Positions 1 to 48,944 of a stretch of DNA of 48,944 nucleotides are shown here, piece by piece (position 1 is the first letter of the stretch; every line of letters begins with the position of its first letter). Below the pieces are notes generated by a model that was given only the letters and a program-made list of their open reading frames with translations, had not been told where the DNA came from and ran no database searches. The translations under genes and the position numbers were made by a program. Source of the stretch: Roseburia sp. (GTDB lineage Bacteria > Bacillota > Clostridia > Lachnospirales > Lachnospiraceae); NCBI GenBank assembly GCA_023662875.1, contig JAMPIG010000017.1, positions 1 through 48,944 on the forward strand, read 5' to 3'.

Positions 1-190
1 AAATCTCCCTACGGACTTTTTCAGGCGATTTCCTCAATATAAACCAGATATTCGGAAGCGAATGGAATGCCACATATCCGTTTACACTGTCCTCACCACA
101 CCATGTCATCACAGCCTTAGAAGCTTTATAAAATTCTTCTCTTTCACAATAATAATCAATAATTACATTTGTATCAACCAATACTACCAT
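1..190 (-). CDS. PIN-domain toxin, partial at window edge
   Basis: The minus strand reads an open frame from an ATG at 190 off the start of the window. It begins MVVLVDTNVIIDYY, the first beta strand and first catalytic aspartate of a PIN-domain (VapC-like) ribonuclease. About 63 residues are visible and the C-terminal acidic residues lie outside the window. The start codon lies inside the 3' end of the upstream 91-residue gene (17-base overlap), the usual arrangement of an antitoxin-toxin pair with coupled translation. PIN toxins cleave RNA using Mg2+ held by three or four acidic residues (family knowledge). Completeness cannot be judged from the window. Confidence 0.75.
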   Translation of the reverse strand, partial: MVVLVDTNVIIDYYCEREEFYKASKAVMTWCGEDSVNGYVAFHSLPNIWFILRKSPEKVRREI

Positions 191-449
191 ATTTTGCCTC
201 TCGCGCTTCTGCCAGCTCTCTGTCAGGGTCGAAATCCGCTGGAAAGGTAAATTCCGCCCTCAATTCTTCCATTCTCATAAGCGCTTTCTTCTTGTCTGAT
301 AATGGCTCTTGCAGATCCATTCTGCCGACATCAGGATTTCCTATCTTTACAGACCGAACATACGCCCTGATAATCTCCAATAGCGGTTCTCTATATGCTT
401 CGCCTATCCCAGACACAGATTGAAGCACCTGCGTTTCCCATGCAGACAT
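174..449 (-). CDS. Putative antitoxin partner of the PIN toxin
   Basis: A 91-residue acidic protein begins MSAWETQVLQ. The ATG at 449 is preferred over the GTG at 461 because an AGGTGG ribosome site lies about 9 bases before it. No DNA-binding fold is recognised with certainty. The assignment rests on the 17-base overlap with the PIN gene downstream, the small size and the charged C-terminal half (EELRAEFTFPADFDPDREL), which could wrap the toxin. A promoter of the type shared by several TA-like genes here lies just upstream (498-529). It could also be an unrelated small protein, but the overlap makes pairing likely. Confidence 0.55.
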   Translation of the reverse strand: MSAWETQVLQSVSGIGEAYREPLLEIIRAYVRSVKIGNPDVGRMDLQEPLSDKKKALMRMEELRAEFTFPADFDPDRELAEAREAKYGSIG

Positions 450-497
450 CTTCCATACCACCTTTCAAGATAATCCTTGCTTAGTGCTTACACAAAT

Positions 498-529
498 ATT
501 ATAGCAGAAAACCAAATGAAATACACTAT
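498..529 (-). promoter_or_regulatory. Promoter, GTGT-N19-TATAAT type
   Basis: On the minus strand TATAAT (498-503) is preceded by TGC, forming an extended -10. GTGT lies exactly 19 bases upstream of the -10, so GTGTAT with a 17-base spacer serves as the -35. The same geometry occurs at 976, 2006, 9321 and 13021. It would drive the antitoxin-PIN pair. Confidence 0.6.
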
Positions 530-539
530 TTTCTTTCCG

Positions 540-574
540 CAGACATCCAATTCTCTGCATGGTTTATAATACAC
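540..574 (-). pseudogene. 5' fragment of a second Sel1-type gene
   Basis: The minus strand reads VYYKPCRELDVC here, nearly the same as residues 5-15 (YYKPCRELDAC) of the Sel1 protein encoded at 999-1427. An ATG and AAGGAG-like context lie just upstream (near 596) but in another frame, and downstream the similarity stops. This is the remnant of a paralogue's start, probably left by recombination between Sel1 copies. It is not expected to give a product. Confidence 0.5.
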
Positions 575-633
575 TTTTCTCCAACTCCTTTTCCATCCGC
601 TCCCTGGCTCGGAACTGGAACAAAGGTTTGTAT

Positions 634-840
634 TTAATTTTCATTTGCCAACTCTAAAATATCTTCAATAGAGTAATCAGGCTGCTCATATTTTTCTTTT
701 GCGTAATCTCCCTGCCCGCCATTATCATATTCCTCAAGATATCTGGCCATTCCAACGGGCCCCAGAGCCTTTACCAATGCTTCTGTCCCTGATCGCCGCA
801 CCTCACTGGCCTTAACTATTTTCATTGTCTGACTCATCAT
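634..840 (-). CDS. Small antitoxin-like protein
   Basis: A 68-residue protein begins MMSQTMKIVKASEVRR and contains the stretch ALGPVGMARYLEEYDNGG. The ATG at 840 is chosen because GGAGG lies 9 bases upstream; the frame could extend six bases further to a TTG. The short KIVKASEVRR start resembles antitoxin N-termini that begin with a beta strand, and this type of protein is, as far as I recall, a neighbour of PIN genes in Clostridia. Its 5' end overlaps the collapsed PIN gene at 812-937 by 29 bases, so it may be an orphan antitoxin whose toxin has been lost. Confidence 0.6.
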   Translation of the reverse strand: MMSQTMKIVKASEVRRSGTEALVKALGPVGMARYLEEYDNGGQGDYAKEKYEQPDYSIEDILELANEN

Positions 841-937
841 AACCAAATACCTCCATTACAAATTCAATCGGATTTTTGATATTTGATCTATCGTCAAACA
901 AACGATTATAGCAACAATTATCCAGATACACCTTCAA
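812..937 (-). pseudogene. PIN toxin remnant with large internal deletion
   Basis: A TTG-started frame at 937 has a good AGGAGG site 7-8 bases upstream. It reads LKVYLDNCCYNRLFDD and then passes directly into a tail ending VFGYDESDNENS, 41 residues in all. The first 16 residues match the start of a PIN-domain toxin, including its first aspartate; the last ~20 look like a toxin C-terminus. A PIN domain needs about 130 residues, so roughly 90 appear to be missing while the reading frame is kept. It overlaps the next gene as an intact toxin gene would. The peptide cannot be catalytic. Confidence 0.6.
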
Positions 938-975
938 AAGATTTACCTCCTGCTTGCTTCCGTCTTCACATGATA

Positions 976-1008
976 ATTATAACAAATATTTTCTAAAGTT
1001 ACACCAAT
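976..1008 (-). promoter_or_regulatory. Promoter, GTGT-N19-TATAAT type
   Basis: Minus-strand TATAAT at 976-981 is preceded by TGT (extended -10), with GTGT exactly 19 bases further upstream. It lies inside the 3' end of the Sel1 gene and would drive the PIN remnant and the antitoxin-like gene. Confidence 0.55.
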
Positions 1009-1427
1009 AATTTTGTATCAACTTTAACGCTCTGCTCTTCAACGGCAACATTTAACTCCCTGCACTTCTCAAGGGCCAGATCATGCCCCTGCAAAGCAGC
1101 CTGTCTATACCAATACCTTGCTTTCTCCATATCTTGGGATACCCCTATGGCATCCTCATAAAACCAGGCCAGATTGCACTGCCCGTCTCTGTCCCCATGC
1201 TCCGCAGCCTTTTTCGTCCAATAGAGAGCCTGTTCTAAATCCTTCTTAACGCCCAGCCCTTCGTAGTAGAAATATCCCACCTGACATTCTGCCAGAGGAT
1301 AGCCCTGCTCCGCCAGCGCCAGATGTCCTTCAAAACATTTCTCATACTGCTGCGTGTTAAAATATTTTTCAATCAGCTCGTTGCAGGCGTCTAATTCCCT
1401 GCATGGTTTATAGTATGCTTCTGACAT
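999..1427 (-). CDS. Sel1-repeat protein
   Basis: This 142-residue protein carries tandem Sel1-like (TPR-related) helical repeats. One unit runs about residues 40-75 (AECQVGYFYYEGLGVKKDLEQALYW) and another about 76-112 (GQCNLAWFYEDAIGVSQDMEKARYW). There is no signal peptide or membrane segment, so it is likely cytoplasmic. Sel1 repeats mediate protein-protein contacts; no catalytic domain is present. A GGAGGG site lies about 9 bases before the ATG. Part of the start of a paralogue survives at 540-574. Short stand-alone Sel1 proteins are often multicopy in accessory regions, and the specific partner is unknown. Confidence 0.75.
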   Translation of the reverse strand: MSEAYYKPCRELDACNELIEKYFNTQQYEKCFEGHLALAEQGYPLAECQVGYFYYEGLGVKKDLEQALYWTKKAAEHGDRDGQCNLAWFYEDAIGVSQDMEKARYWYRQAALQGHDLALEKCRELNVAVEEQSVKVDTKLLV

Positions 1428-1495
1428 CTTATGGCTCCCTCCGCTAACTCTGAATCCGCCATCAAAGCACTCTGAAAATACTCATACCTGTCTCT

Positions 1496-1869
1496 TCAAG
1501 ATATCACTCCATCATAGACGTAAGTATCAAAGCTGGATTCACTCTGATTTGTAAACAAAGCCTTCAGCTGCATGGCTGTCTGATCGCAGTCGTCCGCCTC
1601 AAAGTAAATTGATTCTGCATATGATAGGGATTGCAATATAATTCCATGGATCCGATAACCATATCATTAACATAGACCATAACTTGATTTTGTTTGATTT
1701 CAAGCTGAACCCCTTCATTTCCGCCTCGCAACTGCTTCCCCCCAAAATACAGTTCTCCTGTTAAATTTCTAAGCCATTATAGAACTTTAATAATTGAATC
1801 CGTTTCTAATTTCATTACATTTCCAGGACATTTCCAAAAATTTGTTGCCATGATAACATAATTACTCAC
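1496..1869 (-). pseudogene. Broken hypothetical gene (frameshift and stop)
   Basis: A reading frame starts at a GTG whose last bases overlap the stop of the 29-residue frame upstream (GTGA). It runs about 30 codons to an in-frame TAA. It then continues in the same frame with clearly protein-like sequence (LTGELYFGGKQLRGG, VMVYVNDMVIGSMEL) until near 1620, where a frame change is needed to reach the ending AESIYFEADDCDQ to DGVIS. Repairing one stop and one frameshift would give about 124 residues. The family is not recognised; the size would fit a small immunity or accessory protein. The frame interpretation is mine. Confidence 0.45.
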
Positions 1870-1955
1870 AGTCTTTTTTGTAATATTTCCCTGTCATTAT
1901 CAGATATTTTCAAGGCTACCATCGCTTGTTCCGCACTCAATTTCATGCTTTCCAT
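1866..1955 (-). CDS. 29-residue ORF, possibly truncated
   Basis: It begins MESMKLSAEQAMVALK and ends QKRL, with an AGGCGG site 9 bases before the ATG. The sequence resembles the helical start of short hypothetical proteins common in Lachnospiraceae. Its stop overlaps a GTG start of the broken gene downstream (GTGA), so the two were probably translated together. It may be an intact leader-like gene or the stump of a longer one. Confidence 0.35.
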   Translation of the reverse strand: MESMKLSAEQAMVALKISDNDREILQKRL

Positions 1956-2005
1956 TAAATTTCACCGCCTTTTCAAACTGTAACGCCACACTGGATCACA
2001 CTATC

Positions 2006-2037
2006 ATTATAGCAAAAAATCCAGCCATTTACACTAT
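2006..2037 (-). promoter_or_regulatory. Promoter, GTGT-N19-TATAAT type
   Basis: Minus-strand TATAAT at 2006-2011 has TGC before it and GTGT exactly 19 bases upstream, within the string TAGTGTAAA. It is almost the same as the element at 13021-13052. It sits about 50 bases before the 29-residue frame at 1955. The rest of 2038-2204 shows nothing else I can support. Confidence 0.6.
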
Positions 2038-2204
2038 ATTTTACTGCTGAGTTTGTTTTTCTTTCCGCCAGATTGCAGCAGTTGATCAAACAGGAACAGA
2101 AATTCCGTTGAAAGGACAAATCTTTTATGATAAGATAAATTGAATATGTCATCGGCTTGTTACAAATTATCACTTACATCACAGGAGACGGCAGGGAGGA
2201 CGAA

Positions 2205-2981
2205 ATGACATTACAACTATTGGTGGCTGCCGTAAACAGGGAGCCCGAAGAGCTTGCGGAGGAGATGCGGATTGACAGCGACGCCGTCATTGTCAGTCAG
2301 GGGGCTCACTACGGATACGAGGAGCTGGCATGGCGGGGACATCGGCTCCGTTTTTTCTCTATGGCGGAGCGGGGAGTCGGTTTGAGCCGCAATTTCAGTC
2401 TGCAGCGCGCCGACGCGGATGTGGTTTTATTTGCCGATGAGGATATTATCTATGAGCCGGATTATGCAAAGACCGTCCTGAATGCCTTTGCAGCGCATCC
2501 CGAGGCGGATATGCTGCTTTTCAACGTGCAGGCTATGCCGGGGCGGGAAACCTACCATAACGACAGCTTCGGCCGGGTGCGGTGGTATAATTGCGGACGT
2601 TATCCGACATACAGCTTTGCCGCGCGCCTTACGCGGCTTCATGAAGAAAATATTACCTTTTCGCTGCTGTTTGGCGGCGGCGCAAAATACAGCAACGGGG
2701 AGGACAGCCTGTTCCTGCGGGACTGCCTGAAGGCCGGGCTGCGTGTTTATAAGATACCCGTATGCATCGGACATGAAAAGGTGCGGGAATCCACATGGTT
2801 TACCGGCTACCATGAAAAATTTTTTTATGACAGGGGAGTCTTATACCGATACCTGTACGGCGGCATGGCGCGTCTGATGGCCCTGCGTTTTTTGCTGGCG
2901 CACAGGAAAACAATCTGTTGTGAGATCCCATGGAAAAAGGCCTACCGGATCATGAAGCGCGGAATCAAACCGGCGGCATGA
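2205..2981 (+). CDS. Glycosyltransferase, family 2-like
   Basis: The protein has 258 residues if it starts at the ATG at 2205, which has GGGAGG 5 bases upstream and begins MTLQLLVAAVN. It shows the GT-A signature of a nucleotide-sugar transferase: a beta strand ending in ASDAV/DSDAVIV-type turns, the ADVVLFADEDIIYEPDY stretch with the metal-binding acidic motif, and a distal NGEDSLFL acceptor-side motif. The C-terminal 60 residues are basic and hydrophobic, suggesting contact with the membrane. Such enzymes add a sugar to capsule or lipid-linked glycan. It is followed 96 bases later by a second GT2, so the two probably act on the same glycan. The substrate cannot be read from sequence. Confidence 0.8.
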   Translation: MTLQLLVAAVNREPEELAEEMRIDSDAVIVSQGAHYGYEELAWRGHRLRFFSMAERGVGLSRNFSLQRADADVVLFADEDIIYEPDYAKTVLNAFAAHPEADMLLFNVQAMPGRETYHNDSFGRVRWYNCGRYPTYSFAARLTRLHEENITFSLLFGGGAKYSNGEDSLFLRDCLKAGLRVYKIPVCIGHEKVRESTWFTGYHEKFFYDRGVLYRYLYGGMARLMALRFLLAHRKTICCEIPWKKAYRIMKRGIKPAA

Positions 2982-3077
2982 CAAAATCAGGCTTTTCGCG
3001 ACCACCGACGGGAATCAGCCCTTGCGGCATTTGTCAGGCCGTGGAGCATGGCTTTATACTCACTGTGAAAAAAGAGG

Positions 3078-3983
3078 ATGGCAAATATGAGGACTCCTAT
3101 GTTCAGCATTATCGTGGTTTCCCTGAATCCGGGCCACAAGCTGGTGGATACTGTGAAAAGCATCGCGGAACAAAGCTATACGGATTATGAAGTGATCGTG
3201 AAGGACGGGGGCTCCAAAGACGGCTCTTTGGAGGCGCTTCGGAAATATTTGTCCGGACAGGGCAGCCCGGTGCGGGGAGCGGCTTCCGCTGAAGGAAAAG
3301 ATGACTCGGCACCGGAAAGGTTTCCTGCAGTGCGCATTTTGGAGCAGGCGGACGAAAGTATATACGATGGGATGAACCAGGCGGCTCAGGCGGCTTTGGG
3401 CGAATATCTGTATTTTTTAAACTGCGGAGATACGTTTGCTTCCGGGACGGCGCTGGAGCAGGCGGCCGGAGAGATCGACAGGCATTTGGAAGCGGGCGCT
3501 TCCGCGAGGAACATTTTTTACGGGAACATTTTTGACGCACTGCGGCGGCAGACTGTGTCCTCCAATCCTCATATAGACGCCTTTGCCTGCTATCGGAACG
3601 TTCCCTGTCATCAGGCCTGTATTTACCATTACAGCCTGTTTTCCAAACGGGGGTATGAGCCAAAGTACCGGGTGAGGGCGGATTATGAGCATTTTCTGTG
3701 GTGCTATTTTTCTGAAAACGTGAGGCCGCAGTATATTCCGGTAACGCTGGCCTCCTACGAGGGAGGCGGTTTTTCGGAAACGCCGGAGAACCGCAAATGC
3801 TCCGCACAGGAACACCGGGAGATCACCGCGCGGTATCTGACCCGTGGGCAGCTGCTGCGGTATCGCATGATTATGCTGCTGACGCTACAGCCGCTTCGGA
3901 CGAAGATGGCGGAAAGCCCGGTCTGGTCTGGCCTTTACAACGCATTCAGGGGATTGCTGTACCGAAAGCATACGAAGCAATAA
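3078..3983 (+). CDS. Family 2 glycosyltransferase
   Basis: A 301-residue GT2 (GT-A fold) protein. The N-terminus reads FSIIVVSLNPGHKL, the nucleotide-binding strand, followed by YEVIVKDGGSKDGS, the classic D-G-S-D/K-G turn, and later YLYFLNCGDTFA in place of the DxD motif. An RADYEHFLWCY stretch near residue 200 corresponds to the acceptor/ED region of colanic-acid WcaA/WcaE-like transferases. A low-complexity insert (about residues 56-76) separates two core strands. The ATG at 3078 follows AGAGG closely, and a second ATG lies three codons on. No membrane helices are evident. It probably works with the transferase immediately upstream. Confidence 0.85.
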   Translation: MANMRTPMFSIIVVSLNPGHKLVDTVKSIAEQSYTDYEVIVKDGGSKDGSLEALRKYLSGQGSPVRGAASAEGKDDSAPERFPAVRILEQADESIYDGMNQAAQAALGEYLYFLNCGDTFASGTALEQAAGEIDRHLEAGASARNIFYGNIFDALRRQTVSSNPHIDAFACYRNVPCHQACIYHYSLFSKRGYEPKYRVRADYEHFLWCYFSENVRPQYIPVTLASYEGGGFSETPENRKCSAQEHREITARYLTRGQLLRYRMIMLLTLQPLRTKMAESPVWSGLYNAFRGLLYRKHTKQ

Positions 3984-4238
3984 GAGAGCCTCCTGCACAG
4001 GTTCCATCGCCCGTTCATGTCATCATCCGCCTTATTCTGCTGCGGCAGCAAGACGGTTACAAAGCAGCGGTTTTCTTTCCTTTCAATCAATTTGCAAATT
4101 TGCAATGACCCTGATACTTCGACCGGCTGCCCTACCGCAACCTCCAGCGGTCTACAATATAAACTCATTAACGCAATTGATTTCCGCTTACATTGTAAAC
4201 GCGGAACGCATGGGCAATCCGGCATGGAAATCGGTATA

Positions 4239-4276
4239 CAATAGAATCAGAGATTCTATGATCAAAAGGCTATTGT
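4239..4276. repeat. Nested palindrome between convergent genes
   Basis: ATAGAATC, a 3-base loop and GATTCTAT form a perfect 8-bp stem (4241-4259). An outer ACAATAG/CTATTGT pair brackets it. The stem sequence ATAGAATC recurs in the palindromes before luxS (39970-40066). The element lies in the 292-base gap between the convergent glycosyltransferase and ABC ATPase genes and may act as a weak two-way terminator, though no U-tract follows. I see nothing else in 3984-4238. Confidence 0.4.
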
Positions 4277-5154
4277 CAAGAATCAATACGCTCGCAAATA
4301 TAAATATATGCATCCTCCAGCGTCGCCTCGCAGGGACTGCACTCTACCCCGGGCGGCGTCTCGCCGATCAATTTCATCTGCAATTCTTCCCCAGCATACT
4401 GCTTTGATAAAACGCGATAATTCTTTTCCAACTCCCTTGCCGCTTCTTCCTCCCGCACACTGCAGACCCAGACATGGCCTCTCACCTGCTCCAATAACCC
4501 CTTCACGCTTCCCGTATAAAGAAATTCCCCTTTCTTCATAACCGCGAGCTGATTACAGGCTGCCGCCAGATCCTCTACCACATGAGTTGAAAACAGCACG
4601 GTGCGGCCCTCTGAAAAATCAACCAACAGATTTCGGATGCGGATACGCTCTTCCGGGTCTAATCCGGTTGTGGGCTCATCGACTATTAAAACCTCCGGCT
4701 CATTCAGCAGCGCCTGGATGAGTCCGACCCTTCGTTTCATGCCGCCGGACAAATGCTTTATCTTCTTTCTGCGATGCTCTGACAGATTTGTCTTTTCCAG
4801 ATAGTAGGGAATGCGTTCCTTGTAGATCCGCTTAGGTGTCCCCGATAAATCCCCCAGATATTCCAGACATTCCTGTACGGTCAGGCTTGGGTACAAATCA
4901 ATTTCCTGTGGCAAATACCCTATTTTTCGCTGTATTTTTTCATGGTTTTCCTTGCAGTAGCGTATCCCGTCAAGAGTTACGGTTCCGCTGACAGGTGAAA
5001 CAAGAGTCGTCAGCACCCTCATCAGCGTCGTTTTTCCCGCCCCGTTTTCCCCTAACAGCCCAAAGACTCCCTTTGGAATCTCCAAACTCGCATGATTGAT
5101 TGCCGTCACTTTATTTTGAAATGTTACCGTTAAATCCTCTATTCTGATTCCCAT
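4276..5154 (-). CDS. ABC exporter ATP-binding protein
   Basis: This 292-residue ATPase of the ABC-2 exporter type has Walker A GENGAGKTT (about residues 34-42), the Q-loop GYLPQEIDLYP, the signature LSGGMKRR, Walker B VLIVDEPTTGLDP and the H-loop STHVVED. The last 70 residues form the variable accessory region common in bacteriocin-immunity and CcmA-like ATPases. It is the last gene of a minus-strand set with two membrane proteins (5225-5917, 5893-6957), which it should energise. A histidine kinase and response regulator lie upstream on the same strand, so the exporter is probably induced by a cell-envelope or peptide signal. The exported compound is unknown. Confidence 0.9.
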   Translation of the reverse strand: MGIRIEDLTVTFQNKVTAINHASLEIPKGVFGLLGENGAGKTTLMRVLTTLVSPVSGTVTLDGIRYCKENHEKIQRKIGYLPQEIDLYPSLTVQECLEYLGDLSGTPKRIYKERIPYYLEKTNLSEHRRKKIKHLSGGMKRRVGLIQALLNEPEVLIVDEPTTGLDPEERIRIRNLLVDFSEGRTVLFSTHVVEDLAAACNQLAVMKKGEFLYTGSVKGLLEQVRGHVWVCSVREEEAARELEKNYRVLSKQYAGEELQMKLIGETPPGVECSPCEATLEDAYIYICERIDS

Positions 5155-5155
5155 T

Positions 5156-5243
5156 GTTTCAGCCTCTCTTCCTGACTGTTTCAGCTTTCCTTCCAGATCG
5201 TTTCAACTCCTCTTCCTGATTATTTCAGCCCCTCTTCCTGATT
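5156..5243 (-). repeat. Four 22-bp tandem repeats rich in SD-like sequence
   Basis: Units at 5156, 5178, 5200 and 5222 each have 22 bp and start (plus strand) with NTTTCA. On the coding strand each unit carries AGGAAGAGG or a near variant, resembling a ribosome binding site. The array fills the gap between the stop of the membrane protein and the ATG of the ATPase, and its last unit overlaps the membrane protein's stop. The unit length is not a multiple of three. Confidence 0.8.
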
Positions 5244-5917
5244 GCTTCAGGCAATATTGCCAGCATGATCGCACTGATACAGATACAGACTATTTTCCCG
5301 CGTATCCAGCTGAAATCGCCGCTGCTTTCGATATCCCTGAAGGTATAAGAGAATAAGTTCCACGCTCCTAAATATCTGTCGCCGATACTGGAATTTGTGA
5401 TCACCCACAAGATCAGGCAGCCTCCAATCCCGAACCACATATTTCGGAGCAGACAGGAAAGCAGATTCGACAACAGCCCCCAAAACAAAAGCGTGACAGC
5501 AATGGAGGCAAGGTATATAAGGAACTGCCCCGTTTCATTTCCCGAACCCGACCGCATCCTGTCAACCGTTCTCGGATTTTGAAACAGAAAAAACAATCCG
5601 TATCCGACGACTGCAGCCGCCAGCAGAAATACTTCCTGTATCACAATTCTCCTGTAAATAGCTTGCATTTTCTTTTTCATAGGGTATAGCCGCCAGATTT
5701 CCAACCTTTTGCCGGTAATTTCCTTTGTATAGGTATCTGCGAGGACGCAGGCTGCAAGCAACGCCATCGGCGTCTCCAACGCAATCCCCACTTCAAAAGA
5801 ATAGGTTACTCCCCTGACAAGACTTAACATCACAATGAAAAAAACTGCACAGGAAACCTTGTAGACCGGAAGTGAGATTTTTGCTTCCTGCCTCAATATA
5901 CCCGCCTCCTTTTCCAT
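5225..5917 (-). CDS. Membrane protein of ABC-2 exporter
   Basis: A 230-residue integral membrane protein with about six hydrophobic segments, for example VSCAVFFIVMLSLV near residue 22, a pair around 95-150, and a final helix near 200-220. It has no enzymatic motif. It overlaps the preceding permease by 25 bases and precedes the ATPase, so it is most simply the second transmembrane subunit of the same exporter. Heterodimeric permeases of this size occur in lantibiotic immunity and similar ABC-2 systems. The start at 5917 is supported by the overlap. Confidence 0.75.
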   Translation of the reverse strand: MEKEAGILRQEAKISLPVYKVSCAVFFIVMLSLVRGVTYSFEVGIALETPMALLAACVLADTYTKEITGKRLEIWRLYPMKKKMQAIYRRIVIQEVFLLAAAVVGYGLFFLFQNPRTVDRMRSGSGNETGQFLIYLASIAVTLLFWGLLSNLLSCLLRNMWFGIGGCLILWVITNSSIGDRYLGAWNLFSYTFRDIESSGDFSWIRGKIVCICISAIMLAILPEAIRKRG

Positions 5918-6957
5918 ATCTGCATCGAGAGAAAAAGAATGCCCGCGGAGGCCAGAATTAAAAAGCTCTGGTTCAGCAATACCATCGGCGGTGGAGAAGT
6001 ATCGAAAAACGCTCCCGGAAACCGCACTATAATCGCTAACGGTCTGCCATAATATCCGTACACGCCGTTGGCGTCCCTGCTTCCCATATTCGAATATACG
6101 ATATACAGGAGCAAAAGCGGAACTGCGGGCAGCGGACTTTTAAATAGCAGCGAAACCAAGCTGTAGACGCTTACAATCATCAGCATATTCGGCAGAATAT
6201 AAAGACAGGTCGCCAGCAGGAAATCCGACAGCTTTACTTCAAATCCGCTGCTTTTGGTAAATACCGAGCATAACCCGAAAAATACCAGGTTTAAGACGGC
6301 AAGCGCCACCAGGCAGACCGCAAAGCCTCCCCCTGCTTTCCCCAATAAATAATTCCCCGCGCCGACAGGCTTTGTATGAAGGAGCTCATAGTTACTCTTC
6401 CTTGTATCCTGCGCGAACAAAGCGGCAAATAAAACCGTTGCCAGAAACCCCATAAACAGCCCGGCAAAATCCGCGAATTTTCTGGAAAAATAATACGAAA
6501 AGGTTCTGTTTTCCAGTTTTTCCGCAATATAAGCGTTGATTTCCTCCCGTGTTCCCTTATGATAGGCTGTATCCACATAAGCAATATAAGCGCCGTAATA
6601 CCGGTATTCTTCCAGATGTCTGCAGGCTTCCATGATATCCATTCCTTCCGTTTCACGGATAACAGCCTGCGCTTCCTCCCGCTTCATCCGCAATTCGGAA
6701 ACCAGGGTTTCCTGCACATACGCTTCCCAGGCTTCACGCCTTGCCGCCTCATCCGTCGGCACATATCCCTCAAAAACATCCCCCTCGCGGAAGGTTTCCG
6801 GATAATCATTCACAATCTCCTCCCCTTCGGCGAGATACCGAATCCTCAGGTAGGGACCGACACTTTGAAATACCATAAAAGCAACGGCCGCGATACCAAT
6901 CCAGAACAGAGGCTTTTTTATATAATTCCTTACCTCTCTTGTTAAAATGGGGCACAT
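5893..6957 (-). CDS. ABC-2 type permease subunit
   Basis: A 354-residue permease starts MCPILTREVRNYIKK at the ATG at 6957, with AAGGAGG 7 bases upstream. A longer upstream frame is excluded because it runs through a 19-bp tandem repeat. The first helix lies at about residues 17-35, followed by a large polar domain of about 120 residues and then a block of roughly five helices from residue 165. The FAQDTRKSNYELLHTKPVG segment is the cytoplasmic loop typical of ABC-2 permeases that contact the ATPase. It overlaps the next membrane protein. Function is inferred as export or self-protection against a peptide. Confidence 0.8.
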   Translation of the reverse strand: MCPILTREVRNYIKKPLFWIGIAAVAFMVFQSVGPYLRIRYLAEGEEIVNDYPETFREGDVFEGYVPTDEAARREAWEAYVQETLVSELRMKREEAQAVIRETEGMDIMEACRHLEEYRYYGAYIAYVDTAYHKGTREEINAYIAEKLENRTFSYYFSRKFADFAGLFMGFLATVLFAALFAQDTRKSNYELLHTKPVGAGNYLLGKAGGGFAVCLVALAVLNLVFFGLCSVFTKSSGFEVKLSDFLLATCLYILPNMLMIVSVYSLVSLLFKSPLPAVPLLLLYIVYSNMGSRDANGVYGYYGRPLAIIVRFPGAFFDTSPPPMVLLNQSFLILASAGILFLSMQIWKRRRVY

Positions 6958-6981
6958 CCTTACGCCTCCTTTTCGATTCCC

Positions 6982-7095
6982 GTTTACGGGAATCTGTCCC
7001 GCTTGCGGGAACCTGTGCCGCTTGCGGGAACCTGTGCCGCTTGCGGGAACCTGTGCCGCTTGCGGGAACCTGTGCCGCTTGCGGGAATCTGCTTC
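6982..7095. repeat. Six 19-bp tandem repeats
   Basis: Six units of 19 bp begin at 6982, 7001, 7020, 7039, 7058 and 7077. The four middle units are nearly identical (GCTTGCGGGAACCTGTGCC), and the outer ones are degenerate. The arms TCCCGC/GCGGGA can pair across a unit. The period rules out coding. The array lies in the 294-base gap between the kinase terminator and the permease ribosome site, that is, in the leader of the exporter mRNA. Confidence 0.9.
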
Positions 7096-7230
7096 GCATC
7101 TCCCTTCAGTACCCAGACATGTGAAACGAGGTTCCGATCTAAAGTCTGCGCCCATAAATCCCTTCGGACGCTTACAGCGGATGCCTTATGGTTCCATCCT
7201 AAAAGAAGAATCACAACAAAAAGACAACGG

Positions 7231-7265
7231 AAAGAAAAAACGTCGGATCGCTTACGCAATCCGAC
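7231..7265 (-). terminator. Rho-independent terminator after the kinase gene
   Basis: On the minus strand a 10-bp stem (GTCGGATTGC / GCGATCCGAC, one G-U pair) has a 4-base loop and is followed by GTTTTTTCTTT. The stem overlaps the kinase's stop codon. It would separate the two-component genes from the exporter genes, which then need their own promoter or read-through. Confidence 0.75.
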
Positions 7266-8433
7266 GGAATATCGCTGTCGCCACAGCCCCTCCCTGTTCC
7301 TCATTTCCAATCGCTAATTTCCCTCCATGCTTTTCGCAGTACAGCCTGCTGATATACATCCCGATTCCCGCATGCTTCAGACTGTCTTTTATATTTTGCC
7401 GGTAGAAGGCTTCCGTAACTTTTTCCTCCTCTTCCCCAAATCCCTCTCCGTCGTCCCTGACAGAAATATTTAATTCCGAATATCCCGCCCGTATCCTGAT
7501 TTCAACCTGGCTTTTCGCATAACGGAAAGCATTTGACAGCAGATTTTCCGTCACCTCTAAAATCACTTCCCTGTCTCCGCAAAACATTTCACTTGACGCC
7601 TGCACCCGTAAGACGGCCTGCTTTCCGTACTCTTTTTCCAAAACGTTCAGCTCCGCCCGGATCTCCGCCTCCAGCTGCCCTGCGGAAATCTCCCGGGCCG
7701 CCAGCTTCCGGCTCTCCAGACTGCTCATTTTTCGCATGGTTTCCACGAACTCATCCATGCGTTCAATCTGCCGCCCGCTTTCCGACAGCATTTCCAGCGC
7801 CTGCCTCCTGTCTATGTCTGCGTCCGCCAGATACTCCGCCAGCATTTCCTGATACCCCTTCAAAACGGACAGCGGCGCGCGGATATCGTGGGCAATCGCC
7901 GCACGGAGAAGCTTTTCCTCCTCCATCTTTTTCCACAATATCCGATTATTCTCGGCAAGCTGCTCCCTCATTCTCTCAAATTCCCTGCAGAGCACACCCA
8001 TTTCATCCCTGTTTTCATAGGCGATGCAAAAATCCAGGCGATTTTCGGCAATCCTTTTCGAGGCTGACGCCAGCTCCTCAATCGGCTTTTTCAGCTTATT
8101 CCGGTAAAAAAGAAAAACTGCCGCGCAGCTTCCCGCCATAGACAGAACCAATACCGTATAAGTCTGTAAAAAGTCGCAAAGCTCCGACAGAAAAACGTCC
8201 GACGGCGTCATCTGATCAGCGCCAGGTCTTGGAACATCCGGCACAGAATAAGGTTCTTCTTTTTCGACCGCTTTAAAATACGCTTCTTCATCCACATAAT
8301 TCCACCAGACACGCTGCTGCGCCCGCGAGGCAATCCGGGCTATCGCTGCCGAGAGCAGAAAGCTACAAAGCAAGGCTGCCGACACATAGAAAAGAATCGT
8401 TTTTCTCAGAGAAAGATTTCCTATTTTATCCAT
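7252..8433 (-). CDS. Sensor histidine kinase
   Basis: A kinase of 393 residues if it starts at MDKIGNLSL (8433); an in-frame ATG at 8451 would add six. Order: helix at about 12-32, an extracellular loop of about 60 residues, a second helix near 95-112, a HAMP-like linker (NKLKKPIEELASASKRIAENRLD), the HisKA box AIAHDIRAPLSVLKG with the phospho-acceptor His, then the ATPase domain with the N box (LLSNAFRYA), G1 (DDGEGFG) and G2 (GIGMYISRLYCEKHGG). Its start overlaps the response regulator's end by 13 bases. The long external loop suggests direct sensing, unlike the BceS-like kinase on the other side of the divergent region. Its target is probably the exporter downstream. Confidence 0.9.
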   Translation of the reverse strand: MDKIGNLSLRKTILFYVSAALLCSFLLSAAIARIASRAQQRVWWNYVDEEAYFKAVEKEEPYSVPDVPRPGADQMTPSDVFLSELCDFLQTYTVLVLSMAGSCAAVFLFYRNKLKKPIEELASASKRIAENRLDFCIAYENRDEMGVLCREFERMREQLAENNRILWKKMEEEKLLRAAIAHDIRAPLSVLKGYQEMLAEYLADADIDRRQALEMLSESGRQIERMDEFVETMRKMSSLESRKLAAREISAGQLEAEIRAELNVLEKEYGKQAVLRVQASSEMFCGDREVILEVTENLLSNAFRYAKSQVEIRIRAGYSELNISVRDDGEGFGEEEEKVTEAFYRQNIKDSLKHAGIGMYISRLYCEKHGGKLAIGNEEQGGAVATAIFRRIA

Positions 8434-9095
8434 CGGTATCCCATCCCCCATACCGTTTCAATATATTCCGTTTCTGTATATTCCCGAAGCTTGTTCCGGA
8501 TTCTGCGGATCAGCTCCGTAATTACCCTGCTGTCCCCCTCCGCGTCAAATCCGCAGACCTTCTCATAAATCCTTTCCCTGTCAAAGACCATTCCCGGATT
8601 CATAGACAGAAATTCGAGGATTGCGTATTCCAGCTTCGTCATCTCCAGATAATCCTCCTGAATCTGTACGGTCCTGGCCCTGTAATCGATCGTCAATTCA
8701 CCCCGGAAACAGCATTCCGCCGCAGTTTTGCGCCGACCCTCCCGTTTCAGGTGCGCCGTAATCCTCGCGTCAAGCTCCTTCAGGCTGAACGGCTTTAAAA
8801 TATAATCGTCGCCGCCCGACAACAGCCCGTTCACAACATCCTGCTCTTCTACCCTTGCCGTCAGAAATAAAATGGGACAGGCCACTTTATCCCGTATCCT
8901 GCGGCATACCTCTATTCCGTCCGCTCCCGGCATATTTACATCCAGCAATATGAGATCCGGCTGTACCTTTATCTTATCCAACCCCTCTGCGCCGTTTTCC
9001 GCCGTAACGATTTCGTACTTTTTCATTTCAAAGTACCTTCTCAGCATTTTAAGAAGATCCTTGTCGTCATCGATCATCAATATTTTATACGCCAC
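8421..9095 (-). CDS. OmpR-family response regulator
   Basis: A 224-residue regulator. Its receiver domain has the acidic pair (MIDDDKD), the phosphorylation-site aspartate in LILLDVNMPG, the T/S switch in FLTARVEE and the Lys in ILKPFSLKEL. A winged-helix Trans_reg_C domain (about residues 125-224) ends ETVWGMGYRWIK. The start is a GTG at 9095 with a weak GAAGAG site. The gene is translationally linked to the kinase that follows it. The GTGT-N19-TATAAT promoter at 9321-9352 points into this operon across a 225-base leader. Confidence 0.9.
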   Translation of the reverse strand: MAYKILMIDDDKDLLKMLRRYFEMKKYEIVTAENGAEGLDKIKVQPDLILLDVNMPGADGIEVCRRIRDKVACPILFLTARVEEQDVVNGLLSGGDDYILKPFSLKELDARITAHLKREGRRKTAAECCFRGELTIDYRARTVQIQEDYLEMTKLEYAILEFLSMNPGMVFDRERIYEKVCGFDAEGDSRVITELIRRIRNKLREYTETEYIETVWGMGYRWIK

Positions 9096-9211
9096 TTCTA
9101 CACTCTTCCCCTGATACGCCTGCTCTTGGGCACATTTTTTCCGGTTCCACTCCCGACGGTTCAGCTCCCGACGGTGCAGCCCCTAACCTTGCAATCCTTT
9201 TTTCCACACTC

Positions 9212-9311
9212 GCAAACACGCGCTTCGCGCTCTTTGTCCTGCTTCGCAGGACGTTTGCTCGTTAACGGCGCGGGAAAATCAAATGTCTGCTTCGCAGCCG
9301 CTTGATTTTCC
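9212..9311. repeat. Two cruciform elements with inner TTC-loop hairpins
   Basis: Element I (9212-9258): outer GCAAAC/GTTTGC arms enclose two hairpins, GCGCTTCGCGC and TCCTGCTTCGCAGGA. Element II (9273-9311): a perfect 10-bp outer stem GGAAAATCAA/TTGATTTTCC encloses CTGCTTCGCAG. Both have the same design of an outer stem plus inner GC-rich hairpin with a TTC loop. Related cores occur near 9810-9836 and 36915. They lie in the 5' leader of the minus-strand two-component operon. Confidence 0.7.
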
Positions 9312-9320
9312 TTTACGCCT

Positions 9321-9352
9321 ATTATAACAAGTATTTCTTCAAATTACACTAA
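9321..9352 (-). promoter_or_regulatory. Promoter, GTGT-N19-TATAAT type
   Basis: Minus-strand TATAAT at 9321-9326 is preceded by TGT, with GTGT exactly 19 bases upstream inside TAGTGTAAT. It is placed to drive the response regulator and kinase at 9095-7252. Confidence 0.6.
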
Positions 9353-9540
9353 GATTCTTACATCCCTTGCGCGTCTTAGCACCTGACGATCAGTAGTGCT
9401 TTGACGATAGAAACATCATGCCGCCAACAGCAGCACAAACAATCAATGAGCGGGCGCAAGCCCGGAAGAACACAAGTGCAGAAAATTATGCACAGATTGA
9501 AGCTTACACAATAATCGCGATAGATTATTCCCCGCCCTTA

Positions 9541-9630
9541 TGGTATAATAACCTTATTCAGGGCAGGGAACGGCCGAATGGCCATCCATGCCGTGATTGC
9601 GGAGCAATCGCGGAGCAATCATGGTATAAT
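9541..9630 (+). promoter_or_regulatory. Two upstream -10 copies (P1, P2)
   Basis: ATGGTATAAT occurs at 9540-9549 and again at 9621-9630. Both are extended -10 elements (TGG-TATAAT). The P2 copy is followed by GTCCGCAAAGG, which recurs after P3 at 9776. Good -35 boxes are not seen. Between them lies GATTGCGGAGCAATC, a small hairpin. They look like duplicated promoter segments pointing to the downstream BceR-like gene. Confidence 0.45.
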
Positions 9631-9647
9631 GTCCGCAAAGGGCAGAG

Positions 9648-9746
9648 TCAAATGATCGAAGAAGCAGCTGCCGTGCTCGCACGAGCAGATGTTTCTTCGG
9701 TCATTTGACGAGCGAAGCGAACCCGAAAAATCCCTGATTTTTCGGG
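9648..9746. repeat. Two long hairpins between P2 and P3
   Basis: Hairpin 1 (9648-9708) has 16-base arms TCAAATGATCGAAGAA / TTCTTCGGTCATTTGA, paired with a single imperfect position. Inside them is a second stem (CTGC/GCAG) around CGTGC-TC-GCACG. Hairpin 2 (9722-9746) is a perfect 11-bp stem CCCGAAAAATC/GATTTTTCGGG. A transcript from P2 would fold both directly after its start. No protein frame explains this stretch. Confidence 0.65.
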
Positions 9747-9772
9747 TCTCTGCCCGAGACTTGCAGCAAACA

Positions 9773-9781
9773 TGATATAAT
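9773..9781 (+). promoter_or_regulatory. Extended -10 (P3) before the BceR-like gene
   Basis: TGATATAAT is an extended -10 box about 100 bases before the regulator's ATG. It is followed by GTCCGCAAAGG as at P2. A -35 at the usual distance is poor. Confidence 0.45.
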
Positions 9782-9880
9782 GTCCGCAAAGGAAAAGCAA
9801 GCGGCTGCGAAGCAGGGCAGAGAGCGCGAAGCGCGAGCTTGCGAGTGAATCTGAGGGAGAAGCCGCACCGGAGGTGTATG

Positions 9881-10543
9881 ATGCAAACCATTATGATTGT
9901 TGAGGACGACCCCGATATCCGCGAGGAGCTGGCCTTTCTGCTGGAAAATGAAGGGTATCGAGTCTTGTCTGTAACGGACTTTGAAGCTCTCCCGGAACAG
10001 ACGCGCGCCGCCTGTCCGGATCTGGTTCTTCTGGATTTGGGTCTGCCCGGACGGGACGGGCTTTCCCTGTGCGCCGCGATACGGAAAATCGCGCCCATTA
10101 TCGTAGTCACCAGCCGAACCTCCGCTTTGGACGAGCTTCGGGCGTTGAACCTGGGCAGCGACGACTATGTGACCAAGCCCTACAATATCCCCGTCCTGCT
10201 GGCCCGGATCAAGGCAGTCCTGCGGCGAAACGGCGGAGAAAGGGCAGAGCCGGAGGGCTTAAAGGCGGCGGGGCTTTTCTTAAGTCTGACAAAGGGAACC
10301 GTGACCGCCGACGGGCGGACGGCGGAGCTGACCCGAAACGAGCTGAAAATTTTGGCCTACCTGATGACCCGCGCCGGGGAAATCGTCTCCCGGGCCGAAC
10401 TGATCGAGGCGTTATGGGACAGTCAGATTTATATCGACGACAATACCCTCAGCGTCAACGTGACCCGCCTGCGGGGCAAGCTGGAGGGCTTAGGGATGCC
10501 GGACGCAATCAAGACGCGCCGGGGAATGGGGTATCAACTATGA
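9881..10543 (+). CDS. BceR-like response regulator
   Basis: A 220-residue OmpR-family regulator begins MQTIMIVEDDPDIREEL. The ATG at 9881 is chosen from two adjacent ATGs because GGAGG is 7 bases upstream. The receiver aspartate lies in LVLLDLGLPG, the switch Thr in IIVVTSRTS and the Lys in YVTKPYNIPVL. The C-terminal winged helix ends IKTRRGMGYQL. The short, compact receiver and the partner kinase with almost no sensor domain are typical of BceRS modules, where the transporter itself detects the peptide. Its stop overlaps the kinase start (ATGA). Likely targets are the BceAB-like genes at 13374-16086. Confidence 0.88.
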   Translation: MQTIMIVEDDPDIREELAFLLENEGYRVLSVTDFEALPEQTRAACPDLVLLDLGLPGRDGLSLCAAIRKIAPIIVVTSRTSALDELRALNLGSDDYVTKPYNIPVLLARIKAVLRRNGGERAEPEGLKAAGLFLSLTKGTVTADGRTAELTRNELKILAYLMTRAGEIVSRAELIEALWDSQIYIDDNTLSVNVTRLRGKLEGLGMPDAIKTRRGMGYQL

Positions 10544-11562
10544 CGGCGGGAGAATTTATTACAGACAGACTGGGACGGATGCTCCTCAGCGTCTCGTTTC
10601 TCTTTGCGGCTGCTGCCTTTTTGCTTGCAACAGGCACGCAGCCGGGCGTTGTCGTCCTTCTGCTGATCGTGTGCCTGCTGATTTTTTTGCTGGAGCAGTT
10701 TTTCTGTTTTCGGAGGATGAAAAAGCGATTGAGCGAGCTACAGGCGATTATGAGCGAATTGGATCAACGGTATCTTTTTGCCGAGTGTGCGTCCAAACCC
10801 CGCAGCCTCTACGAACGCAGGCTGTTTGACCTGTTTCGCCTGTCCGGCAAGTCCATGATCGAGACCGTGTCGGACGCGCAGGCCGCGGGAAGGGAGTATC
10901 GGGAATATATTGAGCAGTGGGTGCATGAAATCAAGACGCCCATCACGGCGGCAAAGCTGATCTGTCGGAATATGGACAGCGATACGGGACGTAAGCTTTC
11001 GAGGGAGCTGGCGCAGATCGACGCCCATGTGGAGCGGACCCTGTACTATGCAAGAAGCGAGAGCCCGGAAAAGGATTTTCTCGTCAGCAGAACGGAGCTT
11101 CCCGCGATCTGCGAGGAAGCCGTTCAGACGCACAGAGCCCTGCTGATCGAAAACGGCGTCCGGGTGGAGACGGAAAATCTGGACGGGCGCGTTTATACAG
11201 ACAGGAAGTGGGCGGCGTTCATGCTGGGACAGCTTTTGCAAAACGCCGCCCGGTATCGCGGGGAAAGCCCTGTTATCACATTGTCCGGCAGGAGGCTGGG
11301 GCGGCAAATGCAGCTTGCCGTTCAGGACAACGGGCCTGGTATCCCTGCCCATGAGCTGCCCCGCGTCTTTGACAGAGGCTTTACCGGAAGAAACGGCAGA
11401 AGCCGGGGCGGCTCCACCGGTATGGGACTGTATCTCTGCAAGCGGCTGGCGGACGCTTTGGAAATCGGCCTGCAGATTCAGTCGATAGAGGGAGCCGGAA
11501 CCTGTGTGACGCTGACCTTTCCGGCGGAAATGGAACATCCTCAAAATGACTCAAAATCATAA
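10540..11562 (+). CDS. BceS-like intramembrane-sensing histidine kinase
   Basis: A 340-residue kinase has two helices near residues 13-32 and 36-54 separated by only a few residues, so it has essentially no extracellular sensor. A coiled linker follows, then the H box EYIEQWVHEIKTPITAAKL, close to the BceS consensus, then the N box (QLLQNAARY), G1 (DNGPGIP) and G2 (GSTGMGLYLCKRLA). In this family the kinase reads the flux state of a BceAB transporter, which here starts 1.8 kb downstream rather than next door. The reading frame continues upstream within the regulator gene, but ATG 10540 with the 4-base overlap is the natural start. Confidence 0.9.
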   Translation: MTAGEFITDRLGRMLLSVSFLFAAAAFLLATGTQPGVVVLLLIVCLLIFLLEQFFCFRRMKKRLSELQAIMSELDQRYLFAECASKPRSLYERRLFDLFRLSGKSMIETVSDAQAAGREYREYIEQWVHEIKTPITAAKLICRNMDSDTGRKLSRELAQIDAHVERTLYYARSESPEKDFLVSRTELPAICEEAVQTHRALLIENGVRVETENLDGRVYTDRKWAAFMLGQLLQNAARYRGESPVITLSGRRLGRQMQLAVQDNGPGIPAHELPRVFDRGFTGRNGRSRGGSTGMGLYLCKRLADALEIGLQIQSIEGAGTCVTLTFPAEMEHPQNDSKS

Positions 11563-11600
11563 TTTATGCTCACGCCTGAAGCACTTGCCGGGATTCCGCA

Positions 11601-11667
11601 GCAAGTGAGTGTGACTGTGATGCAATCAAAAACAGCAACCAGACAGAATGCTCACGAGAAGCATCTC
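11601..11667. repeat. Long direct repeat, left copy
   Basis: This segment matches 13083-13150. Its last 47 bases (TGCAATC to GCATCTC) differ by one insertion and two substitutions; the first 20 bases match at 15 positions. The two copies bracket the inverted acetyltransferase and VapBC genes, with about 1.48 kb from copy to copy. Confidence 0.85.
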
Positions 11668-11709
11668 TTCCGACTACTCTGTAAGCCCGAATTTATACCT
11701 CTAACTCAT

Positions 11710-11740
11710 ATAATAAAGTCAAAAGAACTGACTTTATTAT
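11710..11740. terminator. AT-rich palindrome between convergent genes
   Basis: ATAATAAAGTC and GACTTTATTAT form a perfect 11-bp stem with a 9-base loop. It lies after the BceS-like kinase and just beyond the stop of the oppositely oriented acetyltransferase. It is placed to end transcription from both sides, although the stem is AT-rich and no clear U-run follows. Confidence 0.4.
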
Positions 11741-11747
11741 CCAAGGG

Positions 11748-12209
11748 CTATAATGCAACAGATCGCCCATTGGGATAATCTATAATATTCACAATTTTAA
11801 ATCCCAATTTTAAATATATCTTCTTTACAACTTCTTCATCAAGCGCTGTATCCAATCGTATATACTTTATCCCCTTCTCTTTGCAAAGCTGTTTGATCGC
11901 CTCAATAATGAAATCTGTCATGCTTCTACCGGCAAATTCCCGTTTTACACAAAGCTTGTGCAAATATACAGCTTCATTTTCCGTATCAGCCCAGTACTCG
12001 GAATCTCTCCGTTGTAAAATAAATGCGCAAACTGCAACGCCATCTATTTTACCAATATAAAAATTCTCTGGCTGCGCATCTATCGTAATCAGTTCTTCTT
12101 TTGTCAGCCATTCATCCCGCCATATGCGAAAGCCCTTATTTCGCCCCCACGCAGCAACTTCCCTCATAATCTTAATCGCTTCATCAATCTGATTTGAATC
12201 AAGCTCCAT
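11748..12209 (-). CDS. GNAT-family N-acetyltransferase
   Basis: A 153-residue protein starts at MELDSNQIDEAIKIM (12209), with AGGGG about 6 bases upstream; a longer frame begins at 12242. The GNAT core is visible: beta4 ENEAVYLHKLCVKREFAGRSMTDFII carries the V-x-R-x-x-x-G/A acetyl-CoA site (a degenerate Q/RxxGxG/A), and KLGFKIVNIIDY is the typical closing strand. The acceptor is unknown; proteins of this type acetylate small amines or other proteins. It lies in reverse orientation inside the BceRS-BceAB module and within the direct-repeat block together with a VapBC pair. Confidence 0.8.
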   Translation of the reverse strand: MELDSNQIDEAIKIMREVAAWGRNKGFRIWRDEWLTKEELITIDAQPENFYIGKIDGVAVCAFILQRRDSEYWADTENEAVYLHKLCVKREFAGRSMTDFIIEAIKQLCKEKGIKYIRLDTALDEEVVKKIYLKLGFKIVNIIDYPNGRSVAL

Positions 12210-12307
12210 TTTATCCCCTGTAACTCCTGATTTGTAAATCAATCCCCCGCTGCATAATCTGAAGCGGCAAGATAAGATCTCATTTCGTCAAATCAATCCA
12301 ATATATT

Positions 12308-12713
12308 CTACACAGAAATGATAAAAGACTCCTCATAATATGGAATCAATGAATCATGCGTAAGAAATTTCATATTCTCTATTTTTGCCTGACATATAAG
12401 AATACGATCGAATGGAGCTTTGTGCTTTGGAGCAGCTTCAGATCGTTTAAGCGTTTTCAAAGCAAACACATGGCTCTTATTAAGCGAAAGCTCACGAAAA
12501 CCTGCCATTTCACAACACTTGGCAAATATCTCCCCCCTCGGCAATGCTTAAGTCTGGTCTGGCAATACCCTTAATAGCAATTTCCCAAACCGAAACCGCA
12601 CTGTAGAAAAATTCATTTTCGCTGTCGCTAAGAATATCCCGCGCTTTTTTCGATAACTTATCTGCATCAAACACTGACCACATAGCAATATGGGTATCAA
12701 CCAAAATATTCAT
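12308..12713 (-). pseudogene. VapC-like PIN toxin with one-base frameshift
   Basis: The first frame starts at ATG 12713 (MNILVDTHIAMWS) and reaches VSVWEIAIKGIARPDLSIAEGG before leaving frame. The rest of a PIN domain (EIFAKCCEMAG, PFDRILICQAKIENMKFLTHD) continues in the next frame to 12308. The coding strand has a run of six G at 12532-12537. With five G the two parts join into one ~134-residue protein that keeps all the PIN acidic positions (LVDT, WEI, FDRI, THD). It could be an inactivating mutation, slippage-controlled phase variation or a sequencing error. Its ATG overlaps the antitoxin's stop by one base. Confidence 0.75.
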
Positions 12714-12976
12714 CAGTCATTCACGCCAAACATTTCAGCAATTTCATCATTACATTCATCAATGTCATGTCCGTCGGCAATATACTTCATTCCATTAAAC
12801 AATCCCAACTTAATTCCTCCCTTTTCTGAATTGCTTGCGGAGTTCTTTTCTATACTGATTTTATGTTCCTTTTTTCGCTTTTCAGAAAGAAACTGAATAT
12901 AATTTACTACCATCTCATAATCTTCTTTTTCCAGTGTATTCAACATATCGTTTACCTGCCATGCTGCTGGTGCCAT
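12713..12976 (-). CDS. Antitoxin of the VapBC-type pair
   Basis: An 87-residue protein starts MAPAAWQVNDMLNTLEKED at ATG 12976, 8 bases after GGAGG. The first half is helical (DYEMVVNYIQFLSEKRKKE), resembling small antitoxins that pair with PIN toxins in Clostridia. The C-terminal half is acidic (DGHDIDECNDEIAEMF), which suits toxin binding. The gene ends with its stop overlapping the toxin's ATG (ATGA-type joint). The GTGT-N19-TATAAT promoter at 13021-13052 lies directly upstream. With the toxin out of frame, the antitoxin may be free of its partner. Confidence 0.65.
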   Translation of the reverse strand: MAPAAWQVNDMLNTLEKEDYEMVVNYIQFLSEKRKKEHKISIEKNSASNSEKGGIKLGLFNGMKYIADGHDIDECNDEIAEMFGVND

Positions 12977-13020
12977 ATAACCACCTCCTGATCGATCTTC
13001 ATTTTTATTATCCAAATTCT

Positions 13021-13052
13021 ATTATAACAAAAAATCCCGTCGTTTACACTAT
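13021..13052 (-). promoter_or_regulatory. Promoter, GTGT-N19-TATAAT type
   Basis: Minus-strand TATAAT at 13021-13026 has TGT before it and GTGT exactly 19 bases upstream in TAGTGTAAA. It lies about 45 bases before the antitoxin ATG. It is nearly the same as the element at 2006-2037. Confidence 0.65.
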
Positions 13053-13082
13053 ATTTTTCTGTAAAAAGGAGCTTCCTCTGTA

Positions 13083-13150
13083 ACGAGTGAACGTAACTGT
13101 GATGCAATCTAAAAACAGCAACCAGACAGAATGTTCACGGGAAGCATCTC
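13083..13150. repeat. Long direct repeat, right copy
   Basis: Partner of 11601-11667 (see there). The copies have the same orientation. Sequence to the right of this copy leads into the hairpin and ribosome site of the BceA-like gene, while sequence left of the left copy follows the BceS-like stop. The simplest picture is that one copy stood between kinase and transporter before the insertion. Confidence 0.85.
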
Positions 13151-13276
13151 GCGGGCGGAGCTGCCCGTTCTGCGCCAATCTTACAAAAACGTAAGGAAAA
13201 TCCATATCAATTCGATACAACCGATTCCTCTTTTGTGCTATCCTAAGGATGTGCCTCAAAATAGTTTGCGCAACTT

Positions 13277-13340
13277 AGATTTTCTTAGTCCGCGTACTAA
13301 AGAGGTGTGCTACGCACCCTCTTGCGGGCTTAGAAAATCT
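13277..13340 (+). promoter_or_regulatory. Large leader hairpin before the BceA-like gene
   Basis: Arms AGATTTTCTTAGTCCGC and GCGGGCTTAGAAAATCT pair over 17 positions with two mismatches. Inside, AGAGGTGTGC and GCACCCTCT form a second stem with a short loop. The structure ends 21 bases before the AGGAGG of the transporter gene. It could be a transcript-stabilising or attenuating leader, or a palindromic repeat of the kind seen at 9648-9746. Confidence 0.5.
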
Positions 13341-13373
13341 TTGCACACTTCCCACGACAAAGGAGGAATCCGT

Positions 13374-14132
13374 ATGCTGCAAGTACAAAATATCGAAAAA
13401 TATTACGGAACCGGAAACAATGTCACCAAGGCGCTGGACCGGGTGAGCTTTACCGTGGCGGACGGCGAATTTATCGCTATCATGGGCGCGTCCGGCAGCG
13501 GCAAGACCACCCTGCTCAACTGTATCTCCACTATCGATACCGTCAGCGCGGGGGACATTCTGTTGGATGGGGAGAGCATCGCAGAGCTGCCCTCCGGCGA
13601 GCTGGCGAGGTTTCGCCGGGAAAAGCTGGGCTTTGTCTTCCAGGATTTCAATCTGCTCGACACGCTGACGCTGGAGGAAAATATCGGGCTGGCGCTGACT
13701 CTCAACCACTCCGACCCGAAAGCGGTGCAAAGCCGGGTACAGAACACAGCCGCAAAATTGGGCATCGGGGACGTATTGGGCAAGTTCCCCTATCAGGTGT
13801 CGGGCGGACAGAAGCAGCGGGCCGCCTGCGCCAGGGCGATGGTCGCGGGACAGTCTCTTCTGCTGGCGGACGAACCCACCGGGGCCCTGGACTCCGGCGC
13901 ATCGAAAAATCTGCTGGAGATTATGACCCGGATGAATCAGGATATGGACGCCACCATCCTTATGGTGACCCATGACGCATACAGCGCAAGCTACGCGGGG
14001 CGCGTTCTGTTCTTGAAGGACGGGCGTCTTTTTAACGAGCTGCTCCGGGGAGAGCGCAGCCGCAGCGTATTCTACCACGAGATATTAGACGTGCTGGCTT
14101 TGTTGGGAGGTGATATCAGTGACGTTATCTAA
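13374..14132 (+). CDS. BceA-like ABC transporter ATPase
   Basis: A 252-residue ATPase of the MacB/BceA group starts MLQVQNIEKYYGTG at ATG 13374, 7 bases after AGGAGG. It has Walker A GASGSGKTT, the Q-loop VFQDFNLLD, the signature VSGGQKQR, Walker [13 protein letters not shown] and the H-loop MVTHD. In BceAB systems this subunit powers release of peptide antibiotics from lipid-linked cell-wall precursors and, with the permease, reports to the kinase. It overlaps the permease start by 14 bases. A long upstream extension of the frame is ignored because it runs through the direct repeat and hairpin. Confidence 0.9.
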   Translation: MLQVQNIEKYYGTGNNVTKALDRVSFTVADGEFIAIMGASGSGKTTLLNCISTIDTVSAGDILLDGESIAELPSGELARFRREKLGFVFQDFNLLDTLTLEENIGLALTLNHSDPKAVQSRVQNTAAKLGIGDVLGKFPYQVSGGQKQRAACARAMVAGQSLLLADEPTGALDSGASKNLLEIMTRMNQDMDATILMVTHDAYSASYAGRVLFLKDGRLFNELLRGERSRSVFYHEILDVLALLGGDISDVI

Positions 14133-16086
14133 ACTGTCCCTCCGCGGCGCCAAACGGCAGGCCGCCGATTACCTGATTTATTTTGTCACAATCGTCATGG
14201 TATGTGCCATGCTTTACGCCTTCAACTGTCTTGTCTTTTCCGAGGAAATCCACAGCCTGTCCGGCCTGCTGGATAATATGACCGTGACGATTGTGCTTGC
14301 CAGTATCGTAGTCGTTTTTATCATCGGATGGCTTGTGTCCTACACAACAGGCTTTATGCTGTCCCGCCGCAGCCGGGAGCTGGGAACCTATCTGCTCATC
14401 GGACTGGAGAACAGACAGGTGGCCCGCCTGTTCTTTCTGGAAAACCTGTGGGTGGGCGGCGTCGCGCTATTGTTCGGCGTCCCGCTCGGCAATCTGGTCT
14501 ATCAGGCACTCCGCGCTATCCTGCTGACCATGTTCGGTACGCCCTATCATTTTCAGTACCGTTTTTCCCTGAAAGCCATCGGACTCACCTTTCTCTATTT
14601 TGCCGCAATCTTTTTCTTTGCGCTGTTCCGAAGCCGGAAACGGATTCGCCGCATGAAAATATATGATCTCATTTATTTTGAGCGGCAGAATGAGGCGGAG
14701 CTTTTGAAAAAGAGCAAAACGCGCAAAACCTTATTTACGGCCTCCATCATCCTGGGGCTTGTGGGAACGGTTCTGCTGATGACGGCGAAGAAGCTGCTGA
14801 TCGGCGTCCTTGGCGCGGGATGTGTCATCGCGTTCCTGTACGGTTTCTTTACCAGCTTTTCCTCCGGCGTCCCGAACTACTTTAACCGAAAGCCGGAGCG
14901 GAAATACCGGGGACAGAATCTGATCCTCTTCCGCTCCCTGACCGCAAAGCTGGCGGCGATGGGGATCGTCATGGCGACGGTCTCGCTGCTCTTTACCGCC
15001 ACCCTGCTGACGGAAGGAGCCGGTCTGGTGTTCAACGGTATTTTCCAGGGGCGGCTGGAGAGGGACTCTTTTGATCTACTGTTCGTATCCGATCAGGAAA
15101 GCCATACGGAGCAGTGCCGGGAATACATGACGGAGCAGCTTCCTCTGACCGCGTTATGGCAGTACAGGCTCTACCGGGGTAACAGCGATTCCCTGGTAAA
15201 ATATCTGGAGGAAAACGCAGGCTACCTCCTGTACAGCTATGACCACGATTATAACGGAGCCGTACTCATGGCGTACAGCGATTACGCCGCCCTGCGGGAT
15301 ATGCTTCAGCTTCCCGCGGCGGAAGCAGAGCCTGACCGTTATATCGTCCACTGTATGCCTTATCTGAAGGATGCGCTCAGCCGCTGGAATCAGCCTCTTT
15401 CATTGGATGGTAAGACCCTGTCTCCGGGCCGGATTTATACGGAGCAGCTTGCCCAACATCTTTGGAACGGCAACGGCCACCAACTTCTGCTGGTCGTTCC
15501 GGATGAGGTCTGCGAGACCCGCCCGGTGATCCGGTATGCCCTGGCCGCCATGACGGAGTACAACTTCACAGCGCAGCAGATGGTGGAGCTTCAGCTGTCT
15601 CTCGCGGAGCGGGCGACGGACGGCGTTCACGTCCTCTGCAGTGATTGGGATCTTCTCTATTCCAAATCCGTAAATATGGCCGACACTGCCGTGTGGTCCG
15701 CGATGTCGGTGTTCCCCCTTTTCTACCTGGCTCTGACCCTCGCCATGACCGCCGCCACCGTTCTGACCGTCCAACAGCTTAGCGAGGCGGAACGTTACCG
15801 CCGCCAGTTTGAGCTGCTCCGCAAGCTGGGACAGGATTACCGTGAAATGCGGCGAGCGTTGTCCCGGCAGCTTGCGATTTACTTTTTACTGCCGGCAGTT
15901 CCCCCGGTCGTGATTGCCATTCCCTTTACCTTGGATCTGTGCCGCGGGGTGGAGCCGGGCACCATGACAGGCGCCAACAGCCCGACCGTAATTCTGGCGA
16001 TTTCTCTGGGACTGTTTTTTCTGGTATACCTGATTTATACCGTGATCGCCTATCTCAGCATGAAGCGGAATGTGCTGCCGGAATAA
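14119..16086 (+). CDS. BceB-like permease
   Basis: A 655-residue FtsX-family permease starts at a GTG at 14119 (VTLSKLSLRGAKRQAADYLIY), 8 bases after GGGAGG; a GTG three codons earlier is possible. The layout fits BceB: helices near 18-40 and 60-80, four more by residue 250, helix near 275-300, an extracellular domain of about 200 residues (about 310-520), and three C-terminal helices. The large domain senses or binds the peptide in this family (established for BceAB-type transporters). The gene should work with the BceA-like ATPase and the kinase at 10540. The antibiotic specificity cannot be read from sequence. Confidence 0.88.
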   Translation: MTLSKLSLRGAKRQAADYLIYFVTIVMVCAMLYAFNCLVFSEEIHSLSGLLDNMTVTIVLASIVVVFIIGWLVSYTTGFMLSRRSRELGTYLLIGLENRQVARLFFLENLWVGGVALLFGVPLGNLVYQALRAILLTMFGTPYHFQYRFSLKAIGLTFLYFAAIFFFALFRSRKRIRRMKIYDLIYFERQNEAELLKKSKTRKTLFTASIILGLVGTVLLMTAKKLLIGVLGAGCVIAFLYGFFTSFSSGVPNYFNRKPERKYRGQNLILFRSLTAKLAAMGIVMATVSLLFTATLLTEGAGLVFNGIFQGRLERDSFDLLFVSDQESHTEQCREYMTEQLPLTALWQYRLYRGNSDSLVKYLEENAGYLLYSYDHDYNGAVLMAYSDYAALRDMLQLPAAEAEPDRYIVHCMPYLKDALSRWNQPLSLDGKTLSPGRIYTEQLAQHLWNGNGHQLLLVVPDEVCETRPVIRYALAAMTEYNFTAQQMVELQLSLAERATDGVHVLCSDWDLLYSKSVNMADTAVWSAMSVFPLFYLALTLAMTAATVLTVQQLSEAERYRRQFELLRKLGQDYREMRRALSRQLAIYFLLPAVPPVVIAIPFTLDLCRGVEPGTMTGANSPTVILAISLGLFFLVYLIYTVIAYLSMKRNVLPE

Positions 16087-16224
16087 TCGCGCATCCGGCA
16101 GACGCTTTCCCCCATCCTTTCAATCGAGCCAACTCCCGAGATAAGGTCAGTCTCCGCAGCGCCCGTATTTGCTGACTGGTAAAAATGTCTCTTGCGAGAT
16201 CTGCGGTTCCGAACCCGAAAAAGC

Positions 16225-16254
16225 TTGACCGCCAGGGATATCCTGTGATAGAGT
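16225..16254 (+). promoter_or_regulatory. Possible promoter of the glycan operon
   Basis: TTGACC at 16225-16230, an 18-base spacer and TAGAGT at 16249-16254 stand 34 bases before the first gene of the glycan operon. The -35 is good and the -10 weak. Confidence 0.35.
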
Positions 16255-16287
16255 AACTATATAGTTTGGCGAAGGAGGTAGCGGGGA

Positions 16288-16986
16288 ATGACAGTGGGCC
16301 TTTGTCTGCTCACCTGGAATGAGATAGAAGGATGTAAGCACGACGTACCCCTGATAGACAGAAGTCAGTTTGAGCAGATTTATTGTATAGACGGCGGAAG
16401 CAGCGATGGTACGGTAGAGTATCTGACGGAACAGGGGATTGAGGTTTATCCGCAGACCGCGAAGGGGCTGAATCAGGCCTGCAAGGACGGTGCGAATCAC
16501 TGCAAGTGCGACGCCTTTGTTTTCTTTCACCCAAAAGGCTCCGTTCCGGTGGAGGACGCCTATAAGTTCAGAAGCTATTACGAGCAGGGCTATGAGCTTG
16601 TCGTAGCCAGCCGGATGATGAAGGAAAGCAGAAACGAGGAGGACGGAAAGCTCCTCAAGCCGCGCAAGTGGTTTGTTTTGGGTCTGGGACTGGCGGCAAA
16701 GCTTCTTTTCAAAAAAGAAGGGAATACGGTGTGGGACGCCTTGCATGGATTCCGGGGGATGACGGTGGAGGCGTTTCAGAGATGTAATATCTCGGACAGA
16801 AGTCCTTCCGTCGATATCGAGATGGTCTGCAGAAGCTATAAGCTTGGTATCCGGAGAGTCGAATTTCCTACTGTAGAATCTCCCAGAATCGCCGGAAGCA
16901 CCCACTTTAAGGCCTTTGCCACCGGGAAAAAGCTGCTGAAATATCTTGCCTGGGAGATCTTCCGAAAGGAACAGGGAAATGATTGA
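16288..16986 (+). CDS. Polyprenyl-phosphate sugar transferase, DPM1-like GT2
   Basis: A 232-residue GT2 starts MTVGLCLLTWNEIEG after GGAGG. The nucleotide-binding core is seen in IYCIDGGSSDGTVEYL, the region GLNQACKDGANHCKCDAFVFFHPKG and the LHGFRGMTVEAFQ plus DIEMV segments, matching the dolichyl-phosphate mannose synthase/ArnC group without the C-terminal helices. Such enzymes load a sugar onto undecaprenyl phosphate at the inner membrane face. Directly downstream lie two EmrE-like half proteins and a GT-C enzyme, the other parts of an Arn- or Gtr-like route. The stop overlaps the next ATG. The reverse-strand frame of similar length is a shadow. Confidence 0.82.
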   Translation: MTVGLCLLTWNEIEGCKHDVPLIDRSQFEQIYCIDGGSSDGTVEYLTEQGIEVYPQTAKGLNQACKDGANHCKCDAFVFFHPKGSVPVEDAYKFRSYYEQGYELVVASRMMKESRNEEDGKLLKPRKWFVLGLGLAAKLLFKKEGNTVWDALHGFRGMTVEAFQRCNISDRSPSVDIEMVCRSYKLGIRRVEFPTVESPRIAGSTHFKAFATGKKLLKYLAWEIFRKEQGND

Positions 16987-17335
16987 GTCATTAAAGCGCA
17001 ATAAAAAGGGGATCCTGTTAATGATATGCTCCAGCGTCTGCGTATGTCTGGGGCAGCTGCTGTGGAAGCTGTCAGTAGATGGCGGCTTTCTTTTTTTGAT
17101 TGCCGGATTTCTTCTGTATGGGATAGGCGCGTTAGCCATGATTATCGCCTATAAGTTCGGCAAGGTATCCGTATTGCAGCCAATCTTAAGTCTGAATTAT
17201 ATCCTGAGTATGATTCTGGCGGCAGTCGTATTAAAGGAAACGATTTCCCTGATTAAGTGCATCGGGGTGCTGAGCGTTATGGCCGGAGTTCTTTTAATTG
17301 CCGGGGGAGACGAGGTGGAACATGCTGATTGTTAG
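16979..17335 (+). CDS. EmrE-like half flippase subunit 1
   Basis: A 118-residue protein with four helices (about 12-30, 35-55, 63-85 and 90-108) of the small EamA/SMR type, similar in design to ArnE/ArnF. It starts MIESLKRNKKG at ATG 16979, overlapping the transferase stop. The helix GQLLWKL near residue 26 and the loop YKFGKVSVLQPILSL are typical of DMT half-transporters. With the next gene it would form a heterodimer that flips the lipid-linked sugar to the outer face. Multidrug export is the alternative, but the neighbours favour glycan work. Confidence 0.75.
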   Translation: MIESLKRNKKGILLMICSSVCVCLGQLLWKLSVDGGFLFLIAGFLLYGIGALAMIIAYKFGKVSVLQPILSLNYILSMILAAVVLKETISLIKCIGVLSVMAGVLLIAGGDEVEHADC

Positions 17336-17672
17336 CTCTGTTTTTCTGATGACGCTAATGGGTTCCGTCGCCAGTCTGTTTTTAAAGCAGGCGTCCGGCT
17401 CTCTCAAGGGAGAGAACCTGGCCGCAGTCGTCCTGAATATGCTGAAAACGCCCAGTTTATATGTTGGAGGACTGTTGTATCTTACCGCTTCCGTGTTAAA
17501 TATTTACGTGCTGCGGGTCATGGATTATTCCACTGTTTTGCCGCTTTCGGGCTTTACCTATGTATGGACGATGCTGCTGGCCCGGCTTAAATTCGGGGAA
17601 AAGCTTACCACCAGAAAGGCTGCGGGAGTTTTACTGGTGCTGATCGGGGCGGTATTGGTGTCGAGGAACTGA
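17322..17672 (+). CDS. EmrE-like half flippase subunit 2
   Basis: A 116-residue, four-helix protein starts MLIVSSVFLMTLMG at ATG 17322 and overlaps subunit 1 by 14 bases. It has the same motifs in the same places: SLFLKQASG after helix 1, LRVMDYSTVLPLSGFTYVW, and LTTRKAAGVLLVLIGA at the end. The paired arrangement in different frames with overlap resembles arnE-arnF. The Lys in LFLKQ is the counterpart of LLWKL in subunit 1. Likely role: inner-to-outer leaflet movement of an undecaprenyl-phosphate sugar. Confidence 0.75.
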   Translation: MLIVSSVFLMTLMGSVASLFLKQASGSLKGENLAAVVLNMLKTPSLYVGGLLYLTASVLNIYVLRVMDYSTVLPLSGFTYVWTMLLARLKFGEKLTTRKAAGVLLVLIGAVLVSRN

Positions 17673-17693
17673 CAGCCAGGCTGAGACTGCAAA

Positions 17694-17773
17694 ACAATAG
17701 AATTCACGCTTCCCGAGAATTCTATTGTCATGAACAATAGAACTTACGCTCCGCGAAAATTCTTTGTCATTAA
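17694..17773. repeat. Tandem pair of 40-bp palindromic repeats
   Basis: Copy A (17694-17733) has perfect arms CAATAGAATTC/GAATTCTATTG around a 10-11-base GC-rich loop and ends GTCATGA. Copy B (17734-17773) follows directly with a decayed version. A third copy lies at 31291-31330 on the other strand and matches copy A at 37 of 40 positions. This is a dispersed REP-like element. It sits between the flippase and the GT-C gene. Confidence 0.85.
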
Positions 17774-17784
17774 AAAGAGGAGAT

Positions 17785-17835
17785 ATGACGCCTTTATCCC
17801 GCGTCATGCAAAGCTGGTATGAAATATTTTCTTAG
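17785..17835 (+). CDS. 16-residue leader peptide
   Basis: ATG 17785 is 1-2 bases after an AGAGGAGAT stretch and opens a 16-codon frame (MTPLSRVMQSWYEIFS) that stops at 17835, just inside the next gene. The next gene's ATG at 17819 has only a weak ribosome site of its own, so translation of the short peptide may feed its start. It could also be chance. Confidence 0.3.
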   Translation: MTPLSRVMQSWYEIFS

Positions 17836-19528
17836 CGACAAAAAAAGATACTTGTTCCCGATTATACACTTTCTGCTTTCCTTTCTGTACGAGAGATTTA
17901 TTTTCGTGTTCGGCCCGGGGCGGGATATTGCGCTTCCGGTTCCCAGGAACTACATTATCAGCGATACGGCGGAGAGAGTCCTGGCCTATGTGATCTCAAA
18001 ACTGTTTGCGGCCGTCATCATCTTTTTCCTCTGGTCCCTGCTTTTCTGGATCATTGAAAATTGGAAAAAACGAAGAAATATCCGATTTTTCCTGGTACTT
18101 TTTGCGATATGTCTGATGATAGTGACGCTTATTTGGCCGCTTACGTTTTATGCGAGCACCGATAACTATATCACTTACTCCTTTGCCAGAAGATTCTGGC
18201 CGGAATACTGGCACAGCGCTTATACGGGATTCCTGTATGCGGCTCTGCTCATGGTATTTCCAAACCCTGTATTCATCGCTGTATTCCAGCTGGTCTTTGG
18301 CTTTTTTGTCCTGGGCTATCTGTATAACCGAATCGTGGATAGTCCCGTTTTACGGGGGAAGGGAAAGTACTGTGTATTTCTTATTTTTTTAATACCAAGA
18401 ACTTATGCCCTTTTTACCGACCCTTATCGCACAGAGCCGTACGCCCTGTTGTGCATGTTCGCTGTTTCCATGACTGCCATGGACGTTGTAGACCAGAGAA
18501 AAAGGGGGAATTTCAGCTTAGTCTGCAATATCCTGTTGTGCGGATTTCTCAGCGTATGGAGAACGGAAGGAATTATTCTCGGGTTTCTTCTGTTCCTTGT
18601 ACAGCTCTTGTTTGTGTACAAATATAAGCCCCGCAAGATCCTTGTTTCGTTCCTGTGCCTGCTGCTCTCGTTCGGTATGTTCTTCACACCGCAGAAGCTG
18701 GGCGATATAAAGTATTACGGAAAAGACTATTCCTTTATCAACTCCTTTAACACTTTGAAAAATATCCTCTGTTCCCCCGACGCAAATATCTACTATGTGG
18801 GAGTGGAGGACGACCTGATGGCATTGGAGGCGGTGACGCCGGTAGAGCTCATTCGTTATTACGGCATGGACGGATACAGAAGATATAATTACGCAAACGG
18901 AAGGGACGATATCAACCAGAGCCTCGTGGACGACAAAACCGCTTCGGCCTACATGAAGGCCTATTATCGGCTCTTAATCCATAATCTGCCGATTTACGCG
19001 AAAACCCAGGTCAGTATGCTGCTCACTGCAATTTCGATAATCCCGAATCGATATAATTTACCCTGCGTAGAGCCGCCCGTTAACGATCTGCCGTCCTGGA
19101 CCTTGAAAGCCTGGAGCATCGGCGAGCAGGACTACTTTGGCACATTGTCTTTCCTGACACCGCTGGCAAATTGGGAAAGTCGCCAGCGCTTTTCGACCTC
19201 CGCCTGGGAGGCAATCGGCAGCTTTGAAGACATACTGCGGGAAATCCATTTCTACAGCGCTGTTTTGATTCTGATTCCATTGTTTGAAATATTTCTTTTT
19301 TTCAGAGAGGGAATCCGGTTCCTGAAAAAAAAGAAGAATTTATTTGGTCTGGCGGGGATAGCGTTCCTGTTGCTGGGGCAGGCGGCGGCGATCGTGCTGG
19401 TGATGCCGGCTACGATGATAGTGTACCTTCATCCGTATTATTACTGTTCCCTCATCCTCTGCCTGATCTATGCAAACTGTTTAAAAAGCCGAAAAATACA
19501 GGAGAATGATCTGAATGGAAAACCTTGA
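17819..19528 (+). CDS. GT-C-like membrane glycosyltransferase
   Basis: A 569-residue multi-spanning protein. It has helices near residues 12-30, 55-80, 92-112, a cluster from 130 to 260 and a final set from 460 to 555. The central region from about 290 to 455 is polar and probably extracellular. No soluble nucleotide-sugar motif exists, consistent with GT-C enzymes that use lipid-phosphate sugars outside the cell. A charged motif between helices 3 and 4 (ASTDNYITY) lies where GT-C enzymes carry catalytic acids; this reading is tentative. Its partners upstream would supply the lipid-linked sugar. The ATG at 17819 overlaps a short leader frame, and the stop overlaps the flavoprotein start by 14 bases. 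Confidence 0.6.
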   Translation: MKYFLSDKKRYLFPIIHFLLSFLYERFIFVFGPGRDIALPVPRNYIISDTAERVLAYVISKLFAAVIIFFLWSLLFWIIENWKKRRNIRFFLVLFAICLMIVTLIWPLTFYASTDNYITYSFARRFWPEYWHSAYTGFLYAALLMVFPNPVFIAVFQLVFGFFVLGYLYNRIVDSPVLRGKGKYCVFLIFLIPRTYALFTDPYRTEPYALLCMFAVSMTAMDVVDQRKRGNFSLVCNILLCGFLSVWRTEGIILGFLLFLVQLLFVYKYKPRKILVSFLCLLLSFGMFFTPQKLGDIKYYGKDYSFINSFNTLKNILCSPDANIYYVGVEDDLMALEAVTPVELIRYYGMDGYRRYNYANGRDDINQSLVDDKTASAYMKAYYRLLIHNLPIYAKTQVSMLLTAISIIPNRYNLPCVEPPVNDLPSWTLKAWSIGEQDYFGTLSFLTPLANWESRQRFSTSAWEAIGSFEDILREIHFYSAVLILIPLFEIFLFFREGIRFLKKKKNLFGLAGIAFLLLGQAAAIVLVMPATMIVYLHPYYYCSLILCLIYANCLKSRKIQENDLNGKP

Positions 19529-20759
19529 TTATTTAATTCTCGGCGCGGGTCCGGCAGGGCTGACCTTCGCGAACCTGCTCCGAAAAAAAACGCCGGAGCT
19601 GACGTTCCTGGTTCTGGAAAAGGAGGACACCGCAGGCGGACTGTGCCGTTCGAAGGATGTGGACGGAGCGGCCCTGGATATCGCGGGCGGCCATTTCCTG
19701 GACGTGAGGAGACCGGAGGTCAACCGCTTTCTTTTTGATTTCATGCCGCAGGAGGAGTGGAATCTTTTTGAGAGGGACTCACGGATTGATATGGGAACCT
19801 ACGAAATCGGACATCCCTTCGAAGCGAATATCTGGCAGATGCCCCAGGAGGAACAGGTTCGTTTTTTGAAATCCATCGCGGTAGCCGGATGTAATCTGGG
19901 GCTGCCGATGCCGGAGAAATTTGTGGATTGGGTGGCCTGGAAGCTGGGAGACAAGGTTGCGGAGGCTTATATGCTTCCCTATAACGGCAAGATGTTCGGC
20001 GGGGAGCTGGACGCTCTGGGAACCTACTGGCTGGACAAGCTGCCGAACGTCTCCTTCGAGGAGACGCTTCTGAGCTGCCTGAACCGAAAGCCTTACGGCA
20101 CGCAGCCGGGACACGCGCAGTTCTATTACCCGAAGAAGTATGGCTACGGCGAACTCTGGGAGAGAATGGGGCGGGCTTTGGGAGATCGGATTTTATATCG
20201 CAAGACAGTTCGGAAGATCAATCCTGAGAAAAGAACCGTAACCTGCGCGGACGGATCCGTTTTCAGCGCAAGTCATGTGATTACCACGATTCCCTGGAAA
20301 TCCGTACCGGAATATGAGGATTGCCGACAGGATATCGTCGATCATATCGGGAAGCTGAAATCCACGGGGACGGAAATAAAGTATGTACCGGAAAATCTGG
20401 ATACGGAAGCGCACTGGATCTATATCCCCGATCCCAAGATCCCCTGCCACAGAATTCTTGTGAGGCATAATTTCTGCGTCGGCAGCAGAGGATACTGGGA
20501 AGAGACAAATCTCAACCGGACTGTGGACACGGGCGGCGAGTATGTCTTTGTCAACGAATACACCTATCCGTTAAATACCATCGACAAGCCAGCAATTATG
20601 GCCGGGCTCCTTGAATACATGAGGCGGCGCGGCGTGTATGGGCTGGGACGGTGGGGAGAGCACGAGCATTATAACTCCGACCGCACAGTGGAGAGGGCGA
20701 TGGAATTGTTCCGGGAGCTGGTCGAAAACAGAAAGGCTACTGATCATGTGGGAGTGTGA
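19515..20759 (+). CDS. FAD-dependent UDP-galactopyranose mutase-like protein
   Basis: A 414-residue flavoprotein. The N-terminal Rossmann motif DYLILGAGPAGLTFANLL (about residues 5-22) binds FAD, followed by the acidic strand end LVLEKEDTAGGLCRS and AGGHFLDVRRPEV. The order and the YYPKKYGYGELWERMGRAL segment match UDP-galactopyranose mutase and related amine-oxidase-fold mutases. In this operon it would isomerise a nucleotide sugar, for example to a furanose form. True Glf proteins are slightly shorter and have conserved arginines I cannot place surely, so mutase-like is as far as I go. Overlaps exist on both sides, indicating one transcript. Confidence 0.65.
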   Translation: MENLDYLILGAGPAGLTFANLLRKKTPELTFLVLEKEDTAGGLCRSKDVDGAALDIAGGHFLDVRRPEVNRFLFDFMPQEEWNLFERDSRIDMGTYEIGHPFEANIWQMPQEEQVRFLKSIAVAGCNLGLPMPEKFVDWVAWKLGDKVAEAYMLPYNGKMFGGELDALGTYWLDKLPNVSFEETLLSCLNRKPYGTQPGHAQFYYPKKYGYGELWERMGRALGDRILYRKTVRKINPEKRTVTCADGSVFSASHVITTIPWKSVPEYEDCRQDIVDHIGKLKSTGTEIKYVPENLDTEAHWIYIPDPKIPCHRILVRHNFCVGSRGYWEETNLNRTVDTGGEYVFVNEYTYPLNTIDKPAIMAGLLEYMRRRGVYGLGRWGEHEHYNSDRTVERAMELFRELVENRKATDHVGV

Positions 20760-21774
20760 ATATAGCAGGGAGCCTGTGGACTACAGGCTGCTGGGCTTAC
20801 GATTCTTAAAAAAAATATGGATTCTTCCCCTCGCGGTGCTGGCGGGGATTCTTCTGGCGGCAGCCTGTCATTTTTACGCCAGAACCGGAGCCAGAGGCGG
20901 GAGAACCTATCAGACGGAATCGATTTTTTACATTGATTTCGCGGAGGACGCTCAGGGGAAACAATATGATTATTATAATTATTTTACCTGGGGAGAGGTG
21001 ATCCATACTGATTTTTTTATGGATTATGTCTACGAAAAAATGAATGGAAGGCTTTCCGAAGACGAGATCGCCTCTTATATCACCGCCTCGATCGATTCGG
21101 ATGTGCGCTATCTTTATGTGCGCTGCGAGACGCATTCGCCGGAGCTCTCCGTAGAGCTCGCCTCCGTTATGGAGGAGATTGTTCCGAAATTCGCCGATAC
21201 CCGAAAGGAAGTGCGCTCCATCGAGGTCGCAAAACGCGGGGACAGCGCCAGGGACAGCTCAAAGCTTCGGATGGGTAACGCATGTCTGCTGGGAGCGGGG
21301 CTCGGCCTTGGGATATCGCTGTTTTGTATTCTTGTCTTCCTGATAACGGATCCGGCTGTTTACCTCCCGTCCACACTGGAGAGGAGATACCATATCATCT
21401 GCCTTGGAGCGCCGTTTATGCCGGAATTTGCTCCGAACTGGAAGCATGTCCTGAAGGATGCCGCCAGTGTTGCGCGTGTTTTTGTGGATGAGGATATCCG
21501 GGACGAGGAGTATATTATCCCCGGGGATAAAAAGCGGGAGATAATAAGCTGCAAAAATCCCGCGGAACACCCCCAGGAGCTGGAGCGGATAAAAGGATGC
21601 GAGGCGGTGCTCCTGGTACTAAAGGCCGGACGCCGGAACAATAAGGCTTTCGAGCGCGTACTGGAACAGCTTGGCCGCCAGGATATACGTGTTTTGGCCG
21701 TCATCCTGGCCGAGGCCGACGAGAGGTTGCTTTCGGGCTATTACAGAAAGCGTAAGACGCTTTCTGTAATCTAA
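20746..21774 (+). CDS. Wzz-like chain-length / polysaccharide co-polymerase protein
   Basis: A 342-residue protein starts MWECEYSREPVDYRLLGLRF at ATG 20746, inside the end of the flavoprotein gene. It has a first helix near residues 24-42, an external domain of about 120 residues, and a second helix near 180-203: the Wzz/YveK layout. A C-terminal cytoplasmic portion follows (NWKHVLKDAASVARVFVDEDIRD and CEAVLLVLKAGRRNNKAFERVLEQL), resembling a kinase-like domain without a Walker motif. Its last 12 codons lie inside the first 40-bp palindromic repeat, so the C-terminal tail YYRKRKTLSVI was created by a repeat insertion. Confidence 0.65.
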   Translation: MWECEYSREPVDYRLLGLRFLKKIWILPLAVLAGILLAAACHFYARTGARGGRTYQTESIFYIDFAEDAQGKQYDYYNYFTWGEVIHTDFFMDYVYEKMNGRLSEDEIASYITASIDSDVRYLYVRCETHSPELSVELASVMEEIVPKFADTRKEVRSIEVAKRGDSARDSSKLRMGNACLLGAGLGLGISLFCILVFLITDPAVYLPSTLERRYHIICLGAPFMPEFAPNWKHVLKDAASVARVFVDEDIRDEEYIIPGDKKREIISCKNPAEHPQELERIKGCEAVLLVLKAGRRNNKAFERVLEQLGRQDIRVLAVILAEADERLLSGYYRKRKTLSVI

Positions 21775-21833
21775 GGGCTATTACAGAAAGCAAAGATAGC
21801 TTTCTGTAATCTAAAGGCTATTACAGAAACAGG
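21735..21833. repeat. 2.5 tandem 40-bp palindromic repeats
   Basis: Units at 21735-21774 and 21775-21814 are 40 bp each with arms ATTACAGAAAGC/GCTTTCTGTAAT; a third, cut unit runs to 21833. Loops differ (TAAGA-type versus AAGATA) while the stems stay intact. Unit 1 encodes the end of the Wzz-like protein including its TAA, and unit 3 ends 8 bases before the next gene's ATG. Confidence 0.9.
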
Positions 21834-21841
21834 AGCAGAAA

Positions 21842-22945
21842 ATGATTTTATATTTGCTGGTAACGGCGCTGACCGTCCTTATGGCTCATTTTATCAACAG
21901 CGCCTACGCAGGACAACCGTATACAGCAGGCGGGCAGGTCGCGAGAAACCGTCAGGAGGCGCTGAACCGAGTGCTTCTGGCAGGGATTTTCGCGGTTTTA
22001 TTTGCGCTTTCCGCCCTTCGGATCGGTATCGGAAACGATTACTGGACCTATCGGTATCAATTTCTGCATATTATCAGCGGAGACACGGAGGTTTCCTATG
22101 AGATCGGCTTTAAGGCGCTGGTAAAGGTACTGCAGGGCCTGTTCGGATATGATAATTACCGGATTGTATTCGCCGCCCTTGCATTCCTGACCTGCCTGTT
22201 CTTCTTAAAGGGGTTGTTTGAAAACGCGGACTGGTTCGGGATGACCTTTTTTCTCTTTATGGCGAGCGGTTTCTATTTTATGAGCTTCAGCAATGTGCGG
22301 TATTATTTCGCCATGGCCGTCTGCGCTTACGCCATAAAATTTGTATTTCAGAAAAAATACGGCCATTTTGTTTTTTGGATTCTGTTTGCCGCCCTGTTCC
22401 ACAAATCCGTCCTTTTAGTCATACCGGTATATTTAGCTGCCGCTTATCTGAAATGGAGCCGAAAAACCGTATGGCTGATTCCCGCGGCCGCTCTGGCTCT
22501 CTGCCTGGGAAAGCCGATCGTCCGAAAGCTAATGTTTGCGTTTTACCCATATTACGAGGGGGATGCGATTCTGGATATAGAGGCAATCTCCTACGCCAAT
22601 ATTGCAAGGTGCCTGGCGGTACTGATTTTTTCCCTGATATATTACAAAAAAGGAGTTAAGGGGAACTCCAAAGCGGAAATGTTTTTTAACCTGAATCTCT
22701 TCGCCCTGATAATTTATGCGTTTGGATATTATATTCCTGAGACCTCCAGAATCTGTAACTATATGATGCTGGGACATGCCTTTTTGATCCCGGCGGTGTT
22801 AAAATCGATAGAGAGCAAAAGGCCAAAAGCCTTTTTCTTTGGCTCTGTCATATTCGCCTATACGATATATCTGGTAATATTTTTAATCAAGAGCAGGGAA
22901 TCTACCGTGATGCTGCTGCCCTATATGACATGGCTGTTTACATGA
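21842..22945 (+). CDS. EpsG/Wzy-like polysaccharide polymerase
   Basis: A 367-residue multi-helix protein (about ten membrane segments) of the EpsG family. Diagnostic points are the RIGIGNDYWTYRYQF stretch after helix 2, EIGFKALVKVL, NVRYYFAMAVCAYA, FHKSVLLVIPVYL and the C-terminus LLPYMTWLFT, all at positions usual for EpsG polymerases. Its role is to join glycan repeat units at the outer membrane face, with the Wzz-like protein setting length. AGGAGC lies 8 bases before the ATG. The frame ends at TGA, and the protein-like text that continues in frame after the stop belongs to another gene's remnant. Confidence 0.8.
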   Translation: MILYLLVTALTVLMAHFINSAYAGQPYTAGGQVARNRQEALNRVLLAGIFAVLFALSALRIGIGNDYWTYRYQFLHIISGDTEVSYEIGFKALVKVLQGLFGYDNYRIVFAALAFLTCLFFLKGLFENADWFGMTFFLFMASGFYFMSFSNVRYYFAMAVCAYAIKFVFQKKYGHFVFWILFAALFHKSVLLVIPVYLAAAYLKWSRKTVWLIPAAALALCLGKPIVRKLMFAFYPYYEGDAILDIEAISYANIARCLAVLIFSLIYYKKGVKGNSKAEMFFNLNLFALIIYAFGYYIPETSRICNYMMLGHAFLIPAVLKSIESKRPKAFFFGSVIFAYTIYLVIFLIKSRESTVMLLPYMTWLFT

Positions 22946-23095
22946 TCGGCATCGCTGATCCTGTTTTTAAAGCCAAAGGAGCGTTGGAAAAATATAGGGC
23001 TGGCTTCTTTTCTGGCCGCCTGTCTCCTGACCGCCTTGGGCCTGATTACCATGATTTCCTATATGGCGCTGGGTGACTGGCTGGTTGAGCAGTGA
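22946..23095 (+). pseudogene. C-terminal fragment of another membrane protein
   Basis: After the EpsG stop the same frame stays open for 49 codons and encodes SASLILFLKPKERWKNIGLA, one strong helix, and the end MALGDWLVEQ. There is no start or ribosome site. EpsG proteins normally end at the point of the TGA, so this is more likely the surviving tail of a different membrane enzyme, joined by deletion. Confidence 0.45.
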
Positions 23096-23182
23096 CAAGC
23101 TGGGGCAACGGCCAGATACGCGGCAGAAAATAAGATGAAGCAACAATCGATTTCACGCCTTGCGGGAATTTTGGGTCATGAA

Positions 23183-24397
23183 TCAGCGCCCATACGCCTG
23201 ATAATTTTGCATGGTCTGCCACACGATCACAGCGACATGCCCCATAATCAGCAGGAATATCAGTAGCGTAAACACCCACCTCGGCACATATTTCTTTCGC
23301 CTCTTCGCAAGTTTTTTTATACTCTTTTCCTCGCACAGTTCTTTTACCCTCTCCAGCTCTCCGCTTCCCATCGTCTTCTTGGGGAGCGCCAGATGACTGC
23401 CATCCTTTAAATAAAAGAACAGGTTCGACTCCGTCTCAACCGTGCAATACAGTTTCTCCCAAGGCACTATAAGACTCTTTTTTTCAGGGCTGGCCCAGCC
23501 GATTCCCCATTCCGCAAGCCATATCTCCCATGCCTCCCCGGCAGGATTTTTGAGCAATCCCTTTCTGAGCTGCTGTCGAACCATTTCCTCCGTATCTCCC
23601 AATTTATACTGCAGGATCGACAGAGAAAGTATCATCCCCATAAAAGGCAGAATGTTGCCGATGCTTTCCCCCGTAGCACGCTGCAAAAACGCACAGATAA
23701 CGAAAAAAAAGGCGAGCCCTGACATACCTGCCGCAAGTCCCAGCAGCTTCGCAAAAATCTGTTTCCCTCCCGGGAGCCACATCTGATTGATTTCCCGGGC
23801 CTCCGACATCAGTTTTATTCCGGCCTCCTCATCCAACCGAACGGAGAATCGAAGGCCGCCTTCCCCTGCTTTCTCCGAATTCGGCGCTTCGCCGGCTTCC
23901 TCCGTCGGCATCTCAATCTGGTTTTCCGAGTTCTGCAAGGCCGCTATAAAAGCATCCTTCTCCTTCTCGTCCGCAAACACACGCAACGGAATGGGATCCC
24001 AGGACAGTGCCTTTGGGGTCTGTCGAAATCCCAGCATCAACAAATGGCGCGTCACCCGCACGACCGCGATATCGCCGCAGGGAACCTCGCTGGACAATTC
24101 CCCTTCTATATTCAGCCGCAGCGCTCCATTTTCCGCCGTCACCGTTATCGTCTTTCCGCAAAGCTGCTTTCTCAGCGCGGAGCGCCTCCACGTTACATAG
24201 AGCGCAGCCAGGCCAAACAAAATAAGCCCGAATTCCAGGAAAGCCGTCCAATGCCAAAACGCCTGCTGTACCCAAATAAATATCAATACCAACAGCAGCC
24301 ACCAGTAAAAATGCCTTAGGCGCAGCTGCTCCCAGATAACCCTATAGGTTAGTTCCTTCGCCTCTTCCTCGGTGATTTGGAATGTGTATTTTTTCAT
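23183..24397 (-). CDS. Membrane protein with two YcxB-like units
   Basis: A 404-residue protein with two similar halves. Half 1 has helix pairs at about 32-70 followed by a beta-rich cytoplasmic portion with the VPCGDIAVVRVTRHLLML stretch. Half 2 has helices at about 210-260 followed by IVPWEKLYCTVETESNLFFYLKDGSHLALPKKTM, the YcxB-like C-terminal signature. A last helix lies near 378-398. YcxB-like domains have no proven function; the internal duplication is visible by motif comparison. It is on the strand of the ftsEX operon, 62 bases downstream of the protease gene, and may be its last member. Confidence 0.6.
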   Translation of the reverse strand: MKKYTFQITEEEAKELTYRVIWEQLRLRHFYWWLLLVLIFIWVQQAFWHWTAFLEFGLILFGLAALYVTWRRSALRKQLCGKTITVTAENGALRLNIEGELSSEVPCGDIAVVRVTRHLLMLGFRQTPKALSWDPIPLRVFADEKEKDAFIAALQNSENQIEMPTEEAGEAPNSEKAGEGGLRFSVRLDEEAGIKLMSEAREINQMWLPGGKQIFAKLLGLAAGMSGLAFFFVICAFLQRATGESIGNILPFMGMILSLSILQYKLGDTEEMVRQQLRKGLLKNPAGEAWEIWLAEWGIGWASPEKKSLIVPWEKLYCTVETESNLFFYLKDGSHLALPKKTMGSGELERVKELCEEKSIKKLAKRRKKYVPRWVFTLLIFLLIMGHVAVIVWQTMQNYQAYGR

Positions 24398-24459
24398 CGC
24401 ATATCCGCTCCTGATCCAACCGTTATGAAAAGCAGCGAACTGTCCGTCGGCAAACCTTG

Positions 24460-25764
24460 CTACTTTATCATCCCCCGCAGCACTTCCTTTGCCCTATTCA
24501 GTTGGTTGTCGATCTGGCCGTCGCTGCCGTAATAGGTCTCTCCGTCAAACTCACAGACGACGTCCGGTTCGATTCCGATGCCGTGGATATTATTTCCGTT
24601 GGGCGTATAATAGGCGCTGATAGTAACCTTGATCGCCGAGCCGTCCCGCAAGGGCATCACCGACTGTACGATCCCCTTTCCGAAGGTAGTGGTTCCCACC
24701 AGGGTTCCGATCCCGTAATCCTTAATCGCGCCGGCCATAATCTCCGCGGCGCTGGCGGAATTGCGATCCACCAGGACAACCATAGGCTCCTTCATTTCCC
24801 TTTCCCCGTCGCACTTATACTCCGAGCGCTGCCCGTACTTATCCTCCGTATAGACGATCAGCCCCTTCGGCAGAATCATTTCACACATATCGACGACGGC
24901 GTCCAGGTTTCCGCCCGGATTGCCCCGCAGATCCAGAATGATTCCCTTTGCGCCGGAGCCTCTTGCCGTAGCCAGCGCCTCCGCGAACTGATCCACCGTC
25001 ACATCGTCAAACTCAGTGACCTGGATATAAGCCATATCGTCCTCCACCATGGAAAATTCAACCGTAGGGGACTCCACCCGTCTTCTTGTCATCGTCACAT
25101 AAAGATAGTCGCTTTCGCCCTGCCGGACAAGAGTAAGCGTAACCTCCGTCCCCTCCGGCCCCTTGATCAGGGCGACCGCCTCCGTCAGGCTTAAGCCGTA
25201 GGTAGATTCCCCGTCCACCTCGTAGATAATATCGTCGGCCCGAAGCCCTGCCTCCTCCGCGGGAGAATTCCCGATCGTACCGTTGATCTTGGGAAGTCCG
25301 GTGGTTTTATCCAGCTCCACATAAGCGCCAATCCCGTAATAGATTCCCTCCGACTGCTCCATCATCGCGCTCAGCTCTTCCGCGGTATAATACTCGGAAT
25401 AAGGGTCTCCCAGAGCGTTCAGCAGCCCCTTATACATCCCGTTCTGCAGCTCCTCGTCCGTTACCTCTCCCAGGAAGTAATACCTGTCGATGACCTCCTC
25501 CAGCGCCTGGAGCTTCCGGATCACGTTCGCTGTGATCGCCGAGTTCTCCGTCAGCTCCGCCTGCAGCGACTCCTCCTTCCTGTCGTCTACCGCCTTCTGG
25601 GTTCGGACGGCAAGAAACGCGATCGCAACAATCAGCAGAGAGGACGCAATACCGACAATCAGACCTACCAGAAAGATCCCCTTATCGCTGCCCTTTTCTC
25701 CCTTTGACGCCCCCCCCGTCGGCGCGGTGCCTACCCTGTCAAAATAGTTTTGATTGTCTTCCAT
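24460..25764 (-). CDS. S41 carboxy-terminal processing protease (CtpA/CtpB type)
   Basis: A 434-residue protease has an N-terminal anchor helix near residues 28-50 after a low-complexity start. A PDZ domain follows at about 130-220 (GIGAYVELD, NSPAEEAGLRADDIIYEVDG). The S41 catalytic domain has the Ser in NSASAAEIMAG and the Lys in TTFGKGIVQ, the expected Ser-Lys dyad. It acts outside the membrane, cutting envelope proteins. It follows a PcsB/EnvC-like hydrolase activator and ftsEX, an order repeatedly seen in Clostridia, so it probably processes a division protein. Gap to the upstream gene: 67 bases. Confidence 0.9.
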   Translation of the reverse strand: MEDNQNYFDRVGTAPTGGASKGEKGSDKGIFLVGLIVGIASSLLIVAIAFLAVRTQKAVDDRKEESLQAELTENSAITANVIRKLQALEEVIDRYYFLGEVTDEELQNGMYKGLLNALGDPYSEYYTAEELSAMMEQSEGIYYGIGAYVELDKTTGLPKINGTIGNSPAEEAGLRADDIIYEVDGESTYGLSLTEAVALIKGPEGTEVTLTLVRQGESDYLYVTMTRRRVESPTVEFSMVEDDMAYIQVTEFDDVTVDQFAEALATARGSGAKGIILDLRGNPGGNLDAVVDMCEMILPKGLIVYTEDKYGQRSEYKCDGEREMKEPMVVLVDRNSASAAEIMAGAIKDYGIGTLVGTTTFGKGIVQSVMPLRDGSAIKVTISAYYTPNGNNIHGIGIEPDVVCEFDGETYYGSDGQIDNQLNRAKEVLRGMIK

Positions 25765-25831
25765 ATCTGATACCTCATTTCCTCGCTGTTCTTCGTGTAT
25801 AACGAACCCGTGACAGACCGTGCACCGGCTC

Positions 25832-27070
25832 TTACTTGCTGATATAATTCCAGGGAGAGGTATACTCTCCGTTCAGCCGCACGCTGAAATGCAGATGGTT
25901 CCCGGTCGCTCTTCCCGTGCTTCCCACCGCGGCGATGGTCTCGCCCCGGACTACGATATCGTCCTTCTTCACATAAAGCGCCGAGGCGTGCATATATATC
26001 GTATACAGACCGTCCCCGTGATCGATCATGACGTAGTTCCCCATGGTGCCGCTGTAGGTGGCGGCCACCACAACCCCGTCGTAGGCCGCGTAGATCGCCG
26101 TCCCCTTCGGAGAGGCCAGATCCACGCCGTTATGGAACTGGGGCACCTTCAGAGTGGGATGAATTCTGGGGCCGTAATCGTCCGTCACCCTCGTATAAGA
26201 GGCCACCGGAAACTTGAAAGCGCCTCCGTCATACGTCAGCACAACGCCGCTGTTCGCCAGAATCTTTTTCTTCTCCTCGGCGATCATCGTCTCGAGAGCG
26301 GTAATCTCCTCCTCCTGAGCCTGAATCTCCTCCTCGAATTCCCGGATCGCCTTCTCCTTGTTATCGATGTCCGTCTCGTAGTTGATAATATCCTGGGTTT
26401 TCTGCTCGATCAGGGCCTCCAGCGTCCTCTGTTCTTCCTCCACGCCGTCCCTGGCCTCGTCCAGGATCTCCTTCTCCAGCTCAAGCTCCTGCTTACAGAG
26501 CTCCACATACTGCCGAATCGCCTTGAAATCCTGCCACATCTGCTGGTCGTAGCTGATGACGCGCTCCACATAATCCGCCTTGTTCAGGAAATCCCCGAAG
26601 CTCTCCGACTTTAACAGCATATCCAGCATCTGCGGATCCCCGGATTCATACACCATCCGGATACGGGTTATCATAGCCTCTCTCTGGCTCTCCTCCCGAT
26701 CCAGCGCATCCGCCAGCTCCTGCTCCGTCACGGCGATCTCCGCTTCCTTCTCCGCAATCTGCGCCTTTAAATCCGCGATATTCCTTTCAATCTCCTCCAG
26801 ATTCTTATCCAGCTCCTTCACATAATTTTTCAGGTTTGTTCGCTGCGTTTCCAGCTCCCTCTTGATATTCTGAAGATTACTCAGGCCGTTTTTCAGATTT
26901 TCCTTATCCCGCTGGGCCTGGGCAATCTGCTCCTCCTTCTCCCGGATACTGTCCGAAGTGATGGACGAGAGCGTGATCGCCGATGCCGTCCGCTTCAGCG
27001 TACCCGAGAAGGCCACAGCGCAAAGCATTACCGCCGCCGCACAGCAAATTATGATCTTTTTCTTTCTCAT
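25832..27070 (-). CDS. PcsB/EnvC-like murein hydrolase with M23 domain
   Basis: A secreted protein of about 412 residues. The start at 27070 (MRKKKIIICC) is preferred because GAGAGG is 7 bases upstream; an ATG two codons earlier exists. A signal peptide is followed by a long coiled coil (about residues 40-270) and a C-terminal LytM/M23 domain. The zinc motifs HNGVD and HLHF are both present, so it may itself be an active endopeptidase, unlike EnvC. FtsEX-controlled proteins have this coiled coil, which docks onto FtsX. Its place directly after ftsX supports that pairing. Confidence 0.88.
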   Translation of the reverse strand: MRKKKIIICCAAAVMLCAVAFSGTLKRTASAITLSSITSDSIREKEEQIAQAQRDKENLKNGLSNLQNIKRELETQRTNLKNYVKELDKNLEEIERNIADLKAQIAEKEAEIAVTEQELADALDREESQREAMITRIRMVYESGDPQMLDMLLKSESFGDFLNKADYVERVISYDQQMWQDFKAIRQYVELCKQELELEKEILDEARDGVEEEQRTLEALIEQKTQDIINYETDIDNKEKAIREFEEEIQAQEEEITALETMIAEEKKKILANSGVVLTYDGGAFKFPVASYTRVTDDYGPRIHPTLKVPQFHNGVDLASPKGTAIYAAYDGVVVAATYSGTMGNYVMIDHGDGLYTIYMHASALYVKKDDIVVRGETIAAVGSTGRATGNHLHFSVRLNGEYTSPWNYISK

Positions 27071-27160
27071 CGCCATACCTCTCGCCGCAATCCGAAAGAG
27101 CGCTTTATCAAAGCGAACAGGTTCTCAAGACGAATAAATTCGCCCAGCGCTCTTCCCACA

Positions 27161-28096
27161 CTAGACATGTAGATGCTTCCTGACCGTTGTAAAGCTTCCA
27201 AGGAAGCCGATTCCCATCCCCAGCAAAAGCGACACAGGCGTCAGAACATTAAAAATCTCCTCCACCGTCAGGAAATCCAGGAAGCTGCTCAAAATCGCAA
27301 ACCTTTCTACAATATACGTCAGCGCGTAATTATAAAGACTATAGATCAGCCCCAGGGGAATCGCCGCTCCCAGAAGACCGATCAGAATTCCCTCCAGCAC
27401 AAAGGGAGCCCGCACAAAAAAGTCCGTCGCGCCAATATATTTCATGATATTAATTTCGGCGGATCGAACCGAAATTCCAATAGCCACCGTATTGCTGATC
27501 AGAAAGATACTGACGGCCAGCAGAATCACAATAATCCCGATCGATACATAGGCGATCAGCAGGTTTACACCGCTTAAGGTCGCCGCCGTCAGCTCCGAAT
27601 AGTTGACCTTGCGAACCTCCGGCATGGAAAAAAGCCAGTTTACCAATGCGTCCTGCAGCGCTACATCGCTGAGGTATGCCTCATAATTATCCTCCCCGGT
27701 CAGCGGATTCTCCGGAAACCCTTCCGCGTAATTCTCCCCGTAATAATGCGACGCAAAATCCGCCCAGACCTCGTCGTCAGAGGTATATATCACCTCCGAC
27801 ACCTCGACTCTCGCCCCGATCATCTGGCCGATCTCCTCCATCCGCGCGTCGTCCGGAATCTGGTTCTCCGTGTGGGATTCACAGTCGTCGTAGTCATGGT
27901 GGAAAAAAACCGTGACCGATACCCCCTCCTCCGCCTTCATGACAATACTCCGGAAATTCGTCACGACGGCGTAAAAAAGCCCGAACAGAAACAGGCAGGC
28001 GGAAATCGTCGCCACAGAGGCCAGCGAATACCACTTGTTTCGGAAGATATTGGCGAATCCCTGCCGGAACGTATAGAACAGCGTGCTAATCTTCAT
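27161..28096 (-). CDS. ftsX: Cell division protein FtsX
   Basis: A 311-residue FtsX family permease: N-terminal cytoplasmic segment ([21 protein letters not shown]), helix 1 near residues 22-45, an extracellular domain of about 125 residues, and three C-terminal helices (about 170-195, 220-245, 280-300). The signature [25 protein letters not shown] is the FtsX coupling region. It transmits ATP hydrolysis by FtsE to an outside hydrolase, here the PcsB-like protein. It overlaps ftsE by 11 bases. Confidence 0.93.
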
Positions 28097-28829
28097 CGAT
28101 GTATTCGCCCCCCTCCTCGTCGCTGACGATAATTCCCTTCTTCATGGTGACCACCCGCTTGCGCATGGCGTTGACGATCTCCCGGTTATGCGTCACTACT
28201 ACGACCGTAGTCCCGCTCTCGTTGATTTCCTCCAAAAGCTGCATGATTTCCCATGAATTTTTCGGGTCAAGGTTGCCGGTGGGCTCGTCCGCCAGCAGGA
28301 TCGAGGGACGGTTGATCAGGGCCCGGGCCAGGGCGACCCGCTGCTGCTCTCCGCCGGACAGCTGGTTCGTCTTCGCCTTATACTTTCCGGCCAGCCCTAC
28401 GGTAGCCAGAATCGCCGGCACATTTCGGCGGATCTCGATAGCGGGGGTCTCTACGATTCTCTGGGCAAAAGCCACATTTTCGTAGACATTCCTGTCGTTC
28501 AACAGGCGGAAATCCTGAAAAACCACTCCCAGATTCCGCCGAAACTTCGGCACCTGACGGTGCCTCAGCTTTGCCAGATCCGTTCCCATGACATATACGC
28601 TGCCGCCCGTCGCCGTCAGTTCCCTGAGCAACAGCCTGATCAATGTGGATTTCCCGGAACCGCTGTCCCCAACGATAAAGACAAACTCCCCCCTGCCTAT
28701 GCTCAGCGTAATCCCGTTCAGCGCGGGGGAACCTGTAGAATAAACCTTCCTGACATTATCCAGATAGATAATGCCCTTTTCCTCTATCATCTGTTCCCGT
28801 CTTCTTCTCAGCAGTTCCTTTCTCGCCAT
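28086..28829 (-). CDS. ftsE: Cell division ATP-binding protein FtsE
   Basis: A 247-residue ABC ATPase with Walker [11 protein letters not shown]-loop VFQDFRLL, signature LSGGEQQR, Walker [13 protein letters not shown] and VTHNREIV as the H-loop. The N-terminus has a 14-residue basic extension before the usual start. The ATG at 28829 is kept because AGGAGAGG lies 4 bases upstream; an internal ATG (28790) would remove the extension. The C-terminus is acidic ([11 protein letters not shown]). It follows the CdaR/PucR-like regulator after only 11 bases. Confidence 0.93.
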
Positions 28830-28840
28830 AAACCTCTCCT

Positions 28841-29926
28841 CTAAAAGTCCGTATTCTCCATGTATTTCATATATTTCACGACCATCAGCGCAATTTTAAA
28901 GGTGATCGCGTCCTCGAACACACGCAGATCCAGGCCGGTACTCTTCTGCAGCTTATCCAGCCGATAAACCAGCGTATTCCTGTGGATGAACAGCTGCCTC
29001 GAGGTCTCCGACACATTCAGACTGTTCTCAAAAAATTTATAGATCGTAGCCAGCGTCTCCTCGTCAAATTCATCCGGGCTCCTGCCGTCAAAGATCTCCC
29101 GGATAAACATCCTGCAGAGCGGAATCGGCAGCTGATAGATCAGACGCCCGATTCCCAGCTCGCTGTAAGCCACGACATCTCTTTCGTCAAAGAAAATCTT
29201 TCCTACGTCCAGAGCCATCTTGGCCTCCTTGTAGGAACGGCTGACCTCCTTGATCTCCTGTACAATAGTCCCGTAGGCGATACAGATATCCCGAATTCCC
29301 TCTTTCTGCAGATAACCGGCCAGCGAGTGCGCCGCCTTGTCGACCTCCTTGAGACCGTCCCCCTCCGGCAGCTCCCTGACCACAATCACATTATTTTCGT
29401 CCACAGCGGTCACAAAGTCCGTACCGCTGCCGCCCAAATATGTCCTGGAGAGCTCCAGGGCGTTATTTTCCCGCCCGTTCGCCGACTCCACAATCATAAC
29501 GATCCTTGGAACGTCCGTCTGGATGTGAAGCTTTTTCGACCGGCTGTAAATATCTACCAGCAGCAGATTATCCAGCAGCAGATTCTTCATGAAGTTATCC
29601 TTATCGAACCGCTCCTTGTACGCCACAAGAAGACTCTGCACCTGAAACGCCGCCATCTTACCGATCATGTAGACGTCCTCGCCTGCACCGCCGACCACCA
29701 GCACATACTCCAGCTGCTGCTCGTCGAACACCTTAAAATACTGATAGCCCTGAATCTCCTGGGAATCCGCCGGGGACGCCGCAAACTCAGCCGCCGCTCG
29801 GGAATTACTCCCCAGATCCGCCGTAGAGGCGACCTCCTTGCCGTCCACATCCATAACACATAATTCCACCCGCGCAATACTCTTTAAGCCGTCGATCGTA
29901 CTCTGCAAAATTTGATTTGATATCAT
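28841..29926 (-). CDS. CdaR/PucR-type transcriptional regulator
   Basis: A 361-residue protein. The N-terminus (about 1-130) matches the sugar-diacid recognition region (ILQSTIDGLKSIARVELCVMDVDGKEVA). The middle is a degenerate GGDEF-like domain. The C-terminal HTH_30 is typical: LNVSETSRQLFIHRNTLVYRLDKLQKSTGLDL. CdaR proteins activate sugar-acid genes in other bacteria, but no such gene is here. It lies 11 bases before ftsE and is likely co-transcribed, so it may sense a cell-wall or nutrient metabolite and link it to division; this is inference. Confidence 0.85.
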   Translation of the reverse strand: MISNQILQSTIDGLKSIARVELCVMDVDGKEVASTADLGSNSRAAAEFAASPADSQEIQGYQYFKVFDEQQLEYVLVVGGAGEDVYMIGKMAAFQVQSLLVAYKERFDKDNFMKNLLLDNLLLVDIYSRSKKLHIQTDVPRIVMIVESANGRENNALELSRTYLGGSGTDFVTAVDENNVIVVRELPEGDGLKEVDKAAHSLAGYLQKEGIRDICIAYGTIVQEIKEVSRSYKEAKMALDVGKIFFDERDVVAYSELGIGRLIYQLPIPLCRMFIREIFDGRSPDEFDEETLATIYKFFENSLNVSETSRQLFIHRNTLVYRLDKLQKSTGLDLRVFEDAITFKIALMVVKYMKYMENTDF

Positions 29927-29969
29927 ATAACCCCCATTTCCCTTTCTCTTGTAACCCCATTTTTAAATT

Positions 29970-29979
29970 ATCATACCAA
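29970..29979 (-). promoter_or_regulatory. Extended -10 before the CdaR-ftsEX operon
   Basis: TGG-TATGAT on the minus strand is an extended -10 box 44 bases before the ATG at 29926. No good -35 is seen. A GAAAGGGAAATGGGGG ribosome region follows. Confidence 0.4.
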
Positions 29980-30030
29980 AAATTTTACAAAAGTACCAGA
30001 AAAAAAGCAATAGGTTTTATCAAATTTCAC

Positions 30031-30066
30031 AAAAAAACTGTCTGACGATGGAAGGTCAGACAGTTT
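30031..30066 (-). terminator. Rho-independent terminator of the YjfB-like gene
   Basis: On the minus strand AAACTGTCTGAC and GTCAGACAGTTT form a perfect 12-bp stem with an 8-base loop, followed by a T-run. It stands 17 bases after the stop of the gene at 30083. Confidence 0.85.
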
Positions 30067-30082
30067 ACCGCTTTGCCGGGAG

Positions 30083-30274
30083 TTAAATCCGCATGTCAAA
30101 ATTCGCGCCCACCTCGGGATTTACGCTCCGTTCCATAGCCGCAGCGTCAATCATCTGAATGAGTCCCTCGCCAAGCTCCCTGTTGGTATCCATCGCCTTG
30201 CCGAGCACCGCAGTTCCGATCTGAGACTGCGTAGAAATTGTGGAAAGCGCCATTGAAACACCTGCAATATCCAT
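30083..30274 (-). CDS. YjfB-family small protein
   Basis: A 63-residue protein starts MDIAGVSMALSTISTQSQIGTAVLGKAMDT, matching the YjfB family (sometimes called putative motility protein) along most of its length. An AAGGAG ribosome site stands 9 bases before the ATG. It is monocistronic, with its own terminator. Members often occur near flagellar or chemotaxis genes, but none are in this window. The family function is not proven. Confidence 0.85.
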   Translation of the reverse strand: MDIAGVSMALSTISTQSQIGTAVLGKAMDTNRELGEGLIQMIDAAAMERSVNPEVGANFDMRI

Positions 30275-30361
30275 CTTTTTTGCTCCTTTCCTTTTTTCTG
30301 ATTACTATCTTAACACATCTCTCTCCGTTTTACCATGTATAATATTTCTTTTTCCGAATTC

Positions 30362-31204
30362 TTAAGAATTAATTCTCCGAATGGTCTTTTCTCCGATCTG
30401 AATCTTCCCCTGCTTCAGCAGCCTGCCCACCGCCCGCTTAAATTCGTTTTTACTCATCCCGGTCTCATGGGCGATCACCTCCGGGGACGCCTTGTCACTA
30501 AAAGGCAGAGCTCCCTCATAGCTGTCCAGCAGCTCCAGAATCTTTTCCGCGTCGACGTCCATCTGCAGGTACGCCTTCTCCCGCAGGCTCAGATCCAGTC
30601 TGCCGTCCTCCCGAACCCGGATTACCCGAGCCTCGACATCCGTCCCCGGCTCGATATCGCCGTAAAGCTCTTTCTTCGCGATCAGGCCGGAATACAGATT
30701 ATCCACCGCCACAAAAGCGCCGAAGCGGTCGCTGAGCTCGTAAACCCGTCCCCTTACCCGATCCTGCGCCTGATAAGGGCTGTCCGCCCGCAGATTCGGA
30801 TAAACATTCATCGTAGCGCAGAGACGGTTGCTCTTATCGATGTACAGGGAGACGAGCACCTTCTTCCCCTGATCTACCCGGCCCCGCTGCTCCCGGAACG
30901 GCAGAAGCAGATCCTTTTCCAGACCCCAGTCCAGAAAAGCTCCGTACTTTCCGACCTGCGCCACCGTCAGCTCCGCTACCTGCCCCATCAAAAGCGCCGG
31001 CTCGTGAACCGTAGCGATCATCCGATCCTTCGAGTCCCGGTAAATAAAGACCTCCAGCCGGTCTCCCACGCCGCAGCCCTCCGGTATCTGCCGGATCGGC
31101 AGAAGCACATGCTCCGCCGCCTCCTCAAAGCTCACGGCCAGAAAAACGCCGAAATCCACCTTTTTTACAATGACCAGCTCCTGCTTTTCGCCCAGGCGAA
31201 TCAT
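30362..31204 (-). CDS. S1-domain RNA-binding protein, CvfB-like
   Basis: A 280-residue protein with three S1-like units: about 1-60 (MIRLGEKQELVIVKKVDFGVFL), about 70-125 (GQVAELTVAQVGKYGAFLDWG) and about 150-205 (VRGRVYELSDRFGAFVAVDNL). A winged-helix C-terminus follows (VIAHETGMSKNEFKRAVGRLLKQGKIQI). This is the full CvfB order. CvfB binds RNA and affects virulence gene expression in Gram-positive bacteria (family knowledge). No operon partner is clear: the next gene upstream ends 272 bases away across a palindromic repeat. Confidence 0.9.
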   Translation of the reverse strand: MIRLGEKQELVIVKKVDFGVFLAVSFEEAAEHVLLPIRQIPEGCGVGDRLEVFIYRDSKDRMIATVHEPALLMGQVAELTVAQVGKYGAFLDWGLEKDLLLPFREQRGRVDQGKKVLVSLYIDKSNRLCATMNVYPNLRADSPYQAQDRVRGRVYELSDRFGAFVAVDNLYSGLIAKKELYGDIEPGTDVEARVIRVREDGRLDLSLREKAYLQMDVDAEKILELLDSYEGALPFSDKASPEVIAHETGMSKNEFKRAVGRLLKQGKIQIGEKTIRRINS

Positions 31205-31290
31205 ACTGTCTCCTTCCTGTTATACTCGATAACGCCAGAATTTACCCTTTTGCAAAGTGCCCACGCAACTGGTTGGCGTTATCTCGTTAT

Positions 31291-31330
31291 TCATGACAAT
31301 AGAATTCTCGCAAAGCGTGAATTTTATTGT
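31291..31330. repeat. 40-bp palindromic repeat, third copy
   Basis: On the minus strand this reads as a copy of the element at 17694-17733, matching 37 of 40 bases including GTCATGA at its end. It lies in the 272-base gap before the CvfB-like gene. The rest of the gap holds nothing else I can support. Confidence 0.85.
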
Positions 31331-31476
31331 TGGTTGCGGCAAGTGAAAACGTTAACAAGTATAAATCATTTTCCGAGGATTTCTCCGGAAAACATTGGTT
31401 TCCCGACTCCCTCGGGTGCTCTTCCCGAAAACCGCTGCTCTCTTCAAGCCCTGCTCTGCTCGCTCGGCACTCCCGG

Positions 31477-32181
31477 CTATCTCAGGAACTCCGCCGTCAC
31501 ATAAGCCGCGCCGTTCTCGTCCGTCAGAGATACAAAGACCCTCTCTCCCTCGGAAACCACCCTCGGCAGAAGCACATCGTCCAGAAAAGCCTGCTTCCTG
31601 TACTCCGCCCGCACCTGCCTGATCTGGAAATCCTCCGGCAGGTAATCCATGGCAATCCCGATAAACTGCTGGTTATTCACATGATGGTTCGTATCCAGAT
31701 GATGCTTCCGCACGATGACGGGCTCTCTCTCAATCCCGCCCTCCGGAACCGCTATTTTACGGGAAGCATAATCCATCTCCAGCTTCGGCGTCAGAACGTA
31801 CTTTTCCTTCATATCCTCCGGAATCGGCACAGGCTTTCCCGTATCCGTATTCAGCAGGCTCCAGAGGGAATTAGCCTTCGCCAGATATCCCCCGTCCTCC
31901 GACAACATGGCAAAATTGCGATGCCCCAAAAAGCCCTTCAGCTCATAAGGCAGGGTTCCCGTGACGACCCTCTCCCCCAGCTCCGGATACCTCTCCACAA
32001 CAATCTGCCAGAAGCAAAGCACCCAGACAAGATGCCTCCCCTGAAGATTCCGGATCCCGATTCCCAGATCCTCCGACTGAAAAGTCGAGCAGTCCTGAAA
32101 ATAATTGATCAGGGACGCCATGGTAAGCCGCCCCTCGCTGTCTACCTCGCTGTATCTGATTCTACTGTCAAAGCTATACAT
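31477..32181 (-). CDS. Acyl-ACP thioesterase
   Basis: A 234-residue protein made of two hot-dog halves. Half 1 starts FDSRIRYSEVDSEGRLTMASLINYFQDCS. Half 2 contains KHHLDTNHHVNNQQFIGIAMDYLPEDF, where the catalytic Asn/His region of FatA-type thioesterases lies. It releases fatty acids from acyl carrier protein. The usual length for the bacterial family is about 235-250 residues, so it is complete. It is 24 bases downstream of the CPBP gene and probably on the same transcript. Confidence 0.88.
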   Translation of the reverse strand: MYSFDSRIRYSEVDSEGRLTMASLINYFQDCSTFQSEDLGIGIRNLQGRHLVWVLCFWQIVVERYPELGERVVTGTLPYELKGFLGHRNFAMLSEDGGYLAKANSLWSLLNTDTGKPVPIPEDMKEKYVLTPKLEMDYASRKIAVPEGGIEREPVIVRKHHLDTNHHVNNQQFIGIAMDYLPEDFQIRQVRAEYRKQAFLDDVLLPRVVSEGERVFVSLTDENGAAYVTAEFLR

Positions 32182-32205
32182 AGTTCTCTCCGTCCTCCCG
32201 CCTCG

Positions 32206-33204
32206 TCATTGGAAAAGCTGCAGCACAATCTGCACTATCCAGAACAGGCCAAACACCAGCATCCCCGCATTCCCGAACGCGATATTGTATTTCAGCTCCC
32301 GGGGAATATAAACCTCGCCCTTTTCACAGGCAAATCGCCTCTTTGCCGCAAAGACGATAAAAAGCACAATACCTGTAATCATCACCCCTATCACAAACAG
32401 GCCAAACAAGCCATACAAAATCCAGCCCGCCAGATTCTCCCCCATGTGGTTCACCAGGCTCTGGAAGTCCCCGCTCTCCGCCGCCTCCATATAACCCTCC
32501 AGATCGAGAAGCCTGAGCAGCAGCGTACTGACAAACCCGCCCACGAAATTAAACAGCATATGCAGCGAAATCGTAATCTTCAGGTTCCCCGTCTTTACGT
32601 AAAGGAAGGCCAGAAACATACCGATCACCGTCGCATAAATAAACTGGTTCAGATTCCCGTGAAACAGCCCGAACATAAGCCCCGACACCATGACCGCCGC
32701 TCCCTGCCCGTACCGCGCCACCCGGTCAACGATCAGCTTTCGGAAAACAAATTCCTCCATAAACGGCGCGCACAGCACCATGTAAAAGAAAATCATCGCC
32801 GGGCTGAGAGAGTTTGTCAGGGAAGCAATCTCATTTTCCACAGCCCCGCCCTTCAGGATACCGATCACGGTTGTCAGAATATTGCCGACGATATTGGCGG
32901 CGTAAGCCAGGCCCAGACAGATGATCGCCGCCAGCGCATACTGCCCCGCCGTCATCCTCCGCCTCTCGATCTTTACCGCCGGCACCGTCTTTACCATCAG
33001 CAGAATCACCGCCGGGAAAGCAAAAAGATACAACGGTATCATGGATAATAGTATCGAAATGTTTATATTCTCCAGCAGCTGCGGCCAGAACAGGCCAAAC
33101 AGCAGGGAAATCGCAACCTGCACCGCCAGGCACAATGCCGTGGCAATCACATAATACCACCCAATTTTTGAAAAATGTTTTTTCGCGCCGATCAGTTCTT
33201 CCAT
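32206..33204 (-). CDS. CPBP-family intramembrane protease
   Basis: A 332-residue membrane protein with about eight helices. All three Abi/CPBP motifs are visible: MEEFVFRKLIVDRV (paired Glu and Arg), FGLFHGNLNQF (His) and LHMLFNFVGG (His). These form the metal site of CAAX-type endopeptidases. In Gram-positive bacteria such proteins can give immunity to bacteriocins or process peptides. It is 63 bases downstream of the acyltransferase gene and 24 upstream of the thioesterase. The substrate is unknown. Confidence 0.88.
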   Translation of the reverse strand: MEELIGAKKHFSKIGWYYVIATALCLAVQVAISLLFGLFWPQLLENINISILLSMIPLYLFAFPAVILLMVKTVPAVKIERRRMTAGQYALAAIICLGLAYAANIVGNILTTVIGILKGGAVENEIASLTNSLSPAMIFFYMVLCAPFMEEFVFRKLIVDRVARYGQGAAVMVSGLMFGLFHGNLNQFIYATVIGMFLAFLYVKTGNLKITISLHMLFNFVGGFVSTLLLRLLDLEGYMEAAESGDFQSLVNHMGENLAGWILYGLFGLFVIGVMITGIVLFIVFAAKRRFACEKGEVYIPRELKYNIAFGNAGMLVFGLFWIVQIVLQLFQ

Positions 33205-33267
33205 AAAATCATCCTTTGCAATAAATTTATTACTTTACAGTTTAACACAGAAAAAGCGCCTTGTATA

Positions 33268-34299
33268 CTACTGAACCAGCTTCCTCAAGACCGGAACTTT
33301 CAGCAGCAGGGCGGAAAATACCCCGCATAGAAGGAAAATACAAAGCGTCATCACCGGGATCGACAGGGCCGGATACCGCAGGCCTTCGCTTACCGCCTGC
33401 ACAGGAAAATAAGAAAGCGCAAACGGATGCAGCAAATAAATCCCAAGAGTACAGCTCGCTCCCCAAAAAAGCGCGCTTCCCGCCCGCTCGCCGCGGCTTC
33501 TCAGCCTTTCCTCCCCTCTCTGACCCAGCAGGAAAAGCGCTGTAGCCATGAAAAAAGCCGTGAGGGAAAAAGGCGTTTTTAAGGTGCTTCCCTCGAAATA
33601 AGAGAGAATCAGGCTGCCGCCGCCAAGAATATAAATCAGAATTCTGCCGACCTTTGGGATCGAGCTTCCCCATTCAAAAAGGAAATGCCCCAGGATAAAA
33701 TACCCCAGATAACCGCCGAACAGCTCAAAAGGATTGTATTCAAAAAAGCCCTGAAACACATAGTCAAACCGGAACTCATAGTTCGACATCGTAGCCCAGA
33801 AGACATGCACGATAAAAAACACGCTCAGGAAATAAAGGCATACCTTCCTGTCCGCAACGCTCTTGCGAATCAGCGGGACAAACATATAAATCACGGCGAT
33901 CATCGGCAGGAACCAAAGGTGATAGGCTACTCCGCGCTTCATGATAGCCGCCAGTACAACCTCATTTTTTATGTTGATCAAAGTAAAGGGTTCCTGAATC
34001 TCGATCATGTCGACCACCTGATAAAATACTTTCCAGGCATAATATAAAAAATAAAAGCGCACGGTTTTATGCAGCAAAATTTCCCCGATGCCGTCCTCCC
34101 TGCCGTCCCGCAACGCAAGCGCGCCGCTCATCATAACGAAAAGCGCCATCCCCGTAAGAGCGATACTGTTATAAAAGTTTACAGTCCTGTTTGAGGGCAT
34201 GGTCTCCAGCAGCTGGGCTGACACATGGATCATCACCACAAGAAAACAGGCCGCGATGCGAAGCAAATCCAGATACAAGACACGTGAACGACGATTCAT
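33268..34299 (-). CDS. Acyltransferase 3 family membrane protein
   Basis: A 343-residue protein starts MNRRSRVLYLDLLRIAACFLVVMIHV at ATG 34299, 7 bases after AAGGAGG. The N-terminal DLLR and IHV positions are the conserved Arg and His of the Acyltransferase_3 (OafA-type) family. About ten helices follow, including the WFLPMIAVIYMFVPLI segment. Such enzymes O-acetylate surface polysaccharides or peptidoglycan from the cytoplasmic acetyl-CoA pool. A longer frame upstream lacks a ribosome site and is not used. The gap 34300-34523 holds nothing else I recognise. Confidence 0.88.
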   Translation of the reverse strand: MNRRSRVLYLDLLRIAACFLVVMIHVSAQLLETMPSNRTVNFYNSIALTGMALFVMMSGALALRDGREDGIGEILLHKTVRFYFLYYAWKVFYQVVDMIEIQEPFTLINIKNEVVLAAIMKRGVAYHLWFLPMIAVIYMFVPLIRKSVADRKVCLYFLSVFFIVHVFWATMSNYEFRFDYVFQGFFEYNPFELFGGYLGYFILGHFLFEWGSSIPKVGRILIYILGGGSLILSYFEGSTLKTPFSLTAFFMATALFLLGQRGEERLRSRGERAGSALFWGASCTLGIYLLHPFALSYFPVQAVSEGLRYPALSIPVMTLCIFLLCGVFSALLLKVPVLRKLVQ

Positions 34300-34523
34300 A
34301 ACGCCCTCCTTTACGTCGGCGCTCCTCCCGCTTTGCGCTTTCCATCTACAAAACCGCGCCGCCTGCAATACCCGCATAGCCAAATTAGAGAGGAGGGTCT
34401 TTATGTCTGAGAGGAGTTTTTCCTTCCAAATTCGTTTTCTGCATAAAGAGAGGATAGCACAAAAAGCGCATGTTTTCAATACCTCGACCGGCTGTGGTTT
34501 CGAAAAACCGGACGCGTCCCCGC

Positions 34524-35429
34524 CTACTGCGTAATCCTTCCGTACATTTCCGGGCGTCTGTCCCGGAAAAGCCCCCAGCTGAAGCGCAGCTCCTCCGCCG
34601 CCTCCAGGTCAAAGGTGTGGAGAAGGATTTTCTCCTCCGTCCTGCCCGCCTCCTCCAATATCTCCCCGGTCTCGTCCGTGATAAAGGAGGAGCCGTAAAA
34701 GGTAAGGGAGGAGGACTGGTTATTGTTATCCTTCCCCGGCGTCACCCTCTCCTCGCCGACCCGGTTCGCCACGATAACAGGAATCACATTCGCCGCCGCA
34801 TGCCCCTGCATACAACGCCGCCAATGCGGCATACTGTCGCATCCAATAATCGGTTCGGAGCCGATGGCCGTAGGGTAAAGCAGCAGCTGGGCTCCCATCA
34901 GCGCCATACACCTCGCAGCCTCCGGAAACCATTGATCCCAGCAGATTCCAATGCCAATCCGACCGTAGACCGTGTCCCAGACCCGAAAACCCGTGTTGCC
35001 CGGCGTAAAATAAAATTTCTCCTGATAAAAATGATCATCCGGGATATGGGTTTTCCGGTATATGCCCAGGACGCTGCCGTCCGCGTCGATCACCGCCACG
35101 GAATTATAGGTCACATTTTCGTCCCGCTCAAAAAAACTGACCGGAAGCACCACCCGCAGTTCAGCCGCCGTCTTCCGCAGCCGCCCTATCGCCGGATTCT
35201 CCCCCGGACTCGCAGCCAGGCGGTAAAAATCATAATTCCTCTCCTGGCAAAAATAGGGCGTCTCAAAAAGCTCCGGCAGGAGGACGATCTGCGCCCCCCG
35301 GGACGCCGCCTCCCGCACAGCCTTCTCCGCCGCCTCGATATTTTCCTCACGCAAGCGGTTACAGTACATCTGCACCGCCGCTGCCGTTACAAATTTTCCG
35401 TCCTTGCTTCTATCCATCCCTTTTTTCAT
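34524..35429 (-). CDS. aguB: N-carbamoylputrescine amidase
   Basis: A 301-residue nitrilase-superfamily enzyme. The catalytic triad positions are Glu in LLPELFETPYFCQ, Lys in YRKTHIPDDH and Cys in GIGICWDQWFPEAAR. PYFCQ and HIPDDHFYQEKFYFTPG are typical of the AguB group. It converts N-carbamoylputrescine to putrescine, CO2 and ammonia. It lies downstream of agmatine deiminase (181-base gap), making the arginine-agmatine-putrescine route. The first Met is uncertain: GAGG touches the ATG at 35429 and a second ATG lies four codons later. Confidence 0.93.
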   Translation of the reverse strand: MKKGMDRSKDGKFVTAAAVQMYCNRLREENIEAAEKAVREAASRGAQIVLLPELFETPYFCQERNYDFYRLAASPGENPAIGRLRKTAAELRVVLPVSFFERDENVTYNSVAVIDADGSVLGIYRKTHIPDDHFYQEKFYFTPGNTGFRVWDTVYGRIGIGICWDQWFPEAARCMALMGAQLLLYPTAIGSEPIIGCDSMPHWRRCMQGHAAANVIPVIVANRVGEERVTPGKDNNNQSSSLTFYGSSFITDETGEILEEAGRTEEKILLHTFDLEAAEELRFSWGLFRDRRPEMYGRITQ

Positions 35430-35610
35430 CCTCTGCTTTCCTTATCCTGAAGGCTGTAGTCCCTCCTAAATTTCGGATGCCTCCCTCCTGATTCCATAAC
35501 CGTGCAAATGTAGTATCCACACAGTCACCGAACCATACCAGCTCTAGAGCTATACAGCAGCCAAAACCGCGCAGCAGCCGGAGCGGTTCGTCCACCCCGC
35601 TGTCGCCGAA

Positions 35611-36717
35611 TCACTCTGGCAGCGGAGCCGGAATCTGCTGTGTGATACAATGGATATTTCCGCCGCCGATCAGGATATCCCTGGCATAAATCTGAATCAC
35701 CTTTCGATCCGGAAACAACCCCTGCAGGATCTCTCTGGCCCGCAGATCCGCCGGATCGTCAAATCCCGGCATGATAATATTCCTGTTGGAAATATAAAAA
35801 TTGACATAGGATGCCGCCAGCCGCTCTCCCGGCGTGCGCGTCGGTTCATCCCAGCAGGTATCCAGCCCGCCGCATTCCTCCGCCGTTATCGTTACAGGCT
35901 CCGGCAGGGGCAGCTTATGCACCTTTAACCTTCTGCCGCGTGCGTCCAGGCTGCCCTCCAGGTAATCCAGGCAGGCCTTCGACATGGCATACTGCGGGTC
36001 GTCCCGGTTCTCCGTCCAGGCCAGCGCCACCTCTCCCGGCGCGGTAAAGGCGCAGATATTATCCACATGCTCGTTGGTTTCATCCCCGTAAATTCCACAG
36101 GGCAACCACAGCACTTTGGATAAATTCAGGTATTCCTTCAAAATCTCCTCGATCTGACTTTTGTCAAGCTGCGGATTGCGCCCCCTGCTCAGCAGGCAGC
36201 TTTCCGTCGCCATACCGGTTCCTTCCCCGTCCACATGAATCGAGCCGCCCTCCAGGATAAAATCCCGCTTGTCGTAAACCGACTTCTCCAGAAGATCGCA
36301 GAGCTTCCGGGCCATACGGTTATCCTTGTCCCAGGGAAAATACAGCCCGTCATGCAGACCGCCCCAGGCGTTAAAGCCCCAGTCGATCCCCCTGACCTCC
36401 CCCGCCTGATTTTTCACAAAGGTAGGCGCGTAATCCCTGGCCCAGGCGTCGTTGCTGCTCATCTCAACGACCCGGATCCTTTCGGACAGCATCGCCCTCG
36501 CATTATCATACTGCGACTCCCCGGCGCAGACGGTCACCCTCTCCGATTCCGCGATCGCCTCCGCGACCTGTACAAAGGCCCGCCGAGCCGCATATCCTCC
36601 ATACTGCCAGGAATCCGCCCGCTCCGGAAAGATCATGATACAGCCCTCGTGAGGCTCATATTCCGCAGGCATACGGAACCCGTCCGCCGCGGGGGTGGCG
36701 TTTTTTATAATTTTCAT
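35611..36717 (-). CDS. aguA: Agmatine deiminase
   Basis: A 368-residue peptidyl-arginine-deiminase family enzyme starts MKIIKNATPAADGFRMPAEYEPHEGC. Key parts are MIFPERADSWQYGG near the start, the NDAWARDYAPTFV site, EGGSIHVDGEGTGM, the DETNEHVDNICAFT motif and the catalytic Cys in GGGNIHCITQQIP near the C-terminus. It turns agmatine into N-carbamoylputrescine. No arginine decarboxylase is in the window, so agmatine must be made elsewhere or taken up. Its 514-base upstream spacer carries a strong palindrome and the 38-bp repeats. Confidence 0.95.
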   Translation of the reverse strand: MKIIKNATPAADGFRMPAEYEPHEGCIMIFPERADSWQYGGYAARRAFVQVAEAIAESERVTVCAGESQYDNARAMLSERIRVVEMSSNDAWARDYAPTFVKNQAGEVRGIDWGFNAWGGLHDGLYFPWDKDNRMARKLCDLLEKSVYDKRDFILEGGSIHVDGEGTGMATESCLLSRGRNPQLDKSQIEEILKEYLNLSKVLWLPCGIYGDETNEHVDNICAFTAPGEVALAWTENRDDPQYAMSKACLDYLEGSLDARGRRLKVHKLPLPEPVTITAEECGGLDTCWDEPTRTPGERLAASYVNFYISNRNIIMPGFDDPADLRAREILQGLFPDRKVIQIYARDILIGGGNIHCITQQIPAPLPE

Positions 36718-36971
36718 TTAATCCGGCACCCTCCTGTAATTTTGTCAGAAATCCGCTTCAATTCCGTGATTATTATGATTTATTAAGAAATTTTATAATT
36801 TCTTTCGGATACGGTCAAACTTTTGACACATTTTCCCTGTATGATGAATATATAAACTTAAATGAAGCTGTTGAATTTTAACATTGGGTTGGGGTTCTGT
36901 CAGCTTCGACAAAAAGCAATCCTGCTTCGCAGGTTCTCATATATTTTCTCCTTTTTACTCATATACATAGG

Positions 36972-37003
36972 CAGAGCTCCCCGGTACAGGCCGGGGAGCT
37001 CTG
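36972..37003. terminator. Strong GC palindrome between nspC and aguA
   Basis: CAGAGCTCCCCGG and CCGGGGAGCTCTG make a perfect 13-bp stem with a 6-base loop. No U-run follows on either strand, so it may be a processing or pausing structure rather than a true terminator. It lies 228 bases after the nspC stop. A small CCTGCTTCGCAGG hairpin lies near 36913-36925. Confidence 0.45.
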
Positions 37004-37040
37004 TGCGTGGTTCTTCTTCCCGGCCTTCTTGCTGCGGTTT

Positions 37041-37200
37041 CTTTCCAGCCGCCTTCCCTTCCGCTTCTCCCGCGATCTCTCTCCAGCCGCCTTCCGCTCC
37101 GCTTCTCCCTCGATTTCTCTCCGGCCGCTTTCCGCTCCGCTTCTCCCTCGATTTCTCTCCGGCCGCTTTCCCTTCGGCTTCTCTCCGGCCGCCTTCCGCC
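37041..37200. repeat. 38-bp tandem repeats after nspC
   Basis: Three full units at 37062, 37100 and 37138 with partial units on both sides. The plus strand is pyrimidine rich (CTTCTCCC, CTCTCCGGCCGC). The period is not a multiple of three, so the lysine/glutamate-rich frame across it on the minus strand is not considered a gene. It lies immediately downstream of nspC, which has its own 39-bp array. Confidence 0.85.
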
Positions 37201-37231
37201 CTCTTTATCTCCTCAGGATCCAAATTTCTCC

Positions 37232-38665
37232 TCAGCTTAGCCGATTCCGGAAATCCTCGTATCCGAAACGCTTTACCATACGATATTCGCCGCTCTTTTC
37301 CCGCAGGACGATCGCCGGCAACGGCATCCCGTTAAAGGTATTGTTTTTTACCATAGAGTAAATCGCCATATCCTCAAACACAAGCCTGTCTCCCTCCGCC
37401 AGCGGTCGGTCGAAGGAATAGTCCCCGATTATATCTCCAGCCAGGCAGGTTGGCCCGCCCAACCGGTAAGTAAATTTCTTCTCCCCGGGCAGCCCGCTCT
37501 TCAGCAGCGGCGGCCGGTAGGGCATCTCCAAAACATCCGGCATATGACATGCGGCGGAGGCATCCAGAATCGCAAGCCGCAGCGGTTCCCCGGCTTTTCC
37601 CGTCACCTGCACCGCTTCTTTTCCTCCCGGAAGTCCCGCGCCTCCTGTCTCCGCTTCATTCCCTCCCGGAAATCCCGCGCCTCCTGTCTCCGCTTCTTTT
37701 GCTCCCGGAAGTCCCACATCCCCTGTCTCCGTTTCTTTCCCTCCCGGAAATCCCGCGCCTCCTGCCTCCGCTTCTTTCCCTCCCGGAAGTCCCGCGCCTC
37801 CTTCCGTCCCGTCGTCCCGCGCCTCCACAGGAATCTCCGTCCTCCAGGTTTCCAGCACCTTTGTCACCAGGAAGCCCGCGTTCAGCGCTACCGCCTCTCC
37901 CGGCTCCAGATACACGGTAAGACCATACTTCTCCTGCATCCTCCCGATACATCTCTCCAGCCGCGGGATATCGTAATTCACCCGGGTAATATGATGCCCG
38001 CCCCCGAAATTAATCCACTTCATCCCTTCCAGATAACAGCCGAACTTCTCCTCCACAGCATCCAGCGTTTTCTCCAGATCGTCGGAGTTCTGCTCACAGA
38101 GAGTATGGAAATGCAGACCATCCAGCATGGAAAGCAGCTCCGGCTCCCCTCCAAAGCTCCCGGCGGTTACCCCCAGCCGTGATCCCGGGGCACAGGGGTC
38201 ATAGATTGCATGTCCCGCCTGCGTGGAGCATTCCGGGTTGATTCGCAGCCCGATACTTTTTCCCGCCCTCTTCGCCCGCTCCCCGAACTTCCTGACCTGA
38301 GCCCAGGAATTAAACACGATGTGGTCGCATCGCCTCAGAATCTCTTCAAATTCCTCCTCCCGGTAAGCCGGGGAAAAAATATGATTCTCGCAGGAAATTC
38401 CTCTGGCCTTTAACGGCACCGCCATCTCCTCCGCCCCCAGCCTCGCCTCATACAGGCCACTGGCTGTCGCTCCGTCCAAGTACTCCCCGATCAGCGGGTA
38501 CAGAGCATACATGGAAAAAGCCTTCTGGGCCAGCAGGATTTTCGCCCCCGTCCGCTCCCTGACGCCCTGCAGCGTTATCAGGTTTTTCTCCAACAGGGCC
38601 TCATCCACTATGTAGCATGGCGTGGGCAGATCGTCGATATTTTTCGTTTTCATAATGGCTCTCAT
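37232..38665 (-). CDS. nspC: Carboxynorspermidine/carboxyspermidine decarboxylase with repeat insert
   Basis: A PLP-dependent, alanine-racemase-fold decarboxylase of about 477 residues. It has the cofactor lysine in LLAQKAFSMYA (near residue 48), FGGGHHITR for phosphate binding, LEPGEAV, and the second-subunit Cys in DASAACHMPDVLEMPYRPP. Usual length is about 380 residues; the excess is an 80-residue insert of glycine-rich 13-residue repeats (about 285-365) just before the DASAACHMPD strand. It makes spermidine or norspermidine from the carboxylated precursor. The matching dehydrogenase is not in the window. The start is uncertain: ATG 38665 or ATG 38653 (MKTKNIDDLPTPCYIV). Confidence 0.92.
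   Translation of the reverse strand: MRAIMKTKNIDDLPTPCYIVDEALLEKNLITLQGVRERTGAKILLAQKAFSMYALYPLIGEYLDGATASGLYEARLGAEEMAVPLKARGISCENHIFSPAYREEEFEEILRRCDHIVFNSWAQVRKFGERAKRAGKSIGLRINPECSTQAGHAIYDPCAPGSRLGVTAGSFGGEPELLSMLDGLHFHTLCEQNSDDLEKTLDAVEEKFGCYLEGMKWINFGGGHHITRVNYDIPRLERCIGRMQEKYGLTVYLEPGEAVALNAGFLVTKVLETWRTEIPVEARDDGTEGGAGLPGGKEAEAGGAGFPGGKETETGDVGLPGAKEAETGGAGFPGGNEAETGGAGLPGGKEAVQVTGKAGEPLRLAILDASAACHMPDVLEMPYRPPLLKSGLPGEKKFTYRLGGPTCLAGDIIGDYSFDRPLAEGDRLVFEDMAIYSMVKNNTFNGMPLPAIVLREKSGEYRMVKRFGYEDFRNRLS
37615..37802 (-). repeat. 39-bp in-frame repeats inside nspC
   Basis: Units start at 37615, 37654, 37693, 37732 and 37771 (the last cut). Each codes for 13 residues of the form GGAGFPGGKEAET. 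The repeats keep frame and vary mostly at single bases (FPGGK, LPGAK, FPGGN, LPGGK). The composition is proline/glycine/glutamate rich and should be disordered. Confidence 0.92.
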
Positions 38666-38677
38666 CAATATACTTCT

Positions 38678-39691
38678 TTAGCCTTTCTCTACGCACTTGC
38701 CGAGGAAAGAAAATACCTCCTCCCAATATTGCTCCGCCCTGGTCGTCTCCGCGTTAAAGATCTCGTGCTTTACGCCCTCTATCCTGACCAGCGTCGCGTT
38801 CCCGCCGCCCGACTTGTTCAGCTTTTCTATAAATTTCTCCTGCTCAGCATTGGAGACATAGGTATCCAGCTCCGCCTGAAGGACGATCACCGGGCAGATA
38901 ATGCGTTTCGCCGCCTCCTTTTGCAGGTAACGATTCAGCCGCGCCGTCTGCCAGGTCCATCCGTAGGACGCTCCGCTCATCTGGAATAAAGGCTCCCGAT
39001 CCCGCTTCTCCTTGTAATAACGGAACCTGGCCTCCGACCCGCCGGCACTCTCCGCAAACTGCTCCTTTCCATCGTAAGGATGATGCCCCATGAGATACTG
39101 CCCCTTCTTTCCCGCCAGGCAGAAGACCCCTGCCATCAGACGCGCCAGCACCCAGGGTACGGAACCGCTGTTAGGACGAATCATGGGAGACGATAAGATC
39201 AGTCCGGAAAGCAGCTCCGGCGCTTGAGCCGCCGCTGCAGCCGCGACCCCGCCGCCCATGGAATGTCCGTAGAGAAAAAGCGGAAGCTCCGGAAATTCCC
39301 GCGCCGCCATACGACAGATCAGCAACAGATCCTCCACATACCTCTGATAATCATCCACATAGACAAGGCACAGATCCTCTTTGCCCGCGTACACCCGGTA
39401 GCTGCGCCCATGCCCGCAATGCTCCGGCATGAAAACATGGTAGCCCTGGCGAAGAAAATAGAAGATATTTTCCAGATATTTTTCAATGGTCTCCGTGTAC
39501 CCGTGGGAAATCACCACAACGCCCCTCGGACTGTCCGCAAGACATCGCGCGTAAAAGATCCGCTTCCCTTCCTCCCGCTGACAAAAGCCGTCGGTTCTTC
39601 TCGCCGCAAGGTACGGCTCCACAGTTGATTGCATCGCCTCCTCATATCCTTGCTCCGGAAGAACAAAATAGTTTGTCGCCGTTTTTTCCAT
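38678..39691 (-). CDS. Alpha/beta hydrolase, monoacylglycerol lipase-like
   Basis: A 337-residue hydrolase starts MEKTATNYFVLPEQGYEEAM at ATG 39691 after GGGAGG. The lid-bearing serine hydrolase fold is seen: VVVISHGYTETIEKY (oxyanion loop), LFLYGHSMGGGVAAA (nucleophile Ser), LQAELDTYVSN (Asp) and EGVKHEIFNA (His). It resembles lysophospholipase L2/monoglyceride lipases. It has no signal peptide. The stop is 12 bases before the nspC start, so the two are co-transcribed, although a link to polyamines is not evident. Confidence 0.85.
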   Translation of the reverse strand: MEKTATNYFVLPEQGYEEAMQSTVEPYLAARRTDGFCQREEGKRIFYARCLADSPRGVVVISHGYTETIEKYLENIFYFLRQGYHVFMPEHCGHGRSYRVYAGKEDLCLVYVDDYQRYVEDLLLICRMAAREFPELPLFLYGHSMGGGVAAAAAAQAPELLSGLILSSPMIRPNSGSVPWVLARLMAGVFCLAGKKGQYLMGHHPYDGKEQFAESAGGSEARFRYYKEKRDREPLFQMSGASYGWTWQTARLNRYLQKEAAKRIICPVIVLQAELDTYVSNAEQEKFIEKLNKSGGGNATLVRIEGVKHEIFNAETTRAEQYWEEVFSFLGKCVEKG

Positions 39692-39934
39692 GGATAAACC
39701 TCCCTGCTTCAATATTTGCAATCGCATACATGCACGCCGAAAACCAGGCGGTCGCAAAACAGACATTTAGTTTTCAAGCCACGGCCCTTAAGTATACTGC
39801 GGCCCAAAACGACACAGCTGACTTAAATTCTGCGAATACAGAATCATTTTACCATAGGAAAACGCGAAAAGCGAGAACCATTTCGTGAATGTTTTCAAAG
39901 CGAATGTTTTCAAACGCCCCGCCTCGAACTTTCC

Positions 39935-39964
39935 TTGACAATCTCTCCTCCAATTCCCTATAAT
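39935..39964 (+). promoter_or_regulatory. luxS promoter, sigma-A consensus
   Basis: TTGACA (39935-39940), an 18-base spacer and TATAAT (39959-39964) give a near-perfect housekeeping promoter. The start point is expected near 39971, that is at the first base of the palindromic repeats. In 39692-39934 I see no other element. Confidence 0.85.
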
Positions 39965-39969
39965 GTATT

Positions 39970-40066
39970 TTAGATCATAAAATCTGTCCCTCGATTCTAT
40001 GATAGAACTTAGATCATAGAATCTGCACTTCGATTCTATGATGGATTTTAGATCACAGATCACAGA
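39970..40066 (+). repeat. Tandem 39-bp palindromes in the luxS leader
   Basis: Units at 39970-40008 and 40009-40047 are 39 bp each, with a third cut unit from 40048. Unit 2 has perfect arms ATCATAGAATC/GATTCTATGAT; unit 1 has one changed base in its left arm. The luxS mRNA would begin in or just before unit 1, so its 5' end would fold into two hairpins ahead of the ribosome site at 40068-40074. Confidence 0.85.
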
Positions 40067-40081
40067 AAGGAATCAAGAAAT

Positions 40082-40561
40082 ATGGAAAAAATAGCGAGCT
40101 TTACCATAGACCACCTCAAGCTGCAGCCCGGCGTATATGTGTCCCGAAAGGATCCTGTTGGCGAGGAGGTCATTACAACCTTCGATCTCCGTATGACCAG
40201 CCCCAACGAAGAACCCGTCATGAATACAGCCGAGGTACATACCATCGAGCACCTTGGCGCGACTTTTCTGCGGAATCACCCCGCCTACGGAAGCAAGACA
40301 ATATACTTCGGCCCCATGGGCTGTCGAACGGGCTTTTACCTGCTTCTGGCAGGAGATTTCAGTTCCGCCGACATTGTTCCCCTGATGATCGAGATGTATG
40401 AGTTTATCCGGGATTTCAAGGGCGAGGTTCCCGGCGCGTCCCCGAAGGATTGCGGAAATTACCTCGATATGAACCTGAGTATGGCAAACTGGCTCGCAAA
40501 GCGATATCTGGAAAATGTACTTTATAATATCGACGACAGCCGGTTAGTATATCCCGAGTAA
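40082..40561 (+). CDS. luxS: S-ribosylhomocysteine lyase
   Basis: A 159-residue enzyme with the metal motif HTIEHLGATF (His53, Glu56, His57), the catalytic Cys81 in PMGCRTGFY and the zinc ligand Cys124 in PKDCGNYL. It is full length. It splits S-ribosylhomocysteine into homocysteine and the AI-2 precursor DPD. The next gene, mtnN, performs the preceding reaction. A GAAAGGAA ribosome site stands 8 bases upstream of the ATG. Confidence 0.97.
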   Translation: MEKIASFTIDHLKLQPGVYVSRKDPVGEEVITTFDLRMTSPNEEPVMNTAEVHTIEHLGATFLRNHPAYGSKTIYFGPMGCRTGFYLLLAGDFSSADIVPLMIEMYEFIRDFKGEVPGASPKDCGNYLDMNLSMANWLAKRYLENVLYNIDDSRLVYPE

Positions 40562-40783
40562 ACAGCAAAAGTATATCCCTGCAGACAACTGCCTGAGAAA
40601 ACCCAGTTGTAAACGTCTGTTTGCAAAAGCAGGCGAAGTCTAAATCCAAATAAGTGATCGCAAAACAGGCGAGGCATAAACTTCGGAACAAACAGCTGCC
40701 GAAGACGGCAGAAACACAGTCGCTATAAGGCTTGAACGAATGCCTGAAAAAGGAGCTATAAAAATAGGATCGGAGGCAATATT

Positions 40784-41482
40784 ATGGTTAAAATCGGTAT
40801 CATTGGCGCAATGGAATTAGAGGTGGAAGCCTTAAAGGCGGAAATGACGGTTCGCCGCATTGAAAAAAGAGCGGGCATGGAATTCTACGAGGGAACCTTG
40901 AACGAGACCGAGGTTGTCATCGTGCGCAGCGGCGTGGGCAAGGTGAACGCCGCCCTCTGTACCCAGATTCTGGCGGATCGGTTCTCTGTGACCCATATCA
41001 TCAACACCGGCGTCGCGGGATCCTTGAACGCGAATCTGGATATCGGCGACATTCTGATTTCGACGGACGCTCTCCATCATGATGTGGATGCAACAATCTT
41101 CGGTTATCAGCCGGGGGAGGTTCCCCAACTGGGGAGAAGGGAGTTTCCGGCGGATATGCGTCTAGCGGAGCTGGCAAAGGCGGCCTGCGAAAAGGTCAAC
41201 CCGGATATTCATGCGGTTCTGGGCCGCGTCCTCAGCGGCGACCAGTTTATCTCCAACGATGAGGTCAAGAAAAAGCTGCTTCAGGAATACCAGGGAGACT
41301 GTACGGAGATGGAGGGCGCAGCTATTGCCCATGGCGCTTATTTGAACGGAATTCCCTTCGTCATTATCCGCGCGATCTCAGACAAAGCCGACAACAGCGC
41401 CGAAATGGACTACCCGACCTTTGAGGCTGCCGCGGCAAAGCACTCGGCGGCGCTGGTGCGGGAGCTCTGCAGGAGCTTTTAA
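40784..41482 (+). CDS. mtnN: 5'-methylthioadenosine/S-adenosylhomocysteine nucleosidase
   Basis: A 232-residue nucleosidase starts MVKIGIIGAMELEVEAL. Catalytic points: the Glu of GAMELEVE (Glu13), the Glu in CTEMEGAAIAH and the Asp in RAISDKADNSAEMD. It removes adenine from methylthioadenosine and S-adenosylhomocysteine; the second product feeds LuxS, and methylthioadenosine is a by-product of polyamine synthesis, which ties it to the block upstream. A 222-base spacer after luxS holds GC-rich fragments but no clear promoter. Confidence 0.96.
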   Translation: MVKIGIIGAMELEVEALKAEMTVRRIEKRAGMEFYEGTLNETEVVIVRSGVGKVNAALCTQILADRFSVTHIINTGVAGSLNANLDIGDILISTDALHHDVDATIFGYQPGEVPQLGRREFPADMRLAELAKAACEKVNPDIHAVLGRVLSGDQFISNDEVKKKLLQEYQGDCTEMEGAAIAHGAYLNGIPFVIIRAISDKADNSAEMDYPTFEAAAAKHSAALVRELCRSF

Positions 41483-41612
41483 TTCCGATAACGCGGAGAG
41501 CCTAAAACAGGGGATCTGACTGTGGAGCAGAAGGCTTTCCTGACGGCAAAAGGATATATAGTATGGATGACGCTACTTCATTTGTCATGAATGAAAGAAT
41601 TTTGGATTTTAT

Positions 41613-41653
41613 ATAAGATGCGCGCCCTGACTATCGCAGGGCGCGCATCTTAT
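41613..41653. terminator. 17-bp perfect hairpin after mtnN
   Basis: ATAAGATGCGCGCCCTG and its exact complement enclose a 7-base loop. It lies between the mtnN stop and the stop of the convergent winged-helix gene, 130 and 16 bases away. No U-run follows, but the stem is very stable and may end transcription from both sides. Confidence 0.6.
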
Positions 41654-41669
41654 CCCAAACTGTTCTTTG

Positions 41670-42068
41670 CTATCGCGCTATATTCCATGTCCCTTTTTTT
41701 GTAGAGCCCTCCCGGCGCAGAATTCCCTCCTGTTGCATTTTTTTCATGATTTTACGAATCCAGGCCTTTGAATACCCCAACTGATCCGCCGCCTCCTGTT
41801 GAGTTATTGCCGGATGCTGAACAAGAAGCTCCACCAGGCGGCTTTCTGTGTTACTTTCTGTGCTACTGCTTACGGTTTCTGTGTTACTTTCTGTGCTACT
41901 GTTTTTACTTTCTATGCTACTACCCCTAATTTCTATGCTACTACTCCCGATTTCTGTGCTACCATGTATATCCGGATTTATTCTATACTCACATCCCGCT
42001 TCTCTGACCATATTCGGAACAGCGTCTATGCCTATCGCCTCGTCAATGCTCCATTTGTAGTCAATGGT
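41670..42068 (-). pseudogene. C-terminal fragment with Ser/Thr/Glu repeats and winged helix
   Basis: The frame is open from a stop at 42069-42071. It reads TIDYKWSIDEAIGIDAVPN, then from the first ATG (42011) MVREAGCEYRINPDIHGST, a run of SSS-T/I-ES repeats, and a C-terminal winged helix (ITQQEAADQLGYSKAWIRKIMKKMQQEGIL). The protein-like text continues upstream of the ATG, so this is probably the tail of a larger protein; winged helices with serine-rich linkers of this kind occur at the end of AlbA/Schlafen-type ATP-binding regulators. The 113-residue piece from the ATG could still be made. Confidence 0.5.
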
Positions 42069-42222
42069 CTAAGAGGCTCTCCATTTCAGACCTTCATTCT
42101 TTCTTTTACTTTTTAACTTGACGCAAAAATCAGCCTTTTTCAAATTGGGTAAACAGTGTTTGGCTTATTCGCCCTTGATACATTTGGTAAAATTATTTTA
42201 ATCCACCCAGGTATTATGCGTT

Positions 42223-43236
42223 TCAAACCAGCTGCCTGTCACAATCCCCTTTATTCGGACTCCAGGTTTTATCATACCCGTTTATTTTGGCCCAATTATA
42301 AACATAACTAATCATTCGCGTCCGGTAATTCTGCATCTCTGGTCGTTGAAATTTGATCAAAATATGCTGATTTCGATCAATTATATTGGCGAGGAACCGT
42401 CCGTCAGGCAATCTATCATTCTTTCCACGATTACATGCCGGGCACGCCAAAACCAGATTCCATAGATTATCATCCTTAATAAAAGACCATGGTATGAAAT
42501 GATCTACATCAATGCTGTCCGCTTTAAGCGGCTTCCCACAGTAAAAACAATTTTTACTTTCAAATTCATCGTACAAAATCCTTCTGTAAACCGAAAGATT
42601 GTTCCTTTTTGCACTTTCATCAATCTTATCCAACAGCCTTGTCGCAATCGAATCTTCATTCACTTTTTCCAGGAATCGAGCCCATTCATAATAATTCAAC
42701 TTCTCGATGACAACCTTGTGCTTGCAGACAAATTCATACATTACGGGATTGATCTGAATCCATTCTCCCTGTTTGGAAAAAGAATAGAAAAGTCTGTTTG
42801 TATCTTCGAACAATGCCCCTACTACATATTTTTTGCACTTTACTTTTACCTGATGAGAGATATCTGCCATCATTGCCATCGTCAGGCTTTCATAAGGAAT
42901 CGGTTCCAGTATGTTATATTTCTTTACAGCAGAATGCAGCACCTGTTCCAGATAAGTCTCCCTGTTATCATTCACTACGGCTTTTTGTCGTAATCCGTGC
43001 TTTAAAATCAGATTCCAGTATATTTCTCCAAACTTGCTAAAAAGCTGATCAAAGGTAAGCTTCAAATCCTTATCAACATTATACAGATTATCAATAATTG
43101 CTTTCAGGAATCCATATTTATAGCTGGAGTCATTTCTTGACTTAGAAGAAAAAACGCGGGCAAAGGCCGACCAAAGCTCGTCGTCCGAAGCATTACGTTC
43201 TTCATATCTCCCGTCTTTCAAGTCATATCCAGCCAT
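42223..43236 (-). CDS. HNH endonuclease family protein
   Basis: A 337-residue protein with a helical N-terminal region of about 220 residues of no known family and a C-terminal HNH nuclease. CFYCGKPL (Cys230, Cys233) and ACPACNRGKND (Cys265, Cys268) bind structural zinc. DVDHFIPWSF (243-252) holds the catalytic His, and LWNL/CNRGKND supplies the Asn and final residue. It is monocistronic with AAGGAT 5-6 bases before the ATG. The N-terminus begins with a DELWSAFARVFSSKSRN stretch. Such single genes are often restriction-like or phage-related defence proteins; the exact role is unknown. Confidence 0.8.
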   Translation of the reverse strand: MAGYDLKDGRYEERNASDDELWSAFARVFSSKSRNDSSYKYGFLKAIIDNLYNVDKDLKLTFDQLFSKFGEIYWNLILKHGLRQKAVVNDNRETYLEQVLHSAVKKYNILEPIPYESLTMAMMADISHQVKVKCKKYVVGALFEDTNRLFYSFSKQGEWIQINPVMYEFVCKHKVVIEKLNYYEWARFLEKVNEDSIATRLLDKIDESAKRNNLSVYRRILYDEFESKNCFYCGKPLKADSIDVDHFIPWSFIKDDNLWNLVLACPACNRGKNDRLPDGRFLANIIDRNQHILIKFQRPEMQNYRTRMISYVYNWAKINGYDKTWSPNKGDCDRQLV

Positions 43237-43480
43237 TAATATCCTTATTCCTTCCGCTCAGCGCCCGACATCCTTCCACATTCACGCCATCATTCCACCA
43301 CTATATTATCACAAATCCTTGCATATAACCACTTATATTTACAAAATTTATAAAATCTTCTCTAAGTATAAAAATCTGCAATACCCTCGCTTGCTTCCCT
43401 CCTGCAATAGACCCGTTTCATCCTTGAACCGCATCTGCCAGCCCATTCAGAATGATAAAACGCATCAGCTTACAACCCCC

Positions 43481-43906
43481 TCACTCCTTCTTCTTAAAAA
43501 TCAGAAGCTTACTGAACACATAATTGGCGATCGTCACAATGACGGAGGAGATGAAAATCTTTGCGATCCAGTAATTCATATGCAGCATATTAACCGTCAG
43601 CCACATAATAACGATATCCATGACCCAGGTGGAAACCCTGGACGCGGCAAACCCGGAAAACTCTTTCAAAATCTTCTTATTCTTACTTTTGAATACCCAC
43701 CTGCGATTCAGCGGATAGGCAAAAAGCACGCCTACGACCCAGCTGAAAGTGTTATCCAGAATATTCTGCCAGGAAATATCCGTATTCAGAACCAGCTTCC
43801 CCAGATAGGCCGCAGCCCAGGAGACGACCGTCGTCATTACTCCCACAATCAGGTAAATCAGTATTTCCTCGTACTTTTTGCAAAGCTGCCTTATTTTATC
43901 GATCAT
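43481..43906 (-). CDS. GtrA-family membrane protein
   Basis: A 141-residue protein with four helices (about 14-36, 50-66, 84-104, 112-133) and the GtrA signature: FLIVG-like YLIVGVMTTVVSWAA in helix 1, NTFSWVVGVLFAYPLNRRWVF after helix 2, and ANYVFSKLLIFKKK at the end. GtrA proteins flip undecaprenyl-phosphate glucose or similar lipids in glycan decoration. No GtrB-type transferase is adjacent; the DPM1-like enzyme at 16288 is the only one in the window. It has an AAGGA ribosome site. The spacer 43237-43480 shows nothing I can name. Confidence 0.88.
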   Translation of the reverse strand: MIDKIRQLCKKYEEILIYLIVGVMTTVVSWAAAYLGKLVLNTDISWQNILDNTFSWVVGVLFAYPLNRRWVFKSKNKKILKEFSGFAASRVSTWVMDIVIMWLTVNMLHMNYWIAKIFISSVIVTIANYVFSKLLIFKKKE

Positions 43907-44019
43907 ATCCTTTTCCCTTCCGCCGTGTCATCTCTTTCATCCAATGCCCGGCAATGTTTCCGCTACACTGCGACGTCCGTTCCGTCTATCCCGAACAATA
44001 TCATCCCGCTCCTGTGAAA

Positions 44020-44982
44020 TCACCCGTTCACCACATTCCTGTCCTCTCCCCGCAGGAAAGCCGCTATGTTCTCATATGCCTCCTGCACACAGCGGGTTCT
44101 GGCCTCTACGCTGGCCCAGGCGAGATGGGGCGTGATAATCAGTCGGCTGCTGTCCTGCAGCCTGCTCAGGGGATTGGAGGCCTCCAACGGTTCCTTCTCC
44201 ACTACGTCCAGCCCGGCTCCAGCGATCTCTCCCTCCTCCAGCGCGTGATAAAGCGCGGTATTGTCTACGACCTTTCCTCTGGCTACGTTCAGCAGGATCG
44301 CCGAGGGCTTCATCTTTTTCAGCGCCGCTTCGTCGATCAGATTTCTGGTCAGATCGCTCAGCGGGCAGTGCAGGGACAGGAAATCGCTCTCCGCCAGAAG
44401 GCAATCCAAATCTACCCTCTGATAATCCGTGCAGGCGCTCCGCCCGGTAACGGAATAAAAGATCACCCGGCATCCGAACGCCTCCGCGATTCTTGCCACT
44501 CGTCTCCCGATATGTCCCATCCCGATAATCCCCCAGGTCTTTCCCTCCAGCTCATAAAAGGGAAGGTCGAAATTGGAAAAACGATCCTGGGCGCTGTAAG
44601 CCCCGCTCTTGACATACCGATCGTAGTGGGGCAGCTTTTCGCTCAGCGCCAGCGCCAGACAAAAGGTATGCTGGGCCACCATGGAAGTACAGTAGTCCAC
44701 CACATTCGTTACCTTGATGCCTCTCGCCCTGCAGTACGCCAGGTCGCAGTTGTCGAAGCCCGTGGCAAATTCACAGATCAGCTTTACCCTCGGCGCGTCC
44801 CGCAGTGTTTCCTCATTCAAAGGAGACTTGTTCGCAATCACGATATCCGCGTTCCGAACCCGCTCGCTTACCTGCTCCGCCGTCACGGTATTCCCGTAAA
44901 CGGTAACCTCCCCGAAATCCCGGATGCAGTCCACCGATACGTCCTCTCCCACGCTGTTTCGCTCTAAAATTACGATTTCCAT
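44020..44982 (-). CDS. D-2-hydroxyacid dehydrogenase
   Basis: A 320-residue enzyme starts MEIVILERNSVGEDVSVDCI at ATG 44982 with AAGGAG upstream. The NAD-binding glycine motif is GIIGMGHIGRRVARI; catalytic positions are Arg in LNVARGKVVD, Glu in GLDVVEKEPL and His in ITPHLAWAS. It is closest in look to hydroxypyruvate/glycerate or phenyllactate dehydrogenases of this family. It begins 13 bases after the OLD-family gene, so both are on one transcript. The substrate is not decided by sequence. Confidence 0.88.
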   Translation of the reverse strand: MEIVILERNSVGEDVSVDCIRDFGEVTVYGNTVTAEQVSERVRNADIVIANKSPLNEETLRDAPRVKLICEFATGFDNCDLAYCRARGIKVTNVVDYCTSMVAQHTFCLALALSEKLPHYDRYVKSGAYSAQDRFSNFDLPFYELEGKTWGIIGMGHIGRRVARIAEAFGCRVIFYSVTGRSACTDYQRVDLDCLLAESDFLSLHCPLSDLTRNLIDEAALKKMKPSAILLNVARGKVVDNTALYHALEEGEIAGAGLDVVEKEPLEASNPLSRLQDSSRLIITPHLAWASVEARTRCVQEAYENIAAFLRGEDRNVVNG

Positions 44983-44995
44983 TCTGCTTTCTCCT

Positions 44996-46852
44996 TTATT
45001 CCGTGCACACTTTGCTCTCAAAATACGGAAACTTCTCCAGCGCCGCGAAGATGTCCGCGAAATCTTCCCTGGGCGCCAGGTCGATATACCGCTCCAACAG
45101 CTCCCTCTCCTGTTCCCGATATCTCCCGTAGAAGATATCAAACAGATTATGCCCCCGCAGATAAATACGGATTTCCTCCATGTGCTCCTTAATATCCTCA
45201 ACCGTCTCCAGGTCATGGCCCAGAATCTCCGTCAACTGGCGGCCCGATTTCAGCTTATGGAGATACTCCTTCCATTTCTCCAACAGTGTCTCATAAAACG
45301 CCTCCTCCGACTCCACGATTCCCAGCCGAGCCATAACCTTCGGGTTCAGAAAATAATTTTCAAAAGAGTAATATTTCAGAATCAGCACGTTTTCGGGCCG
45401 TACCCTGGGCAGCTTATCCATATCCTCCCGATTGCGCTCCTCATAATAACGGCAGAGCTGTTTTCTGAGGGTCTCCGGATCCTTCCCGTCGCTGTCCCGT
45501 ACCATCAGGAACTGATCCCGCAGGTAAATCTGGTTCATATATTTTAAGTTGGCGTAGGTCTTGATATTGGTACAGCTGTTCGTCGTGATGATCGCAATCC
45601 GGGACAAGTTCCCTTCCCTGTCCGTGGTCTCCGCGTAATATTTCTTCAGCAGAAGAGGCAGCCGCGATTTATCCTGCTTCCCTTCTACGATAAATACAAA
45701 ATTCACGTTCATCAGGTCGCCAGCCGTATATCCCAGGTCGTCCAGGAGCGCGCTGATATCCGTCTTCTCCCGGATATCGCTGGCACCGTCCTCCCGCTGG
45801 ATTACCTGGCGGATCTGCCTGCTGTTAAAGTTCGCCAGCAGATTCGGCGAATGCGTCGTAAAAATAACCTGATTCTTGGCGGCCAGCCGGTAGAGAATCG
45901 TCCCGCAGACCTTCTGCAGGCTGGGATGCAGGAAGATCTCCGGATCCTCGATCATCATAATGCTGGGCAGATTTTCCTCGATCTGCGTGTAGGCCTCCAG
46001 CAGCGAAAACAGATAGATCGACCGCATCCCCTTCCCCATCCTGGAAATCGGCCGCGGCACATTCTGCGCAGGATGCCGGATCTCTGTCGTAACCTCCAGC
46101 GTTTTTTCCACATCCCGATTCATGGAATAGAGAATGCTCTCCCGCCCGCCGTTTTTCTGGAAGCAGTCGTTTACCATCCGGGCGAAGGTATCCAGATTCA
46201 GCTGATACAGCTTATAATCCAACAGCTTGGAAACCTCCAGCGCGTCCAGCTCCGCCGGGCTCTTCTGCTCGATCAACCCGATGCATTGGAAGCAGTGATT
46301 GCAGTCCTTCGCCTGATCAAACATACAGCAGCCGGAGCGCATCCTCTTCAGGATCTCGTCCTCCTGCAAAAGCAGCATATCGCCCTGCAGCTGCTCCAGG
46401 CTGCGCTCTGTATCCACATGATAAATTTTCGGAAATACCTCCCGAAGATACGGATTGTTTTTATTCGTCCCGTCCATATACCGGATCCGCCCGTCCCGGT
46501 TGGCCGTCATGGTAAAGGAAAGCACCCCGGCGGCAAAGGAGGGAAGCTTCCGGCGAAAGTCCTGCATCCAGGATTCCCTCTTTCGATACTGGCTGACAAC
46601 TCCCCGGCGGCGCAGCAGATCAAGATCCTCCTCCGTAAAGGCAAGGGAAACGCTGATTTTGATTTTCGCCCCCGCCTCCCCGAAATCCTCCGGTCCGATC
46701 TGATATTCCCCGCCTACCGCCCGGACGGCGTCCAGCACCGTCGTTTTTCCGGTATTGTTCTTTCCCACCAGAATCAGCGCGTTCTCGATATCGGGGATAT
46801 GCATGTCATGTATGGACTTGAAATTCTGAATATGAAGATCTGTAATTCTCAT
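44996..46852 (-). CDS. OLD-family ATPase with TOPRIM domain
   Basis: A 618-residue protein. The ATPase has Walker A GKNNTGKTT (30-38), Walker B SIMMIEDPEIFLHPS (297-311) and the switch FTTHSPN (331-337). A TOPRIM nuclease domain follows with VEGKQD (389-394) and VRDSDGKD (451-458), giving the Glu and D-x-D metal site. Unusually, a five-cysteine cluster (C175, C176, C184, C187, C190) sits in the insert between the halves of the ATPase. OLD proteins are DNA nucleases, several with anti-phage roles. The dehydrogenase starts 13 bases after its stop. A TTACAA/TTGTAA pair near 46866-46882 overlaps the ribosome-site region and may be an operator. Confidence 0.85.
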   Translation of the reverse strand: MRITDLHIQNFKSIHDMHIPDIENALILVGKNNTGKTTVLDAVRAVGGEYQIGPEDFGEAGAKIKISVSLAFTEEDLDLLRRRGVVSQYRKRESWMQDFRRKLPSFAAGVLSFTMTANRDGRIRYMDGTNKNNPYLREVFPKIYHVDTERSLEQLQGDMLLLQEDEILKRMRSGCCMFDQAKDCNHCFQCIGLIEQKSPAELDALEVSKLLDYKLYQLNLDTFARMVNDCFQKNGGRESILYSMNRDVEKTLEVTTEIRHPAQNVPRPISRMGKGMRSIYLFSLLEAYTQIEENLPSIMMIEDPEIFLHPSLQKVCGTILYRLAAKNQVIFTTHSPNLLANFNSRQIRQVIQREDGASDIREKTDISALLDDLGYTAGDLMNVNFVFIVEGKQDKSRLPLLLKKYYAETTDREGNLSRIAIITTNSCTNIKTYANLKYMNQIYLRDQFLMVRDSDGKDPETLRKQLCRYYEERNREDMDKLPRVRPENVLILKYYSFENYFLNPKVMARLGIVESEEAFYETLLEKWKEYLHKLKSGRQLTEILGHDLETVEDIKEHMEEIRIYLRGHNLFDIFYGRYREQERELLERYIDLAPREDFADIFAALEKFPYFESKVCTE

Positions 46853-47070
46853 AGGATCACTCCTGTTACAATTAATTTGTAATTTCCAAATCCGCTTTCT
46901 CCTGCTGTTGTAACTAAAAAATTGCTTTATGCTTCAGACATTTCTATCCTTGCAGAAATATTTGCACAATTCCCGTCATATTGTGTTTTGACAATCCGAT
47001 AACACTGCGACTGGATATGTCTCTGTGACGCTCCGCCCATGACGCTCCCTCAAAAAAATTCTACTACAAA

Positions 47071-47529
47071 ATGTCCGCGTTGTCATTTAGATTCTTCTTA
47101 AAGTTTCTGGAGCGCGAAAAAGAAATCGAGTTTTGGGATAATAGTCTGCTGGATGAGATGAAGAGCTGGATTCGGGATAATCTGGCAGAAGAAACAGAGG
47201 ACGCTTTTACCAAAAAGGAATGGCTGGAAAACGTCCGAGGCGATGTCGCAGGCTGCGAAAGGATTACCCCTCCTTCTGAAAAGGAAAGGATCGCTCTTCC
47301 CTGCGTGATGGAATGTATTGAAATTTTATTTGCGGCGTATTTCCTCGGCATGAAGGATGCCAAACACGCCGACGACGCGTATCATGTGTTCCGTTTTATA
47401 CAGGATTGCAAAAACGAGGTTTCGGTTTCAGCCGATCAGGAACTCCTTCAGCAGCGCCTCCAGCTCCTCCTCAGTTACAGCGGAGGAGCTCTCCGGCGTT
47501 ACGTCTGTCTTTTCCCCGTGTTCCCCTAA
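47071..47529 (+). CDS. Hypothetical gene, C-terminus runs into convergent gene
   Basis: A 152-residue frame. Residues 1-118 look genuinely coding: helical, charged text such as EFWDNSLLDEMKSWIRDNL and CVMECIEILFAAYFLGMKDAKHADDAYHVF. Near 47428 the frame enters the last 100 bases of the membrane protein encoded on the other strand, and the remaining text (LLQQRLQLLLSYSGG) is antisense to it. The true stop may have been lost by a rearrangement. No ribosome site precedes the ATG, so the 5' end may be lost as well. The family is not recognised. Confidence 0.4.
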   Translation: MSALSFRFFLKFLEREKEIEFWDNSLLDEMKSWIRDNLAEETEDAFTKKEWLENVRGDVAGCERITPPSEKERIALPCVMECIEILFAAYFLGMKDAKHADDAYHVFRFIQDCKNEVSVSADQELLQQRLQLLLSYSGGALRRYVCLFPVFP

Positions 47530-48570
47530 GCTCCGTCCGTCCGCTATCGCCTCTGCCATCTCCCGTTCTTCCTCCGGACTTCCTTCCGGCAATGCTTCTG
47601 ACTCTTCTCTATAGTCCGCCACAGGGTTTTCCGGTCTCTGCCTGCGGTTCCCGATCGGCATCAGCTCCACCGTTCTCTTACCGGAATCGACTGCTTCCCG
47701 GTATTCCTCCTCCCGATTGTCCCTGTCCCGTTTGTTCCGGCGAAACCTCCCCTCGCCGCCCCTGTTCCGGCCGCCCGAAGGAGTTTTGTCCTGGAGTCCT
47801 ATGCCGGAGCGCTTCTCCCCGCCGCCATTACCCCGATCGCCCTGACGCACTCCGTTCACGCCGTCTTTGCTTCGGCTGCTTTGGCGGACTCCATTCTCAC
47901 TGTCCCTATTCCGGCTGTCCCGGCGTATTCCGTTCTCACTGTCTTTATCCCGGCTGCTCTGACGTATCCCGTTTCCTTCGCTGTCTATAGCCCGCCCTTG
48001 CCTGCCTCTACCCGCGACGGCTTCGCTGCCGTAAAGTCTTTCCATATCCTGTCTTGTGACATGGATCCTCGGCGAGAGATGATTTTCCAGATAATCCACC
48101 AGATTGATTCTCAAAATCCTCTTTTTCCGCTTAATATCTACTACGGTGGAGACGGAGAAATAAAGATACAGTCCCATAAAGCTGACGATATAGAAGGGCA
48201 GGATTTCTCCCAGCGTGCTGCCCGCCAGAATACTCCGGCAGATCCCGACTCCCGAAAACACAACGGACAACAGCATCAGCTGCCCCGACAAATGATACAG
48301 CATCTCAAAGGACAGGAAGCCCAAAGACAATCGATTGATAAACTTGTCCACAAAAACCGGTATGTTGGAAATCCCGTTATTCAGCTCGTAGCAGTTGGAG
48401 AATTTTGTCTTGCACTGCTTTAAGAGCTTATTGTCCGTAGTCGCCATATTATCGGTTTCCTTTATCAAATGGCCGTAGAGCATCCCCAGAAACACCTTCA
48501 AGAAAATACTCAGGGCCAGGCTCGCAAACATACATACCGTCACCGCTTTGTGTTCCATAAAAATATCCAT
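47428..48570 (-). CDS. Membrane protein with repetitive basic tail
   Basis: A 380-residue protein starts MDIFMEHKAVTVCMFASL at ATG 48570 (AGAGG 6-7 bases upstream). Residues 1-150 hold three to four helices (about 9-30, 80-105, 120-145). After that the protein is hydrophilic. About residues 190-240 are 13-residue repeats of the form NGIRQSSRDKDSE. An arginine-glycine-rich stretch (RNRGGEGRFRRNKRDRDN) follows, then an acidic end (EEELEALLKEFLIG). The membrane part is not a family I recognise. The tail should be disordered and could bind nucleic acid or cell-wall polymers. Confidence 0.65.
   Translation of the reverse strand: MDIFMEHKAVTVCMFASLALSIFLKVFLGMLYGHLIKETDNMATTDNKLLKQCKTKFSNCYELNNGISNIPVFVDKFINRLSLGFLSFEMLYHLSGQLMLLSVVFSGVGICRSILAGSTLGEILPFYIVSFMGLYLYFSVSTVVDIKRKKRILRINLVDYLENHLSPRIHVTRQDMERLYGSEAVAGRGRQGRAIDSEGNGIRQSSRDKDSENGIRRDSRNRDSENGVRQSSRSKDGVNGVRQGDRGNGGGEKRSGIGLQDKTPSGGRNRGGEGRFRRNKRDRDNREEEYREAVDSGKRTVELMPIGNRRQRPENPVADYREESEALPEGSPEEEREMAEAIADGRSLGEHGEKTDVTPESSSAVTEEELEALLKEFLIG
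47846..47980 (-). repeat. 39-bp in-frame repeats, membrane protein tail
   Basis: Units start at 47846, 47885, 47924 and 47963 (the last cut). Each encodes 13 residues built on NG-I/V-RQSSR-x-x-DSE. The length equals that of the nspC repeats, but the sequences are different. Confidence 0.85.
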
Positions 48571-48680
48571 ACTGCTACCTCTCGTCCGGCACGCTTTCCT
48601 CCGCACCGTGATCCGTCCTCTGCCAATTCGTATAAAAAGCCGAAACCGCGGTTCGGCGGATTCGACTTTTGTATATTACC

Positions 48681-48686
48681 ATTATA
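48681..48686 (-). promoter_or_regulatory. Possible -10 of the repeat-tail membrane protein gene
   Basis: TATAAT on the minus strand, about 110 bases before ATG 48570. The -35 is poor (TGTGAA at 17 bases). Apart from this, 48571-48944 shows no gene or structure that I can support. Confidence 0.35.
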
Positions 48687-48944
48687 AAATAAAAATTCAC
48701 GTTTTCACAGGAGTTTTCATCGTCTTTTTCTTTCATCCTGCGACGGAAAGCGACCGGAATCTCCTTTCTTCCGCGCAAGTTTCGGCTTTCTCATTCGCTT
48801 TTACCCTGGGTGTTTGAATGATTGAAGCATCCGCCAAAGCGAACAGCAGACTACCGGCAAAAAAGAACGCAAAAAAGAACGCTTAAAATAGAGGCTTCTG
48901 GCATGATAGTGGGTAGCATGTCAGTCCCTTAATTATAAATTTGA

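Follow-up and report, generated by a model that had tools for sequence, protein, structure and literature searches.

A probable old captured gene insert, unlikely to be an excisable cassette, divides a Bce-type module in Roseburia

Within the 48,944-nucleotide stretch of Roseburia sp. DNA analyzed here (the window; contig JAMPIG010000017.1), a Bce-type module is divided by a block of genes on the opposite strand, which separates the BceS-like kinase gene from bceAB. It is likely that this block represents an old captured insert at a tolerant seam rather than an excisable cassette. The window belongs to a 3.72-Mb assembly of 151 contigs and ~92% completeness (genome G000, contig C60). A second genome, G052, bears the same arrangement of block and repeats, which makes an assembly artefact unlikely.

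The module comprises a BceR-like regulator (9839–10543), a BceS-like histidine kinase (10540..11562, + strand; best solved match BceS 8g3a, E 4.3e-39), a BceA-like ATPase (13374..14132, + strand; ABC_tran, E 2.2e-32), and a BceB-like permease (14110..16086, + strand; FtsX, E 9.4e-17; best solved match BceB 7tcg, E 6.8e-14). A BceS-like kinase and a BceAB-like transporter are encoded together here, as is characteristic of a Bce-type module, and the kinase probably controls the pump that is encoded beyond the insert. Upstream of the regulator gene, two TATAATGTCCGCAAAGG copies and several imperfect palindromes can be seen by eye (window 9550–9870).

The extent of the insertion can be appreciated by comparison with G108, the closest block-free relative with a readable locus (kinase 77% and transporter 79% identical); G104 is closer (kinase 82% identical), but its contig ends within the kinase gene. 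The G108 locus aligns with the window in two stretches (4811–6466 with 11525–9870 and 4736–4803 with 13244–13177), and the edges of these local alignments delimit an inserted segment of 1651 bp (11526..13176) that replaces 7 bp of the G108 spacer. This block-free spacer supports the initial annotation of the block between BceRS and BceAB as foreign to the spacer. The direct repeats had been placed at the block ends; they do bracket the block, but the inserted segment is longer, and both repeats lie within it—78 bp (L) and 26 bp (R) from its edges. Because of this position, excision between the repeats would not restore the normal spacer, contrary to what had been proposed: one crossover between L and R would leave ~169 bp, one repeat included, instead of the ancestral spacer. 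The block revealed no recombinase-like frame, and the repeats exceed the length of an IS target duplication, both in line with the initial annotation. Furthermore, no transposase frame was found in the block, no target duplication was seen at the junctions with respect to G108, and no integrase or donor was found for the insert. The locus thus does not show what a composite transposon would have at its flanks, namely IS copies that encode a transposase and are bounded by a target duplication.

The repeats themselves (L, 11604..11667; R, 13086..13150; both + strand) are real—a 23-mer with up to three mismatches occurs twice in the window and in none of 100 shuffles—but they are less alike than the term "near-identical" had suggested: 59 of 65 alignment columns agree (91%), with an exact 23-mer in common. 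The own assembly holds no third copy, the other two matches at E≤10 spanning 14–15 bp only. When 196 genomes (own included) were searched with the left repeat, only G052 gave real matches beyond the window, in two copies; matches in G053 (E 0.0025) and G024 (E 0.0099) lie within ordinary coding frames and were discarded. Hence, the expectation that the same repeat would flank other cargo did not hold among these genomes. In the genome contig collection, a degenerate 21-base pattern of the repeat matched twice in JAMPFT010000010.1, the contig of G052, and once each in one cyanobacterium and one Bifidobacterium, with an estimated two or so matches expected by chance; the viral contigs gave no match to this pattern. 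Also the anticipated empty site with one repeat copy did not appear, as none of the 16 cargo-free loci described below holds the repeat: in each of them, the match to the repeats is equalled by no fewer than 17 of 100 shuffles.

Other identities for the repeat were considered and rejected. As a protein-coding remnant, a 49-residue translation of the G052 left-repeat region was searched in the 196 genomes and matched the window, G052, and seven others at E 0.0075–0.046; six of these seven were inspected at the DNA level and judged to be chance. As an RNA, four Rfam matches in 9000–22500 remain far below the cut-offs, and none lies inside the insert. As a hairpin, the repeat folds not clearly better than shuffles on the + strand of either the window (z −0.04 for L, −0.65 for R) or G052 (−0.21 and −1.47); a similar imperfect hairpin is possible in both copies (GTGAG/CTCAC in L, GTGAAC/GTTCAC in R).

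G052, in which the block sits at the same position, is the only other genome found to carry it, and a comparison of the two allows a view on its age. Identity to the window amounts to 94.4% in the kinase, drops to 78.5% in the zone 11530–11594 and 84.9% in the left repeat, and rises to 98.3% in the block, 98.5% in the right repeat, and 100% in the right spacer. The two repeats of G052 agree in 47 of 65 columns (28% apart), and L and R are thus closer to each other in the window than in G052; slices shifted by a base or two gave 47 of 66 for G052 and again 59 of 65 for the window. The same block with diverged repeats—an outcome that the initial annotation had named as speaking against its own proposal—is therefore what the only such relative found displays. 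Four repeat columns unite the two L copies against the two R copies, while none unites copies by genome; since copies in the same position pair up in these site patterns, the duplication of the repeat is probably older than the split between window and G052. Twelve columns changed in the G052 L alone and one in the window L alone, so either the G052 L changed fast or the window L was partly rewritten from R, and a later exchange between L and R could have taken place. Set against locus L039, window 11530–11675 forms a patch that is ~15–21% diverged, mostly by transitions, between neighbors that are 94–100% identical, which suggests a mosaic locus.

The cargo appears to be in decay. The described VapBC pair is recognizable from a PIN fragment and a weak VapB-like frame, but VapC is split over two frames. 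Its N-terminal part (12510..12713, − strand) bears the PIN domain (E 3.7e-4; 21.5 bits, slightly below the Pfam cut-off of 23.6) and ends in an early stop, whereas the C-terminal fragment (12308..12544, − strand) lies in another frame, has a counterpart fragment in G052, and gives no Pfam match on its own. The VapB-like antitoxin frame (12713..13015, − strand) is open; its match to NCBIfam TA_VapB is weak (16.8 bits, where the cut-off is 60). In G052, VapC is broken as well, at a different point, and VapB is again open, so that neither genome has an intact PIN-domain toxin beside the antitoxin. As VapC is broken in both genomes, it is very unlikely that addiction holds the block now, as had been envisaged. 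G069 likewise has an open VapB frame but has lost 156 bp from the VapC region; in G044, the pair is intact, with the VapB relative adjoining an intact PIN protein of 134 residues. No plasmid relatives of VapB were found in 72,556 records.

The third member of the block, a GNAT acetyltransferase of 164 residues (11748..12242, − strand; Acetyltransf_1, E 9e-8), is without the last five residues (YELEV) of the 169-residue G052 copy. A role as drug-resistance enzyme found no support, with the best aminoglycoside model reaching 27.7 bits against a cut-off of 140, and the PADLOC models gave no hit for the three block proteins. GNAT relatives (e.g., in G017, 80%) and VapB/C relatives (e.g., in G069, 86–88%) occur apart; among the matches listed, with a small number of candidates scored per genome, G052 alone combines the two at high identity. 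Homology to the cargo elsewhere stops slightly inward of the repeats, at positions 11678 and 13070. From the separate occurrence of the relatives and from these end points, the block is probably a composite; the end points would also suit a former role of the repeats as boundaries.

The 3′ end of the GNAT gene carries a 40-bp hairpin unit (11709..11748) between two TATAAT copies, and the DNA fold of 11700–11760 reaches a z of −4.46. As this unit is absent in G052, it was recently gained or lost. It belongs to a family of units of 38–40 bp, often in tandem, which occur in the window also at 21735–21829 and 39970–40055, as well as in L045:1711–1796, L031:1500–1582, and L131; judged by eye, their stems differ in sequence yet keep pairing, the GNAT-tail unit alone having been folded.

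A second, separate insertion lies in the bceA leader, where a palindromic element of a dispersed family (13245..13357) has no counterpart in the G108 spacer. Copies of this family measure ~85–110 bp. The own genome contains at least 49 matching stretches (40/70 candidates scored, some being pieces of one copy), G052 contains 29, G104 three weak ones, and G108 none.

How the seam between kinase and operator is organized can be seen across relatives. Kinase matches occur in 37 of the 196 genomes, and 22 loci with kinase and BceA in line (the window and 21 others) were measured, both genes being required on one fetched stretch. Fifteen genomes were thereby left out: G104 and G036, whose contigs end in the kinase; G062, whose contig ends beside BceA; G040, in which BceAB is inverted; G021 and G090, in which BceA lies on another contig and 2.8 kb and 0.56 kb, respectively, follow the kinase without BceA; and nine genomes with weak, probably paralogous kinase matches. 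The seams of G021 and G090 may be interrupted too. In G040 (L110), the inverted BceAB directly follows the kinase, so that this seam has been rearranged in another way.

On the BceA side of the insert, we predict a BceR/GraR-type operator (TTACAAAAACGTAA, 13181..13194, + strand) from its likeness to the GraR operator, given as ACAAATTTGT in passages of PMC3128592. For Staphylococcus aureus, the same passages report an imperfect palindrome that precedes vraFG and falls inside the end of graS. The palindrome TT[AT]CA-N4-NGTAA, a pattern written post hoc and without shuffle control, is found upstream of bceA in 21 of the 22 loci; in G020, its place looks alike by eye with one base changed. For 12 of the 16 cargo-free loci, the kinase stop codon constitutes the last three bases of the palindrome. 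In G019, the palindrome is found inside the kinase end, and in G001 and G081 it follows 10 and 67 bases later. Its distance to bceA ranges from 86 to 342 bases in the cargo-free loci (15/16, where the pattern was found).

The remaining six of the 22 loci hold gene cargo of several kinds, in each case upstream of the palindrome: the GNAT–VapB/C block in the window and G052, a glycoside hydrolase 95 in G049, an HTH regulator in G058, 8.6 kb including BlaR1-like and penicillinase-repressor-like genes in G047, and 3.9 kb with HTH and ABC genes in G080. A 115-bp stretch at the right end, reaching ~50 bp upstream of the palindrome, is common to G047 and G080, which may share one old insertion. All six cargo loci bear a different kinase tail (in the window ...FPAEMEHPQNDSKS vs ...FPAKMNLTKM in G108) and keep the palindrome 91–193 bases before bceA. 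On the kinase tree, the cargo label needs four gains or losses, at least three of them on well-supported branches, and three of these changes may correspond to a single gain followed by two losses. With 62 of 500 shuffles reaching an equally low number, clustering of the label is not significant.

Since insertions at this seam part two complete units, we interpret it as a site that tolerates insertions and here contains an old insert in decay. A further step would be to regard the seam in this genus as a true cargo-exchange hotspot, at which genes of unrelated kinds would be acquired and exchanged time and again. In this view, the kinase stop overlaps the operator, and insertions would hence part the module into two self-sufficient units; nevertheless, the hotspot remains a tentative and rather doubtful proposal.

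For the block itself, the explanation first put forward was a mini-cassette without its own recombinase, which would have entered through homologous or site-specific recombination at repeat copies and could still excise. Such a cassette would account for direct repeats that stand at both block ends, are unique in the genome, and lie just outside the limits of cargo homology, and an exchange of sequence between L and R would also agree with it. However, the repeats are contained in a larger insert and are 28% apart in G052, and the features expected of a site-specific cassette—a single-copy empty site, a recombinase in cis, and other cargo with the repeat—were not found in the 16 cargo-free loci, in the block, and among the 196 genomes, respectively. 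This explanation thus appears improbable.

Alternatively, the GNAT–VapB/C cargo might formerly have belonged to a small mobile element, of which the two repeats would be the decayed ends or copies. Two direct copies do bracket two modules that are found singly elsewhere, and the imperfect hairpin possible in both L and R would suit such an element. On the contrary, a third copy is missing from the own genome and no copy exists beyond G052 among the 196 genomes, the folds do not stand out clearly from shuffles, and the translated repeat copy gave weak matches only, all of which renders this relic quite improbable. That the repeat is just an intergenic element of frequent occurrence, without any relation to the block ends, can be largely dismissed: dispersed palindromic elements do exist in the genome, including the one ~100 bp away at 13245–13357, but the repeat has two copies in the own genome and two in G052.

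An old captured insert at a tolerant seam fits these observations better as a whole, and the following course of events is proposed. The insertion would have happened once, in the common ancestor with G052, by a rare non-specific or homology-assisted capture of a two-module cargo, the GNAT gene and the VapB/C pair. This cargo would have come to lie in opposite orientation, with the BceS-like kinase gene on one side and the likely BceR operator on the other. The repeats might stem from an internal duplication or might be the remains of a small carrier that arrived with the insert. The bce module presumably still works, as bceAB would retain its predicted operator and promoter. Today, the cargo would be decaying, with VapC broken, VapB surviving as a lone antitoxin, and GNAT possibly active.

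Compared with known systems, the locus resembles BceRS–BceAB and GraRS–VraFG modules in gene order, in its BceS and BceB matches, and in the predicted GraR-type palindrome, but differs by the 1651-bp gene insert between kinase and palindrome and by a bceA leader that is 113 bp longer. Composite transposons and translocatable units carry cargo between two direct repeats, as does the window; here, however, the block bears no transposase-like frame, no target duplication is seen, and the repeats measure only 65 bp and were not found elsewhere. Integron and toxin–antitoxin gene cassettes bear small toxin–antitoxin and acetyltransferase cargo like that of the block, which in contrast has no integrase, a broken VapC, no array, and repeats whose folding does not clearly surpass that of shuffles.

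Direct repeats that enclose a gene block need not be attachment sites, as cargo-free relatives do not bear them. The locus also provides an example of toxin–antitoxin cargo with a broken toxin gene beside an antitoxin frame that is still open. It further shows how a tightly packed resistance module can accept foreign genes while its pump keeps the likely operator.
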